A stretch of DNA of 48,636 nucleotides, from positions 1 through 48,636 of the IMG/VR virus record IMGVR_UViG_3300042922_000418, one strand, 5' to 3'. The position numbers were made by a program, and so were the translations under genes. Below, one piece after another: positions 1-48,636 of this stretch. This DNA comes from a virus. Each line of letters begins with the position of its first letter. Within the stretch, counting starts at the first letter, position 1. The notes under the pieces were generated by a model. That model worked only from the letters and a program-made list of their open reading frames with translations. It did no database searches and was not told the DNA's origin.

Positions 1-944
1 CCACCAATCAGCATTCTTACAGATCCCTTTTTATTTGAACAAATGTTTTCTATTTCTGCATAAAGTTTATTATACTTTTCCTGCATATCCCAAAGAAGAG
101 TATTTCTATACTTTTTATTTCGGTACATTTCCAATTCATCATTATTTATTTTAGCTGCAAGCTTTGCCATAATATTGAATATAGCGTTTGTACCTTCAAA
201 TGTAAATCTTTTTCCTTCTGTCTTGAATGGTCTCAAACCGGTAGAATATACTGGCACATTGTGTACAAATATAATATCTCGATTAGCCATGATATCGTCA
301 TAAAAGTCTCTTTTATTACCTTTATTTTTATCTAAGAAATATTTCATTATTTCATCAAATCGTTCATGAAATTCCATCATGCCTATACCGGCATATGTTT
401 CATCTATTTTACCGGTTCTTTTGCTATAACGACGCTTAGCTTTCTTTTTATTAATTCTTTTAGCATACGCACCAACTGGCATTCCATTTTCATCTAAATC
501 CATCTCCGGTTCTATGATAGTTTCTAGAGTTCCAATACCTATAAAATATGCAATAGATTTATATAAGTTTGGATGAATAATCGCATAAGGTTCTTTAATT
601 CTAATCCATCCAAATATTTCAAAATCGTCTCCAACAAATTTTACAACAGTATGACATATAGGACACGTCATACCTTTATTACTTCGCCCTTGTGTGCATC
701 CATCTCGACAACTATATCTGTCTGTAAATGCATCGGGATCTTGTAGAGTCTTCATAAATCTCTCTGAATAAATAGAATCTGAGCTTTTTAAAGTCTTATT
801 AATGTCTTGTGGTTCTTTAATAAAGAATCCTTTGTTAGCCGCTATATCGGCTTCCATTTCTTTGTCTAGATCTATTCGCTCTAGTCTAGTTCTAAATTCG
901 TAGTCTTCATTAAATGGATACTGTAACTTTACATTTAATTTCAT
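1..944 (-). CDS. RNA polymerase beta' subunit, N-terminal part (cut by window edge)
   Basis: Reading from the ATG at 944, 314 codons are visible before the window ends. A beta'-type zinc ribbon is present: Cys79, Cys83, Cys94 and Cys97 (C-X3-C-X10-C-X2-C), corresponding to the N-terminal Zn1 site of cellular beta'. Further on, around residues 230-255, VHNVPVYSTGLRPF resembles the conserved PVxPxxLRP segment of beta', and the visible part ends with a GSVRMLIGG stretch resembling the start of the GRFRxNLLGKR region. The catalytic DFDGD loop would lie beyond the window edge. A strong ribosome site (AGGAGGAGG) precedes the start. The gene has its own TATATATTATA-type upstream motif and is separated by a terminator from the operon that carries the beta' C-terminal gene. 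A split beta' is known in jumbo phages with multisubunit RNAPs. Whether this is the virion or non-virion enzyme is not decided here. Confidence 0.85.
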   Translation of the reverse strand, partial: MKLNVKLQYPFNEDYEFRTRLERIDLDKEMEADIAANKGFFIKEPQDINKTLKSSDSIYSERFMKTLQDPDAFTDRYSCRDGCTQGRSNKGMTCPICHTVVKFVGDDFEIFGWIRIKEPYAIIHPNLYKSIAYFIGIGTLETIIEPEMDLDENGMPVGAYAKRINKKKAKRRYSKRTGKIDETYAGIGMMEFHERFDEIMKYFLDKNKGNKRDFYDDIMANRDIIFVHNVPVYSTGLRPFKTEGKRFTFEGTNAIFNIMAKLAAKINNDELEMYRNKKYRNTLLWDMQEKYNKLYAEIENICSNKKGSVRMLIG

Positions 945-988
945 AAATACAAGTCCTCCTCCTAATAGTAAATGCCCTTTACTATTTA

Positions 989-999
989 TATAATATATA
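989..999 (-). promoter_or_regulatory. Putative early-type promoter motif TATATATTATA
   Basis: The minus strand reads TATATATTATATAAATAG about 45 bases upstream of the beta' N-terminal start. The same 11-mer recurs upstream of genes starting at 17243, 18726, 19533 and 25479. The promoter role is inferred from recurrence and position. Confidence 0.45.
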
Positions 1000-1060
1000 C
1001 CTGAATACCAAATTGGTTAGCATTAGGGTATATTATAAGGTTGACGTGGATATAAAAACT

Positions 1061-1099
1061 AATATATACCAGAGTAGCGATGCTACTCTGGTATATATT
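1061..1099 (-). terminator. Rho-independent-type terminator
   Basis: A perfect 18-bp stem (AATATATACCAGAGTAGC and its complement) with a 3-base loop lies directly after the stop codon of the 1101-1310 gene. On the minus strand it is followed by a T-rich AGTTTTTATA tail. Confidence 0.85.
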
Positions 1100-1100
1100 T

Positions 1101-1310
1101 TTATAATTGTTCAATATCAGCAAAAACGCTAGTACTTTCTGGAACTGCAAGTGTAATATCAACTTTGCGAGGACCAATCAATACATACGCATTCTTAGGA
1201 AGAATATTTTCATCAATAATAACATCATTGATTCTAACTCCGTTTACGTCATATTCTGTTGGAAGCTCAAAACATCCAGATTTATCAGCTCTTAACATCT
1301 GCACTTTCAT
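1101..1310 (-). CDS. Small hypothetical protein, 69 aa
   Basis: No family is recognised. The start at 1310 (MKVQMLRAD) is chosen because GGGAGGTG sits just upstream. An in-frame ATG further upstream lacks such a site and would overlap the preceding gene more deeply. The protein is mixed charged and hydrophobic, with no membrane segment and a likely beta-rich pattern (short V/I-containing strands). Its start overlaps the end of the preceding gene by 26 bases, so the two are translationally coupled. It is the last gene of the operon and is followed at once by a terminator. Confidence 0.7.
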   Translation of the reverse strand: MKVQMLRADKSGCFELPTEYDVNGVRINDVIIDENILPKNAYVLIGPRKVDITLAVPESTSVFADIEQL

Positions 1311-1539
1311 TGTTAACACCTCCCTCATATACTCTATTGGCTTTAACGCTACATACAAATTTATCTCCAGTGCGAGCTAAAGCATTTGCCTGTAAATGCT
1401 GGTCATCTGTAAAGGCACCCATCATTATTGGCATAGTGCTTCCAGGTACTCTCGCAAATACTATATGAATAATTTCTCCATCTTCAGGTTCGTGTGGCAC
1501 TTCTAACATTGCTAATTTTTCTTCATCTGTAAGTTTCAT
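1285..1539 (-). CDS. Small hypothetical protein, 84 aa
   Basis: No family is recognised. An AGGAGG site precedes the ATG at 1539. The protein starts with an acidic segment (MKLTDEEKLAMLEVPHEPED) and continues with a probable beta-strand region. It lies 18 bases downstream of the RNAP beta' C-terminal gene and overlaps the next small gene, so it belongs to the same transcript. A role tied to the polymerase is possible from position only. Confidence 0.7.
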   Translation of the reverse strand: MKLTDEEKLAMLEVPHEPEDGEIIHIVFARVPGSTMPIMMGAFTDDQHLQANALARTGDKFVCSVKANRVYEGGVNNESADVKS

Positions 1540-1557
1540 AAATATATCCTCCTAAAA

Positions 1558-2778
1558 TCACATTCCGAACGCTTTAGCTACATCTATATCGTGTAATTGT
1601 ATTTGACTGTCATGGAAAGCCTTTAATGCAATAACTTTTAATCTAGATGCTAGCTGTGGCGTTGCAACCCCTACGTTTAATATACCCAATCTATAGAATA
1701 GATTTCCAGAACACTTATTACAAAATCCCTTCTTTTCTTTGCATAAAGAAGAAAATCTCATATTGACTGTTTTTCCCATATATTGGCTTATATTATCAGA
1801 GGTCAATTCTATTAATTTATTGTTCTCTACAATATAATTATACATAATCATACTTGCATTTTTGCTACTAATATTTATTTTTATAGTAGACGTTGTACCA
1901 CAATCAGAACCTGCTGGTAATAGAGTTATGTGCTGAAACGCTTTCAAGAAAAGCTTTTCCCAATATCCACCAAACTGTGTTTTCTTTGCTCTAGAATAAG
2001 GACCAGCAGCTAATGATTTAGCAGTCTTTGGATAGTCCTTTTTAGTTACTCCATCGATATAATTAGAAGTTACAATATCATACCCTTTAGTTGGATCTGG
2101 GTCTTTTATTGCTCCGCGCATAACAAATAGATTTTTAAAGTTATTGCCAAAAGATCCTTTCGCCCCAGATTTGTAAAGATCCATTGAAGGGTCGTCGTCC
2201 AATACTTCTTTACAATAATCCAGCAGTTCTTTCTCTATTGCAGCTACAACTTTCTCGTCACCGTTATCAATAGAATCTTTATGTTTAGTTAAAAGAGCAT
2301 TTTTTCTTTTTTCTATTTTATCTGTAATAAGAAGCATATTCATTGTAAAGCTTGGGCAAAGAATATTAGAATAAGGTTGAAATTTTTGAGTTCTCATAAT
2401 ATAATTTTTCATAGCTTCTAAAGGAATTTTATCCTCTAGCACGGCATAGCCGATTTTTGAATTTATCATCTTAGCGACACTTTTAGTCAACGTTGTATCA
2501 ATATATCCAAATAAATCAAATAGCTCTGGTTCTATGAAAGTCTTATTGAATACAAATATCCCAACGGATGTTGTAAATGGTTTTTTATTACGTTTACCTT
2601 CTGGTCCGTATGAATCTGCCGGAATTGTGATAATATCATAAGGATTGAACCTGCGCTTATCGCCAAATTCCCCAAATGTTTCCATAATAAAAGATAAACT
2701 AGTTAAAGTTCTAATATCTAACGAAATAAAATAATCAATATCTTCTTTCTTAGTAATAGTATTACTTTTTCGTTTCAC
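1558..2778 (-). CDS. RNA polymerase beta' subunit, C-terminal part
   Basis: This 406-residue protein carries the C-terminal catalytic features of beta'. Residues 204-222 (SGAKGS...FVMRGAI) match the SGARGS...GMRGLM bridge-helix/F-loop region. Residues 238-290 (SNYIDGVTKKDYPKTAKSLA and following) match the SNFxEGLxxxEYFxSTHGARKG trigger-loop region. DCGT follows at 292-295. Cys293, Cys346, Cys353 and Cys356 reproduce the second zinc site of beta', with the last three spaced as in the bacterial enzyme (7 then 3). The end (VGVATPQLASRLKVIALKAF) matches the VGxIAAQSIGEPxTQLTxxTF segment. Translation starts at GTG behind AAGAGGTG. It is expected to assemble with separately encoded beta' N-terminal and beta polypeptides. 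The N-terminal 150 residues are divergent. In transcription order it lies upstream of the N-terminal beta' gene. Confidence 0.9.
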   Translation of the reverse strand: MKRKSNTITKKEDIDYFISLDIRTLTSLSFIMETFGEFGDKRRFNPYDIITIPADSYGPEGKRNKKPFTTSVGIFVFNKTFIEPELFDLFGYIDTTLTKSVAKMINSKIGYAVLEDKIPLEAMKNYIMRTQKFQPYSNILCPSFTMNMLLITDKIEKRKNALLTKHKDSIDNGDEKVVAAIEKELLDYCKEVLDDDPSMDLYKSGAKGSFGNNFKNLFVMRGAIKDPDPTKGYDIVTSNYIDGVTKKDYPKTAKSLAAGPYSRAKKTQFGGYWEKLFLKAFQHITLLPAGSDCGTTSTIKINISSKNASMIMYNYIVENNKLIELTSDNISQYMGKTVNMRFSSLCKEKKGFCNKCSGNLFYRLGILNVGVATPQLASRLKVIALKAFHDSQIQLHDIDVAKAFGM

Positions 2779-2816
2779 TTAAATCACCTCTTACCATACT
2801 GTAGCTTAATAATATT

Positions 2817-4313
2817 TTAATACCATATATTTCTAGACTTTGGGCTATCTTGATATTCTAAAACTGGTCTAAATCCATTTAAATTTGTTACACTATTATA
2901 CGTAAACCCATTAATTTTGCTATAACCTCTTGTAGTTCTAACAGGTGATAAATTATATATAGATAGATTAGTAGTATCTTGGCACCATGATTGACTTGCA
3001 GAATTGTGCCAAACATTATCAGATCCTGCAATTATCTTACCATCTAAATCACTTTTAACTATATACTTATCCCATTCATTATTAGGAAATGCACCTAAGT
3101 TTCTGTCGGCTAGACTAGCCTTTCCGTCAGTTTCTAAATATGCATTACCACCAGATAAAGATCTTAATTTATAATCTGAAAAATAAGGAGTAATTCCTTT
3201 GATATTGGCTCCTCCGCCACCATTATCTATAGCCCAAGTATCTGCATAAAAACGAAACTTTTTAAATTTTTTAATAGAGGGAACAGAGAATGTCTGCCAA
3301 CCTCCATATGCAGTATAAGTGCTGCTATATATTAATTCTTCATCTGTGAAATCTCCAGATATACTTCCCTTTATAGAAAATTTAGCAAGAGGTTCCATAC
3401 CAGCTGCATTATTAGAGGCGAATACTTGGATGCTGGTTAATAAATGAGATTCTGGATATTCGAATTGGATATAAACAAGTGCTGGCGGCGCTGTATCGAA
3501 ATAGAAATTAACGTTATTTAAAAGACTAGGTACAAAAAGATTAGGTAGGTATTCTGGAGTATTCAGTAATGAAGTGCTTACATTTGTAGAAACAACAGCA
3601 GGGTTTATATAAACGGTTGATACGCCTTCTATATACTTAGCAGCATTTAAAGTATTCCAAGATATATTTGTTTGTACAACCCTATCGGCTATAAGTAAAC
3701 CTTTACCACTTTTGATAAAGTAGAATAGCCCATTAGGAGTTGCCGAACCAGAATACGGTATTTCTTCAGCTACACAGGTTCCTAATTCAGAGAAAGTTCC
3801 AGCAGTGCCGCTTGTTGCCGTATATTTACATGGAATTATATCACCAATAGTCATTTCTTCTATAGTTTTACATATTTTTTGTTTTGGATTTTCATTATAT
3901 GGTCTTATATATGCATCACTAGATATATCTATTGCATCAAATGCAATACCAACAGCACTGCCATTAATAAATTCAACAAAATGATTTCCGCTAGATAAAG
4001 ATGAAGTGTCATAGAATAATGTTTGAAATTGTAGTGCACCAGATAGATTTATTGTTGCGACAGCAATGCCATCTATTTTTAGAGTTGTTACAGGCGAATA
4101 AGTATATCTAGTACATATCAATCTAAATTTTGATCCTGTAAAATTAAATTTCACACTTGCCAGGGCATCGCTAGACACTTTGTGACTTCCACCACTTGTG
4201 CTAACGGTTGGATCGAAAGTCCACGTTCCAGTATAGACCATATTCGCATCTGTTTGTTCTATTCTGCGCCATCCAGTTTCTGGGGCTGGTAATGTTTGTC
4301 CTACAGTTGCCAT
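2817..4313 (-). CDS. Tail fibre / adhesin-like virion protein
   Basis: The protein has 498 residues. The first ~125 residues form a beta-sandwich-like module opening with GWRRIEQTD and containing repeated F-x-G-S-x-F patterns, as in carbohydrate-binding modules of phage fibres. Residues ~270-375 (LVYIQFEYP..., then TYTAYGGWQTF and KFRFYADTW) resemble a discoidin/F5-8-type or galactose-binding-like fold. The remainder is Gly/Ser/Asn-rich and probably beta-structured. There are no membrane segments or enzymatic motifs. The ribosome site AAGGAGG is strong. The position next to a large baseplate-like gene supports a role in host surface recognition. This is an inference from composition and context, not a firm family match. 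Confidence 0.55.
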   Translation of the reverse strand: MATVGQTLPAPETGWRRIEQTDANMVYTGTWTFDPTVSTSGGSHKVSSDALASVKFNFTGSKFRLICTRYTYSPVTTLKIDGIAVATINLSGALQFQTLFYDTSSLSSGNHFVEFINGSAVGIAFDAIDISSDAYIRPYNENPKQKICKTIEEMTIGDIIPCKYTATSGTAGTFSELGTCVAEEIPYSGSATPNGLFYFIKSGKGLLIADRVVQTNISWNTLNAAKYIEGVSTVYINPAVVSTNVSTSLLNTPEYLPNLFVPSLLNNVNFYFDTAPPALVYIQFEYPESHLLTSIQVFASNNAAGMEPLAKFSIKGSISGDFTDEELIYSSTYTAYGGWQTFSVPSIKKFKKFRFYADTWAIDNGGGGANIKGITPYFSDYKLRSLSGGNAYLETDGKASLADRNLGAFPNNEWDKYIVKSDLDGKIIAGSDNVWHNSASQSWCQDTTNLSIYNLSPVRTTRGYSKINGFTYNSVTNLNGFRPVLEYQDSPKSRNIWY

Positions 4314-4330
4314 TATATTATTACCTCCTT

Positions 4331-4368
4331 AAAAAATATATAAGTAGTTCAATGAACTACTTATATAT
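4331..4368 (-). terminator. Hairpin terminator after the 4376-5191 gene
   Basis: A 15-bp stem (ATATATAAGTAGTTC with its complement, 3-base loop) is followed on the minus strand by six T residues. It sits only a few bases before the ribosome site of the 4313 gene, so either readthrough occurs or the hairpin also shapes that gene's leader. Confidence 0.8.
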
Positions 4369-4375
4369 TCTATAT

Positions 4376-5191
4376 TTAAAAATAAACACTATAATCAATA
4401 TCAATGCCTTTTTTTAAATCTATTAGACATTCATTTGGAAAATTAAGTTTTGTTACTGGTCTAATATCTTGATATACATTATAGCCATTGATTTCTTTAT
4501 ACCATGCTGTGCATAATGAAATAGTATTAATTCTAGCATCATTGACACCAGTAGTTGCTATAAAGTAGTCTCTGCAATCACTTGGGGTAACCGACATTTG
4601 CATATTTACAATTGTTTCTACAGGCAAAGATGATGTTGTAGAATAAATTGTATTATCTATTGGAGTACCGTCTGTAAATTGTTGAATAAGCTGTGGGTTC
4701 GAATCAAACTTTTTAAAATAATATGCATAATATGATGCTAGTGTCTTCCTACCAAAATATACATCTTTTCTGGCAGAATTTGTAATATCTTTATTCAATG
4801 GTCTGTATTGAAATGGGACGAGTCCAGTCGTAGGATTTATCCATTTGCGATAATCTTCCTCTTCTACTTGAGAATTTTCTCTCCCGCAACCATCTGTCCC
4901 AACACAGAATAGAGCTGTTTTATTAACTCCAGTAGGAACTGTAGTATATATTGTGTTGTCTAAACTCAGTGCACTATTATAGCTTGGGGTTATCTCTGTT
5001 CCAGGTAAGTCAAACAGGGCTCTTGCTAAGAACCCTGCACCTGGAAGGATTAGTTTGTTTCTTTTTGTAAATATAATTTCGCCGGTTTCATGACATTTAA
5101 CAACTACTTTAGTTTTTATATTAAAATATTTTTCTTCTTTATCTATTCCGACTCTATCGTTGAAATCCAAATGGACAATTTCGTTAATCAT
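4376..5191 (-). CDS. Probable virion structural protein, 271 aa
   Basis: No named domain can be assigned with confidence. Residues ~92-108 read FCVGTDGCGRENSQVEE, a Cys/Gly-rich motif that I recall from structural proteins of large phages, although I cannot verify this here. The protein opens with a beta-rich segment (VVVKCHETGEIIFTKRNKLI). The rest is aromatic-rich and suggests a beta-rich virion component. It has its own upstream AACA-N6-TA motif and follows the 1,363-residue baseplate-like gene, which supports a tail or baseplate role. The start at 5191 is preceded by GGAAGGAG. Confidence 0.5.
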   Translation of the reverse strand: MINEIVHLDFNDRVGIDKEEKYFNIKTKVVVKCHETGEIIFTKRNKLILPGAGFLARALFDLPGTEITPSYNSALSLDNTIYTTVPTGVNKTALFCVGTDGCGRENSQVEEEDYRKWINPTTGLVPFQYRPLNKDITNSARKDVYFGRKTLASYYAYYFKKFDSNPQLIQQFTDGTPIDNTIYSTTSSLPVETIVNMQMSVTPSDCRDYFIATTGVNDARINTISLCTAWYKEINGYNVYQDIRPVTKLNFPNECLIDLKKGIDIDYSVYF

Positions 5192-5219
5192 TTATACTAT
5201 TCTCCTTCCACTGCCAATT

Positions 5220-5231
5220 TAATAATATGTT
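5220..5231 (-). promoter_or_regulatory. Putative late promoter AACATATTATTA
   Basis: The minus strand reads AACA-TATTAT-TA between the stop of the baseplate-like gene and the start at 5191. It matches the recurrent AACA-N6-TA motif of this window. Confidence 0.5.
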
Positions 5232-5238
5232 ATCCTAA

Positions 5239-8200
5239 TCAATTTGGTTGCTGGTAATACGAGAAAGATATTTTCTCTTTAATACCCACACTATCAGATT
5301 TAATAAGGCTAACACTAGAGCTCTTTGATTCTACAATATTTATATAATCTGGCTTCTCTAAATGTATTTGCATAGCTTGAGTATCATATGGACGTATAGT
5401 ATTTTGAGATTTATCATCAATGATGAGCTGTACATTCATTTGATTTAATACTACTTTATATGACTTAAAAAAATTAATCATAGTAAACAAATATCGCAAT
5501 ACGTATTCTCCAGATACTCCAGGAAATTGGCTATAGATATATTTAAATTCTTTTGTGTTTATATATTCTTCGAGGATATAAACTATATCAGATATTGTAG
5601 TTATTATTGTATTTTCTCTTGTTTCTTGATCTGATATAGCCTCTATACGCTTTAATGATACATACAAGACATTATCTTTTTCTTGTAAAAAATTAGTAAA
5701 ACTAGAAGCTACTTTCCCGTTAGATAATTTAAAGAATTCCAAATTAAATTGCCAAATCATTAAGCTATCGTATAATTTTTTCCATATTTTATAAATATCA
5801 TAGTTTCTAGCTTCTGTCATACCATAGCATATAGTTTTATATACATCTTTATTAGTTTTATAGATATTTATAAATGAATCTATATCTGGGATTTGCCCAT
5901 TTGGATTTATGAAATTAAATACATCAAAATCTTCTGGTAATCGCCGTTGATCTAATATATATTCTTTGAGAGAATTCAAATCTGTTTTAAAATTAAATCC
6001 TTTTACGTATAAGATTTTTGTTGGACTGTCCATAATAGTATCATCTACCCCACTATACATATAAGCTAAAGATGTCATATAGCAAAATAAATGACTAAGT
6101 TTAAAATTTTTATTAGGGGAAATAGTTGGAACTTTAGCAGTTAAAAGTTCTTCTCTAAATACGTCATCGTATAGCATATTATAGAAATAAGGTATTTCAA
6201 ATGCCATATCAGACAAGTTAACTAAATATTCCAATGTCATATATTTAGTTCTTGCATAATTAAACTGCTGTTTGAGTATCTGTTCCTTAACTACTTCATG
6301 TGCATTTTCTTGATTGTCTTCTCCATCCCAAAATTTATCATTAAGAGTGATACCATCATATGATTTAGTATTGGTTCGTTTCTTCAGATAGTCTGTATTA
6401 GTTTTAGCGGTAAGAGGAATTTTAACAAATTTTAAATCTATATCCTTTGCATAATCTTCGTCTTCTTCTTTAATTAAATACGAATCTTTATAGACAAATG
6501 TAAAAGTTAATGAATCATAGCTAAGTATTTTTGCAGGATCGACAAACATTAATCCATTACTTATTATTTCAAATTCATCTACTATTCTATTACGCTTATA
6601 ATCTACAAAATAATCCCAATAGTTTTGTATATAATCGTAAAATGGTACTGGAACGTCTATAAATAAATCGTCATTAATGCTTAGATTTGTAACTACTGTT
6701 TTCTCTTCAACTGTAAGCAATTCATTTTTTTCAATAAGATATTTATTGTTAAAAATATATAATATTACTATTTCATCTCCTGTTTTGATTCCGTCCATAT
6801 CGATATAACAGTTATATTTATTTACAGTTATTAGAGTTGGATCTATTATTAAACTATTATGCATAATTATAAACCCATGAGTAGTCTCTAAGTATGGATA
6901 AAATGGGAATGTAAGATAAAATATTTTTTGATCATTAGCGGTAGCCGATATCACCTGTTGCTCAATTTTAATAGCATAGTCAGATTCTATATTATAGATA
7001 AATGTATAATTTACTTTCTGGGTAATATATGGTAGTAAATCTTTGTCTATAATTGTTATTTGGCTCTTATCTGTATTAAATTGATAGTCTGTATTCTCTT
7101 CTAAAAGCGCACCGTTACAATCTATAATTACCTTATTTCCTCTAGTAAAGAAATCTGATATTGGATATGATATACTAAACTTATCTTGATATGCAACTTC
7201 TGCTGTTCTATAGTCTTTTAAAACTATTATATTTCTAGCAGTTGGTCCATATATATAACATAGCTCCATCTTTTCCCCAGGTTGTAATGATATAGATCTA
7301 TCTCTAAATACTAATTTATTACTATATACGTCGTAATATTCATCAGATAGATACCATCCTCTAAGTTTAACATAAACTTTATATCCATATTTAAGATAAT
7401 CAGATATAGGTAAATTTATTTTAAATTCATACTGATAATATTGGGTTGCTGTAACTATTTCGTATGTTTGCATCATATTCACAGGAGCATAGATAGCAGA
7501 CGCAGAATAAATAAAATTAAACGATACTTCTCTATTTTTATCAAGTGTTATATCATTAAATACTATTTGACCATCCGCTGCAATATATCGTCTTGGATCT
7601 ATATACGTAGAGCCAATTGTAACAAAGAAATCATTACCATTATCCACATAATTTGTAAAAGGTTCTGGTATTGTAAATCTACTTTGACCATTTACTGTAG
7701 CTATAACATTGTATCTTTTAAACATAGTTGTTAATTTCTTACCATATAAATATATAAATACTATTTCTTTATCTTTTGTTTTATATTCTCCATTAATGGT
7801 AATAGTATTAGAGCCAAGGTCTAATACATATGCAGCGCTATCTAAAAAAACTCCACCTATAGATACAATCATACTATTCTTATCAATAAAATATTCTGGA
7901 TATGGTGGTGTAAAAGTAAATGAATTTGTATTAGATTCATTTAAAAATGTATGAGTAATCATACTAATTCCATTTTCTTTATCTGGCTGAAACTCAGAAT
8001 CTACTGTAGTTTTATCATAATAAAAATCATAGGTTATAGTATTTTTACCAGACGATACTCCATTTTTAAATGAGATTTTATCATAATTATAAACCTCATA
8101 TTCTATAGATTCCTTTAATCTATAACCGTCTAGCCATACAAACATTACATTACCCTTTTGAAGGAAATAATCGAATGGGAATGGGACTGTATCATTTGAT

Positions 8201-9330
8201 ATTGGTTTGCTATCTTGTTTGTGTATAACAATATCATTTTCTTTAGACGTAATATTAGTTGTAGTATTATAAATAAATTCTCCCCACACATCGGTTTTTC
8301 TATCTCTGAGAATAAAGTATTTGAATACTTCTATATTATCTACCCCAAATAGCGATATAAGATTAAGCATACCCTTTTGGCAAGACTTATATTTAATTAA
8401 AGAATTAATGTTTTTGCACATATTAGTTTGATATTTTAGTGGAATACTATTGTAATATGGCACACCATACATAGAAAATATATATTCTATACATCTGGAA
8501 TCTAATATATCTTTCTTTATTATATGCTCTTGAACTTCAGTAAGCATATCTGTCATAGTCATTACCATTATGAGCAATCCAATAAAATTATCATAATAAT
8601 CAGATCTAATCTTAAACGCTTCAGAGTAGATTGTTTTTATAGCAACCGAACGATTTAGCTCATATTTGGATGAGAACTTGTCATCTATCTCCAATATAGA
8701 TGTAGTTGGCATATATATAATTTGAAAGTTCATTGCCTTTCTAGCTTTGTAAATAGAAATCCCAGCAGTAATATAATTTAAATATTTTGCATCAGGATAA
8801 TCAGCTTTAATCATATCCAGTATACCATACAGTTCAAGCATTCTTGCTCCATCTGCACCTAATTCATGCACGTATGTATAATTAACTTCATTTCCTTCTG
8901 GTATAAGATACTCGTAGTTTTTTATTGGAATTCCGTATACTCCGCTTGGAGGGAGACCGCAAATCATTCTATAATAATCATTTTCTTCATTATAGCTTTT
9001 TATACAATCTTCCATAGCTAGTTTAGTTACCTCATCCCTATAAGCTTCAGGTATTAAGTATTTATTTTTTAGATAATCTACCATATTTGCTTTAGGGAGA
9101 GAACTTAGATTTAATATTTTTTCACTATATGTAAACAAATCAAACACACCTCTATTTTCAATAGAGGCTATATACAAATCAGATTGTTTGATACTGTTCT
9201 CGGTTTCTGCATCATCTGCCAGATCCGAAAGTTTAACTATTGATCCAAATGCTAATATTTTTACACAGTATAGCAGAGAATCTACAAATGGATTTTCTGT
9301 ATATATCTTTTTAATTTCCAATTTAAACAT
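5239..9330 (-). CDS. Large baseplate/tail structural protein with seven tandem beta repeats
   Basis: The 1,363-residue protein falls into three parts. Residues 1-370 are helix-rich. Residues ~382-950 contain seven diverged repeats of about 85 residues, starting near 382, 471, 551, 635, 717, 803 and 889. Each follows the pattern P-h-x-x-Y/F-h, a hydrophobic strand, a two-strand stretch and a closing F/Y-I/V-Y. Residues 950-1363 are helix-rich again, with many aromatic residues. No enzyme motif or membrane segment is seen. Size, architecture and neighbours point to a baseplate wedge or tail-spike support protein. The repeats would form a string of Ig-like or jelly-roll domains. The assignment to baseplate is inference. 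The gene opens a leftward transcript with an AACA/TACA-type motif 20 bases upstream of the start. Confidence 0.6.
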   Translation of the reverse strand: MFKLEIKKIYTENPFVDSLLYCVKILAFGSIVKLSDLADDAETENSIKQSDLYIASIENRGVFDLFTYSEKILNLSSLPKANMVDYLKNKYLIPEAYRDEVTKLAMEDCIKSYNEENDYYRMICGLPPSGVYGIPIKNYEYLIPEGNEVNYTYVHELGADGARMLELYGILDMIKADYPDAKYLNYITAGISIYKARKAMNFQIIYMPTTSILEIDDKFSSKYELNRSVAIKTIYSEAFKIRSDYYDNFIGLLIMVMTMTDMLTEVQEHIIKKDILDSRCIEYIFSMYGVPYYNSIPLKYQTNMCKNINSLIKYKSCQKGMLNLISLFGVDNIEVFKYFILRDRKTDVWGEFIYNTTTNITSKENDIVIHKQDSKPISNDTVPFPFDYFLQKGNVMFVWLDGYRLKESIEYEVYNYDKISFKNGVSSGKNTITYDFYYDKTTVDSEFQPDKENGISMITHTFLNESNTNSFTFTPPYPEYFIDKNSMIVSIGGVFLDSAAYVLDLGSNTITINGEYKTKDKEIVFIYLYGKKLTTMFKRYNVIATVNGQSRFTIPEPFTNYVDNGNDFFVTIGSTYIDPRRYIAADGQIVFNDITLDKNREVSFNFIYSASAIYAPVNMMQTYEIVTATQYYQYEFKINLPISDYLKYGYKVYVKLRGWYLSDEYYDVYSNKLVFRDRSISLQPGEKMELCYIYGPTARNIIVLKDYRTAEVAYQDKFSISYPISDFFTRGNKVIIDCNGALLEENTDYQFNTDKSQITIIDKDLLPYITQKVNYTFIYNIESDYAIKIEQQVISATANDQKIFYLTFPFYPYLETTHGFIIMHNSLIIDPTLITVNKYNCYIDMDGIKTGDEIVILYIFNNKYLIEKNELLTVEEKTVVTNLSINDDLFIDVPVPFYDYIQNYWDYFVDYKRNRIVDEFEIISNGLMFVDPAKILSYDSLTFTFVYKDSYLIKEEDEDYAKDIDLKFVKIPLTAKTNTDYLKKRTNTKSYDGITLNDKFWDGEDNQENAHEVVKEQILKQQFNYARTKYMTLEYLVNLSDMAFEIPYFYNMLYDDVFREELLTAKVPTISPNKNFKLSHLFCYMTSLAYMYSGVDDTIMDSPTKILYVKGFNFKTDLNSLKEYILDQRRLPEDFDVFNFINPNGQIPDIDSFINIYKTNKDVYKTICYGMTEARNYDIYKIWKKLYDSLMIWQFNLEFFKLSNGKVASSFTNFLQEKDNVLYVSLKRIEAISDQETRENTIITTISDIVYILEEYINTKEFKYIYSQFPGVSGEYVLRYLFTMINFFKSYKVVLNQMNVQLIIDDKSQNTIRPYDTQAMQIHLEKPDYINIVESKSSSVSLIKSDSVGIKEKISFSYYQQPN
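6484..8187 (-). repeat. Seven tandem ~85-residue protein repeats within the baseplate-like gene
   Basis: The repeats are visible in protein only, as aligned segments such as PFPFDYFLQKGNVMFVWLDG, PYPEYFIDKNSMIVSIGG, PEPFTNYVDNGNDFFVTIGS, PISDYLKYGYKVYVKLRG, PISDFFTRGNKVIIDCNG, PFYPYLETTHGFIIMHN and PVPFYDYIQNYWDYFVDY. Each is followed by a diverged strand pair ending in an aromatic-hydrophobic-Tyr unit. The DNA has diverged too far to appear as a nucleotide repeat. Confidence 0.75.
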
Positions 9331-9349
9331 CTCCTATGCCTAATTGTAT

Positions 9350-9361
9350 TATTAGTATGTA
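9350..9361 (-). promoter_or_regulatory. Putative late promoter TACATACTAATA
   Basis: The minus strand carries TACA-TACTAA-TA, 20 bases before the ATG of the baseplate-like gene. It differs from the AACA-N6-TA consensus only at the first base. Confidence 0.45.
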
Positions 9362-9382
9362 ACCCAATTTCATTTAGCCTAA

Positions 9383-9394
9383 AACATAATATTA
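9383..9394 (+). promoter_or_regulatory. Putative late promoter AACATAATATTA
   Basis: AACA-TAATAT-TA ends 14 bases before the ATG at 9409 and leaves room for just the AGGGGG ribosome site. It forms a divergent pair with the motif at 9350-9361. Confidence 0.5.
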
Positions 9395-9408
9395 AAGGGG
9401 GTTACACT

Positions 9409-9771
9409 ATGCCTATGACTATAACGCTACCGCAAAACAGAATCTTAAGCGGTAGAGACGCTGGAAAAGAAGCGCGCAAACAGCTAAATCTAGACGAATT
9501 AGACTACATACAATCACAGATCTGCATACTAATATCGCTAGAAACATGGTCTATAAACTCTTCATTTTTCATAGGATGCTTCTTAGACTCTGTAAAGAAT
9601 CTGGGAGGGGGAATATTATTCGAAGAAAAATATAAATTTCTTTATGAAGATATACATCTTTTATGCATGATCAATGATGGTATCCGCAAATGTGATATGT
9701 TAGTAAAACAGGAGGTTGTGAATAATGTTCCAGTTGCAACAAACAAACTATCCAGATATTTTCATCTATAA
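9409..9771 (+). CDS. STAS-like (DUF4325-type) protein
   Basis: The protein has 120 residues. The layout RILSGRDAGKEARKQL, then a hydrophobic strand (ICILI), then SINSSFFIGCFLDSV fits STAS-like DUF4325 proteins, in which a GRxxGxxxR segment is followed by a strand and a Ser-Phe helix start. The function of this family in phages is unclear, though STAS folds commonly mediate protein-protein regulation. The ribosome site GGGGG is 7 bases from the ATG. The gene's 3' end overlaps the next gene by 47 bases, implying translational coupling. The family call rests on pattern only; a structural search would settle it. Confidence 0.45.
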   Translation: MPMTITLPQNRILSGRDAGKEARKQLNLDELDYIQSQICILISLETWSINSSFFIGCFLDSVKNLGGGILFEEKYKFLYEDIHLLCMINDGIRKCDMLVKQEVVNNVPVATNKLSRYFHL

Positions 9772-10414
9772 TGATTTAAATCCAACACTAACTTCCCCAA
9801 ATTCACCATTTGAAGTTCCGTTTGCTCAAACTAGAGAGACTTTAATGGATGTGGAAATTTACAAACAATTTCTAGAAAATGCAATTCAAAGATTTAGACG
9901 AGGAAAAACATATAAACACTATAAGCACCATCTTATGGGTATGGGTCTAAATCGATGCCAATATCATTCTAATATTCGGTCGAGTGAAGAAGAAGAAATG
10001 GCAACCATAGAAATGCACCATCACGTTCTAACTATATTTGATATAGCTCTAATTATTACAGAAAGTATATTAAATACATATGGAGCTATAACTACATTCG
10101 ATCTGGTAGAAATACTCAAAATAGAACATACTAGATATAACGTATGCACAGTTATGCTTTGCAAAACATGTCACCAGTTACACCACAATGATGCCAGTTT
10201 TATTATTCCAACAAGATTAGGATTTGGAGACTGGGCTGGATTTTTGACTAAATATAGAAATGGCGTAACTAGAGATGTAGCATATAAAGTATTATATTTT
10301 GTTAAAAAAGAATTAGAGTCGCACGAAATTAACGAACAAAATACACTCCAACTATTAAGTATTAGAGATAATATTTTAAATTGGAGTGAATATAATGAGC
10401 AATTTATATCTTAA
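9725..10414 (+). CDS. HNH-like endonuclease family protein
   Basis: The protein has 229 residues. Residues 97-107 read MHHHVLTIFDI and residues 146-155 read CKTCHQLHHN. This His-His-x-x-x-x-x-FDI pairing with a later H-x-L-x-H-N is typical of HNH-like proteins of large phages. Cys146, Cys149, His150 and His154 could bind a metal together with Cys78 (LNRCQYH). The N-terminal 90 residues are unassigned. AGGAGG precedes the ATG at 9725. A second, more diverged member lies at 19598-20329. A homing endonuclease role is possible, but the gene sits in an ordinary operon and carries no sign of an intron, so a replication or repair nuclease role is equally open. Confidence 0.6.
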   Translation: MFQLQQTNYPDIFIYNDLNPTLTSPNSPFEVPFAQTRETLMDVEIYKQFLENAIQRFRRGKTYKHYKHHLMGMGLNRCQYHSNIRSSEEEEMATIEMHHHVLTIFDIALIITESILNTYGAITTFDLVEILKIEHTRYNVCTVMLCKTCHQLHHNDASFIIPTRLGFGDWAGFLTKYRNGVTRDVAYKVLYFVKKELESHEINEQNTLQLLSIRDNILNWSEYNEQFIS

Positions 10415-10940
10415 AATGAAAGTGTTAGAAGTTTTAGTAAAACCAGGATTTTATGTATTAATTTTAGCAGTAGCACTGGCTCTAAAATGGGAGCCGAATC
10501 AATCATTCTTTTGGTGTTCTATATTATATGCATTAATTATTTTAAATCGCAGAACTGAGAATCAAAAAATTATAATCGAACAATCAGTATATGATGAAAA
10601 TATACCAGCGGTTGTCGATAAAATTATACTAGAATGTCTCAATGAATACATTATCCTGAATAAAGGATGGAAAGAAAAAGAATATATTAGAGAAGAAGAT
10701 GAAAAAGAAATAATTAATGCATTAATTGAAATTGTATTAACGCGAATGTCTAAAACTATGCTTCGTAAGATTAGAGCATACTATAACGAAGAATTGGCAG
10801 AAGAAGTCATAACAGAAAAAATATATATGCTTGTATTGAACTATACAATTGAAAACAATATGATTGAAGAGTCTAATATATCAGAACTCGAATCTGCTAA
10901 AAAACGAAAAAGCCAAAAAGAAACTGTAGATATTTTATAA
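10395..10940 (+). CDS. Membrane-anchored hypothetical protein, 181 aa
   Basis: Two adjacent hydrophobic segments occupy the N-terminus (about residues 9-26, GFYVLILAVALAL, and 32-47, FFWCSILYALIIL). A long charged, helical cytoplasmic domain rich in Glu, Lys and Ile follows. The ATG at 10395 is preferred over the in-frame GTG at 10386 because TTGGAG is spaced correctly for it. The start overlaps the end of the HNH-like gene, so the three plus-strand genes form one operon. No family is recognised. It could be a virion or host-membrane factor. Confidence 0.65.
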   Translation: MSNLYLKMKVLEVLVKPGFYVLILAVALALKWEPNQSFFWCSILYALIILNRRTENQKIIIEQSVYDENIPAVVDKIILECLNEYIILNKGWKEKEYIREEDEKEIINALIEIVLTRMSKTMLRKIRAYYNEELAEEVITEKIYMLVLNYTIENNMIEESNISELESAKKRKSQKETVDIL

Positions 10941-10942
10941 AA

Positions 10943-10977
10943 AATAAAAGGTAAGCTCAATGAGCTTACCTTTTATT
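10943..10977. terminator. Bidirectional terminator between convergent genes
   Basis: A near-perfect palindrome AATAAAAGGTAAGCTCA/TGAGCTTACCTTTTATT has A/T-rich flanks on both sides. It closes the plus-strand operon and overlaps the stop codon of the minus-strand gene at 10966. Confidence 0.8.
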
Positions 10978-11781
10978 CTGTGCATTTTTGAGATACTGCC
11001 CAGCGAAAATCTTATATAATTCTTGAAGTATGCAAAAATTATAAGCAGGGTCTATATCTTTTGCTTGAACATTCGCACTCAAACAAGTTAGATACATTCT
11101 TTCCCCCAATATATTAATTTTCGATCTAAATAGCGATCTATTATTAAATTCCCTAAAATAATTTACCCCAAGTTCACCAGTTATGTACTGACTTCTTATA
11201 TTTGAGATGAGGTTAACCACATCTCGTGATTGACTTTCCTGGGCAGTTCCAAATATATACATAAGTAAATCTACCATATAAGGTTTATGCAACTCTATAA
11301 CATTATCACTCATGCCCTTTATATCAAGTTTCTCTTGTTTAGTAGTAGGGTTATAAAAATAATATAACTCTAAACCACCCAAGTGATAAAAGGATGTATA
11401 AAGGTTTTTCTCTACAAAATTAATATTATCAAACTTAGTATTAGACGCTATCTTATTTAATAAGAAGATAGCGTCTTTTTTTACTGCAAGAATTTCATGT
11501 TCTTGGATATTGTTGGCTTCGTAAAACATCTTTCTAGTTTCAACAAATCCTTCCATTAAACCTTTATTAATAGTTGTGTTATCACGTTGCATCAAACCAA
11601 CTGTAACCTTCCTTTGTTCTGGAGGAAGGTTATATAAATATTCATATCTACGTTTATCTATTAAGCCTTTATACAATAAGATATTTATATTAGCTTTACT
11701 TATATCATACTCTCGTATATATTCAGATATAATATGACTGACAGGCATTGTATATTTATCTAACTCATATATGCCTGTCAT
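10966..11781 (-). CDS. Hypothetical phage protein, 271 aa
   Basis: No function is recognised. The protein is predicted to be largely helical. It contains a segment of the form YLYNLPPEQRKVTVGLMQRD followed by helices with ANNIQEHEILAVKKDAIFLL, a style I associate with conserved jumbo-phage proteins of unknown role. The first 17 bases overlap the end of the preceding gene, so it belongs to the leftward operon 14565-10966 and is its last gene before the terminator. Confidence 0.6.
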   Translation of the reverse strand: MTGIYELDKYTMPVSHIISEYIREYDISKANINILLYKGLIDKRRYEYLYNLPPEQRKVTVGLMQRDNTTINKGLMEGFVETRKMFYEANNIQEHEILAVKKDAIFLLNKIASNTKFDNINFVEKNLYTSFYHLGGLELYYFYNPTTKQEKLDIKGMSDNVIELHKPYMVDLLMYIFGTAQESQSRDVVNLISNIRSQYITGELGVNYFREFNNRSLFRSKINILGERMYLTCLSANVQAKDIDPAYNFCILQELYKIFAGQYLKNAQNKR

Positions 11782-12286
11782 TTTCTACACCAATTGTTTC
11801 TATGTTTTCCAACAATTTTTCAGTATCAACGCTTATAGTAGTATATCTTTCTTTATCTTGCATAAATATTTGATTGCCAGATTCTGTCATTTCAGAATCT
11901 GGTATTACAAGGATATCCCCTATATCGTTTGCGATATAACAATTAAACCCATATCGCTGCTGAATCAATTTGATAATGGATTCGCACATAGAAACTACTG
12001 GTGGTGAATCGAGATCGGTTAATACAAATACATCCTCGTTATAATACATGGACATTAAAATCTCCATAAAATCCTGGAATGCGTTGTCGTTAGTTAGAAT
12101 ATAATTCGCATAAGACATATCGAATTCTACAGAATCTAATGGGCAAGTTTTAAGTATTATCTCAGGAGCCCATAGATTAGATAGTCTAGTCCCAAGATTT
12201 GTCGGATTGAAAAAATTGAGTACAAAATATCTATCCGCATCTAATAAAAGATGCGGAACAATGTTGTTATTTCCAAATATAATCAT
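11765..12286 (-). CDS. Hypothetical protein, 173 aa
   Basis: No family is recognised. The pattern alternates hydrophobic strands (YFVLNFF, DVFVLTDL, GDILVIPD) with helices, suggesting an alpha/beta fold. The ATG at 12286 overlaps the stop of the upstream gene (ATGA), and the end overlaps the next gene by 17 bases, so expression is coupled within the operon. Confidence 0.6.
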   Translation of the reverse strand: MIIFGNNNIVPHLLLDADRYFVLNFFNPTNLGTRLSNLWAPEIILKTCPLDSVEFDMSYANYILTNDNAFQDFMEILMSMYYNEDVFVLTDLDSPPVVSMCESIIKLIQQRYGFNCYIANDIGDILVIPDSEMTESGNQIFMQDKERYTTISVDTEKLLENIETIGVENDRHI

Positions 12287-12930
12287 GTTTTCACCCTAAA
12301 CACAGGAGAGAAAACTCCCCGTTTTTGTTCTTGTATTGCGTGTATATATTGTCCACAATAAATTATACATTCTTGCATTGAGTTGAATGTATAATTTATA
12401 GATTGCATTATTTTACCACATGCAGCTTCAGATGGTATATACTGCGGTGGCATCATCATACAATAATTTTCGAATGGTATCAAATCATTAACAAATAGCG
12501 CGTCTGCTCTTCTAGATACATACACTGGATCGTTGCTAATTTCGTAACTATCACCAGATCCAGTACATATCTTGATACCAAACACATCCAAAAAGAATTT
12601 AAGCAATACATTTACAAATCCAAAGTTCATGGATTCTTCTGCTGGAACGAATATCAAAATATGTTTACCCATATTTAACGCAGCTAATATATTAGCAATA
12701 ATATTTATTTTAGACATTAAATATGAATAATAGATGACAGCTGCCGTGTTTGCATCGCCATCTATTTCAGCACTTAATGATTCATATGGAGGTAGCAGAA
12801 CCCCCATAATAATACAATTAATATATCGATACTTTTCTGCTTCATCTACAAAAGCTAAAACTGTAGCGCCATTTGCAATGAAATTACTCATTTCATTGAA
12901 ATCGCTACTGATATACATCTTGCCAAGCAT
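12283..12930 (-). CDS. Hypothetical alpha/beta protein, 215 aa
   Basis: No family is recognised. Hydrophobic strands (ATVLAFVD, NCIIMGVLL, KHILIFVPAEES) alternate with helices as in Rossmann-type or flavodoxin-like folds. There is a GSGDSYE turn near residue 124, but no clear P-loop. AGAGGTG lies before the ATG at 12930. The gene begins 15 bases after the kinase-like gene and ends with an ATGA overlap to the next gene. Confidence 0.6.
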   Translation of the reverse strand: MLGKMYISSDFNEMSNFIANGATVLAFVDEAEKYRYINCIIMGVLLPPYESLSAEIDGDANTAAVIYYSYLMSKINIIANILAALNMGKHILIFVPAEESMNFGFVNVLLKFFLDVFGIKICTGSGDSYEISNDPVYVSRRADALFVNDLIPFENYCMMMPPQYIPSEAACGKIMQSINYTFNSMQECIIYCGQYIHAIQEQKRGVFSPVFRVKT

Positions 12931-12945
12931 TTTGATTCACCTCTT

Positions 12946-14565
12946 TTAGAATTCTCTAGCAATTGTATTGCGTTTGATGGGAACAAATGTATCTTCATCC
13001 CTATAACTAGCACCGCCAAAATACTTTTCAGCCAAAGCTTCAGCCTTAGCAGTCTCCTCGTCAATATGATTGAATTCGTATTGGCTGTCTGTAAATTCTA
13101 CTACACTCATAACTGCTATCTCTGGGTCGATTGTATATTTAGCAGATACGGCAGTAACGAGGAAATCAACTATGTCGCTTCTTTGCTGCTGAGTTGAATC
13201 TGTATACTTATCAAATGGGAATCTGGTCATTTGTTCGAGCATAAACTCATTCATTAATACTCTGTCTTTAGCTAGCATTTTGCCAGCAACGTCTGCTGCT
13301 TGAGATTCTGATTTTTCCAATTCAAGCTGCTCTTTTAAAGTTTCGCTTGCAAAATCATGCTCTGTTTTTTCATCTTGGTTTTCAAGAACTGAATTTTCGT
13401 TAGAAGATTTAAAATGTTTACTAGGAACTTCTTCAAATTCTTCTTCTAACATATCTGGGCTTTTGACAATTTGCGATTCTGTAACGACATCACTCGTAGT
13501 ATCGCGATCATATCTTTTCCACACTTCAGGCTCTTGTTTTGGACTGTCTTCTACTTTAACTTGATTGTGTTTTGTAATATCTTCTAATATACGATTAGCA
13601 ATTTCTTGTTGTTTAGGAACTTCATTTTTATTATACCCACCTACAACGCACGCACTAAGATCTTCCTCTTTACCCATGCGCTGTTTAGGTTTTTGAATAT
13701 TCGGCGCTATATAGTCTGACTCGCTATACAGTTTAAACTCTTTGCCATCCTTAACAATAGATACTAAAATTTCCTTTTCCATATTATATTCCTCCTTAAT
13801 AATCTTATATTTAACAGATTTTATATGATTAGCTTTACTTAAACTCCTAGCGGAATAGCGCTTACCGCACTCTTCACATACTAGTGTGTTTAAACCGCTA
13901 TCATAATCAATTGTACCATGGCAATGTGTCCCATTAGGAAAAATTGCTGAACACTGTAATTTATCCCCATCTGTTTCAAACAAATATGGGAAGTCTAATA
14001 ATACTGGACCAAAACCATCTCTGATTCCCCAATTTTTGAAAAAATCAGTTCCAATATCTTCTAGTATATATTTACCAATAAAGAAGTTATGAAGTATATC
14101 AAATATTTGACCAGCAATATCTTCAAACTCATATCTATTTCCTATTGGCTGAACCCTTTCTACCATACCCACTGTACCACAAGGAGTAACGTCAAATATT
14201 TTAGTAACGAATGGTTTTACAAATCCTTGATTAAACATTTCATCTGGATTGTCGTTTATAGCAGTCGCATCAAATGCTATTTTTAAAAGAAATGAATGAT
14301 CATATTCATTTTTATAAACTATTCTATTTGTACCAGTATGAAACCATTTAAACCCTCTAGGCACCATCACTTTATCAATCTCTGCAAATTTTTCTTTTTT
14401 AGATTTTGATGACCATTTAGCAGATGTAGCCAAGTAATGCAATCTAACTACATCTGCTTGAGTTAAATAGTGAGAAATAGGTACATGAAAAAGCGCATCA
14501 AAGTCAAAGTCTTTAATGAGCATTTTCTTGCAATAGATCTCTCTCAAAATATCTATTCTAGCCAT
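12946..14565 (-). CDS. Protein kinase-like fold with zinc ribbon
   Basis: The protein has 539 residues. Residues 71-200 resemble a degenerate protein kinase-like fold: glycine loop TGTNRIVYK (77-85), a candidate ATP-binding Lys95 (LLKIA), Glu136, a loop with Asp174 and Asn178 (DFFKNWG) and LLDF with Asp191. A four-Cys zinc ribbon follows (Cys205, Cys215, Cys230, Cys233). Residues 262-539 are a charged, Glu-rich, probably disordered then helical region. An internal ATG at codon 262 has a near-ideal AAGGAGG site, so a separate 278-residue C-terminal product is likely. It could phosphorylate host or phage proteins, or the fold may have become structural. Activity is unproven because the HRD and DFG motifs are not canonical. 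The ATG overlaps the TGA of the upstream gene. Confidence 0.55.
   Translation of the reverse strand: MARIDILREIYCKKMLIKDFDFDALFHVPISHYLTQADVVRLHYLATSAKWSSKSKKEKFAEIDKVMVPRGFKWFHTGTNRIVYKNEYDHSFLLKIAFDATAINDNPDEMFNQGFVKPFVTKIFDVTPCGTVGMVERVQPIGNRYEFEDIAGQIFDILHNFFIGKYILEDIGTDFFKNWGIRDGFGPVLLDFPYLFETDGDKLQCSAIFPNGTHCHGTIDYDSGLNTLVCEECGKRYSARSLSKANHIKSVKYKIIKEEYNMEKEILVSIVKDGKEFKLYSESDYIAPNIQKPKQRMGKEEDLSACVVGGYNKNEVPKQQEIANRILEDITKHNQVKVEDSPKQEPEVWKRYDRDTTSDVVTESQIVKSPDMLEEEFEEVPSKHFKSSNENSVLENQDEKTEHDFASETLKEQLELEKSESQAADVAGKMLAKDRVLMNEFMLEQMTRFPFDKYTDSTQQQRSDIVDFLVTAVSAKYTIDPEIAVMSVVEFTDSQYEFNHIDEETAKAEALAEKYFGGASYRDEDTFVPIKRNTIAREF
13791..13797 (-). promoter_or_regulatory. Internal ribosome binding site inside the kinase-like gene
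   Basis: The minus strand reads AAGGAGG, nine bases before the in-frame ATG at 13782 (MEKEILVSIVKDG). This is as strong as any genic start in the window. It would give a 278-residue protein from 13782 to 12946 equal to the C-terminal half of the larger product. Confidence 0.6.
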
Positions 14566-17243
14566 CAGGTTATAGTCCCCCTATTAGCTTTCTTAAATAT
14601 TTGATTGATAAAATCTTGACGTTTCTGTTGATATACCTTGTGATCCATAAGATCCATAGTAGGAACGAAACCTAGACCGTCTTGCATATTTCTAATAGCA
14701 GAATGCTTTCTAACTTCGGCTAAATATGCATTAGGATCATACAATCTACTAGCTTTATTAGAATCTCTTTCTATCTGCACTTCAATATTTCTAGTCAATA
14801 AAAAGTTTGCATTATCAAGAAAATCATATAAGCCCATATCAGGAGTGATAACACCCTTGTCATAATCTCTCCATGATTTTATAACTGCATTAGCATAAGC
14901 CTGTTCTTTTTGCTCTGGACTTTGGGCATTTTGCTGGATGCGATTGTAATGTTCTATAGATAGTTCTGTCATTTGAATTTGATATTTCTTAAACTGTTCA
15001 CGTTTCTGGTCTGGAGTTGTGATTCTTGGTTTATTCCACCATTCATCAAACTTTTCATCAAAATTAGTTATATCTTCATTGATATATGATTTTGCGCTTT
15101 TCATTAATCGTTTCCAAGTAAGATAATTATCTCGTTCATTTATCTTAATAGGAGATAGATTTTTATCATGTCGACTAAACTGCTCATGAGTTTTTATTTC
15201 TTCATCGCCACAATTTATTCTCATATCTGTCAGAGCCTGCAATTTAGTTATAATTTCCTTAACAGAATTTCCGTTCATGATAGCTCTACGTTGTGTGTTT
15301 ATAGGAGAATTTACATTTCGATACCTATCCATAATATTATCTTCTTTATCTTTGTGAGTCTTATGACCAGAAAGTTCTTCCATAGCTATTCTCTCCAATT
15401 CCTGTATAGTTGTAGGTTTTGGAGGGAGGACCATAGTTTTATCTCCGGCAATGACAACAGTAGATTTTATATTGGATAGCTTATCGTTACCCCTATATTT
15501 CATTAATTCCTTTTGCGCTTCCCTCCTTATTTCCATAAATTCTTCATTATCAACATTATTTTTATACCACAATAGATTATCCGCTAATAGACTATTATAT
15601 CTTGCTAATTCTTTAGCAAGGGCATATGTGTCTATCTCTAATTCAGATCTCTTTGCAATTGTGGCAGCCTCTTTATAATCTAATGAATTTTTGTTTGGTT
15701 TTTCATTAGCTACCTCCCTATCACCATATAGAAACTCATCATACTCCACACCATTTTCGTCTGTATGTGTACGTACAATGGCAAACTTAATATCCTCCTC
15801 TCTCGATTTCTTTTTAGTAGGAACTATATTTTCATCTTCTTTATCTATTTCACCCCTTACAACTGTAACTAATGGAATTTCTCCAGATCTTATTTCTTCT
15901 TCTGTTGGCAACATCCATTCGTTATTAGTTTGAAAATATTGAGGTCCATTATTCATTGTGGGGAATATCATTCCTGGAACTGCACCGTAATACCCCCCAG
16001 CCATTCCACCCATTTGTGCTTGATGAGATTGTAGCCATGGATTATTCATAAAATATGGATTGCCCATCTGAGCTGGTTTTGGTGGCATCATGTTCATGGC
16101 AGCATATCTTTGTGCGTCACTAGCAGCAGATTTATATTCTGCATTGCGACGACCAAATTGTTCTTCTAATAAAGCATTTGCAACTTCATCGTCATTGTCA
16201 TTAAACATGAATTCATAACTCTCAGGATCTCCAGTATCTATAATATTGTTACCGATATATGGATTAGCTTTAGGAGTTCCAGACTGAGCTATTTCGGATT
16301 CTGGACCAAAGCAATCGAATTTCATTTGTTGTCTAATTCTCTCAAAATCTGGGTGTCTCTCATCTACTCCATCTGGGAACTCGCTATTCTTTAAGACTAA
16401 ATTATTTGGTTTCCAATTTTGATTGTTCGCCATTTTGTCGCTTGTTAATTTACTTAAAGAAAAGAAGCTCTCTCTATTTGCTACATTTTCATTTACAAAT
16501 CCAGGAGTCTGATAATAGTTTGACTGTGCCTGAAATGGAGCGGCTGGCATGCCAGCTATTGGCGGTTGTTGTTGAACTGGGTAGTTCTTTGGATCATTTG
16601 GATGCCAAGTAGGGTTGAAATTTGATATCCCCCCTTTTGGTTCTAAATTTCCTATTCTATTACAATGAAAAACGTATCCCTCTTCTTTTTTCTCACCCTC
16701 CACCATATTTTTAGCAGCAAATCCTATTACTTGTTCTTTATCTATAGGATCTTCCTCTCTACTAACAAATACATTACTAGCGGCTATTTCAAACTGTTCA
16801 TCCTCCCTAGATCTTTTAGCAACGTCTACATTGACAGGCACGTATCCAGTATTTGTAGACATTTGATGTGGAATTGTACTAGAGGCACGTTGCTGTGCCT
16901 CTACCTTTTTATACTCAGACGCTTCGTCGCGTCTTTTAGCTTTCATGATATGATATAAATTAGAAAACTTTGAGAACTGATTATTGTTCTCTGGAACGAA
17001 TATACCGTAACGATTCAATTCTAGATTGATATAAGGAAATATTTCGCACACCTTATCCAATCCACCATATTGTTGGATATACCCATTAAATTCGTTTAAT
17101 AAAATATCGTTATCTGGGATTGCAGCGTATAAGCCGTTATATCCCGTAATCAGATCATCTGATATTTCGATCGGTATAATATTACCATCTTTGTCACAAT
17201 TACAATTGTAATTGTGATCTAAATGATTGCAAGCCATAGTCAT
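14565..17243 (-). CDS. Large low-complexity protein, probable virion or scaffold component
   Basis: The 892-residue protein starts with a Cys/Asn-rich segment (CNHLDHNYNCNCDKDG). It has a long central part (~120-470) rich in Pro, Asn, Gln, Met and Gly, including MPAAPFQAQ, MMPPKPAQMGNPYFM and GGMAGGYYGAVPGM. The C-terminal ~350 residues are strongly helical and charged. This layout looks like a disordered scaffold, virion or assembly protein rather than an enzyme. No catalytic motif is seen. The start at 17243 follows a GAGAAGGGA site. The gene heads a tightly overlapping leftward operon (17243 to 10966) and is preceded by a TATATATTATA-type motif. Confidence 0.5.
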   Translation of the reverse strand: MTMACNHLDHNYNCNCDKDGNIIPIEISDDLITGYNGLYAAIPDNDILLNEFNGYIQQYGGLDKVCEIFPYINLELNRYGIFVPENNNQFSKFSNLYHIMKAKRRDEASEYKKVEAQQRASSTIPHQMSTNTGYVPVNVDVAKRSREDEQFEIAASNVFVSREEDPIDKEQVIGFAAKNMVEGEKKEEGYVFHCNRIGNLEPKGGISNFNPTWHPNDPKNYPVQQQPPIAGMPAAPFQAQSNYYQTPGFVNENVANRESFFSLSKLTSDKMANNQNWKPNNLVLKNSEFPDGVDERHPDFERIRQQMKFDCFGPESEIAQSGTPKANPYIGNNIIDTGDPESYEFMFNDNDDEVANALLEEQFGRRNAEYKSAASDAQRYAAMNMMPPKPAQMGNPYFMNNPWLQSHQAQMGGMAGGYYGAVPGMIFPTMNNGPQYFQTNNEWMLPTEEEIRSGEIPLVTVVRGEIDKEDENIVPTKKKSREEDIKFAIVRTHTDENGVEYDEFLYGDREVANEKPNKNSLDYKEAATIAKRSELEIDTYALAKELARYNSLLADNLLWYKNNVDNEEFMEIRREAQKELMKYRGNDKLSNIKSTVVIAGDKTMVLPPKPTTIQELERIAMEELSGHKTHKDKEDNIMDRYRNVNSPINTQRRAIMNGNSVKEIITKLQALTDMRINCGDEEIKTHEQFSRHDKNLSPIKINERDNYLTWKRLMKSAKSYINEDITNFDEKFDEWWNKPRITTPDQKREQFKKYQIQMTELSIEHYNRIQQNAQSPEQKEQAYANAVIKSWRDYDKGVITPDMGLYDFLDNANFLLTRNIEVQIERDSNKASRLYDPNAYLAEVRKHSAIRNMQDGLGFVPTMDLMDHKVYQQKRQDFINQIFKKANRGTIT

Positions 17244-17280
17244 TTCCCTTCTCTCTTATATAAATATCATTGCTCACATA

Positions 17281-17291
17281 TATAATATATA
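17281..17291 (-). promoter_or_regulatory. Putative early-type promoter TATATATTATA
   Basis: The minus strand reads TATATATTATATATGTGAG between the stop of the 17294 gene and the ATG at 17243. It is identical in its first 11 bases to the motifs at 989, 18756, 19567 and 25425. Confidence 0.45.
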
Positions 17292-17293
17292 GC

Positions 17294-17701
17294 TTAAACA
17301 GTTATTAGCTTCCTAATACTCTCGTACATATTGTGTACGAGAGTATCATATTTTCTATTGTCACGGTCGTAGCAACGAATGAGATCATATAAAGCAGATC
17401 TAAACATCAACAGCGATGTTTCGCTCTTATTTATTGAAAAATATAATCTTGCATATCGATCTGTCAATTTTAATATATTATCTGTATTGTCTTGTAATAC
17501 AGTATTATCAGAACTTTTGGCAATAGATTTAACAAGCGACAATGTTGCATCTTGTAATAGCATAAAGAATGTATTACCAAGAACATTATAATCTGGTTTG
17601 AGTCTTAAGAATTCATCATAGCATGAATTTAAAGTATCTGTATAAAACCTATTTCCTTTTACTACTATAGCCTCATTAACGTTTTCCATATATTTATCCA
17701 T
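17294..17701 (-). CDS. Hypothetical helical protein, 135 aa
   Basis: No family is recognised. The start at 17701 (MDKYMENVNE) is preferred because TTGAGAGG lies just before it. The longer reading from an upstream ATG would place the start inside the ribosome site. The ATG overlaps the TAA of the RNase H gene, so it is translationally coupled. The protein is predicted to be mostly helical with many Asp, Asn and Leu residues. The shared operon suggests a replication-associated role, but nothing in the sequence proves it. Confidence 0.6.
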   Translation of the reverse strand: MDKYMENVNEAIVVKGNRFYTDTLNSCYDEFLRLKPDYNVLGNTFFMLLQDATLSLVKSIAKSSDNTVLQDNTDNILKLTDRYARLYFSINKSETSLLMFRSALYDLIRCYDRDNRKYDTLVHNMYESIRKLITV

Positions 17702-18389
17702 TCCTCTCAATTAATTTTTTATATTGCTCCATCGTATTCCTGTTCAATACTCTCTGAGCAATTATTTTGCCCTTCCAATATTTTAACGGATTATAATCTG
17801 GGCTGTTGTAAGTTTTTATTAGAGTATTCCTTGTCATATTATCAACTACGTTATTATAATAGCATATCTCTCGGATAATATCGTCAGTTAGCTCTATATT
17901 ATTATTTTCAATAAATGATTTTCTCACTATTTCTAGTTCATTAACATTAGACGGGTCTTGATGTCCCCGCTGATGGTATATTGATAAATGCGTGTTATTC
18001 TCTGCAATATAATTTATAATATTGCAAAAGATATCTTGATTTTTCACCTTAGTTCCACTAGAGTTAATTAGCAATTTAGTTTTTGGATCTATGTTTTTTA
18101 ACCATCCATATATCCATTCTCTTAAACCAAATACTGATATTCTAGAATCTGAAAATAGATTTAGAAAAGCATCGTATTCTCTAAAAGATAATAGACTTTG
18201 TATCCCCATATAAATAGCCAATACTTCTCCATAATTATTAGTTGACCCATAAACAATTTTGGTTCCAGAATCGATTATATCGCCATGAAAAGTAGTTACG
18301 AATCCAGAACATGATACAAAGAAACCATCTTCGTCTGTTAATATAGACGCATCCGTATAGGTATTAACCGCATTGAAAAAAGCGATCAT
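17694..18389 (-). CDS. Ribonuclease HI-like protein
   Basis: The protein has 231 residues. The four acidic catalytic positions of RNase HI are visible in the right contexts: Asp13 (NTYTDAS), Glu55 (NNYGEVLAIYMGIQ), Asp81 (LFSDSRISVFGLREW) and Asp183 (NNVVDNMTR). His139/His143 lie in the YHQRGHQDP loop, equivalent to the catalytic histidine loop. It should cleave the RNA of RNA-DNA hybrids, for example in primer removal during phage DNA replication. The C-terminal extension (~190-231) is unassigned. GGGAGGGG lies before the ATG, and the start overlaps the upstream gene by 26 bases. It is part of the short operon 18726-17294. Confidence 0.85.
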   Translation of the reverse strand: MIAFFNAVNTYTDASILTDEDGFFVSCSGFVTTFHGDIIDSGTKIVYGSTNNYGEVLAIYMGIQSLLSFREYDAFLNLFSDSRISVFGLREWIYGWLKNIDPKTKLLINSSGTKVKNQDIFCNIINYIAENNTHLSIYHQRGHQDPSNVNELEIVRKSFIENNNIELTDDIIREICYYNNVVDNMTRNTLIKTYNSPDYNPLKYWKGKIIAQRVLNRNTMEQYKKLIERNG

Positions 18390-18726
18390 TTTCTAAACTC
18401 CCCTCTCCCATTTTGTATTTTTCTATAAACTCATCTTTAACAGATTCATTATTCATAATCTGTCTGAGCTCTTCTAAAGATTTATCATTGAGCCTAAATA
18501 GCATATCTTTTCTTATATCAAAAATATACCTAACAGCCTCGCTAACCCACTCCTTAAGCTCGCACTCTGTAGTTATACCGTGCCTAGCTTTAAATAATTT
18601 TATAAAGACCTCGTTACGCCCAAGCCACCCATTAAATAAATCTACTCTAGACGCAAATACCTTATCATTCAGTGACAAGATATGTATTAAGTAATTCACA
18701 ATAATAGTTCTGTTTTCAATATCCAT
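18364..18726 (-). CDS. Hypothetical protein, 120 aa, coupled to RNase H
   Basis: No family is recognised. The start is set at 18726 (MDIENRTIIV), which has GGAG in front and lies 30 bases after a TATATATTATA-type motif. A longer reading from 18807 would run through the promoter and terminator region. The protein is helical, with charged and aromatic residues (FNGWLGRNEVFIKLF). It overlaps the RNase H start, so the two are probably made together. Confidence 0.65.
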   Translation of the reverse strand: MDIENRTIIVNYLIHILSLNDKVFASRVDLFNGWLGRNEVFIKLFKARHGITTECELKEWVSEAVRYIFDIRKDMLFRLNDKSLEELRQIMNNESVKDEFIEKYKMGEGSLENDRFFQCG

Positions 18727-18755
18727 TCTACCAACTCCATTTATTTTCTCATATA

Positions 18756-18766
18756 TATAATATATA
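18756..18766 (-). promoter_or_regulatory. Putative early-type promoter TATATATTATA
   Basis: The minus strand reads TATATATTATATATATGAG, 30 bases before the start of the RNase H operon. It shares the ATGAG ending with the site at 25425. Confidence 0.5.
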
Positions 18767-18790
18767 TTCAGGACTAATATTACTAGACAT

Positions 18791-18826
18791 AATATATCGG
18801 ATAGCATTTTCGCTATCCGATATATT
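18791..18826 (-). terminator. Hairpin terminator after the 18842-19324 gene
   Basis: A perfect 15-bp stem AATATATCGGATAGC with a 6-base loop follows the stop codon closely. The T-tract after it on the minus strand is weak. Confidence 0.7.
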
Positions 18827-18841
18827 GATTTTTAATATTAG

Positions 18842-19324
18842 TTACTTTTTAACAACGTTTAAACCTTTGTCATAAAGGATATCTAATACTTTCTTTGTGT
18901 CGACTACGCTTCCAACCTTAGCACGTCTAAGGATCTCGTCGGCACCTCTGCAATTTTCAGCCTCTTGCACTGACTGTCGAATAGAAGACTCGTCAATAAC
19001 AATAGCAAAGTTTTTGGGGTCGCGATTGCAAGTTTCGGCAATGTTTTCTACTGCTTCTTTGAAATCTCGAATGTTTTCGCTAATCATATATTTAGCGAGT
19101 TCATCCATTTCTACTAAATCATAACCAAGACGACTACATTCGCGAACAGTGACCATTTCAGCTGTATATCCAAGCTCACCCATTTGAATTGATTGCATAT
19201 CATCTAAGATATCATCAAAACTAATACTATTAAGCTTGACTTCTAAATCTTCACCTGTAAGTCCGTTGCAATCACCTTTAGCCATTTCAACAATAAGTCT
19301 AGTTGTATCCTTGAATAAAGACAT
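18842..19324 (-). CDS. Hypothetical acidic protein, 160 aa
   Basis: No family is recognised. The protein is acidic and helix-rich, with no membrane segment and three scattered Cys. Codon use is less AT-biased than in its neighbours (several CGA/CGT and GCG/ACG-type codons), which may indicate high expression. TGGAGGTG precedes the ATG. It is a single-gene transcript between an AACA-N6-TA motif upstream and a hairpin downstream, the arrangement of an abundant, separately controlled product. It might be a virion or DNA-associated protein, but this is conjecture. Confidence 0.65.
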   Translation of the reverse strand: MSLFKDTTRLIVEMAKGDCNGLTGEDLEVKLNSISFDDILDDMQSIQMGELGYTAEMVTVRECSRLGYDLVEMDELAKYMISENIRDFKEAVENIAETCNRDPKNFAIVIDESSIRQSVQEAENCRGADEILRRAKVGSVVDTKKVLDILYDKGLNVVKK

Positions 19325-19366
19325 ATTTACACCTCCATATTAATTCACTTATATTAGAGCGAATTT

Positions 19367-19378
19367 TATTATTATGTT
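19367..19378 (-). promoter_or_regulatory. Putative late promoter AACATAATAATA
   Basis: The minus strand carries AACA-TAATAA-TA, 43 bases before the ATG at 19324. It fits the window's late-type consensus exactly. Confidence 0.5.
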
Positions 19379-19404
19379 TCACGTAAAGAAAAAATAAGCG
19401 ATTT

Positions 19405-19533
19405 CTAGAATACCAAATAAAAATTCTTTTGATAGAAATCCATAATAGTCTTTATGACTTTAGGATATCTTTTTGGCAACTTGATTTTATTATTTGCAGT
19501 ATCTACTAATTTTAAATATTTACCATTTTTCAT
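19405..19533 (-). CDS. Small basic protein, 42 aa
   Basis: An ORF of 42 codons runs from ATG at 19533 to TAG at 19405. It begins MKNGKYLKLVDTANNKIKLP and ends in an aromatic stretch (FYQKNFYLVF). GTGAGG lies just upstream, and a TATATATTATA-type motif ends 34 bases before the start. It has seven or more Lys/Arg and no membrane segment. It is too short to classify. The ribosome site and promoter motif argue for a real gene. Confidence 0.55.
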   Translation of the reverse strand: MKNGKYLKLVDTANNKIKLPKRYPKVIKTIMDFYQKNFYLVF

Positions 19534-19566
19534 AAATAGTTACCTCACTTTTTATATATTCATTTC

Positions 19567-19577
19567 TATAATATATA
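19567..19577 (-). promoter_or_regulatory. Putative early-type promoter TATATATTATA
   Basis: The minus strand reads TATATATTATAGAAATGAA, between the HNH-like gene's stop and the 42-residue gene. Confidence 0.45.
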
Positions 19578-19597
19578 AGCAAGATATTATAGTATTA

Positions 19598-20329
19598 TTA
19601 TTTTGTAGAATCCAATGTATTTTTTAATTCCTCTACTCTTTCTTTCATACTAGACATTACATCCTCATGTTTGGGCAATTTGTATGCTCCTGATGGGTCT
19701 ATATATATCATATTTGTATTTAAGATGGATTCTGCCTGCCTATGGCTATAATTAACACTAGCCATTTCAGCTCTACGTATATTTTCCATTGTTTCTGGAT
19801 CTACAAAGTCTTTATACGTTTCGATAAATGTCTTATACATACCAAATACAGAAGTAGTTGGAACGAATAGATATTTATTATGTACAAGTTCATGGACTGT
19901 TTCTGCTAATGGTATTAAGCCTATATTCATTTTATAATGATTATATATAACTTCTTTAGCTACCATTTCATCAGAAATAGATTCTCTAAAAGCACAGCGC
20001 TTATTGTATACCGCAAGTGTAATATCAAATAAGGTTATTGGCTCGTGGTGAATATGAATTTTTATTTTGAAAGAATCTGCATTTGTAACGTTTTGAAAGA
20101 AACTACATTTATTCATATCTACATAGTCCCTTAAAAAATTTACATATAATTTGTATTCGAATGACCCTCTACATATCTTTTCTACAGAGGATATATATTT
20201 AGGAAATTCTTTAGGATTAGTAAGATCATAATCTGGAATATCAAATTCTGGAACGTTTTCGATTTTTAAAACTTCAGATTTCAATTCATTATAATCTATT
20301 CTAATTATACTATTTGGATCTCTTGCCAT
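19598..20329 (-). CDS. HNH-like protein, second family member
   Basis: The protein has 243 residues. Residues 92-103 (HIHHEPITLFDI), His131 (YNHYKMNIGLIPL) and residues 143-151 (ETVHELVHN) reproduce the conserved HHxPxTLxDI ... H ... VGLVPL ... HELVHN pattern of HNH-like proteins in large phages. It is clearly related to the 9725-10414 protein but lacks the latter's Cys pair, so metal binding would rely on His. The N-terminal 80 residues are helical and unassigned. It is a single-gene unit with a TACA-N6-TA motif upstream. Nuclease activity is likely but untested, and a non-nuclease role cannot be excluded. Confidence 0.6.
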   Translation of the reverse strand: MARDPNSIIRIDYNELKSEVLKIENVPEFDIPDYDLTNPKEFPKYISSVEKICRGSFEYKLYVNFLRDYVDMNKCSFFQNVTNADSFKIKIHIHHEPITLFDITLAVYNKRCAFRESISDEMVAKEVIYNHYKMNIGLIPLAETVHELVHNKYLFVPTTSVFGMYKTFIETYKDFVDPETMENIRRAEMASVNYSHRQAESILNTNMIYIDPSGAYKLPKHEDVMSSMKERVEELKNTLDSTK

Positions 20330-20344
20330 CTATAACCACCTCTT

Positions 20345-20356
20345 TACAAGTATGTA
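20345..20356 (-). promoter_or_regulatory. Putative late promoter TACATACTTGTA
   Basis: The minus strand carries TACA-TACTTG-TA, 16 bases before the HNH-like start and directly after the terminator stem of the preceding gene. Confidence 0.4.
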
Positions 20357-20394
20357 AAAAGGAATACACTAGAGTCATTATGACTCTAGTGTAT
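20355..20394 (-). terminator. Hairpin terminator after the 20400-20828 gene
   Basis: A perfect 14-bp stem ATACACTAGAGTCA with a 3-base loop is followed on the minus strand by CCTTTTTAC. Confidence 0.85.
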
Positions 20395-20399
20395 ATTTA

Positions 20400-20828
20400 T
20401 TATTTTTTGATAGTCTTTGCTTTATCTGATTTGCGAGAAGCTTTTCTAGAAACAGGAACCGATCTCCATCCATTCTCAGCCAAAGTTCCTTCAATTTTAT
20501 TTACAGCAAACCTATTGTGTTCACTAAATGAAATTCTGAAGCCGTAAGATGTAGCAGCTTCTCCATCTTCAACTATAACTCTCCAGCCAAATCCAAAGAA
20601 ACTTCTCGTTTTAAATCCTACCTCATGTGCGTTTACACTTAAAGAATAGGTGGCAGGATATTCTGGGTTAGATACACTTGGATAGTTTTCATTAATCTTA
20701 TACATAAGATCAGAAACTACTTCTTGTTCCGTAGTTGCTTCTTTGGTATATTCTTTAATATTAGGAACTAATTTCCTAAGCTCATTGATACCTTCCTCAA
20801 ACGTAGCGAATGATTTAAAATTGTTCAT
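20400..20828 (-). CDS. Hypothetical protein, 142 aa
   Basis: No family is recognised. The N-terminal half is helical and acidic. The second half looks like a small beta sheet (GFGWRVIVEDG, SYGFRISFSEHN). The tail is strongly basic (SRKASRKSDKAKTIKK), which suggests nucleic-acid contact. AAAGGAGG precedes the ATG at 20828. It is a single-gene unit bounded by a terminator downstream and a TACA-N6-TG variant motif upstream. Confidence 0.6.
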   Translation of the reverse strand: MNNFKSFATFEEGINELRKLVPNIKEYTKEATTEQEVVSDLMYKINENYPSVSNPEYPATYSLSVNAHEVGFKTRSFFGFGWRVIVEDGEAATSYGFRISFSEHNRFAVNKIEGTLAENGWRSVPVSRKASRKSDKAKTIKK

Positions 20829-20865
20829 AGCAATTTCCTCCTTTTATGTAGGTGCATCTCTGATT

Positions 20866-20877
20866 CAATAATATGTA
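20866..20877 (-). promoter_or_regulatory. Weak late-type promoter match TACATATTATTG
   Basis: This is TACA-TATTAT-TG on the minus strand, one base off the TA ending of the consensus. It lies 38 bases upstream of the ATG at 20828. Confidence 0.3.
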
Positions 20878-20893
20878 TACATTGCTATACATT

Positions 20894-21136
20894 TTAATCT
20901 TGGATGATATCTGCACCTACAGTAGGTATATTATCGCTATTAATATATGGCTCTTTGGTACATAAAAACCACGGCTGTGTGCCATGTGTGATAGTATCCT
21001 GACAATCGTATATAAATTGAAATATATCATTTTTCTGAAGGTCAATAAATTGTTTTTTACTACCATCTTTTAATATTACACTTCTTCTCTGATCTGTTGG
21101 AATATTGCTATGCGCGACTTCTAATTGATCTAACAT
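20894..21136 (-). CDS. Small hypothetical protein, 80 aa
   Basis: No family is recognised. It has a beta-strand-like core (RRSVILKDGSKKQFIDLQKND) and an acidic C-terminus. Its ribosome site (GAGGAGG) lies inside the final codons of thyX, and only one base separates the two genes, so it is co-expressed with the nucleotide operon as the last gene. The pattern KDGSKKxFIxLxKNDIF resembles Hint-like or regulatory turn motifs, but that is weak. Confidence 0.6.
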   Translation of the reverse strand: MLDQLEVAHSNIPTDQRRSVILKDGSKKQFIDLQKNDIFQFIYDCQDTITHGTQPWFLCTKEPYINSDNIPTVGADIIQD

Positions 21137-21137
21137 A

Positions 21138-22475
21138 TCATATTACCTCCTCAGATATTACTTCATCAATGGAATTATCTAGAGCTTTAAGGTCTTCTCC
21201 ATCTTTGTTTTTATACACTGGAGTTTCACAAAGTTTAATAAGACCTTCAACGCCAATACTACTGAATAGATGGGTCGTCAATTCATATTTATATAAATTT
21301 TCAATCATATCTTCTGTAGCATTTTGAACTTCGGGTTGAGCTGCGTTTCCTTTCCTTTCTTTTATAAAATGAATAAGATTGGAATGGGTGAACGTCATAA
21401 CAAGTTTTGTATCTACATTTAATGGTAAGAAACCTCTAGCATCCTGTTTAAGCATTCCTTGATCAACTAACTGAGGATATATGGACAAGAGCAAATCTCC
21501 CAATTCTGATGATGTTAATTCATGGGTTATAGACCCAATTCCTATAATATATTTTTTACTTAAATCATATTTATCATTAAATTGAGTTGGGTCTATAAAT
21601 TTGGCTTTGCTATAATCTACATATCGTTGAGATTCTTGACATATAGCAGCAAAATGTCTAGTTATCTGCTGTGAAATAATTCTTGCAAGATCGTGAAAAA
21701 TAACAGTACAAGTAGCAATCTTTAATACATCTCTTAAAGTAAACCCGTATCTTTCTACCTGTTCTAAAATAGCGAATACGTCGTCACTATAGATGATATC
21801 AACTATCTTACCTTTTTGTATTTTTCTATCGATAGGAGCAGCATCACAAAACTCTTCTGTAGATGTGCTTCCATCCTCATTTGTAATACTTTCAACTACT
21901 TCATTTAATACAGCGGCAGGATAAAAACGAAATTTATTTCTGTCCATAATACCATCTTCTATAAAATCTTCAAAGAAAACAGCTTCGGCAGATTGGTATA
22001 AGACTTCTTTGATTGTATTACAAAATACATTATTTAAATCTTTTGCCTCTCTAAAGAAATATTTATATGCTCTAATACTACCACCAATTAAAATAGCAAC
22101 TGGCTCGTAATCAGTTTCAGATACAGAATATTCAGCAAATTTTAAAGCTGGGGCTATTTCGGCAAATTTGCCATATAATTCTTTATCTATTAAAAGTAGC
22201 ATTACTATATTAGAATGAGCAATCGTTGACTCATGTCCTCTAGAAACTACTCTGCTGATATGATCTAATCTTTTTTCATAATCCTCATCTGGCTCTTTGC
22301 CTATGCACATTTTTGCAGCTAAGCTAGACATGTAAGATGCATCACTAAAAGAAATAAGAGTATCACTTAATTCACTATACTTCTCTAGTTTGGCTGCTTT
22401 CATCTCTTTATCAAATTTTTTATCCTCTTCTTTTTTACCGAATAAAAATTCCTTCAATCTAGAAAAAAATTTCAT
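21138..22475 (-). CDS. thyX: Flavin-dependent thymidylate synthase ThyX
   Basis: ThyX makes dTMP from dUMP using FAD, NADPH and methylene-tetrahydrofolate. The signature RHRxxSxNExSxRY appears as RHF...CQESQRY at about residues 273-285. An upstream GHESTIAHSNI segment (around 80-90) and a later ARGFLPLNVDTKLVMTF...AQPEV region match the remaining ThyX core. The start at 22475 (MKFFSRLKEF) is used because GGGGAGTG precedes it; a longer reading would overlap the previous gene. At 445 residues it is much longer than typical bacterial ThyX (about 220-250). The extra length lies in a basic N-terminal stretch, an insert at about 160-240 and a C-terminal extension. Gene order is tmk, SLOG-like, thyX, small protein. 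Confidence 0.9.
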   Translation of the reverse strand: MKFFSRLKEFLFGKKEEDKKFDKEMKAAKLEKYSELSDTLISFSDASYMSSLAAKMCIGKEPDEDYEKRLDHISRVVSRGHESTIAHSNIVMLLLIDKELYGKFAEIAPALKFAEYSVSETDYEPVAILIGGSIRAYKYFFREAKDLNNVFCNTIKEVLYQSAEAVFFEDFIEDGIMDRNKFRFYPAAVLNEVVESITNEDGSTSTEEFCDAAPIDRKIQKGKIVDIIYSDDVFAILEQVERYGFTLRDVLKIATCTVIFHDLARIISQQITRHFAAICQESQRYVDYSKAKFIDPTQFNDKYDLSKKYIIGIGSITHELTSSELGDLLLSIYPQLVDQGMLKQDARGFLPLNVDTKLVMTFTHSNLIHFIKERKGNAAQPEVQNATEDMIENLYKYELTTHLFSSIGVEGLIKLCETPVYKNKDGEDLKALDNSIDEVISEEVI

Positions 22476-22476
22476 T

Positions 22477-22935
22477 TTAAAACACTCCCCTATTTCTATA
22501 ATATACTTGATTATCATGAGTAAACGCTTTATCTATAAGACTTTCTTGATTGTCGCTATTAATAGTAATAACTGGTATATTGTATTTTTTACATTCATTT
22601 ATGAGACCATTAGTATCAGTACTAGTCGGATTGTCTCTGAATATATAGACTTGGTTTGGTTTGTATGTTATCACTTTATTAAATTCTTTTGGTATGGTAA
22701 TAGGATTATCAATATCATATGAAACCTTAATCATGTTTTCTTTTGTCACACTATATATTTCACAAAATTTTTCTACCTGATAGTCAATACGATTGCTCAC
22801 CCCGTAAACAAAAATTGTATCTTTACAATTATATTTAACAATATCAGCAATATGATTTATAGGAATAGCCATATCATAGATAGCAAAACTTCTATCAGTC
22901 AATATTGCAATAACCTTTTTATCATTATTAGTCAT
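22477..22935 (-). CDS. SLOG/Rossmann-like protein, 152 aa
   Basis: The start is set at 22935 (MTNNDKKVIA) because GGGGG lies just upstream and the ATG overlaps the tmk stop. An alternating strand/helix pattern is seen (KVIAILTD, TIFVYGVS, QVYIFRDN, IPVITIN). The segment RDNPTSTDTNGLINECKKYN resembles the D-x-S/T-x-G-T...A/C-x-x-x-x-I-P ending of YspA/DprA-like SLOG proteins, which bind nucleotides or nucleotide derivatives. The position between thymidylate kinase and ThyX fits nucleotide metabolism or sensing. The family call is tentative; no enzyme activity is claimed. Confidence 0.45.
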   Translation of the reverse strand: MTNNDKKVIAILTDRSFAIYDMAIPINHIADIVKYNCKDTIFVYGVSNRIDYQVEKFCEIYSVTKENMIKVSYDIDNPITIPKEFNKVITYKPNQVYIFRDNPTSTDTNGLINECKKYNIPVITINSDNQESLIDKAFTHDNQVYYRNRGVF

Positions 22936-23599
22936 GATTAATCCCCCTAAGAATATCATTAAATATATCTTCCTTAGGACGAATATTTCCATCCCTGGTA
23001 GTGTATATCTCCAAAACTCTATCTTTCACATAACTACTCAAATCTATATCACTAAATACTTCAGCTACTGCTGATAAATACTTAGCATTAGATTCATGCT
23101 GATCGTCTTTGGAATTTTTATTACGAACAAAATTAAGCATAATACTAGTCTCTGGTTTTAATTTAATAATTATATCAGCCTTTGGCAATTTTAATATCCT
23201 TGCCAATTCTTCAGTATCTGCTGTTATTACCTTTTCTACAATATGACTATCTCCGTTCATTCTGCAAGCACCAATACGATAAAATAAATTACAATGCCAA
23301 TATCTATCAAGAATAATAGTATAGCCTTCACTTAATTTTGGAATGATTTCAGTCTGAGCACAATCAAACATATCCATCATATAAAACATAGATATTGCTT
23401 TAAGATTTATGTCTTCAATTTTTCCATAAGCTCCAGATAGGTATCTTTTTACAAATATAGATTGAGACATATCGTATCTAGGAAAAGAATACAGAGCCGC
23501 TTTCTCTCCTTTATTTAATAAATATTTAAGATAGGCGTTTGAATTGGTTTCTTTAAAACTACAATCTACACCATCAAATGTTATAATTCTCCCACTCAT
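22928..23599 (-). CDS. tmk: Thymidylate kinase (dTMP kinase)
   Basis: The protein has 223 residues. The P-loop reads FDGVDCSFKET (residues 8-18): the GxDxxxK[ST] frame of thymidylate kinases in a variant where the usual Gly before Lys is Phe. The LDRYWHCN segment (~97-104) matches the DRY motif that contacts dTMP. The GEKAALYSFPRYD region fits the substrate-side helix and loop (FPRY). It should phosphorylate dTMP to dTDP, directly following ThyX's product in the same operon. GTGAGGTG precedes the ATG. It heads the leftward nucleotide operon and is divergent from the 23708 gene. Confidence 0.85.
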   Translation of the reverse strand: MSGRIITFDGVDCSFKETNSNAYLKYLLNKGEKAALYSFPRYDMSQSIFVKRYLSGAYGKIEDINLKAISMFYMMDMFDCAQTEIIPKLSEGYTIILDRYWHCNLFYRIGACRMNGDSHIVEKVITADTEELARILKLPKADIIIKLKPETSIMLNFVRNKNSKDDQHESNAKYLSAVAEVFSDIDLSSYVKDRVLEIYTTRDGNIRPKEDIFNDILRGINHD

Positions 23600-23707
23600 T
23601 TTTTAATAGACACCTCACTTTCAATTACTATATAGTCTCGTATCTGATATATTTATATAAACGCAATTACAATATAATAAGCTATATTATAAGAGGGGGA
23701 AGTATAA

Positions 23708-24223
23708 ATGGAAAATAAAGACAAAGAGTATGAAGAGTATGTATTTGAACATACTGAAAATGTTCTAAAAGCATATCTTGAATTTGGGAAAGATATATTA
23801 AGAATAATGAACAATGAGGGTTTAGATGAAAAATTATTTGAGCTAGTAAATAATCACGACAAATCAAAATTATCAAAAGAAGAATTCGAAGGATATAGGA
23901 AAAAGTTCTTCCCGACCAAAGACGAAGATAAAGAGTTAGCAGATACATACATGGATGCCGCTTGGTTGCACCATATGAATACAAATAAACACCATCCGGA
24001 ATATTGGATAGTCCGAGAAAAGCAGGGATTTAGACCTATAGATATGGGTAGGGAGTACATTGCCGAAATGATACTAGATTGGATAGCTATGGGATATAAA
24101 TTTAAAGCAAATGCTCTTCAATGGTTTAAACAGAATGAAGAGTACTATAAAGGTATTATGTCTAAAGCTACATTCTATACAACAAAAAAAGTTGTATATC
24201 AATTATTTGAGGGGGATAAATAA
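23708..24223 (+). CDS. DUF5662 family protein
   Basis: The protein has 171 residues. The metal-binding-like pattern NNHDKSKLSKEEFEGYRKKF (His50, Asp51) followed by AAWLHHMNTNKHHPEYW (His88, His89, His95, His96) is characteristic of DUF5662, common in phages and bacteria. The arrangement recalls an HD-like metal-dependent hydrolase, but no activity is established here. GAGGGGGAAG lies before the ATG at 23708. It is the first gene of the rightward cluster, with a weak TACA-N6-TA match at 23668-23679 and a TATATTATAAG sequence close to the start. Confidence 0.75.
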   Translation: MENKDKEYEEYVFEHTENVLKAYLEFGKDILRIMNNEGLDEKLFELVNNHDKSKLSKEEFEGYRKKFFPTKDEDKELADTYMDAAWLHHMNTNKHHPEYWIVREKQGFRPIDMGREYIAEMILDWIAMGYKFKANALQWFKQNEEYYKGIMSKATFYTTKKVVYQLFEGDK

Positions 24224-24224
24224 A

Positions 24225-24929
24225 ATGGTATTTATATTTTTAACACCACAGCCTAATGACTTTTCTACCATGGTTGGAGATTTCGTATGTAAAGATCTTA
24301 TCTCCACACTTAAAAGCATAAACAATGGAGAAACAGTAGCTACATATCAAACTTGTTTAGAGAGTCTTAGAATTGCAACATCTTTAGCAAATGGAAGCAT
24401 TCAAGTAATTTTATCAAATGGCGAAATGAAAGAAGTTGCAGAAGCTGATACATTAGAATCTATTTTAGAATTAGAAAAATTAGCTATAGCCGAAGCGTTT
24501 AATACACCATGTGAGGAACTCAAAGCAAAAACAGATGTGAATGAAATTAAAATAAATGCTATGGATTTTTACCAAGCTGCATATTATGATGAAAATAAAG
24601 ATAAAATCGAAAATCAATTGATTGAAAATATAAAACAGGAAAAAGGTAAAAATGCAACAACTGTTAGTAATGAACTTGATGTTATAAACAAGATTATAGA
24701 AGCTTATAATATTAAAGGGCATATAGTTGAAATAAATTGCAACGATAATATAATTGATAGTCATCCAACGTTCTTTCAATATTTAAAAAGAATCATTATG
24801 CCAGAATTTGTTGTGCCTCAAGGATCTGTGGATTTTGCAGATACTAAAGAATTAAATTATGTTTTTACATTTGATTCTGGTGCAAAGATTTGTAGAAAAG
24901 GATTGGAATTTTCTGTAGTAGAAAATTAA
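24225..24929 (+). CDS. Hypothetical protein, 234 aa
   Basis: No family is recognised. The start at 24225 (MVFIFLTPQPNDFS) is preferred because the previous gene's end supplies GAGGGGG; an earlier in-frame ATG would overlap that gene by over 100 bases. The protein is alpha/beta, with an acidic middle (~85-155) and a C-terminal beta-rich part (VDFADTKELNYVFTFDSGAK). It ends just before the stem-loop array. It probably shares a transcript with the DUF5662 gene and with the first part of the array. Confidence 0.6.
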   Translation: MVFIFLTPQPNDFSTMVGDFVCKDLISTLKSINNGETVATYQTCLESLRIATSLANGSIQVILSNGEMKEVAEADTLESILELEKLAIAEAFNTPCEELKAKTDVNEIKINAMDFYQAAYYDENKDKIENQLIENIKQEKGKNATTVSNELDVINKIIEAYNIKGHIVEINCNDNIIDSHPTFFQYLKRIIMPEFVVPQGSVDFADTKELNYVFTFDSGAKICRKGLEFSVVEN

Positions 24930-24940
24930 ATATAATAGAC

Positions 24941-25274
24941 ATATTAGTAAACTAGCTATGCAAGCAGTTAGTCTCTCTTACTATTAGTTGCCCTTACTAA
25001 TATTGACCTGGTGAATTCGCACGCACCAGGTCAAGCCTCATCTCATTTTTATATACTACAGTAATCCTATCAAGATTACTGTAGTACTTTTTATTTCAAA
25101 TTTATTGACAGATGGGCAGTATTGAGCCCATTGTCACTATCGTCATAAAGACGATATATATTTTTGAGATGCACCAGGCATCTCAGATACTGATATAGAT
25201 GTGGGCTACAATATATCAGTACATATTTATACGAATATACCACTATAGGTACTTTTACCTATAGTGGTATATTC
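24941..25274 (+). ncRNA. Array of eight stem-loops, probable structured non-coding RNA region
   Basis: No CDS fits here. Consecutive stems, with few unpaired bases between most of them: (1) 24941-25003, outer 10 bp ATATTAGTAA/TTACTAATAT; (2) 25003-25034, TTGACCTGGTG 11 bp; (3) 25054-25086, TACTACAGTAATC 13 bp followed by CTTTTTATTT; (4) 25106-25136, 11 bp with one bulged G; (5) 25138-25156, TATCGTC 7 bp; (6) 25165-25185, TGAGATGC 8 bp; (7) 25188-25221, TACTGATATA 10 bp; (8) 25233-25274, GAATATACCACTATAGGT 18 bp. The GC content of the stems exceeds that of their surroundings. Strand is assumed from flanking genes and the T-run after stem 3. It may be one RNA, or two separated by the stem 3 terminator. 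No known RNA family was recognised by eye. Confidence 0.6.
25054..25093 (+). terminator. Terminator within the stem-loop array
   Basis: A perfect 13-bp stem TACTACAGTAATC with a 7-base loop is followed by CTTTTTATTT. It would end transcripts from the 23708-24929 operon plus stem-loops 1 and 2. Confidence 0.75.
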
Positions 25275-25478
25275 TGTCTCAGAAATAGATAAAAATCTAA
25301 TAATTTATTAAATCAATAACAATAATGTAGGAGGGGGATGGAAAAATAAAAGAAAGAAGGGAAGAATATATGAATATCTTTCCAGAAGCATAAAATTAAA
25401 TATGTAACTCTTAATAAATATAGTTATATATTATAAATATGAGAATAGATAAAATAAAAATAAAGGAGTTGTATTGAA
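25275..25478 (+). other. A-rich leader between the stem-loop array and the small-gene cluster
   Basis: This 204-base stretch is very A-rich. It contains two minimal reading frames with good ribosome sites: ATG-GAA-AAA-TAA at 25338 behind GTAGGAGGGGG, and a seven-codon frame (MNIFPEA) at 25370 behind GAAGGGAAG. They may be leader peptides or chance. The TATATATTATA promoter motif at 25425 lies after both, so they would be read from further upstream. Confidence 0.35.
25425..25435 (+). promoter_or_regulatory. Putative early-type promoter TATATATTATA
   Basis: TATATATTATAAATATGAG lies 44 bases before the ATG at 25479 and matches the minus-strand site at 18756 closely, including the ATGAG. Confidence 0.5.
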
Positions 25479-25670
25479 ATGATTTTATTAGAAGCAATGC
25501 TTTACGACATCAGAGAGGTATTATCAGTAGCATGGGCTAGTATATTTGTAGGTGTTAGATTCTTATTAAATAATTGGACAATGGAGGATACGGTATCGAT
25601 ATCCAAATGTTCAGCTTATTTAGCTCTTGGTTACGTATCTTTAGTATTAATTTTCATAATTGGAGAATAG
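25479..25670 (+). CDS. Small membrane protein, 63 aa
   Basis: Two predicted membrane helices are seen: about residues 14-30 (VLSVAWASIFVGVRFLL) and 43-61 (AYLALGYVSLVLIFIIG). A short acidic loop separates them (NNWTMEDTVSISKCS). AAAGGAG precedes the ATG. It is the first gene after an early-type promoter motif and is followed by a hairpin. Small two-helix proteins in early phage operons are often host-membrane modulators, but no specific role can be given. Confidence 0.7.
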   Translation: MILLEAMLYDIREVLSVAWASIFVGVRFLLNNWTMEDTVSISKCSAYLALGYVSLVLIFIIGE

Positions 25671-25673
25671 ATA

Positions 25674-25700
25674 TGAAGGATAGCATTATGCTATCCTTCA
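25674..25700 (+). terminator. Hairpin terminator
   Basis: An 11-bp perfect stem TGAAGGATAGC with a 5-base loop lies right after the stop of the small membrane gene and is followed by ATACTTTGTTT. Confidence 0.65.
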
Positions 25701-25734
25701 ATACTTTGTTTAAATAATAAGGAGTATATAAACA

Positions 25735-26043
25735 ATGGAGAAACAAATGAATATTGGAATGGATTATGATGGAGATCATAAATTCTATACCGTATTTCTT
25801 CCAGAGAGAAAAGATTATTACAATATCATATCCAATAAACCAAAAAGAAGAAAAAGATTAATAGATCATTTATTAAAAGAACGAAAGAATAGATCTATAC
25901 TAAATAAAATAACAGATAGACAAATGATACGACGGTTAGCAAAAATGAAAAAATATAAAAAGAAAGGAATAAATGCTTTACATGGAATGGTTCAGAGATC
26001 ACTAAAATTTAGATCAAATTATAAAAGGAGAAAATTAAAATGA
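25735..26043 (+). CDS. Small very basic protein with a DYDGD motif, 102 aa
   Basis: The N-terminus reads MNIGMDYDGDHKFYTVFLP, which resembles the catalytic NADFDGDQMxVHxPL loop of RNAP beta'. The rest is extremely basic (KRRKRLIDHLLKERKNRS, KMKKYKKKG, NYKRRKLK), suggesting nucleic-acid or RNAP contact. AAGGAG precedes the ATG. Its stop overlaps the next gene's start (ATGA), and that next gene carries a stronger version of the same motif. There is no other recognisable domain. The resemblance may be fortuitous because the motif is short. Confidence 0.6.
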   Translation: MEKQMNIGMDYDGDHKFYTVFLPERKDYYNIISNKPKRRKRLIDHLLKERKNRSILNKITDRQMIRRLAKMKKYKKKGINALHGMVQRSLKFRSNYKRRKLK

Positions 26044-26663
26044 TAAGCTATAGATATATATCAGGCGGTGGATTAATCTACAGACAAGGCAAAGAACAAA
26101 TATTAGAGGAAGAGTTAAGAGATCCTATAATTTTAGATATTGTGACAAAATCATGCGAATTAGCTGTTATCAATATCGATAGTGCTCTAGAAGCCATAGA
26201 AAAATATTATAATACCCTAATGAAAGATAAAATGGACAATATGTCAAAGGAAGAACTAGATGAAGTATGTCGCAAACCTACAATAATAACATCAGATGGA
26301 ACATTGATAAAAGATGTAAGAAAATTTCTTTACAGTAGGCTAAGAGAAACAATGTGTTCAAAAACACTAAAAATGTTTGAAAGCGAAGAAGATTGCGTTC
26401 GTATAAACAATAGACTTATTCCGTTAAGTAGTTATGCAAAACCTCCTTTAGTTAAAAATAAAAAATCAAGGAAAAGACTATTAGAAAGATTAAATTTAAA
26501 ATACAGAAGAATACATAGACCTCTGCCAATGTTACATGGAGATTTTGATGGCGATCAATTAAATATAATGGCACATACAAATCTTCCAGCCTTTGTGACA
26601 TATGCAGAATATTTCGCAAGAAGAAACGAAACTCTAGATTTCGATGGGGATGTAAAATTATAA
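26040..26663 (+). CDS. Protein with an RNAP beta'-like DFDGD catalytic-loop motif, 207 aa
   Basis: Near the C-terminus, RPLPMLHGDFDGDQLNIMAH (about residues 165-184) closely matches the HPLVCxAxNADFDGDQMxVH segment of beta', whose three Asp bind the catalytic magnesium. LPA follows where beta' has PLS. A second DFDGD occurs four residues before the end (LDFDGDVKL). The first 150 residues show no clear beta' similarity and are helical and charged. It is too short to be a polymerase subunit. Possible readings are a beta' fragment working with the split subunits, a degenerate duplication, or a mimic that interferes with an RNAP. AAAAGGAG precedes the ATG. Confidence 0.65.
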   Translation: MISYRYISGGGLIYRQGKEQILEEELRDPIILDIVTKSCELAVINIDSALEAIEKYYNTLMKDKMDNMSKEELDEVCRKPTIITSDGTLIKDVRKFLYSRLRETMCSKTLKMFESEEDCVRINNRLIPLSSYAKPPLVKNKKSRKRLLERLNLKYRRIHRPLPMLHGDFDGDQLNIMAHTNLPAFVTYAEYFARRNETLDFDGDVKL

Positions 26664-26686
26664 ATTTTATAAAAGGAGATATAATA

Positions 26687-26908
26687 GTGTTTAATAAAGA
26701 AAAATTATGGCATTTAGTTAAATTGTATATTTTCTTAAATCTTATAATGGTTGGATGCTTAGCCGTATGTAGACCGTTATATGAAAACAATATGGAGCTC
26801 TTTTGGTTTCTGTCTAAGTACTTACTTATATCTGGCAATATAACAATTTTGATAGGTTATAGTATGAAGACTATAGAAGAATATAAACTTAATAAAAGGA
26901 GATCATAG
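26687..26908 (+). CDS. Small membrane protein, 73 aa
   Basis: Two predicted membrane helices are seen: about residues 10-28 (LVKLYIFLNLIMVGCLAVC) and 40-58 (FWFLSKYLLISGNITILIG). The C-terminus is basic (KLNKRRS). The gene starts at GTG at 26687 behind AAAAGGAG; no ATG fits the ribosome site. Its TAG overlaps the GTG of the next gene by one base. No family is recognised. Confidence 0.65.
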   Translation: MFNKEKLWHLVKLYIFLNLIMVGCLAVCRPLYENNMELFWFLSKYLLISGNITILIGYSMKTIEEYKLNKRRS

Positions 26909-27225
26909 TGGAAAAAATTGCAATTCTTACAAGCGACAGGTATTTTGTAAAACTAGTAGAAGAGGAAGAAGTTCCAGTAAAAGCTGAAGAGTTGGTAGAG
27001 GGCGATATATTTTCACTCTATTCGGATTCTAGTAAACAAACTAAGTGCCATTGGGGTGAAACAACTATATTTAAATGTGAAGGACCTGTATTTAATAATG
27101 AAGAAGATGTTCAATATATTCAATGCTCACTTAGTCTAACAAATAAATCTTCAAAACTACTTCAAATAAATGGTAGAAAAGTATACCCTCCAACTCCAGT
27201 AAAATTTGGAGATTTTTATTTATAA
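26908..27225 (+). CDS. Hypothetical protein, 105 aa
   Basis: No family is recognised. The gene starts at GTG at 26908 with AAAAGGAG upstream. The pattern is beta-rich (KIAILTSDRYFVKLVEEEEVPV, TIFKCEGPVF, YIQCSLSL), with an acidic N-terminal third and a PPTPVKFGDFYL tail. The EELVEGDIFSL segment resembles the strand-turn found in small SH3- or Hint-like barrels, but this is weak. It is the last gene of the rightward small-gene cluster and is followed by a bidirectional terminator. Confidence 0.6.
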   Translation: MEKIAILTSDRYFVKLVEEEEVPVKAEELVEGDIFSLYSDSSKQTKCHWGETTIFKCEGPVFNNEEDVQYIQCSLSLTNKSSKLLQINGRKVYPPTPVKFGDFYL

Positions 27226-27230
27226 AAATT

Positions 27231-27263
27231 ATAAAAGGTATAGCATAGCGCTATACCTTTTAT
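27231..27263. terminator. Bidirectional terminator between convergent genes
   Basis: A 14-bp stem ATAAAAGGTATAGC with a 5-base loop is followed by TTTTTT on the plus strand. It lies between the small-gene cluster and the stop codon of the RNAP beta gene. Confidence 0.85.
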
Positions 27264-27266
27264 TTT

Positions 27267-30200
27267 TTACATTTTATCTAAAGTTTTCCACGGAATGCCT
27301 AGCATATCTTTACATTTTCTATCAAGTTCTATAAGAACTTTATTTAATGCTCCATTCAAAATAATAGATCCAACCATACGAGCAGTAATAGAAGATGTAG
27401 TTAATAGTGCATTTACATGTTCATCCTTGCGGAAATCAGTATATGGTTCATCTCCAGCGGATATGATATCTTTACCCACACCCTTAATGGCAGAATTGTA
27501 TACCAACTTATCTCCTATACCAAATTTATCTTCACATTTAATATAGAATTCTATAAGAACACCATCTACACCTTTAAGTTTTCCAGTTGGAGGTAATTTA
27601 TAATCAGGTTCTAGAATATGATCCATACCTTTGATTTTATTATCTTTAAATATTTTTTTAGTCTTTTGTATTTCCTTTTCATATGAAATTACTAATTTTT
27701 TTAAAGATGGGGAAAGCTCGTCAAGTTCACATGTTCTATAAATTTTAACGTCTTGAACCCATCCAGTTAGTTTAGAACGTACATGAATACGACCTAAATC
27801 TGATACTGCTTCTAGGTCATCATCTGTTATTGATTTGAGTAAAGCATTTGCATCTTTTTCTTCGAATGCATTTTGAAATATAATTAATGGATCTCCTTCT
27901 TCTATGGGATCTCCTTTTTTAACTACATTATATACATTCGTCTCTTTAGATAATGCTCTGTCTTTTTGCACACAATAAGTAGAAGTAAGAGCATCTGATA
28001 AATAGGTATCTATAATGGCACTATCTTCATACGCCTCATCTGTTGGGATGATCCCTACTTTGGCTTGTGTTCCGATATTATAAGAAATATTCTTCTCAGT
28101 TTTATCAGTACCAATGGCTTTAGAGTATGATGTTTTATCATATGCTAAGATATCGTTATACTTCAGTGTATCACCCTTCTTAACACATGTATCTAGCTTT
28201 ACAGTTACATAAAATCCACCATCAGAGTTCTTCATAACCGTTTCTCTTAAATCTACATATCCTCTATCTGGACCATTTTCACTTATTGTATTTCCAGTAG
28301 TTTCATAAATAATATATTCATCTGTGACTTCTATAACTTTACCTTTATCTCCTTTAAATTTATGAGAGAATGTATTTGAAGTCATATATGGTAAAGCTTC
28401 ATCCATACCCATAGTTACAAGATTTGGAGATGATTTTTTTACACGCATTTGATGCTTAGAAGTTTGAATGAATCCCATAGCAGTTCTAATAGGATCATCA
28501 TGTGTAGATCCAAAAGGGGTCAAAGCTTCTGTTACACATAAAGTATTTAATGTATTTAAATCTTTATCTTTAGGAGTAACAATCAAACCTCTATTTCCCT
28601 TTATATTGCTATTTATAGTAGCTTGGCGAGTAATACCAACATTTGCGGCAAACCCAGTTGAAGATGCTAGCACTCCCAGCATAGAATTATCATAAGTTCT
28701 TTTATCTAAACTATAACTCCTATCAGAGTTCATTCCAGATAAACCTTTAAAAGACATAGAGTTTCTAGCTTCCGCTTCTAATACAGGATTCAATACGGAT
28801 AAATCGGTTGAAGTTTGATCTGCTAATATAGCATCAATAACAGCAGATTGTTTTATTGTAAGAGCTGCATCTTTTTTATTTCTTTTTAATTGATTCTTGT
28901 ATTCTCCATAACTTTTAGCTATAACCTTATAAACATATCCAGGTATAATTTCAGTTGTTCTCATTCTATTACCAGATATATCTACGTGTTTATTATATTT
29001 AGTATCTACTAATAAATCACTTGCATAGCCTAAAGCTTCTACATAGTCTGTTGGTAGATTATATAATTCACATACTTCTTTAGTCGTAGAATCAAACATG
29101 AGATCATAAAAGTTATCCAAACCATCGGCTTTTATTCTACCGCCAAAATCATCCAAGAAATCTAGCCACATTTCTTTTTTATTAATATCTTTAATAGAAT
29201 AATTAGCTGTATCGCATTGAGCAAGCCCACTCATAAGAAGAGAGCTACTTGGATTATTTTGATATACAATATAGCCATCAGAGAATTTAATATACGATTC
29301 ATGGGATTGAGGTCGCTTATCTGTAAAGTGAAAATTTACATTTCCTTTTTTCATAGCTGTTTGCAATCCTTCATTATATGCCATAACTACTATAACTGGA
29401 ATATCTGTATTTAGGATGCTGGCGGTAGAATAACTCAATCTTTTATCTGGTTTAATACTTTTTACTATATCATCAAATTCTGGATCTACTGCGGATAATG
29501 TAAACAGTATCGTATCTGCAACGTTTTCTCCACAGCTTATTACTTTACCATCTTTCTTATTATACTTATACGGAATTCTATTAGCATCTTCTTTAGGATA
29601 AAGCAATGGAAATTTTTTCATATCATCCATATTGAAACTAATATAGTCACCATTCGGTAATTCTATTCTACTATACAATCCAGCCAAATCTCTATATTCT
29701 ATTGGGAGTTCATACTTCCCACATATAAAACTATTATCCCCTTCGAATATTTTAATTTTATCACCTTTATATTTTGATAATGCTTTAACTAGAGTACTAA
29801 CACTTCTTGTAGTTTTAGATCCACCACTAGGATTTACACGTCTAATAAAGATTTTATTATATGAGCATGATACAATTTGTGCAGTATCTTCATCTGTTTT
29901 AATTATAGGAATCAACACCAATTGCCCACTCATTACTTTTTCATTACCCCTAAGCTTCATGGATCTATCATCTATAAGCTTAGGAATATCTAGTTTTATA
30001 GAAAATCTTTTACCATTCGCATCTTCAAACTTTACAGTCCAAGTTTCTACATAATCTTCAGATGTTGACGTGTCTTCTGTATTTACTTCTAAAACTGCAA
30101 TTGGGTCTGATTTAGTACCCATATCGGTAAGTATAGCATAAATGTCAGAATGCATATTATAGTTTTTACTAAACGTTGTAAACTTAACATTTTTCCATTC

Positions 30201-32564
30201 TTCGTTTATATTATTGATAGGAATAGTATCTGTTTCTAGTTCTTCCATTTTTCTATTTTTATGGATGAAATCTTCTATTTTAGTATTATTTATTTTTTTA
30301 TTGGCAAAATCATCTCTAATACTAGTTATTCTAGTCTTTCTAGCAGCATTCACATTTGGTCCGTCTTCAGACTGCAAATCTACTATGAGTTGTTTAACCC
30401 ATGCACTATCAATATCATCATTGAGGTTATTCATAGCGTTTCTCTCATCTGTAGACTTCTCAGCAGTATCTTTTATATGAGCTACTAACTTGGCTTTCTT
30501 TTCTTCTTCAAGATCTTCTTTAGATTGCTTATCGTCTGCCCGTTCATTTGGACCACCCATATCAAGTTTCTTTTTTATTTCTTCAGCGGAAAGTTTAGAA
30601 GTACCTCCAGTTAGATTGCTTATCTCTATTCCACCATCTTCTATATTATCAATAATTTTATGAAGAATAGCTTTTGGAGAATCGTTCTTTTCCAATTCTG
30701 CATCTTGAGTTTGACCTGTGCTAAGTTTACTAATTAAATTAGTAAATAAAAGTAATTGCTTATCGTCAAAATTATCGAAATCTAATTTAAAATAAGCATT
30801 ATTGGAAGTAAATACAAATGTATATCCTCCCCACTTTTCTTTTAATAAAGTAGATTTACGTTTAAGCAATCTGTATATAACTGAGATAGGGTTGATATCT
30901 TTAGTGTAATCCCATGCAACTATATCACCCTTTATCCAATCTTGAACTGGAACGAATACAGTTTTCTTTTTATACCCATTTTCAGATAATCTTGCATCTG
31001 TTAAGAATCTAGTAATAAATTCAAAATATAGATCTACAGCCTTATCCATTTTATATATATTATTTTTAAAGAAAGTTTGAGTGTAATAAGACCAGTCTAT
31101 GAATAAATTCTTTTGTTTGTAGAGGGTATAATTAATATAAGTATATTTAATGAAATCTAACTCTTCTTTTACTTTATCATGAATAAGAATACAATCTTTT
31201 TGGTTTTTAATACGTTCAGAGTAAAGTAACTTACGCATAGCAGAAGAGTATAATTTACCCTTTGGATTTTCATCTTCTAATATAGACTGAACTGAATCGC
31301 CAAAGAATATTTTAAATTCTTCATGTTCGTAATTCGTTTGCACGTAGTCCTCATTTATAATATACTCATCTGCTTCATATACTCTATTATAGTCTTCTAC
31401 TATAATTTCCTTTACAGCTTCAGACATAGTAGCTTGCTCTAAACATGCTTGAACGTATTTATTTAAATCCATCCCAGGTTTAATATTAGTAACAGCTGAG
31501 AATTCTAAATTTGGAAATTTACTATATGACGACATATTTTTATGCTTTCTAATAATATCATCTTTTAAATCTTTGATACTATCATATGGTCCATGGATTC
31601 CCTCTTCCCCACCCCATGCATTTTCAAACCAATATATTTTATTATTCTCTTTATAATGTAATAAAGTATGTGTCATACCTCCGTTTGGACTATCTTTGCT
31701 ATATTCTATAAAGAAAAGCGCATTGCAGTTTATATGCATTTTTGAAAAAATATATTTTTCAAAAATTACTTGATCGTGGCAACTTCCAGCTTTTTTTTCA
31801 TATACTTCTTTGGCTGTCATTAATTTGGTATAATCTTTATATTTTATATTTCTCTTCATCCAAGTACTTAGCTCTTTTGGTGTTTTGAATTCTTCTGATA
31901 TATTGTAATTTTCTTGCATAATCTTATCTATATCTTTATTAGCTTTATCAACAGATACCATAAGATTTTTATTTCTTTTCTTATGATGCATTCTAACAGA
32001 ATCTAAAGGAATAGACTCCACAGGAACGCTGTTTTCTCCCATGATCTGTCCAGATTCATCAATATAAACCCAACCTCTCCAGCTTGGATCTACTTTAACT
32101 TTATACTTTCTAGCCATTATAGATATTTTCTCAGCCAACTGCCCTCTTTTTTCTTTGGGGCAATGCCAGAATAGTTTGATAGCGGATTCTACCGAATGTG
32201 CATCTATCATTGGGTATTTTCTTTCTTTAGGAAGACCGAATGACGAATCTGGTAATTTCTTTCTAGCTTCGTATGTAAGACTTTCAGATAGACAATCTAC
32301 TGTTTCATAGATAGGAGATACATCATTTCTTACCATTTGTCTTGCTTCATTAAGAACAAATGAGATATCTTTTTCTATATAATATGACTCAAATAGTTTT
32401 CGATTTAACGCCAATGGGTGTTTCATCATATTTATAGAACTTTCTAAATTTGGGGTTAATAGGAATATTGCGCTATTTTTTCTTTTATCCTCTTCATTAA
32501 TAGGAAGAAAAAATTCTGTCTTTGTTAATCTTAGAGGTTTTATATCATCTAAGTATATAGACAC
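27267..32564 (-). CDS. Virion-type RNA polymerase beta subunit with N-terminal transglutaminase-like domain
   Basis: The 1,765-residue protein starts at GTG behind AAGGTGG. Residues ~108-150 carry FGLPKERKYPMIDAHSVESA, a motif that I recall from phage virion proteins. Residues ~225-340 resemble a transglutaminase-like cysteine domain, with Cys262 (AGSCHD), His299 (MTHT) and YWFENAW as the third-residue region. The C-terminal 420 residues are RNAP beta. TPFGSTHDDPIRTAMG (from ~1349) matches IPFxEHxDxNRALMGxNM, AYEDSAI (1511-1517) matches GYNFEDAI, and GDKLVYNSAIKG (1684-1695) keeps both catalytic lysines of GDKMAGRHGNKG at identical spacing (Lys1686, Lys1694). The middle (~450-1320) is divergent and would hold the beta lobes, so this may be a whole beta in one chain. 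An AACA-N6-TA motif lies upstream. The packaged-enzyme inference rests on the virion motif and the late-type promoter. Confidence 0.8.
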   Translation of the reverse strand: MSIYLDDIKPLRLTKTEFFLPINEEDKRKNSAIFLLTPNLESSINMMKHPLALNRKLFESYYIEKDISFVLNEARQMVRNDVSPIYETVDCLSESLTYEARKKLPDSSFGLPKERKYPMIDAHSVESAIKLFWHCPKEKRGQLAEKISIMARKYKVKVDPSWRGWVYIDESGQIMGENSVPVESIPLDSVRMHHKKRNKNLMVSVDKANKDIDKIMQENYNISEEFKTPKELSTWMKRNIKYKDYTKLMTAKEVYEKKAGSCHDQVIFEKYIFSKMHINCNALFFIEYSKDSPNGGMTHTLLHYKENNKIYWFENAWGGEEGIHGPYDSIKDLKDDIIRKHKNMSSYSKFPNLEFSAVTNIKPGMDLNKYVQACLEQATMSEAVKEIIVEDYNRVYEADEYIINEDYVQTNYEHEEFKIFFGDSVQSILEDENPKGKLYSSAMRKLLYSERIKNQKDCILIHDKVKEELDFIKYTYINYTLYKQKNLFIDWSYYTQTFFKNNIYKMDKAVDLYFEFITRFLTDARLSENGYKKKTVFVPVQDWIKGDIVAWDYTKDINPISVIYRLLKRKSTLLKEKWGGYTFVFTSNNAYFKLDFDNFDDKQLLLFTNLISKLSTGQTQDAELEKNDSPKAILHKIIDNIEDGGIEISNLTGGTSKLSAEEIKKKLDMGGPNERADDKQSKEDLEEEKKAKLVAHIKDTAEKSTDERNAMNNLNDDIDSAWVKQLIVDLQSEDGPNVNAARKTRITSIRDDFANKKINNTKIEDFIHKNRKMEELETDTIPINNINEEWKNVKFTTFSKNYNMHSDIYAILTDMGTKSDPIAVLEVNTEDTSTSEDYVETWTVKFEDANGKRFSIKLDIPKLIDDRSMKLRGNEKVMSGQLVLIPIIKTDEDTAQIVSCSYNKIFIRRVNPSGGSKTTRSVSTLVKALSKYKGDKIKIFEGDNSFICGKYELPIEYRDLAGLYSRIELPNGDYISFNMDDMKKFPLLYPKEDANRIPYKYNKKDGKVISCGENVADTILFTLSAVDPEFDDIVKSIKPDKRLSYSTASILNTDIPVIVVMAYNEGLQTAMKKGNVNFHFTDKRPQSHESYIKFSDGYIVYQNNPSSSLLMSGLAQCDTANYSIKDINKKEMWLDFLDDFGGRIKADGLDNFYDLMFDSTTKEVCELYNLPTDYVEALGYASDLLVDTKYNKHVDISGNRMRTTEIIPGYVYKVIAKSYGEYKNQLKRNKKDAALTIKQSAVIDAILADQTSTDLSVLNPVLEAEARNSMSFKGLSGMNSDRSYSLDKRTYDNSMLGVLASSTGFAANVGITRQATINSNIKGNRGLIVTPKDKDLNTLNTLCVTEALTPFGSTHDDPIRTAMGFIQTSKHQMRVKKSSPNLVTMGMDEALPYMTSNTFSHKFKGDKGKVIEVTDEYIIYETTGNTISENGPDRGYVDLRETVMKNSDGGFYVTVKLDTCVKKGDTLKYNDILAYDKTSYSKAIGTDKTEKNISYNIGTQAKVGIIPTDEAYEDSAIIDTYLSDALTSTYCVQKDRALSKETNVYNVVKKGDPIEEGDPLIIFQNAFEEKDANALLKSITDDDLEAVSDLGRIHVRSKLTGWVQDVKIYRTCELDELSPSLKKLVISYEKEIQKTKKIFKDNKIKGMDHILEPDYKLPPTGKLKGVDGVLIEFYIKCEDKFGIGDKLVYNSAIKGVGKDIISAGDEPYTDFRKDEHVNALLTTSSITARMVGSIILNGALNKVLIELDRKCKDMLGIPWKTLDKM

Positions 32565-32592
32565 TTTTATCTACCACCTTCTGCACTGAATT

Positions 32593-32604
32593 TACTCTAG
32601 TGTT
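32593..32604 (-). promoter_or_regulatory. Putative late promoter AACACTAGAGTA
   Basis: The minus strand carries AACA-CTAGAG-TA, 29 bases before the GTG start of the RNAP beta gene. Confidence 0.45.
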
Positions 32605-32688
32605 TATTATATCTATTTATATAGATGGTCGTATCAAATAGAAACTAAAAGGATTATGAACTTTTAATTAAAATGAGGAGGGGATAGA

Positions 32689-33000
32689 ATGAAACTAGAT
32701 GCAAATTTCACAACTAGTGAAGTAATATCTACTGAAAATGATCAAGTTATTAAGAGAGAATCTTTAATAAAAGACGGTAGATTATTTATTTTTGAAAATG
32801 TATATGATGAAAATGATAACTTTATAAAAATCAGAAAAGCATACGAGTTGATTAGACCAAGAATTGTATCAGTTAAAACAAGCAATACAGTTCCAGTAGA
32901 TAAGAAAATAGCAATTAAATGGAATTCTGCTGGTTATGTATCTGAAAAAGTAGAAGAAACTGCTAAAAAAATAAAAGAAATATACGGAGTAGAAGAATGA
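32689..33000 (+). CDS. Hypothetical protein, 103 aa
   Basis: No family is recognised. Its N-terminus is a probable beta sheet (SLIKDGRLFIFENVYDENDN), followed by basic helices. GAGGAGGGG lies before the ATG. It starts the rightward cluster 32689-35033 and overlaps the next small gene (ATGA-type). Upstream there is a TTTATTATATCTATTTATAT stretch that could be a promoter, but it fits neither recurrent motif well. Confidence 0.6.
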   Translation: MKLDANFTTSEVISTENDQVIKRESLIKDGRLFIFENVYDENDNFIKIRKAYELIRPRIVSVKTSNTVPVDKKIAIKWNSAGYVSEKVEETAKKIKEIYGVEE

Positions 33001-33137
33001 AGAAAACAGATTTTTTAGAAAAGATATCTACGTGTAATAGAGATGAGTTGAATAAAATACTGCACGAAAGATGCAAGCCAGTCAAACTTATATATCCTGT
33101 AATAAGACTTAAAAAAGTAGGAGAGAAAATAAAATGA
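32997..33137 (+). CDS. Small basic protein, 46 aa
   Basis: An ORF of 46 codons begins MKKTDFLEKISTCNRDELNK and ends in a basic tail. Its ATG overlaps the stop of the previous gene, and its TGA overlaps the next gene's ATG, with GGAG shortly before the start. The gapless overlaps on both sides argue that it is real. It is rich in Lys and Arg, has two Cys (about positions 13 and 26), and no family is recognised. Confidence 0.55.
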   Translation: MKKTDFLEKISTCNRDELNKILHERCKPVKLIYPVIRLKKVGEKIK

Positions 33138-33520
33138 ATATCGATGATATTGATATTAGACGTAAACGTCGATATATTTATCTCGGAGTAAGAGAACTTA
33201 GAAACATATGTATTTCTATTTGTACTCCATATTATACTATAGGAAATCTTATAAGAGAAGGAGTAGTAAGAGATTTTATTACAAATCCTCATAAGATTAA
33301 AATATGCGAAGAACTATATGAAGAGATTCGCGCTCTATTGCCTAAAGGAGAATATTTAAATAATTTAAAAAATGATAGTATTGTTGCACCAGATTATATT
33401 TATAAGCGTATAGAAGAATTTTATAAATATATAAATTATTTAAATGAAATGGCGAATAGTTTAAAAGAATATGATGATAAAACAGAATTGGATATTATCA
33501 AAAAAGTGGAGGTAAAATAA
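33134..33520 (+). CDS. Hypothetical protein, 128 aa
   Basis: No family is recognised. The protein is helical and rich in Tyr, Ile and Glu. The N-terminal third (IDIRRKRRYIYLGVRELRN) is basic, and the C-terminal half is a probable coiled helix (YKRIEEFYKYINYLNEMANS). AGGAGAG precedes the ATG. It is tightly spaced with its neighbours and part of the 32689-35033 operon. Confidence 0.6.
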   Translation: MNIDDIDIRRKRRYIYLGVRELRNICISICTPYYTIGNLIREGVVRDFITNPHKIKICEELYEEIRALLPKGEYLNNLKNDSIVAPDYIYKRIEEFYKYINYLNEMANSLKEYDDKTELDIIKKVEVK

Positions 33521-33521
33521 A

Positions 33522-33914
33522 ATGTTAACGTTAAATATCATTACTGGTAAAGATTTTGATGAATTAACTGATAAAAATTTTATAGATGCTGTAGATTTAG
33601 ATAGATTAATAGAATCTAATTGCAGTACAGTGTTACATATATCTGCTATTCCATATATCTTTGAAACTCTTGGTGATAATAAAATTATGAAGTATATATC
33701 GTCAAGCAGTTCAGTTATAAAATTTGTCATTGTCCATGATACTTTAGATTATAAGACACTAGCACCAATATGCGATGTCTCATTTGATTTAGACGAATCT
33801 CACAATTATCCAAATTGTTTAAGAGATATATCGTTCTCTGCTCAATCTGTAATTGTTAATGGTGCTATGTATAGCGGCAATAAAACTATTAAAATATTTC
33901 TAGGGGGAAAATAA
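33522..33914 (+). CDS. Hypothetical protein, first of three tandem paralogues, 130 aa
   Basis: No function is recognised. The layout MLTLNIITG, then a short helical part, then STVLHISAIPYIFETL followed by a strand-rich half parallels the next gene (MLTINAVVAH ... ATLLVNYQTIPLIFKKI), so the two are paralogues. GTGGAGG precedes the ATG. The fold looks like a small alpha/beta domain. It may be a host-takeover or accessory protein, judged only by its duplication in an operon of small genes. Confidence 0.65.
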   Translation: MLTLNIITGKDFDELTDKNFIDAVDLDRLIESNCSTVLHISAIPYIFETLGDNKIMKYISSSSSVIKFVIVHDTLDYKTLAPICDVSFDLDESHNYPNCLRDISFSAQSVIVNGAMYSGNKTIKIFLGGK

Positions 33915-33915
33915 A

Positions 33916-34623
33916 ATGTTAACAATAAATGCAGTTGTAGCACATCCAGACAAAGAACCAACTTTAAATAAAGATATTATAGATAGTATAATTATTAGAG
34001 AGTTAATTTTAAAAAATGCAACTCTACTTGTCAATTATCAAACTATTCCGCTTATATTTAAAAAAATAAAAAATGATGGAATGATTATGAGATATTTAAA
34101 ATCAGATAGAGATACTATGACTTTTACAGTAGAATTAAAGAAAGAAGATGTTAAAATAATAAATGTTGCTATGATAGATGTACGTCCAACATTATATGGA
34201 TTTAAAGATGATACAATTAAAATTGAAAATATTGCAGCTGTAGAACTTTCACCATCTTCAATTATTATCGATATCATTGATAAAAGTGATTGGAAAGTGT
34301 TCTCTATGTATATAGGAGTAGAAGAACCTATCAATGATATTAAAATAGAAAGTGATAAAAATGGAGAAACAACTCTCTGGATGGTGCAACAGTTTGTTAG
34401 TGGTGTTTGGGATCATAGGAAACAGGAGTATGAACATTGCTGCTTCGAGTTGACTGGAATTTATGATTCTAAACAAAAAGCAGACGACGCGTGTTTAGAT
34501 GAAACATATGTGGTGAGCCCAATACCTCTTAATCATACTTTCCCAAAAGAAAGAGTTGAAGCTAAAGATTCATATTACCCAAGACAGAAGAAATCAGAAG
34601 TGGAGGAAAATAAATGTATATAA
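33916..34623 (+). CDS. Hypothetical protein, second tandem paralogue plus extra C-terminal domain, 235 aa
   Basis: Residues 1-130 align with the preceding gene. The C-terminal part (~150-215) is an extra domain: LWMVQQFVSG..., FELTGIYDSKQKADDACLDE, then VSPIPLN. This resembles small DUF7336-like domains, in which a strand pair is followed by a helix over K-A-x-x-A-C. It therefore combines the repeated module with an added domain. GGGGG precedes the ATG. Confidence 0.6.
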   Translation: MLTINAVVAHPDKEPTLNKDIIDSIIIRELILKNATLLVNYQTIPLIFKKIKNDGMIMRYLKSDRDTMTFTVELKKEDVKIINVAMIDVRPTLYGFKDDTIKIENIAAVELSPSSIIIDIIDKSDWKVFSMYIGVEEPINDIKIESDKNGETTLWMVQQFVSGVWDHRKQEYEHCCFELTGIYDSKQKADDACLDETYVVSPIPLNHTFPKERVEAKDSYYPRQKKSEVEENKCI

Positions 34624-35033
34624 TAAGCGTATATCCAGATTTTACTCCAAATAATGCCAATATTCAAAATATTATAAATGACTTGGATTTTGAAGGTGTA
34701 AATATTTATAGTAATATAAGAGTATCTCAGCTTCCTGAACTATTTAATGCAGTGAAGGAAGTAAGAGGATATGATATCAAATATATAGGACCAGCTGGCA
34801 AAACCAGACCATCTTGCTTTGAAATTTCAATTTCTAAAAGAACAAAAGATATTTATACAAAACACATTTGCCAGATAGAGATAAACACGAATAAAAAGAA
34901 AATTAAAGGTATAAAAAATATTAAATTTATGCCATCTTTAATAATATCAGATATTATTCATATTGATAATATTATGAGTATATATCTTTCTACAGTAATA
35001 TCTGAAGAAGGAGAAGACGATAAAATTTTATAA
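34614..35033 (+). CDS. Hypothetical protein, third tandem paralogue, 139 aa
   Basis: It begins MYIISVYPDFTPNNANIQNI and continues with LPELFNAV, IKYIG and FEISIS strands in the same order as the two preceding genes. Identity is low, so homology is judged from the pattern of hydrophobic positions. It overlaps the previous gene by 10 bases, with TGGAGG upstream. It is the last gene of the 32689-35033 operon. No terminator hairpin is seen after it, only an AT-rich spacer with a late-type motif. Confidence 0.55.
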   Translation: MYIISVYPDFTPNNANIQNIINDLDFEGVNIYSNIRVSQLPELFNAVKEVRGYDIKYIGPAGKTRPSCFEISISKRTKDIYTKHICQIEINTNKKKIKGIKNIKFMPSLIISDIIHIDNIMSIYLSTVISEEGEDDKIL

Positions 35034-35076
35034 TTAATTAGGTTTCAATGCCATTATGATTAATTATAATTTATTA

Positions 35077-35088
35077 CACATATAACTT
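35077..35088 (+). promoter_or_regulatory. Putative late promoter CACATATAACTT
   Basis: CACA-TATAAC-TT lies 45 bases before the ATG at 35134. The match to the consensus is partial. Confidence 0.35.
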
Positions 35089-35133
35089 ATTTATAATCCA
35101 ATAAAATCAATTAAAAAATAGGGGGAAATAAAA

Positions 35134-35664
35134 ATGAGTGAAACTGTAAAAGGCTTAATTGAGGAAATTAAAGGCACTATTACTCAGGTAACAAGTAGTC
35201 GTAAAGACGAAGCTCGCGTTATGCGCGCTATGATGAATGATACTTCATATGAAGTAGACATTTATGGTAAAGATGGAAAGGTTGATACATTTAACCCTTC
35301 AAAAGCTGTTAGAACTATGGTTGCATCCGCTATGTCTGGTGCTGCTAAAATTCCACAAGCTGAAGCTGCTAGTATTATGGAAAAATATGAATTTAAACGT
35401 TCTGAAGCAGAAAATCTTGTTGACGTTTCAAAAGAATTTATCAACACTTATGTCCACTGCGGTCGCAAACTTCAATTGGGCGGTAGAGAAAAGTCTGACG
35501 TTTCTCTTAGCTTGAAAGAAGTAGAAGCCGGAAGTCGCCCATATCCTAAACAAGTTGGCGTTGGTGCAAATGGAGAAAAACTATTTGGACGTGGCGAAGC
35601 ATTCGTTCCTGGATATGAAAGCTTAAAGGTGTACGCACCTTGCCCATCTTGGGTAGAAAAATAA
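35134..35664 (+). CDS. Probably highly expressed conserved phage protein, 176 aa
   Basis: No function is recognised. Codon use differs from neighbours: seven of nine Arg codons are CGT or CGC, whereas AGA dominates elsewhere, which usually marks heavy expression. The protein is helical in its first two thirds and ends with a conserved-looking segment (RPYPKQVGVGANGEKLFG then LKVYAPCPSWVEK). I recall similar C-termini in other phage proteins but cannot verify it. GGGGGAAA precedes the ATG. It is a one-gene unit between a late-type motif and a strong hairpin. An abundant virion or DNA-associated protein is a reasonable guess. Confidence 0.6.
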   Translation: MSETVKGLIEEIKGTITQVTSSRKDEARVMRAMMNDTSYEVDIYGKDGKVDTFNPSKAVRTMVASAMSGAAKIPQAEAASIMEKYEFKRSEAENLVDVSKEFINTYVHCGRKLQLGGREKSDVSLSLKEVEAGSRPYPKQVGVGANGEKLFGRGEAFVPGYESLKVYAPCPSWVEK

Positions 35665-35672
35665 TAGTATAT

Positions 35673-35705
35673 AATATAGGGCTACAATAATTGTAGCCCT
35701 ATATT
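35673..35705 (+). terminator. Hairpin terminator after the 35134 gene
   Basis: A perfect 15-bp stem AATATAGGGCTACAA with a 3-base loop is followed by TAATT. Confidence 0.8.
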
Positions 35706-35730
35706 TAATTCGAAAGGATGGATACATAAA

Positions 35731-36237
35731 ATGAAAACCGAATCCGAAAATACAGTTACTCAAGAAACCGTTAATCGTCAAGTTGCAAGAGAAGATTTTA
35801 TAACACATGATAGAAAAACTACAATAGGAATATTTACTCTTATTAATGGTTTTGTTATTGTAGAATCTTCTAGTTGTGTTGACCCAAAGAATTATAATGA
35901 AGCAGTTGGAAAACAAATATGTAGAGATAGAGCCAATGCTAAAATATGGGAATTGGAAGGTTATAAACTTCAATCTAAGCTGTATGATAAATCGGTTAAT
36001 TATTGCAATACTGAACGTTTTGACAATTTAAGCCCAGACGATTGTCAAAAAATTATAAATAAAAACTTCGAAAATTTAGATGCATACTCTGAAGAGCAAA
36101 TTGATTGTATGTATATTGATGAAGAGTGTAAAGTTGCAATATCTAGCTCTCCTGGTGATGTATTGATTATTCCTATATCTGCTAATGAATTTTTGGCTTG
36201 GTTAAAAAATAAAAATAGAAAACATTTTTTATCATAA
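35731..36237 (+). CDS. Gp49-like (phage N4 Gp49 / Sf6 Gp66 family) protein with C-terminal repeat domain
   Basis: Residues ~25-85 (TIGIFTLINGFVIVESSSCV, NYNEAVGKQICRDRANAKIW, LEGYKLQSKL) match the Gp49/Gp66 phage family, in which a T-L-x-N-G-F strand precedes a Cys/Pro turn, an alanine-rich helix and a W-x-L-E-G-Y motif. Function in that family is unknown. The C-terminal ~75 residues (LSPDDCQKIINKNFENLDAY, then LIIPISANEFLAWLKN) are repeated in the next gene. GAAAGGATGG lies upstream of the ATG. It lies 25 bases after the terminator of the previous gene. Confidence 0.7.
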   Translation: MKTESENTVTQETVNRQVAREDFITHDRKTTIGIFTLINGFVIVESSSCVDPKNYNEAVGKQICRDRANAKIWELEGYKLQSKLYDKSVNYCNTERFDNLSPDDCQKIINKNFENLDAYSEEQIDCMYIDEECKVAISSSPGDVLIIPISANEFLAWLKNKNRKHFLS

Positions 36238-36241
36238 TATA

Positions 36242-36268
36242 AGAGACTACTGCATCGCAGTAGTCTCT
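36242..36268 (+). terminator. Hairpin terminator after the Gp49-like gene
   Basis: A perfect 12-bp stem AGAGACTACTGC with a 3-base loop is followed by ATGGTTTGTCTT. Confidence 0.75.
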
Positions 36269-36282
36269 ATGGTTTGTCTTAA

Positions 36283-36294
36283 AACATATAAGTA
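36283..36294 (+). promoter_or_regulatory. Putative late promoter AACATATAAGTA
   Basis: AACA-TATAAG-TA lies 25 bases before the ATG at 36320 and directly follows the terminator of the Gp49-like gene. Confidence 0.5.
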
Positions 36295-36319
36295 TTACAA
36301 TTGAAAGGAATGTGATTAT

Positions 36320-36556
36320 ATGTATTGCTCTAGAGACAGACTCCTATTTTCTAAAATGAGCACAGAAGATTGTAAAAATATTCTAAATGCACATGGAACT
36401 AATTTAAGTCGCTATACTATGGGACAAATAGCGGAAATGGTACCTTTACAAAAAGGAAAAGTTTCTACTCCATTTTTGGTTATTATTAGTGCAGAAGGAG
36501 ATATACTAAATACTAATATCACAGTAGAAGAACTTAAAGATTGGAATGAAAGATAA
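36320..36556 (+). CDS. Small protein related to the C-terminal domain of the Gp49-like protein, 78 aa
   Basis: The sequence MSTEDCKNILNAHGTNLSRY aligns with the C-terminal part of the preceding protein (LSPDDCQKIINKNFENLDAY), and FLVIISAEGDILNTNITVEE with its IIPISANEF region. It looks like a stand-alone copy of that domain. AAAGGAATG precedes the ATG. It is a single-gene unit with its own late-type motif and hairpin. The function is unknown. Confidence 0.6.
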   Translation: MYCSRDRLLFSKMSTEDCKNILNAHGTNLSRYTMGQIAEMVPLQKGKVSTPFLVIISAEGDILNTNITVEELKDWNER

Positions 36557-36558
36557 TT

Positions 36559-36588
36559 ATATGAGACTACAGCAATGTAGTCTCATAT
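36559..36588 (+). terminator. Hairpin terminator after the 36320 gene
   Basis: A 13-bp perfect stem ATATGAGACTACA with a 4-base loop is followed by ATTATATATCG. Confidence 0.75.
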
Positions 36589-36618
36589 ATTATATATCGT
36601 ATACTAAAACTATACGAA

Positions 36619-36630
36619 AACATAGATATA
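36619..36630 (+). promoter_or_regulatory. Putative late promoter AACATAGATATA
   Basis: AACA-TAGATA-TA lies 27 bases before the tape measure start. It is an exact match to the recurrent motif and is placed before an unmistakably structural gene. Confidence 0.55.
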
Positions 36631-36657
36631 AATGCTTAGAAAGGAGGGGAATGGGAA

Positions 36658-39600
36658 ATGAATCCTGTTGCCGATTATATAAAGAATCTTGGGAAATCTG
36701 TTGGATATGCCGCGATACAGCATATTAATGAGAAATCTCCAGCTATGGCAAGCTTTGCAGAGTCTAATCAAGAGCTATACAAAGAAGTGTTCCATTCTGT
36801 TAGAGATTATAGAACAACAATACAGAGATCTAAAGATCTAATACAGAAAAGCACAGTATATCGACTTGGAGATTCTGCATTTAATAATGCTCTAGAAGAT
36901 ATCAAATCTGGTAAGTTATATAATAAAGAAAGAGAAGATTCTTCTTTTGGTGATTTTGGCGATATGGATATGTCGTCATTTGATGAAGGATTCGATTCTG
37001 CATCAGATATACCAACAGATATAACAACCGGAGATCAAATGGTTGTTAAAGCTGTTGGTTCTGCATCGCAAAAAAATGCATTTGCAGTAACAAATGCTGT
37101 TGCCTCGTCAGCTCAATATGTTGCAGATACTAATAAAAGTATTGCAAATATGCATTATACTCAAATGACAAGAGTTATGAGTAGTATGCAATCTGGCTTT
37201 AATGGAATATCTAATGGTATAGACGCATTATATAATTTTAATACTCAAGTAGTAGGGGCACATGCTGAGAATTCTAAGAAATTCTTTGAAAATACTACTG
37301 GTCTTTTACAAGAACAGAATGCTATTCTTAAAGAAATGCTTCAAATGCAGCGTGAGAAATATAAAGTAGCATTGCAAGAAGATAAAGAGAGAAAGGCAAA
37401 TAGATTCGATGATGTAGTAAATGTTTCAGGAACTCCAGATCTTAAAGCATATGCTAAGGCTATTGGCGGAAACTTTAAAAATGCAATTAACGAGCAGTCT
37501 GGTGGTATGCTAAGCATGCTATCAGAAGAAAATTTAAAAATGTTTGCCAATAATCCATTAGCTGCTATACCACAAATGTTAATAGCAACTGCTATGGGAC
37601 CTAAATTAAATACTGCATTGCAAAAGTTTGATGCCACCCTATCTGGCGCTTTTGCTACAATGACAGCTAAGTTTAATAAAATGGCATCTGATGATAATGC
37701 TAATCCTTTAGAACAATTTCTTGGAAAAGTATTTGGTCTAAAAAATAATGTCAAAAATACTATTGATACTTCTAAATACGAACAAGGACCAATACAATTT
37801 AATGGTCTAGCTCAGAAAAGTATAGTCGAAGTTATGCCTGGACATTTAAGAAGAATTGAAGCTTTATTATCTGGACAAAATGAAAGGTTCTTTGATTATA
37901 AAAGTGGTAAGTGGACTAATGCTAAAGCTGTAAAAGATCAATTTAATAGTATAAAAAAGAATAATGTAACCTCGTCAATGTCAGACGTTTCTGATGAAAT
38001 GGCTGAAATGATGAAAGCATTATCGTTTAAGTCTAGACAAGATAAAGAGTCAATGATTAAAGACATGGGAGCTATGTTTGAAAAAATATATGATGACTAT
38101 GGTTTCTTTGATCCTAATAATAAAGATGAATTTAGCCATGTAAAATATGGAGTATCTAGCAAATCTAATATGAAATTACTACAATCCATGTTTAAGAACC
38201 TTAGACGTGGGACTGCAATGAAAATGGCAAATCAAGTGCAGTCGCAAAGAGAAACTCATAATCGTCAAATGGAAAATATAGAAAAGGAAGGAAACTCCTT
38301 ATTCGGAAATCTATTTAATGGATATGATGCAGATTCTCATATTAAAACTACGGAAAGGGGTGAAATCAAAGAGAGATATGGTAATCTCGGAGATCAGTCC
38401 AATCTTCTTAAAATACAAGATCCATTTAAGAAAAATATATTTGACTACCTAAGAGGTATTCAACAAGAACTATTTTCTATTAGAAAACTTGGATCTATGG
38501 GACCAGGTCCTTCTAGAGGCAGTCGCGGTAGACGTAATTCTCAAGACACTACAGACTTCTCTCAATTATCTGATGAAGACTGGAAAAAATATTTTGAAAA
38601 TAGATTAGGTCCTAGGGAAAAATCTAATAAACAGCTAAACAGAGAACGAGAGTCTAGAGCAGATGATGCATACCGAGTTTCTGAAGATGCTAGAGTCAGA
38701 AGACTCACATCTCAGGGTAGAATAATAGCTGGTGCGGATAAGTGGATGGACGATACGTCTAGAGCTACTGGGGCTATATATGCAAATAGTGTTAATAGAG
38801 ATGTGCAAGATAATAGAAGAGCCATGTCTGATAATTCTACTTGGATCAATGATATGATGACTAGAAGTGCTAAAAATTCTAAAGCTAGACTAGAATCAAC
38901 TGCTGGTAAAGAAAATGCAGATGGTGTTAGTTTCTTAGATCAGCTTATCCAAGCAGGATCTTTAGGTGCTAAGTATGATGTAATTAGAAGTGGTATAGAT
39001 AAATTAACAGCTAAACCTACTGATATACTTACAGGTGTATTAACTAAAGCTGATGAAAATATTTATAATTTCTTCTATGGGCAAGAAACCGACGTCAAAG
39101 ATGAGAGAGGAAACAAGATCAAAGGTTTCTTTAATCGAATGACTTGGGAAATGAAAGGTACTTTTGGTAAAGTAAATAGTTGGATAGACGATACTCTTCT
39201 AAAACCATTCAAAGACAAATTTGCTGGCAAATCTATGTGGGGTGCCAGTAAAAATGCTCTAAAGGGAATGGGGATAGATATTGATGGTATCGGTAAAGGT
39301 ATTAAAGATTATTTTGTTGGCGATGAAGGTTTGCTTCGACCTACTATAGATGCTGTAAAAAGCGCATATAATGAAGCATACGAAGAAGTCAAACGAGATA
39401 TGAGAAAATCATATAAAGATGCAAATCAATTCTATAATAATACCGTTCTAGGTCAACAAACTACAGAACAGAAATTGACTAGTGCTAAGAAGATTACTGG
39501 TGTAGATGCAATAGATGAAACTATTGCGTTTAAAAATGCAGCAGCTGCTAACAAATCTGTTCAAAATTCAAATGCACAACATGCTAAAAATATAAAAGAA

Positions 39601-42600
39601 AGAAATGCAATTATACAAGAACTAAATAAAACTACAGATCCTCAAAAAATAGCAGAGCTTCAAGATAAACTTAAAGCTATAGATGCTAATAGAGCTATAA
39701 GTGGAAAACGTAAAGCTATGTACGATCGTAGGGTTAGTAATTTTGAAGCTAGACAAAAAGAAATAGAACAAACTAATTTAGCTATAAGAAATTATAATAC
39801 TGACGATTCTGATATTCTATCTCAAAGAGAATCTAAATTAAATGAACTTAATAAAATGAAAGGAACTTTAAATCTACCATCAAACTCTGTATTAGGTAAA
39901 ATAGATTTAAATTCTCCTGAATATGCTCATTTAAATGATAAAAATATTTCTAAGAGTTTTGATAAAGCTAAATCACTGGAAGCCGAAATAGATTCTCTAA
40001 AGACAGAACTGGAAAAGCTTAATGAAAAGAGAACTTCTTTACAAAACTCCCAAAAAGAAGCATGGGGTCAATTTGGCACAACTAGAGAAAAAGCTATGGC
40101 TGATCCGGAGCTTATTATGGCTCAAGCTAAGGCTAATAGAAAATCATTTAAAGGTAATGATCTTCAAAGAAAATCTTTTGATGATGCCTTAGGCTCTCTT
40201 GCTACTATTTTAGGATTAGCATCTTTAGACCCTGAAGCTAAAGTGGCATATAAAAAGGTAGATGAATTAGAACAAAAGTATCTTACTGCTGTTAAAGGTT
40301 TAGGAAGTGGAGATCCTATAAAATCTATTCGTGTTCAGATAAACCAAAATGCTACTGCTGGAAAAGATACATCTAAACTTACTAAGAAAATGAATGATAT
40401 ACTCGCTGCCAAAGGATCTTTATTTGGTAGATATGCCGATACATTTTCTAATGTTCTAGGGAAAATGAGAGTACCCCAAGATCAAATAAGTTCTACTGTA
40501 GATAAACTTCTAAACAGTAATTCTATGGAAGAGCTTGCTCAAATTAATAAAAGCATTAATAAATTCATAGCTGCTGTAAAACAAGTAAATCCTATAATTG
40601 CTCCATTTTTACAGTCATATGAAAAAGATAGTGTTTTAGAGAACTATGCCGAACAGGGAAAATTTGAATCGTTTTCATCGGATATCGCATCTGCTGATCA
40701 TTTTGGTTTAGAAGATTTATGGAGAGACCAAACTCAGTTTAAGAATCCAGAAAAACGTTCAAATTATGCTATGCCAGAACATGGAGATATTCATCATTAT
40801 GCGAATGGTGCAAGAAATATTACCAAAAGTGGTCTTAGTATAGTATCTGAAGGTGAAGCTATCATCCCATCTGATATGAATCCATTTAATCCTAATATAG
40901 ATAAAGCGGATAGACGTAAAGATGAGAAGAACGAAAAGAGTATTAAACAGCGTATCGGTAAGATTTTTAATGCAAATGATATTGCTGAAAATGCTAATGG
41001 TACTCCATCTTTTGGTAATGATGGTGCAATAACAAAAGGATTTAATAATTTTAAATCTGGCGTTGGCGAATTCACTAATCAATTATTTAATACTAAAGAG
41101 GCTAGTGCCAAAATAGGAAAAGTGAATGATGAAGTGAGAAAACATTTACCAAAAGGCATTGCCGGTGGATTACTTGGAGGTACCGTAGGCTTACTTACTG
41201 GTATTGGTGGACCATTATTAGGTGCTATAGCTGGGTCTGCATTATCTGTCGTTACTAATAGCGAAATCCTTCAAAAGAGTTTGTTTGGAGAAAAGGTATA
41301 CGATTCAAATGGCGATGATACTGGTAAAAGAAACGGCGGATTGTTTTCTTCAGAACTACAAGAATCTATGAAAAAGTACTTACCAGATGCAAAAACATAT
41401 GGTATAACTGGAACGGTTCTTGGTATGTTAACTCCATTGGGTCCTATCGGTGGTCTTATGATGGGATCTGCTATCAGTTTTGCTAAGAATAATGAGAGTG
41501 TTAAAAGCGCATTATTCGGAGAAAAAGACGGATTGTTTAATGGAGATACACAAAAAGCAGTTCAAAAGGCATTTCCTAATGTAGCAGCCGCTGTAGTAGG
41601 ATCTATGTTCTTAGGACCATTTGGTCTATTGGGTAACGCTGCAATTGGAACTGGCTTGGGTCTAGTATCTACAACAGATGAATTTAAAGACTTTATGCTT
41701 GGTAAAGCAGATTCAAAGGGACAGCGTAAAGGTGGTCTTTCTGGAGCTATTAAAGAGGTAATGATAGACCCTCTGGCAAGTTTTTCTTCGACTGTTAAAA
41801 ATAAATTCTTTGATTTCATGAAGAAAGATATGATAGATCCTATTAAACGTTCAATAGCACCTATAGGTAAACAAATAAGTCTTGCTATAAAAGATACGTT
41901 TGGTCTTATAGGTAAAACTTTTACTAGTATAGTAAAATCTAGTTTAGGTATACCTTTTATAAACCAAGTAAAAGAATCATTAAAATATTGGATGGACCCT
42001 CTTGGTATAAATAAATTCGTATTCAAAAGCGGAGCTAAGCTTGCAGGTAAAGTAATTTCTGCTCCATCTAAAGCTATTGGTTGGGTTGGCGATAAGCTTA
42101 GACAACACCAAATAGAAAAATCTAATGCCGATTACATGACAGCAAATGAACGTCTAGAGTTTATGGCTAGTAAAGGCAAAGATTACAAACTAAAAGAATA
42201 TGATAGTATGCTTTCTAATACAAAGAAAGAAGAGCTAGAAAAAGCACATGACCTTATGGGAGAGCTTAAAAAAGGAAAAGGTTTCTTAGATGAGCGTCAT
42301 GATGAATACGTTAAAGATTTAGGATCTACGGTTAGTAACAAATTCGATGTAGCTACATCTAAAGCTATTCTTAAAGCCGCCCACAGCGGAGATATGGAAA
42401 AAGCACACCAGCTAATTCAAGACTCTGATTTGAGTACTGCCGAAAAAGAAAAACTATTTAAACAAGTAAACGTAAAGGCTAATAAAGTTAGAGAAATCAA
42501 ATATAGAAAAGATAATTATACTGGAAATGAAAATGAAGTATATGAAAAACTACAAAAAGAGTACGGTATAAAGGGTATCAATTCTAAGAATCTAGACAAG

Positions 42601-45600
42601 TATAGATCTGTTTTACAGACAGAGATACAGTCAAGATCTACTAAGGATGAAGAAAAAGATTCAGATCAATTTTCTTCTATCAATTCTTCCTTAGATGCTA
42701 ATACGGATAAACTAGTTGGGTTCATGAAAGCTCAAGTAGAAATCCTAGCTCAAATTAGAGATAATGCAATGGGTGTAAGCCCAGAGCAAAATCGTGATTT
42801 GAAAAGAACTAATAAACTTGGAGAAAATGTTGCTGGGAAATACATTAAATCTAATAATAGAAATGCAGATAAATTAAATAGAAAAGTATCAAAATTATAT
42901 GGTGGGCAAGAAATATCTAATAGGTATAATCTAGCTGATAATCAATATAAATTTGAAGCTATTGATAAACTTGCCAAGAACAAATATAAGTTTAGCGACT
43001 TAGATAAAGTTCTAGAATACGATGGGGATACATTTAGTAGATTTATTGCTCTTGGTCAAACTGGCTATAATGTTAAAGATTATGATAAAATAGCCAAGAT
43101 GTCAGATGAAGCATTTGGCAATGTATTAACATTTGCTCAAACTGGTATGAAGATAACCGATATCGATAAAGTAATGAATGCAAATCCAGAAGTTATTAAA
43201 GGTATGGTAGAACTGCATGAAGGTGGATTTAAGAATGTAAGCCAAGAAACTTTATCCAAGATGGTATCTAGAAAATCTCAATATCTTGGTCATGGTAAAA
43301 AAGCTGCTCTTAAAGCTATGAAATCTTCTTCTAATGAAGATGATTCTAAAAATGCCGATACTGTGGAAAAGATAAATAAAAATGTATACGAGCCTCCCGA
43401 TAATAGTGCATTTGCTCAATTTAAAGATGGAGTTAGAGATAGAGTATCTTCTGTAGCTCAACAAGCTAGAGAATATGCTAACGATGCAAAAATTGGAGCT
43501 ATGATAGCCGGAGCATATAACCAAATTAAAAAGGAATTCGAACCAGAGAACGAGTTTAAAAATCTAGTTCAGGTTGAAACTGATTATGGTGTAGCATCGT
43601 ATACTAGATCTACCGATGGATCTATGGATATGGCTAATACAAAGAACAATAAGTCTATATCTGATAAAATATCGCAAAGAGATGAAACTCAAAAAGGTAT
43701 TTTAGAAAATCTAAAATCTATGGCTGGAAATGCTAAAGGTAAAGTTAAAGAAAAAGCAGGAGCTGTAAAAGATTCAGCTAAAGGTGGACTGCTTGGAGCA
43801 TTAGGTGGACTCTTAGATTTAGCAAAATTGCCTTTAAATCTATTTAAAGGTCTTGGAAGCATGCTAGGATTACCATTGCAGTTACTTGGTCTTGGGGGAG
43901 TAGCTGGTAAAGCGGCAGGTTGGGCAGGTGGAAAATTATCAAATGTAGGTAAAACTGCTCTTGATTTTGCTGGAGGAAAACTTGGCGGAATGGCTTCCAA
44001 TATTAAAGATAAATTACTTGGAACTAAAATAGGTCAAAAAGTTACAGGCAAATTAGATGCTTTAAATACTAAATTTGGAGCTAGCAAAATTGGTAAAATG
44101 TTTAGTAAAGGTAAGTCTTTACTTGGCGGAGCGGGGCTGTCAACAGGAACAGCTGGAGCATCTGCCGTTGATGAAGAAGGAAATGCTATAGAAGAGCCAT
44201 CTGACGTATTGGGAGCTATAAACGTTCATAGAACTACTATGGTAGACTATTTAAAACAGATAGTAGAATTGTTACAAAATGGCGGTTCTGGAGAATCTTC
44301 TGGAAATCCAATACAAGATATAGCCCAAGATATTAATGAAAGCCGTAGCGATAAACCTGCTGGGTCTTCTAAAGTTAAAGGCTCTAAGAATCGCTGGTTG
44401 AGTAAAATTGGAAATGGTATAAAAAAATATGGTGGAAAGGCTGCTTTATTAACTGGAGCGGTATACGGTCTATCTCAGCTTATGCCATCTGGAGCAGAAG
44501 CTTCGCCATCAAATGGTTTTTCATCAGATGATTACGATGGACAGAACACTCCAACTACTGGTAGAGAATCCGGCTCGTTCGATACTGCCGGTGCTGCACT
44601 TTCTGCTGTTACTCTAGCATCTAATTTAGATTCTGATATGGTTCAAAAGGCTCAAGTATTTTTAGCTAAAGCTAAAGATGGTCTTAAAGGATTAGTTGCT
44701 AAACTTGGAAATTGGATTCCTAATAAAGGAGTATACGCTGGGATTCAAGAGTTTTGTGCCAAGTTGATGGAAAAGATGTCTACTCCTAGAAATCTTACTA
44801 AAATAGTAGAAAAGCTAGGTGCTAAATTAGCATTAGGTCCTGCATATGCAGCTATAGGAGCAGCTACTGCTGGTGCTGGAGCTGTAGTTCTAGGTGCAGT
44901 TGAATCTATGGGTTGGTTTTTACATGGTTGGAGCAATGCAGGTGAGATGCTTGGTGTAAAATCTGGGGCTACAAATGGCATGAAATTTGTTTCTGGTTTG
45001 GTAGATGCTGTTGTTAGTATGATTCCAGTTCTTGGCATCGTAATACCTTCAGATGAAGTATTAAACATGGCATTAGATTTTGTTGGACCTCCATTTGGAT
45101 TTACACGTTCAGATGTAGAGAAACTTAAAAAAGCTAATGATCAGGCAAATAAACAGACAAGCTCAGCTATTGATGAGGCTCAAAACCCTACTAGTAATAA
45201 TTCCTTCATTCAAAATGCTTGGGATGCTACTAAGAAATTTGGTGGCGATGTTTGGCAAGCAACTAAAAATGGAGCAAATTATGCTATAGAAAAGGCATCC
45301 GATGCTATCGACTCTGTTAAAGAAAAGGGAAATTCCGCTGTAGATTGGGTGCAAAATAATGCTAAATATGTAGCAGAAAAAGCCGGAAACATGTGGCAGT
45401 CTGCTAAAGATACAGTGTCTAATTGGTGGAACGGTAGAGGCAAAAGTGGTAATAAATTTGGTAGAGGTAATGGCACTTTAGCAGCAGGATTTAAATCACA
45501 ATTAGATCCAGCAAATGCTATGAACTTCAATACTTCTCAAGATAGCGTTCCTCAAACCATGGAAGATAGTGGATGCGGACCAGTGTCTGCCGCTAATATG

Positions 45601-48120
45601 GCTAGCGCATTCGGAGTCAACATAGATCCTAAGGCTGCGGCTAAATATGCATTATCTAAAGGATATAAAGAAAAAGATGGTGGAACTGAACCTGGATATT
45701 TTGGAGATATACTTGGTAAATATGGTATAGGTACTCAAAAAGTACAATCGTCTAGCGACATAAAAAATAATCTTTCTCAGGGAAATCCAGTATTGCTTAT
45801 GGGTAAAGATAATAAAGGTGTCAATAGTAACAATCCATATGGTCAATATAATCACTACGTTGTCGGGACTGGTATAGACAATAGTGGTAATATAACGATC
45901 CAAGATCCAGAATCTACAACTCCAAATAAAATCTATAAATCGTCCGATGTATTAAATAAATCTTCTATGGCTATAGCAGCATCTAATAGTGGATTTGGTA
46001 AATTTGGTCGTGGTAACAAAATAGCCAATCGCATATCTAATAAACTAGGTAGAGGAAAATGGGGTAGAGGCGGAGACGTAGGTCAAATTGCGTGGGATTT
46101 CCTAATAAGCAAAGGATTTTCTAATCAAGCTACAGCGGGGATTCTTGGTAATTTATTACTAGAATCTGGTTTAGATCCAACAAAAGTAGAAGGCGGAGGA
46201 TCAGCTCCAGAAATTACAGTTAATGGATCTACTGGATATGGTATAGCTCAATGGACAAGCGAAGGTAGACAGCAGGGGTTAGTAGATTATGCTAGATCTA
46301 TGGGAACAAGTACTAGCGATCTAAATACTCAGCTTGGATACATGGTATCAGAAATGTCACCAGAGTTAATAGGAAAATTAAATGCAGCCAAATCTGTAGA
46401 TGAAGCTATGAATATATTCTGTGATGATTTCGAAAGACCAGACGCCAGATATGCTCATAAGGATAGAAGATTAGACTACGCTCAACAATTCTTCCAAAAT
46501 CAGGGAAAAGGAGTTGCCAATGCTGGCAATGCTAGTGGTGGAACTCAAAGCTCTAGTTCTAAAAAGAATACTGGTTTCTTCGGTAAACTTGGAGAGCTTT
46601 CTAAAACTTTAGGTGGTCAATTGCAACAATCTCTAGGACCTTTAGCTGGAGCTATAGCATCTCAAGCTGGAAGTTTCTTTGGTGGCGATAATATAAAAGC
46701 TATGTTTGGAGATGACAATCCATTTAGTAGTATATTTGGCTCTAAAGATAATAAGAGTTCTGGAGATTCGTCTCAATCTGGTGGAAAATTTACTTCTAAT
46801 AGTACTAATGCTGGTATAAAGAATGCTTCTAATTGGGCATCTGGATTGGCAGAAAGTGGCGAACCTCAGGGTTATGGTCCTAATGGCTGTACCGCATTTA
46901 CTAAAGACTATTTAGAGCATGCAGGAAATGAGTTTGCTAAACAAATGAGTTTATACACTCCTACTCTTATGCAACAAGCCCAATCGTCAGGATTGTGGAA
47001 AGACGCATCTCAGCCTGGAGCTGAAGGAGATATAGCTTTATTAAACACAGATAGCAATGCATCAGATCCGGATCATGTTGTTATATCGGATGGTCAAGGT
47101 GGATATTTTGGAAATTCTTCTAGCACGCTAAAAGTAAAATATGGAAACATTGGCGATACTTTTGGTAAAAATAATTTGTTTGGATATGTGGCAACTGGAG
47201 CTGGAGACGGTTCTGTTGTAACTGGCGATAAAACAAATGATGTTGATACTGCTGCCGAAGCAGGACCTACTAGTGCTAAAGGAAAATCTGGTCGTAATAA
47301 ATTTGGTATGGGTAAATTTGGTTTAGGTACAGCTATAGATCAAGTGCGAGATTCTATCAAAGACATCCCAACTGAATTTGTTCAAGATTATAATCAAATT
47401 AGCGACGATGATTCATTAGACGTAGCTAAAGCAAAAGCTCAAAAAATAAGAGAAATGTGGGTCGCATCAAAATCAAATTCAGTAGTTACTCCAGAAGGAA
47501 TTGCAGAGTCTGATTTGACAGTTAATACATTAAATGGGAAAAAACCAATTGGTACGGTAGACCCTACGTACGCTAATTCTCTTGTAAAAGAAGCTACTAA
47601 AAATACTAATAATCCATTAAAATCTATTCCTACTAGTTTTACTGATGGGTATAATATTAGTAAAGATATTCTAAATCGAGCTAGTAAAGGGAAAATAAAA
47701 TTAAATAAAAGATGGGGCAAGGGTAGCGAATCTATAGTAGATTCTATAGAGAAGAATATCATAGACCCTAATTCCATCAATCCTAATAGACAAACCAACC
47801 AACAAACTACGGCTCAGCAAATTGCAATCAACCCTACTAGTTCAGCAGCTCCCGCTCCTGATTATAGTTCTAAATTCGATACTGTTATTGGTTTATTAAG
47901 CGTTATTGCCGAAGCCTTAACCGGTCAGAAGCAAGATGCGGTTGTATCAACTAATACAAACAGTACTTCTAAATCTAAAGGCTTAAATCCAGCCGCAATA
48001 TTAAGTAAATTATCCGCTATGGGTAATGGCAGTAATAATGGTTTTGGTGATTTAATGGCAACTAGAGATACTCAAAGTATTATTGCGGCAATGACAAATA
48101 TAGCAGCTAAACCCGTATAA
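36658..48120 (+). CDS. Giant tape measure protein with three cell-wall hydrolase domains
   Basis: The protein has 3,820 residues; AAGGAGGGG precedes the ATG. Residues 1-1400 and 1780-2900 are long coiled helical stretches. EGEAIIPSDMNPFNPN (~1400) is typical of phage tape measures. Residues ~1494-1715 hold three diverged Gly-rich hydrophobic repeats. A C39-like peptidase domain spans ~2960-3100 (Cys2973 in SGCGP, His3066 in NHYVVG, Asp3083). A phage tail lysozyme domain spans ~3138-3280 (Glu3169 in LLLESGLDP). A CHAP/NlpC-like domain spans ~3390-3525 (Cys3411 in NGCTAF, His3473 in PDHVVIS). The tape measure fixes tail length and its C-terminal enzymes should open the cell wall during DNA entry. 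At 0.15 nm per helical residue the upper bound on tail length is about 570 nm. Confidence 0.9.
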   Translation: MNPVADYIKNLGKSVGYAAIQHINEKSPAMASFAESNQELYKEVFHSVRDYRTTIQRSKDLIQKSTVYRLGDSAFNNALEDIKSGKLYNKEREDSSFGDFGDMDMSSFDEGFDSASDIPTDITTGDQMVVKAVGSASQKNAFAVTNAVASSAQYVADTNKSIANMHYTQMTRVMSSMQSGFNGISNGIDALYNFNTQVVGAHAENSKKFFENTTGLLQEQNAILKEMLQMQREKYKVALQEDKERKANRFDDVVNVSGTPDLKAYAKAIGGNFKNAINEQSGGMLSMLSEENLKMFANNPLAAIPQMLIATAMGPKLNTALQKFDATLSGAFATMTAKFNKMASDDNANPLEQFLGKVFGLKNNVKNTIDTSKYEQGPIQFNGLAQKSIVEVMPGHLRRIEALLSGQNERFFDYKSGKWTNAKAVKDQFNSIKKNNVTSSMSDVSDEMAEMMKALSFKSRQDKESMIKDMGAMFEKIYDDYGFFDPNNKDEFSHVKYGVSSKSNMKLLQSMFKNLRRGTAMKMANQVQSQRETHNRQMENIEKEGNSLFGNLFNGYDADSHIKTTERGEIKERYGNLGDQSNLLKIQDPFKKNIFDYLRGIQQELFSIRKLGSMGPGPSRGSRGRRNSQDTTDFSQLSDEDWKKYFENRLGPREKSNKQLNRERESRADDAYRVSEDARVRRLTSQGRIIAGADKWMDDTSRATGAIYANSVNRDVQDNRRAMSDNSTWINDMMTRSAKNSKARLESTAGKENADGVSFLDQLIQAGSLGAKYDVIRSGIDKLTAKPTDILTGVLTKADENIYNFFYGQETDVKDERGNKIKGFFNRMTWEMKGTFGKVNSWIDDTLLKPFKDKFAGKSMWGASKNALKGMGIDIDGIGKGIKDYFVGDEGLLRPTIDAVKSAYNEAYEEVKRDMRKSYKDANQFYNNTVLGQQTTEQKLTSAKKITGVDAIDETIAFKNAAAANKSVQNSNAQHAKNIKERNAIIQELNKTTDPQKIAELQDKLKAIDANRAISGKRKAMYDRRVSNFEARQKEIEQTNLAIRNYNTDDSDILSQRESKLNELNKMKGTLNLPSNSVLGKIDLNSPEYAHLNDKNISKSFDKAKSLEAEIDSLKTELEKLNEKRTSLQNSQKEAWGQFGTTREKAMADPELIMAQAKANRKSFKGNDLQRKSFDDALGSLATILGLASLDPEAKVAYKKVDELEQKYLTAVKGLGSGDPIKSIRVQINQNATAGKDTSKLTKKMNDILAAKGSLFGRYADTFSNVLGKMRVPQDQISSTVDKLLNSNSMEELAQINKSINKFIAAVKQVNPIIAPFLQSYEKDSVLENYAEQGKFESFSSDIASADHFGLEDLWRDQTQFKNPEKRSNYAMPEHGDIHHYANGARNITKSGLSIVSEGEAIIPSDMNPFNPNIDKADRRKDEKNEKSIKQRIGKIFNANDIAENANGTPSFGNDGAITKGFNNFKSGVGEFTNQLFNTKEASAKIGKVNDEVRKHLPKGIAGGLLGGTVGLLTGIGGPLLGAIAGSALSVVTNSEILQKSLFGEKVYDSNGDDTGKRNGGLFSSELQESMKKYLPDAKTYGITGTVLGMLTPLGPIGGLMMGSAISFAKNNESVKSALFGEKDGLFNGDTQKAVQKAFPNVAAAVVGSMFLGPFGLLGNAAIGTGLGLVSTTDEFKDFMLGKADSKGQRKGGLSGAIKEVMIDPLASFSSTVKNKFFDFMKKDMIDPIKRSIAPIGKQISLAIKDTFGLIGKTFTSIVKSSLGIPFINQVKESLKYWMDPLGINKFVFKSGAKLAGKVISAPSKAIGWVGDKLRQHQIEKSNADYMTANERLEFMASKGKDYKLKEYDSMLSNTKKEELEKAHDLMGELKKGKGFLDERHDEYVKDLGSTVSNKFDVATSKAILKAAHSGDMEKAHQLIQDSDLSTAEKEKLFKQVNVKANKVREIKYRKDNYTGNENEVYEKLQKEYGIKGINSKNLDKYRSVLQTEIQSRSTKDEEKDSDQFSSINSSLDANTDKLVGFMKAQVEILAQIRDNAMGVSPEQNRDLKRTNKLGENVAGKYIKSNNRNADKLNRKVSKLYGGQEISNRYNLADNQYKFEAIDKLAKNKYKFSDLDKVLEYDGDTFSRFIALGQTGYNVKDYDKIAKMSDEAFGNVLTFAQTGMKITDIDKVMNANPEVIKGMVELHEGGFKNVSQETLSKMVSRKSQYLGHGKKAALKAMKSSSNEDDSKNADTVEKINKNVYEPPDNSAFAQFKDGVRDRVSSVAQQAREYANDAKIGAMIAGAYNQIKKEFEPENEFKNLVQVETDYGVASYTRSTDGSMDMANTKNNKSISDKISQRDETQKGILENLKSMAGNAKGKVKEKAGAVKDSAKGGLLGALGGLLDLAKLPLNLFKGLGSMLGLPLQLLGLGGVAGKAAGWAGGKLSNVGKTALDFAGGKLGGMASNIKDKLLGTKIGQKVTGKLDALNTKFGASKIGKMFSKGKSLLGGAGLSTGTAGASAVDEEGNAIEEPSDVLGAINVHRTTMVDYLKQIVELLQNGGSGESSGNPIQDIAQDINESRSDKPAGSSKVKGSKNRWLSKIGNGIKKYGGKAALLTGAVYGLSQLMPSGAEASPSNGFSSDDYDGQNTPTTGRESGSFDTAGAALSAVTLASNLDSDMVQKAQVFLAKAKDGLKGLVAKLGNWIPNKGVYAGIQEFCAKLMEKMSTPRNLTKIVEKLGAKLALGPAYAAIGAATAGAGAVVLGAVESMGWFLHGWSNAGEMLGVKSGATNGMKFVSGLVDAVVSMIPVLGIVIPSDEVLNMALDFVGPPFGFTRSDVEKLKKANDQANKQTSSAIDEAQNPTSNNSFIQNAWDATKKFGGDVWQATKNGANYAIEKASDAIDSVKEKGNSAVDWVQNNAKYVAEKAGNMWQSAKDTVSNWWNGRGKSGNKFGRGNGTLAAGFKSQLDPANAMNFNTSQDSVPQTMEDSGCGPVSAANMASAFGVNIDPKAAAKYALSKGYKEKDGGTEPGYFGDILGKYGIGTQKVQSSSDIKNNLSQGNPVLLMGKDNKGVNSNNPYGQYNHYVVGTGIDNSGNITIQDPESTTPNKIYKSSDVLNKSSMAIAASNSGFGKFGRGNKIANRISNKLGRGKWGRGGDVGQIAWDFLISKGFSNQATAGILGNLLLESGLDPTKVEGGGSAPEITVNGSTGYGIAQWTSEGRQQGLVDYARSMGTSTSDLNTQLGYMVSEMSPELIGKLNAAKSVDEAMNIFCDDFERPDARYAHKDRRLDYAQQFFQNQGKGVANAGNASGGTQSSSSKKNTGFFGKLGELSKTLGGQLQQSLGPLAGAIASQAGSFFGGDNIKAMFGDDNPFSSIFGSKDNKSSGDSSQSGGKFTSNSTNAGIKNASNWASGLAESGEPQGYGPNGCTAFTKDYLEHAGNEFAKQMSLYTPTLMQQAQSSGLWKDASQPGAEGDIALLNTDSNASDPDHVVISDGQGGYFGNSSSTLKVKYGNIGDTFGKNNLFGYVATGAGDGSVVTGDKTNDVDTAAEAGPTSAKGKSGRNKFGMGKFGLGTAIDQVRDSIKDIPTEFVQDYNQISDDDSLDVAKAKAQKIREMWVASKSNSVVTPEGIAESDLTVNTLNGKKPIGTVDPTYANSLVKEATKNTNNPLKSIPTSFTDGYNISKDILNRASKGKIKLNKRWGKGSESIVDSIEKNIIDPNSINPNRQTNQQTTAQQIAINPTSSAAPAPDYSSKFDTVIGLLSVIAEALTGQKQDAVVSTNTNSTSKSKGLNPAAILSKLSAMGNGSNNGFGDLMATRDTQSIIAAMTNIAAKPV

Positions 48121-48128
48121 ATATATAC

Positions 48129-48156
48129 TTGGGAAGGTCTATTATGACCTTCCCAA
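48129..48156 (+). terminator. Hairpin after the tape measure gene
   Basis: An 11-bp perfect stem TTGGGAAGGTC with a 6-base loop lies 8 bases after the stop codon. The T-tract is weak (CACTATATTA), so termination may be partial. Confidence 0.65.
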
Positions 48157-48166
48157 CACTATATTA
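48155..48166 (+). promoter_or_regulatory. Putative late promoter AACACTATATTA
   Basis: AACA-CTATAT-TA overlaps the end of the hairpin and lies 25 bases before the ATG at 48191. Confidence 0.45.
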
Positions 48167-48190
48167 AATTATGCCTGTGAGGTGAGATAA

Positions 48191-48636
48191 ATGGGAGATA
48201 TATATAGATTTAATAGCGCAGTAGATGCACATTCAGACTGCTCATATTCGTCTAGTGTGATAGGAACAATAAGTGCCGGAACTAGCTTAGAAGTTACTGA
48301 AATAGCCAATGGATGGTATCATACAAATCAAGGTTGGGGGTATGGATTTAAAGGAACATCTGTAATAGTTGAAAAGGTTGGCTCTACTACAGAAACAAAT
48401 ATAGAACCTGGAGCTTATATAAAATTCAATTCAACTGATACAATCAAAACTACAGATGGTAGTTATTTGCCTATATCTACTACAAATAATACATTTATGG
48501 TAACGCAAGTTTCTGGAGAGAAGACACAAATAAGCGATGGATCTAACACATATTGGGTAAAAACTTCAGATATAAAAGTAACTGTCAATGGAACAATATC
48601 TGTTCCTATAGAGGTCGCTCAAACTGTAGATAAAGA
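48191..48636 (+). CDS. SH3-like domain protein, partial (runs off the window)
   Basis: From ATG 48191, 148 codons are visible. GAGGTGAG lies 5 bases upstream. The visible part looks like bacterial SH3-type beta barrels: first HSDCSYSSSVIGTISAGTS, then LEVTEIANGWYHTNQGWGYG (~15-55), then a second unit around residues 75-125 (TFMVTQVSGEKTQISDG, NTYWVKTSDIKV). Such domains bind peptidoglycan in phage tail proteins and endolysins. It directly follows the tape measure, so a tail-tip or baseplate hub protein that touches the cell wall is likely. The remaining length is unknown. Confidence 0.6.
   Translation, partial: MGDIYRFNSAVDAHSDCSYSSSVIGTISAGTSLEVTEIANGWYHTNQGWGYGFKGTSVIVEKVGSTTETNIEPGAYIKFNSTDTIKTTDGSYLPISTTNNTFMVTQVSGEKTQISDGSNTYWVKTSDIKVTVNGTISVPIEVAQTVDK

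Follow-up and report, generated by a model that had tools for sequence, protein, structure and literature searches.

GOLLD and ROOL, the latter named from the rumen, are phage-encoded, highly structured RNAs of gene-free DNA, and their function is unknown. Phage T4 makes two small stable RNAs, RNA C and RNA D, which belong to its tRNA cluster, are processed from the tRNA transcript and have no known function. In CsrB/RsmY-type sponge RNAs, numerous hairpins stand in tandem within a single noncoding RNA. Knowledge of noncoding RNAs in jumbo phages is very limited. A passage in PMC13282480 mentions that the jumbo phage phiKZ, which has its own RNA polymerases, expresses noncoding RNAs. Neither noncoding RNA nor hairpins turn up in a word search of the study on AR9 transcription (PMC5312081). 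That study defines two promoter classes in AR9, an early one, AAATATATATTAT-(6N)-G, and a late one, AACA-(6N)-TA/G, in which the last base is +1 (PMC5312081), and both classes are also covered in a review (PMC7598289).

Here we describe an array of nine consecutive hairpins in a 48.6-kb virus fragment from IMG/VR (IMGVR_UViG_3300042922_000418; 48,636 nucleotides), the whole of which is called the window. With a probability of about 0.5, the array can be read from its sequence as a lineage-specific gene for a noncoding RNA, with the layout promoter, H1-H3 and terminator H4, in an AR9-like jumbo phage. As judged from sequence, the window comes from a phage of the AR9/PBS1-like jumbo group, whose members carry their own RNA polymerases. 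The closest isolated relatives of its RNA polymerase (RNAP) beta-like protein are the Bacillus phages AR9 and PBS1 and jumbo phages of Listeria and Staphylococcus. The hosts of the window phage are gut bacteria. A set of 22 related IMG/VR records was gathered by means of the RNAP beta-like protein. The array is harboured by a 3.5-kb accessory island at 23.6-27.2 kb with thymidylate-kinase and RNAP genes on either side, and most genes of the island are orphans without counterparts in relatives. The genes around the array are as follows.

23708-24223, + strand: gene for a DUF5662 protein; a late-motif site lies at about 23666
24111-24929, + strand: upstream gene for an orphan protein of at most 272 aa, without relatives
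25479-25670, + strand: downstream gene with an early promoter of its own, encoding a hydrophobic protein of 63 aa
27267-32564, - strand: RNAP beta-like gene, which places the phage near the AR9/PBS1-like jumbo phages

The hairpins, each of which was checked individually, follow one another from 24951 to 25274 in DNA without genes.

24951-24973, + strand: hairpin H1, 7 bp, beginning at +3 of the predicted RNA
24982-25002, + strand: hairpin H2, 7 bp
25003-25034, + strand: hairpin H3, 11 bp, perfect (TTGACCTGGTG-AATTCGCACG-CACCAGGTCAA)
25054-25092, + strand: hairpin H4 with its tail, a predicted intrinsic terminator; the stem-loop (25054-25086) has a perfect 13-bp stem and is followed by CTTTTT
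25106-25136, + strand: hairpin H5, 11 bp with a one-base bulge
25138-25156, + strand: hairpin H6, 7 bp, then TATATTTTTG; a weak second terminator-like site
25164-25186, + strand: hairpin H7, 8 Watson-Crick pairs, with one G-U and one A-U pair possible in addition
25188-25221, + strand: hairpin H8, 10 perfect outer pairs and a large loop
25233-25274, + strand: hairpin H9, 19 bp, perfect, with the 4-base loop CTTT and no U-run

The initial annotation had described eight consecutive stem-loops at 24941-25274, five of them perfect with 10 bp or more. The stem-loops are indeed consecutive and gene-free, but the hairpin-by-hairpin check gives nine of them from 24951 onwards, and four of the nine are perfect with at least 10 bp. 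The last stem (25233-25274), recorded there as 18 bp with a 6-base loop and no U-run, is the same hairpin as H9 and does lack a U-run, but has one more base pair and a loop two bases shorter. The statement that no reading frame spans the region holds. When ATG, GTG and TTG are allowed as starts, the longest frames inside the array encode 50 aa on the - strand and 28 and 21 aa on the + strand, and inspection finds no ribosome-binding site before any frame in the predicted RNA.

The array is real and strongly non-random. The RNA fold of 24930-25300 reaches -132.3 kcal/mol, compared with -71.0 +/- 4.8 in dinucleotide shuffles, and the z-scores against such shuffles are -12.8 for the + strand and -10.8 for the - strand. 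Because single hairpins are common at the gene ends of this phage, other noncoding stretches are a fairer yardstick. The array has the best z-score among the 300 noncoding stretches that were scored in the window and related jumbo-phage DNA (2.41 Mb). A multibranch closure through 10 bp (24941-24950 with 24994-25003) and 5 bp (24937-24941 with 25275-25279) was rejected, as 24938-24949 is better explained as a promoter. Internal word repeats suggested a two-module duplication, but repeats that short are expected by chance.

A late promoter immediately before H1 is probable on sequence grounds. The promoter-like sites at and beyond the array are listed here.

24936-24953, + strand: predicted late promoter of the nvRNAP class, TAGACATATTAGTAAACT, of the form xACA-N6-TA with +1 at A24949
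25218-25235, + strand: weak site resembling the late motif, AGTACATATTTATACG, just ahead of H9, score 4.0 and rank 178, unsupported by score
25424-25441, + strand: early-class promoter of gene 25479, TTATATATTAT-AAATAT-G, with +1 at about G25441

The predicted late promoter starts 7 bases past the stop codon of the upstream gene. With a matrix trained on 50 late sites of a single relative, G019, TAGACATATTAGTAA at 24936 scores 13.1 and ranks second among 97,238 window positions. It ranks 13th with a matrix built from 10 window sites, and it falls just below the stricter cut-off of the orphan-promoter scan. Relative to the AR9 rule, G replaces A at -11, a change that AR9 polymerase is not expected to tolerate; the flanking bases fit the relatives, and the GACA variant is found in about one sixth of the late sites of G019. 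The late-class motif occurs 62 times ahead of G019 genes compared with 18 times in shuffles, and in 10 of 21 upstream regions of the window. The remaining strong late sites between genes (19380, 36617, 36281, 32606, 9363 and 9381) lie 28-56 nt ahead of genes. The 24936 site is the only one of its strength in the window that has no gene start downstream and is followed by H1 instead. The early class of this phage group, TATATATTAT-(6N)-G, is seen at 25424 in the window and at many sites in relatives; further window promoters of the form TATATATTAT-N6-G are located at 19578, 18767 and 17292, all on the - strand. These classes come from targeted scans, EM motif discovery having given mainly ribosome-binding sites and terminators. 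The early and late (xACA-N6-TA) classes can thus be read in an uncultivated AR9-like phage, and could predict the temporal class of most of its genes.

H4 fits an intrinsic terminator. Its 13-bp stem contains G+C, and a U-run follows at once, the tail directly 3' of the stem being CTTTTTATTT. This agrees with the earlier proposal that the stem at 25054-25086 would terminate transcription. There are 8 terminator-like sites in 23500-27300, compared with 1.0 in shuffles. Together, the predicted promoter and the terminator would delimit a short transcript, beyond which a longer one may be formed.

24949-25092, + strand: predicted short noncoding RNA of 144 nt carrying H1-H4, from the predicted +1 to the U-run after H4
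24949-25290, + strand: possible product of read-through, about 340 nt long, with hairpins H1-H9

We infer that the late (non-virion) RNA polymerase of the phage initiates at about A24949 and transcribes H1-H3, and that transcription ends mostly at H4 to release the 144-nt RNA. This RNA has a predicted fold of -44.0 kcal/mol and a z-score of -6.2 against mononucleotide shuffles. Read-through past H4 would add H5-H9 and produce the RNA of about 340 nt, for which a fold of -127.5 kcal/mol is predicted with a mean pair probability of 0.86-0.99 for every hairpin. H5-H9 hold much of the folding energy of the array. Because they sit past terminator H4, the whole array may not be one RNA. In either form, the product would be a chain of separate, very stable hairpins with no frame that looks translated. 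The transcription unit, taken alone, is rather likely to exist.

The array resembles GOLLD and ROOL in being phage-encoded, highly structured, gene-free and without a known function. However, it has at most half their length, and it is a simple chain of local hairpins rather than a pseudoknotted multibranch fold. The initial annotation had recognised neither RNA here. Rfam likewise gives no match in the whole window at gathering scores, and a search of 24900-25480 with E up to 10 gives chance-level matches only and thus no known family. GOLLD and ROOL are often found near tRNA islands (PMC12286853). In several relatives tRNA genes adjoin the RNAP gene, whereas the window itself has no tRNA island, and neither ARAGORN nor Rfam finds a tRNA or tmRNA cloverleaf. 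Relatives with tRNA genes at the RNAP 3' end include G003, G004, G005 and G006 (for example L007:12342-13065); the window has none at that position.

CsrB/RsmY-type RNAs share with the array the many tandem hairpins, and the action proposed below for the predicted RNA, that of a protein decoy, is of their type. Their defining feature, a GGA repeated in hairpin loops as in CsrB/RsmZ, is absent from the + strand of 24949-25290. This absence rules out a CsrB-type sponge, and there is no sequence relation. The noncoding RNAs of phiKZ likewise come from a jumbo phage with RNA polymerases of its own, but phiKZ is a distant relative with other promoter motifs. No relation to RNA C or RNA D of T4 is visible, the likeness being that of a small phage RNA without known function.

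Searches for homologues gave no second copy of the array. A DNA search of 50,697 phage records with the array and its neighbours gave no match, and the exact stem pattern of H3 is absent from IMG/VR. In the 22 related records neither DNA comparison nor covariance models revealed a convincing homologue, so that the homologous regions envisaged in the initial annotation for a covariation analysis were not found; models of both array halves recovered only single terminator hairpins and self-matches. The neighbouring proteins encoded by 24111-24929, 26040-26663 and 25735-26043 have no relatives in IMG/VR when used as bait. DUF5662, tried as bait for array loci, gave two weak matches in unrelated loci and was abandoned. 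Alignment of the RNAP against GTDB genomes yielded one jumbo-phage contig, without a comparable array. Contig L258 (JAFVGA010000001.1; 245,370 b) encodes this jumbo-phage RNAP and is filed as a Eubacterium sp. genome (sheep abomasum MAG), most likely through misbinning of a jumbo phage. No comparable array was found in AR9, where the most structured gaps include stretches in or beside split, intron-bearing genes. None was seen in the other scanned relatives either, whose inspected structured gaps are mainly terminators, small genes, tRNAs and looser folds.

The exception is G019, whose RNAP is 57% identical to that of the window in the conserved part and which is strongly colinear with the window over most of its left part.

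163326-164057 of G019: gene-free array of 732 nt with about 15 near-perfect hairpins

This array is flanked by a homologue of window gene 19598-20329 and by Thy1, at a distance of 2 kb from the RNAP 3' end. It has an early-like site, CATATATAATAATAGTGAT, at its start and a terminator at its end before the next gene. Two of 37 strong late sites in G019 are orphans, and one of these (163621, - strand), the strongest orphan late promoter of that genome, lies inside the array, with five hairpins and then a terminator downstream. Strict orphan late sites number 0-1 each in G001, G004, G020 and G014, and 5 in G007. The window and G019 arrays cannot be aligned, and their top hairpin pair ranks only 18th of 5,096. 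By eye, H3 and one G019 hairpin (CTGGT-GAAT-C) had seemed to be homologues, which the ranked comparison did not bear out. The window and G019 share, as an analogous feature, a type of array in which near-perfect hairpins run through gene-free DNA together with a terminator and an orphan phage promoter. In the gap just past Thy1 of another relative, G006 (L009:17873-18090), there are two long hairpins with the common core ACCATATTATTATATATGGT and different outer stems, a pair that resembles a duplicated hairpin.

A phage noncoding RNA was among the possibilities raised by the initial annotation, and the late motif before H1, the terminator H4, the lack of a protein gene, the lack of an Rfam match and the G019 array all support it. 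The likeliest action of the predicted RNA is that of an abundant late decoy, whose paired arms or loops would occupy an RNA-binding protein or a ribonuclease of the host or the phage. Hairpin architecture that is retained while sequence is not conserved would suit a sponge or decoy whose target protein recognises RNA duplexes or loops. A decoy also tolerates fast sequence change as long as the hairpins remain, which fits the comparison with G019. We infer this action tentatively and consider it rather doubtful. It is still more doubtful that AR9-like jumbo phages in general carry a fast-evolving class of late tandem-hairpin RNAs as decoys against a host RNA-binding protein or an RNA-sensing defence. 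In such a class the number and sequence of the hairpins would vary among relatives, the architecture and neighbourhood would persist, and the phage's own polymerase would make the RNA.

Instead of encoding an RNA, the array could act as a transcription barrier, in which a stack of hairpins and terminators separates the early-class gene, with its promoter at 25424, from the preceding late-class operon, which has a late motif at about 23666. Such a barrier would be needed because phage polymerases may read through single terminators, and the RNA itself would have no role. H4 and, weakly, H6 are terminator-like on the + strand, the genes on either side of the array differ in promoter class, and the G019 array likewise lies between two same-direction genes. 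However, H3, H5, H7, H8 and H9 all lack a U-run, so most of the hairpins are no terminators and the array is not a set of them. Moreover, single hairpins serve the other gene borders in these phages, and a promoter motif inside a barrier would be unexpected. A barrier is fairly unlikely.

Neutral accumulation is less probable again. Perfect palindromes left by template switching or by the decay of former terminators and tRNA-like genes would then persist without present function. The variable accessory island, with its mostly orphan genes absent from relatives, and the unconserved array sequence are compatible with this. Four perfect stems of 10-19 bp would nevertheless be expected to erode without selection, H1-H4 are framed by a promoter motif and a terminator, and an independent analogue is present in G019.

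It is improbable that the array is a leader or attenuator of gene 25479, in which transcription would start at the late site at 24949 and H4 would compete with an alternative pairing to set read-through. The array and the gene are on the same strand, alternative pairings are available (25007-25013 with 25172-25178, or 25039-25045 with 25165-25171, among others), and a 9-codon frame begins at 24958. However, this frame has no ribosome-binding site, the folds do not really compete according to the predicted pair probabilities, and gene 25479, which lies 387 nt past the terminator, is served by a strong early promoter of its own at 25424.

Least probable of all is a DNA-level element, either the packaging or replication site that the initial annotation had also considered or cruciform palindromes bound by a phage protein: both strands of the array fold about equally well and only 5 of 103 pairs are G-U (12% in shuffles), but the terminator and the promoter motif are directional, GC-skew changes track gene direction and mark no switch at the array, no iterated protein-binding word is present, the position of the array is unconserved in relatives, and nothing points to packaging or replication.

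If the noncoding RNA gene is real, these jumbo phages make a hairpin-chain RNA with their own late polymerase, and sequence-based family searches miss it because its sequence changes too fast. The combination of orphan phage promoters with hairpin density, used here to find such loci, could be extended to other jumbo phages.

Several observations were made beside the array. One frame of 3,820 aa occupies 36658-48120 (+) of the window and matches phage families of unknown function weakly. Two paralogues of PHROG 12252, also of unknown function, are encoded at 9725-10414 (+) and 19598-20329 (-); the latter is found in 80+ IMG/VR loci, and its conserved His/Glu residues recall a metalloprotease motif. 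In G001 (IMGVR_UViG_3300028048_000077), a near-perfect hairpin is located at the start site of many early promoters (for example 6224-, 38224+, 54981-, 56786-, 77132- and 79195-), so that it forms the mRNA 5' end and is followed by a ribosome-binding site. Early promoters of G019 have the same 5'-end hairpin (GATAAGA...TCTTATC), and such hairpins possibly protect early transcripts.
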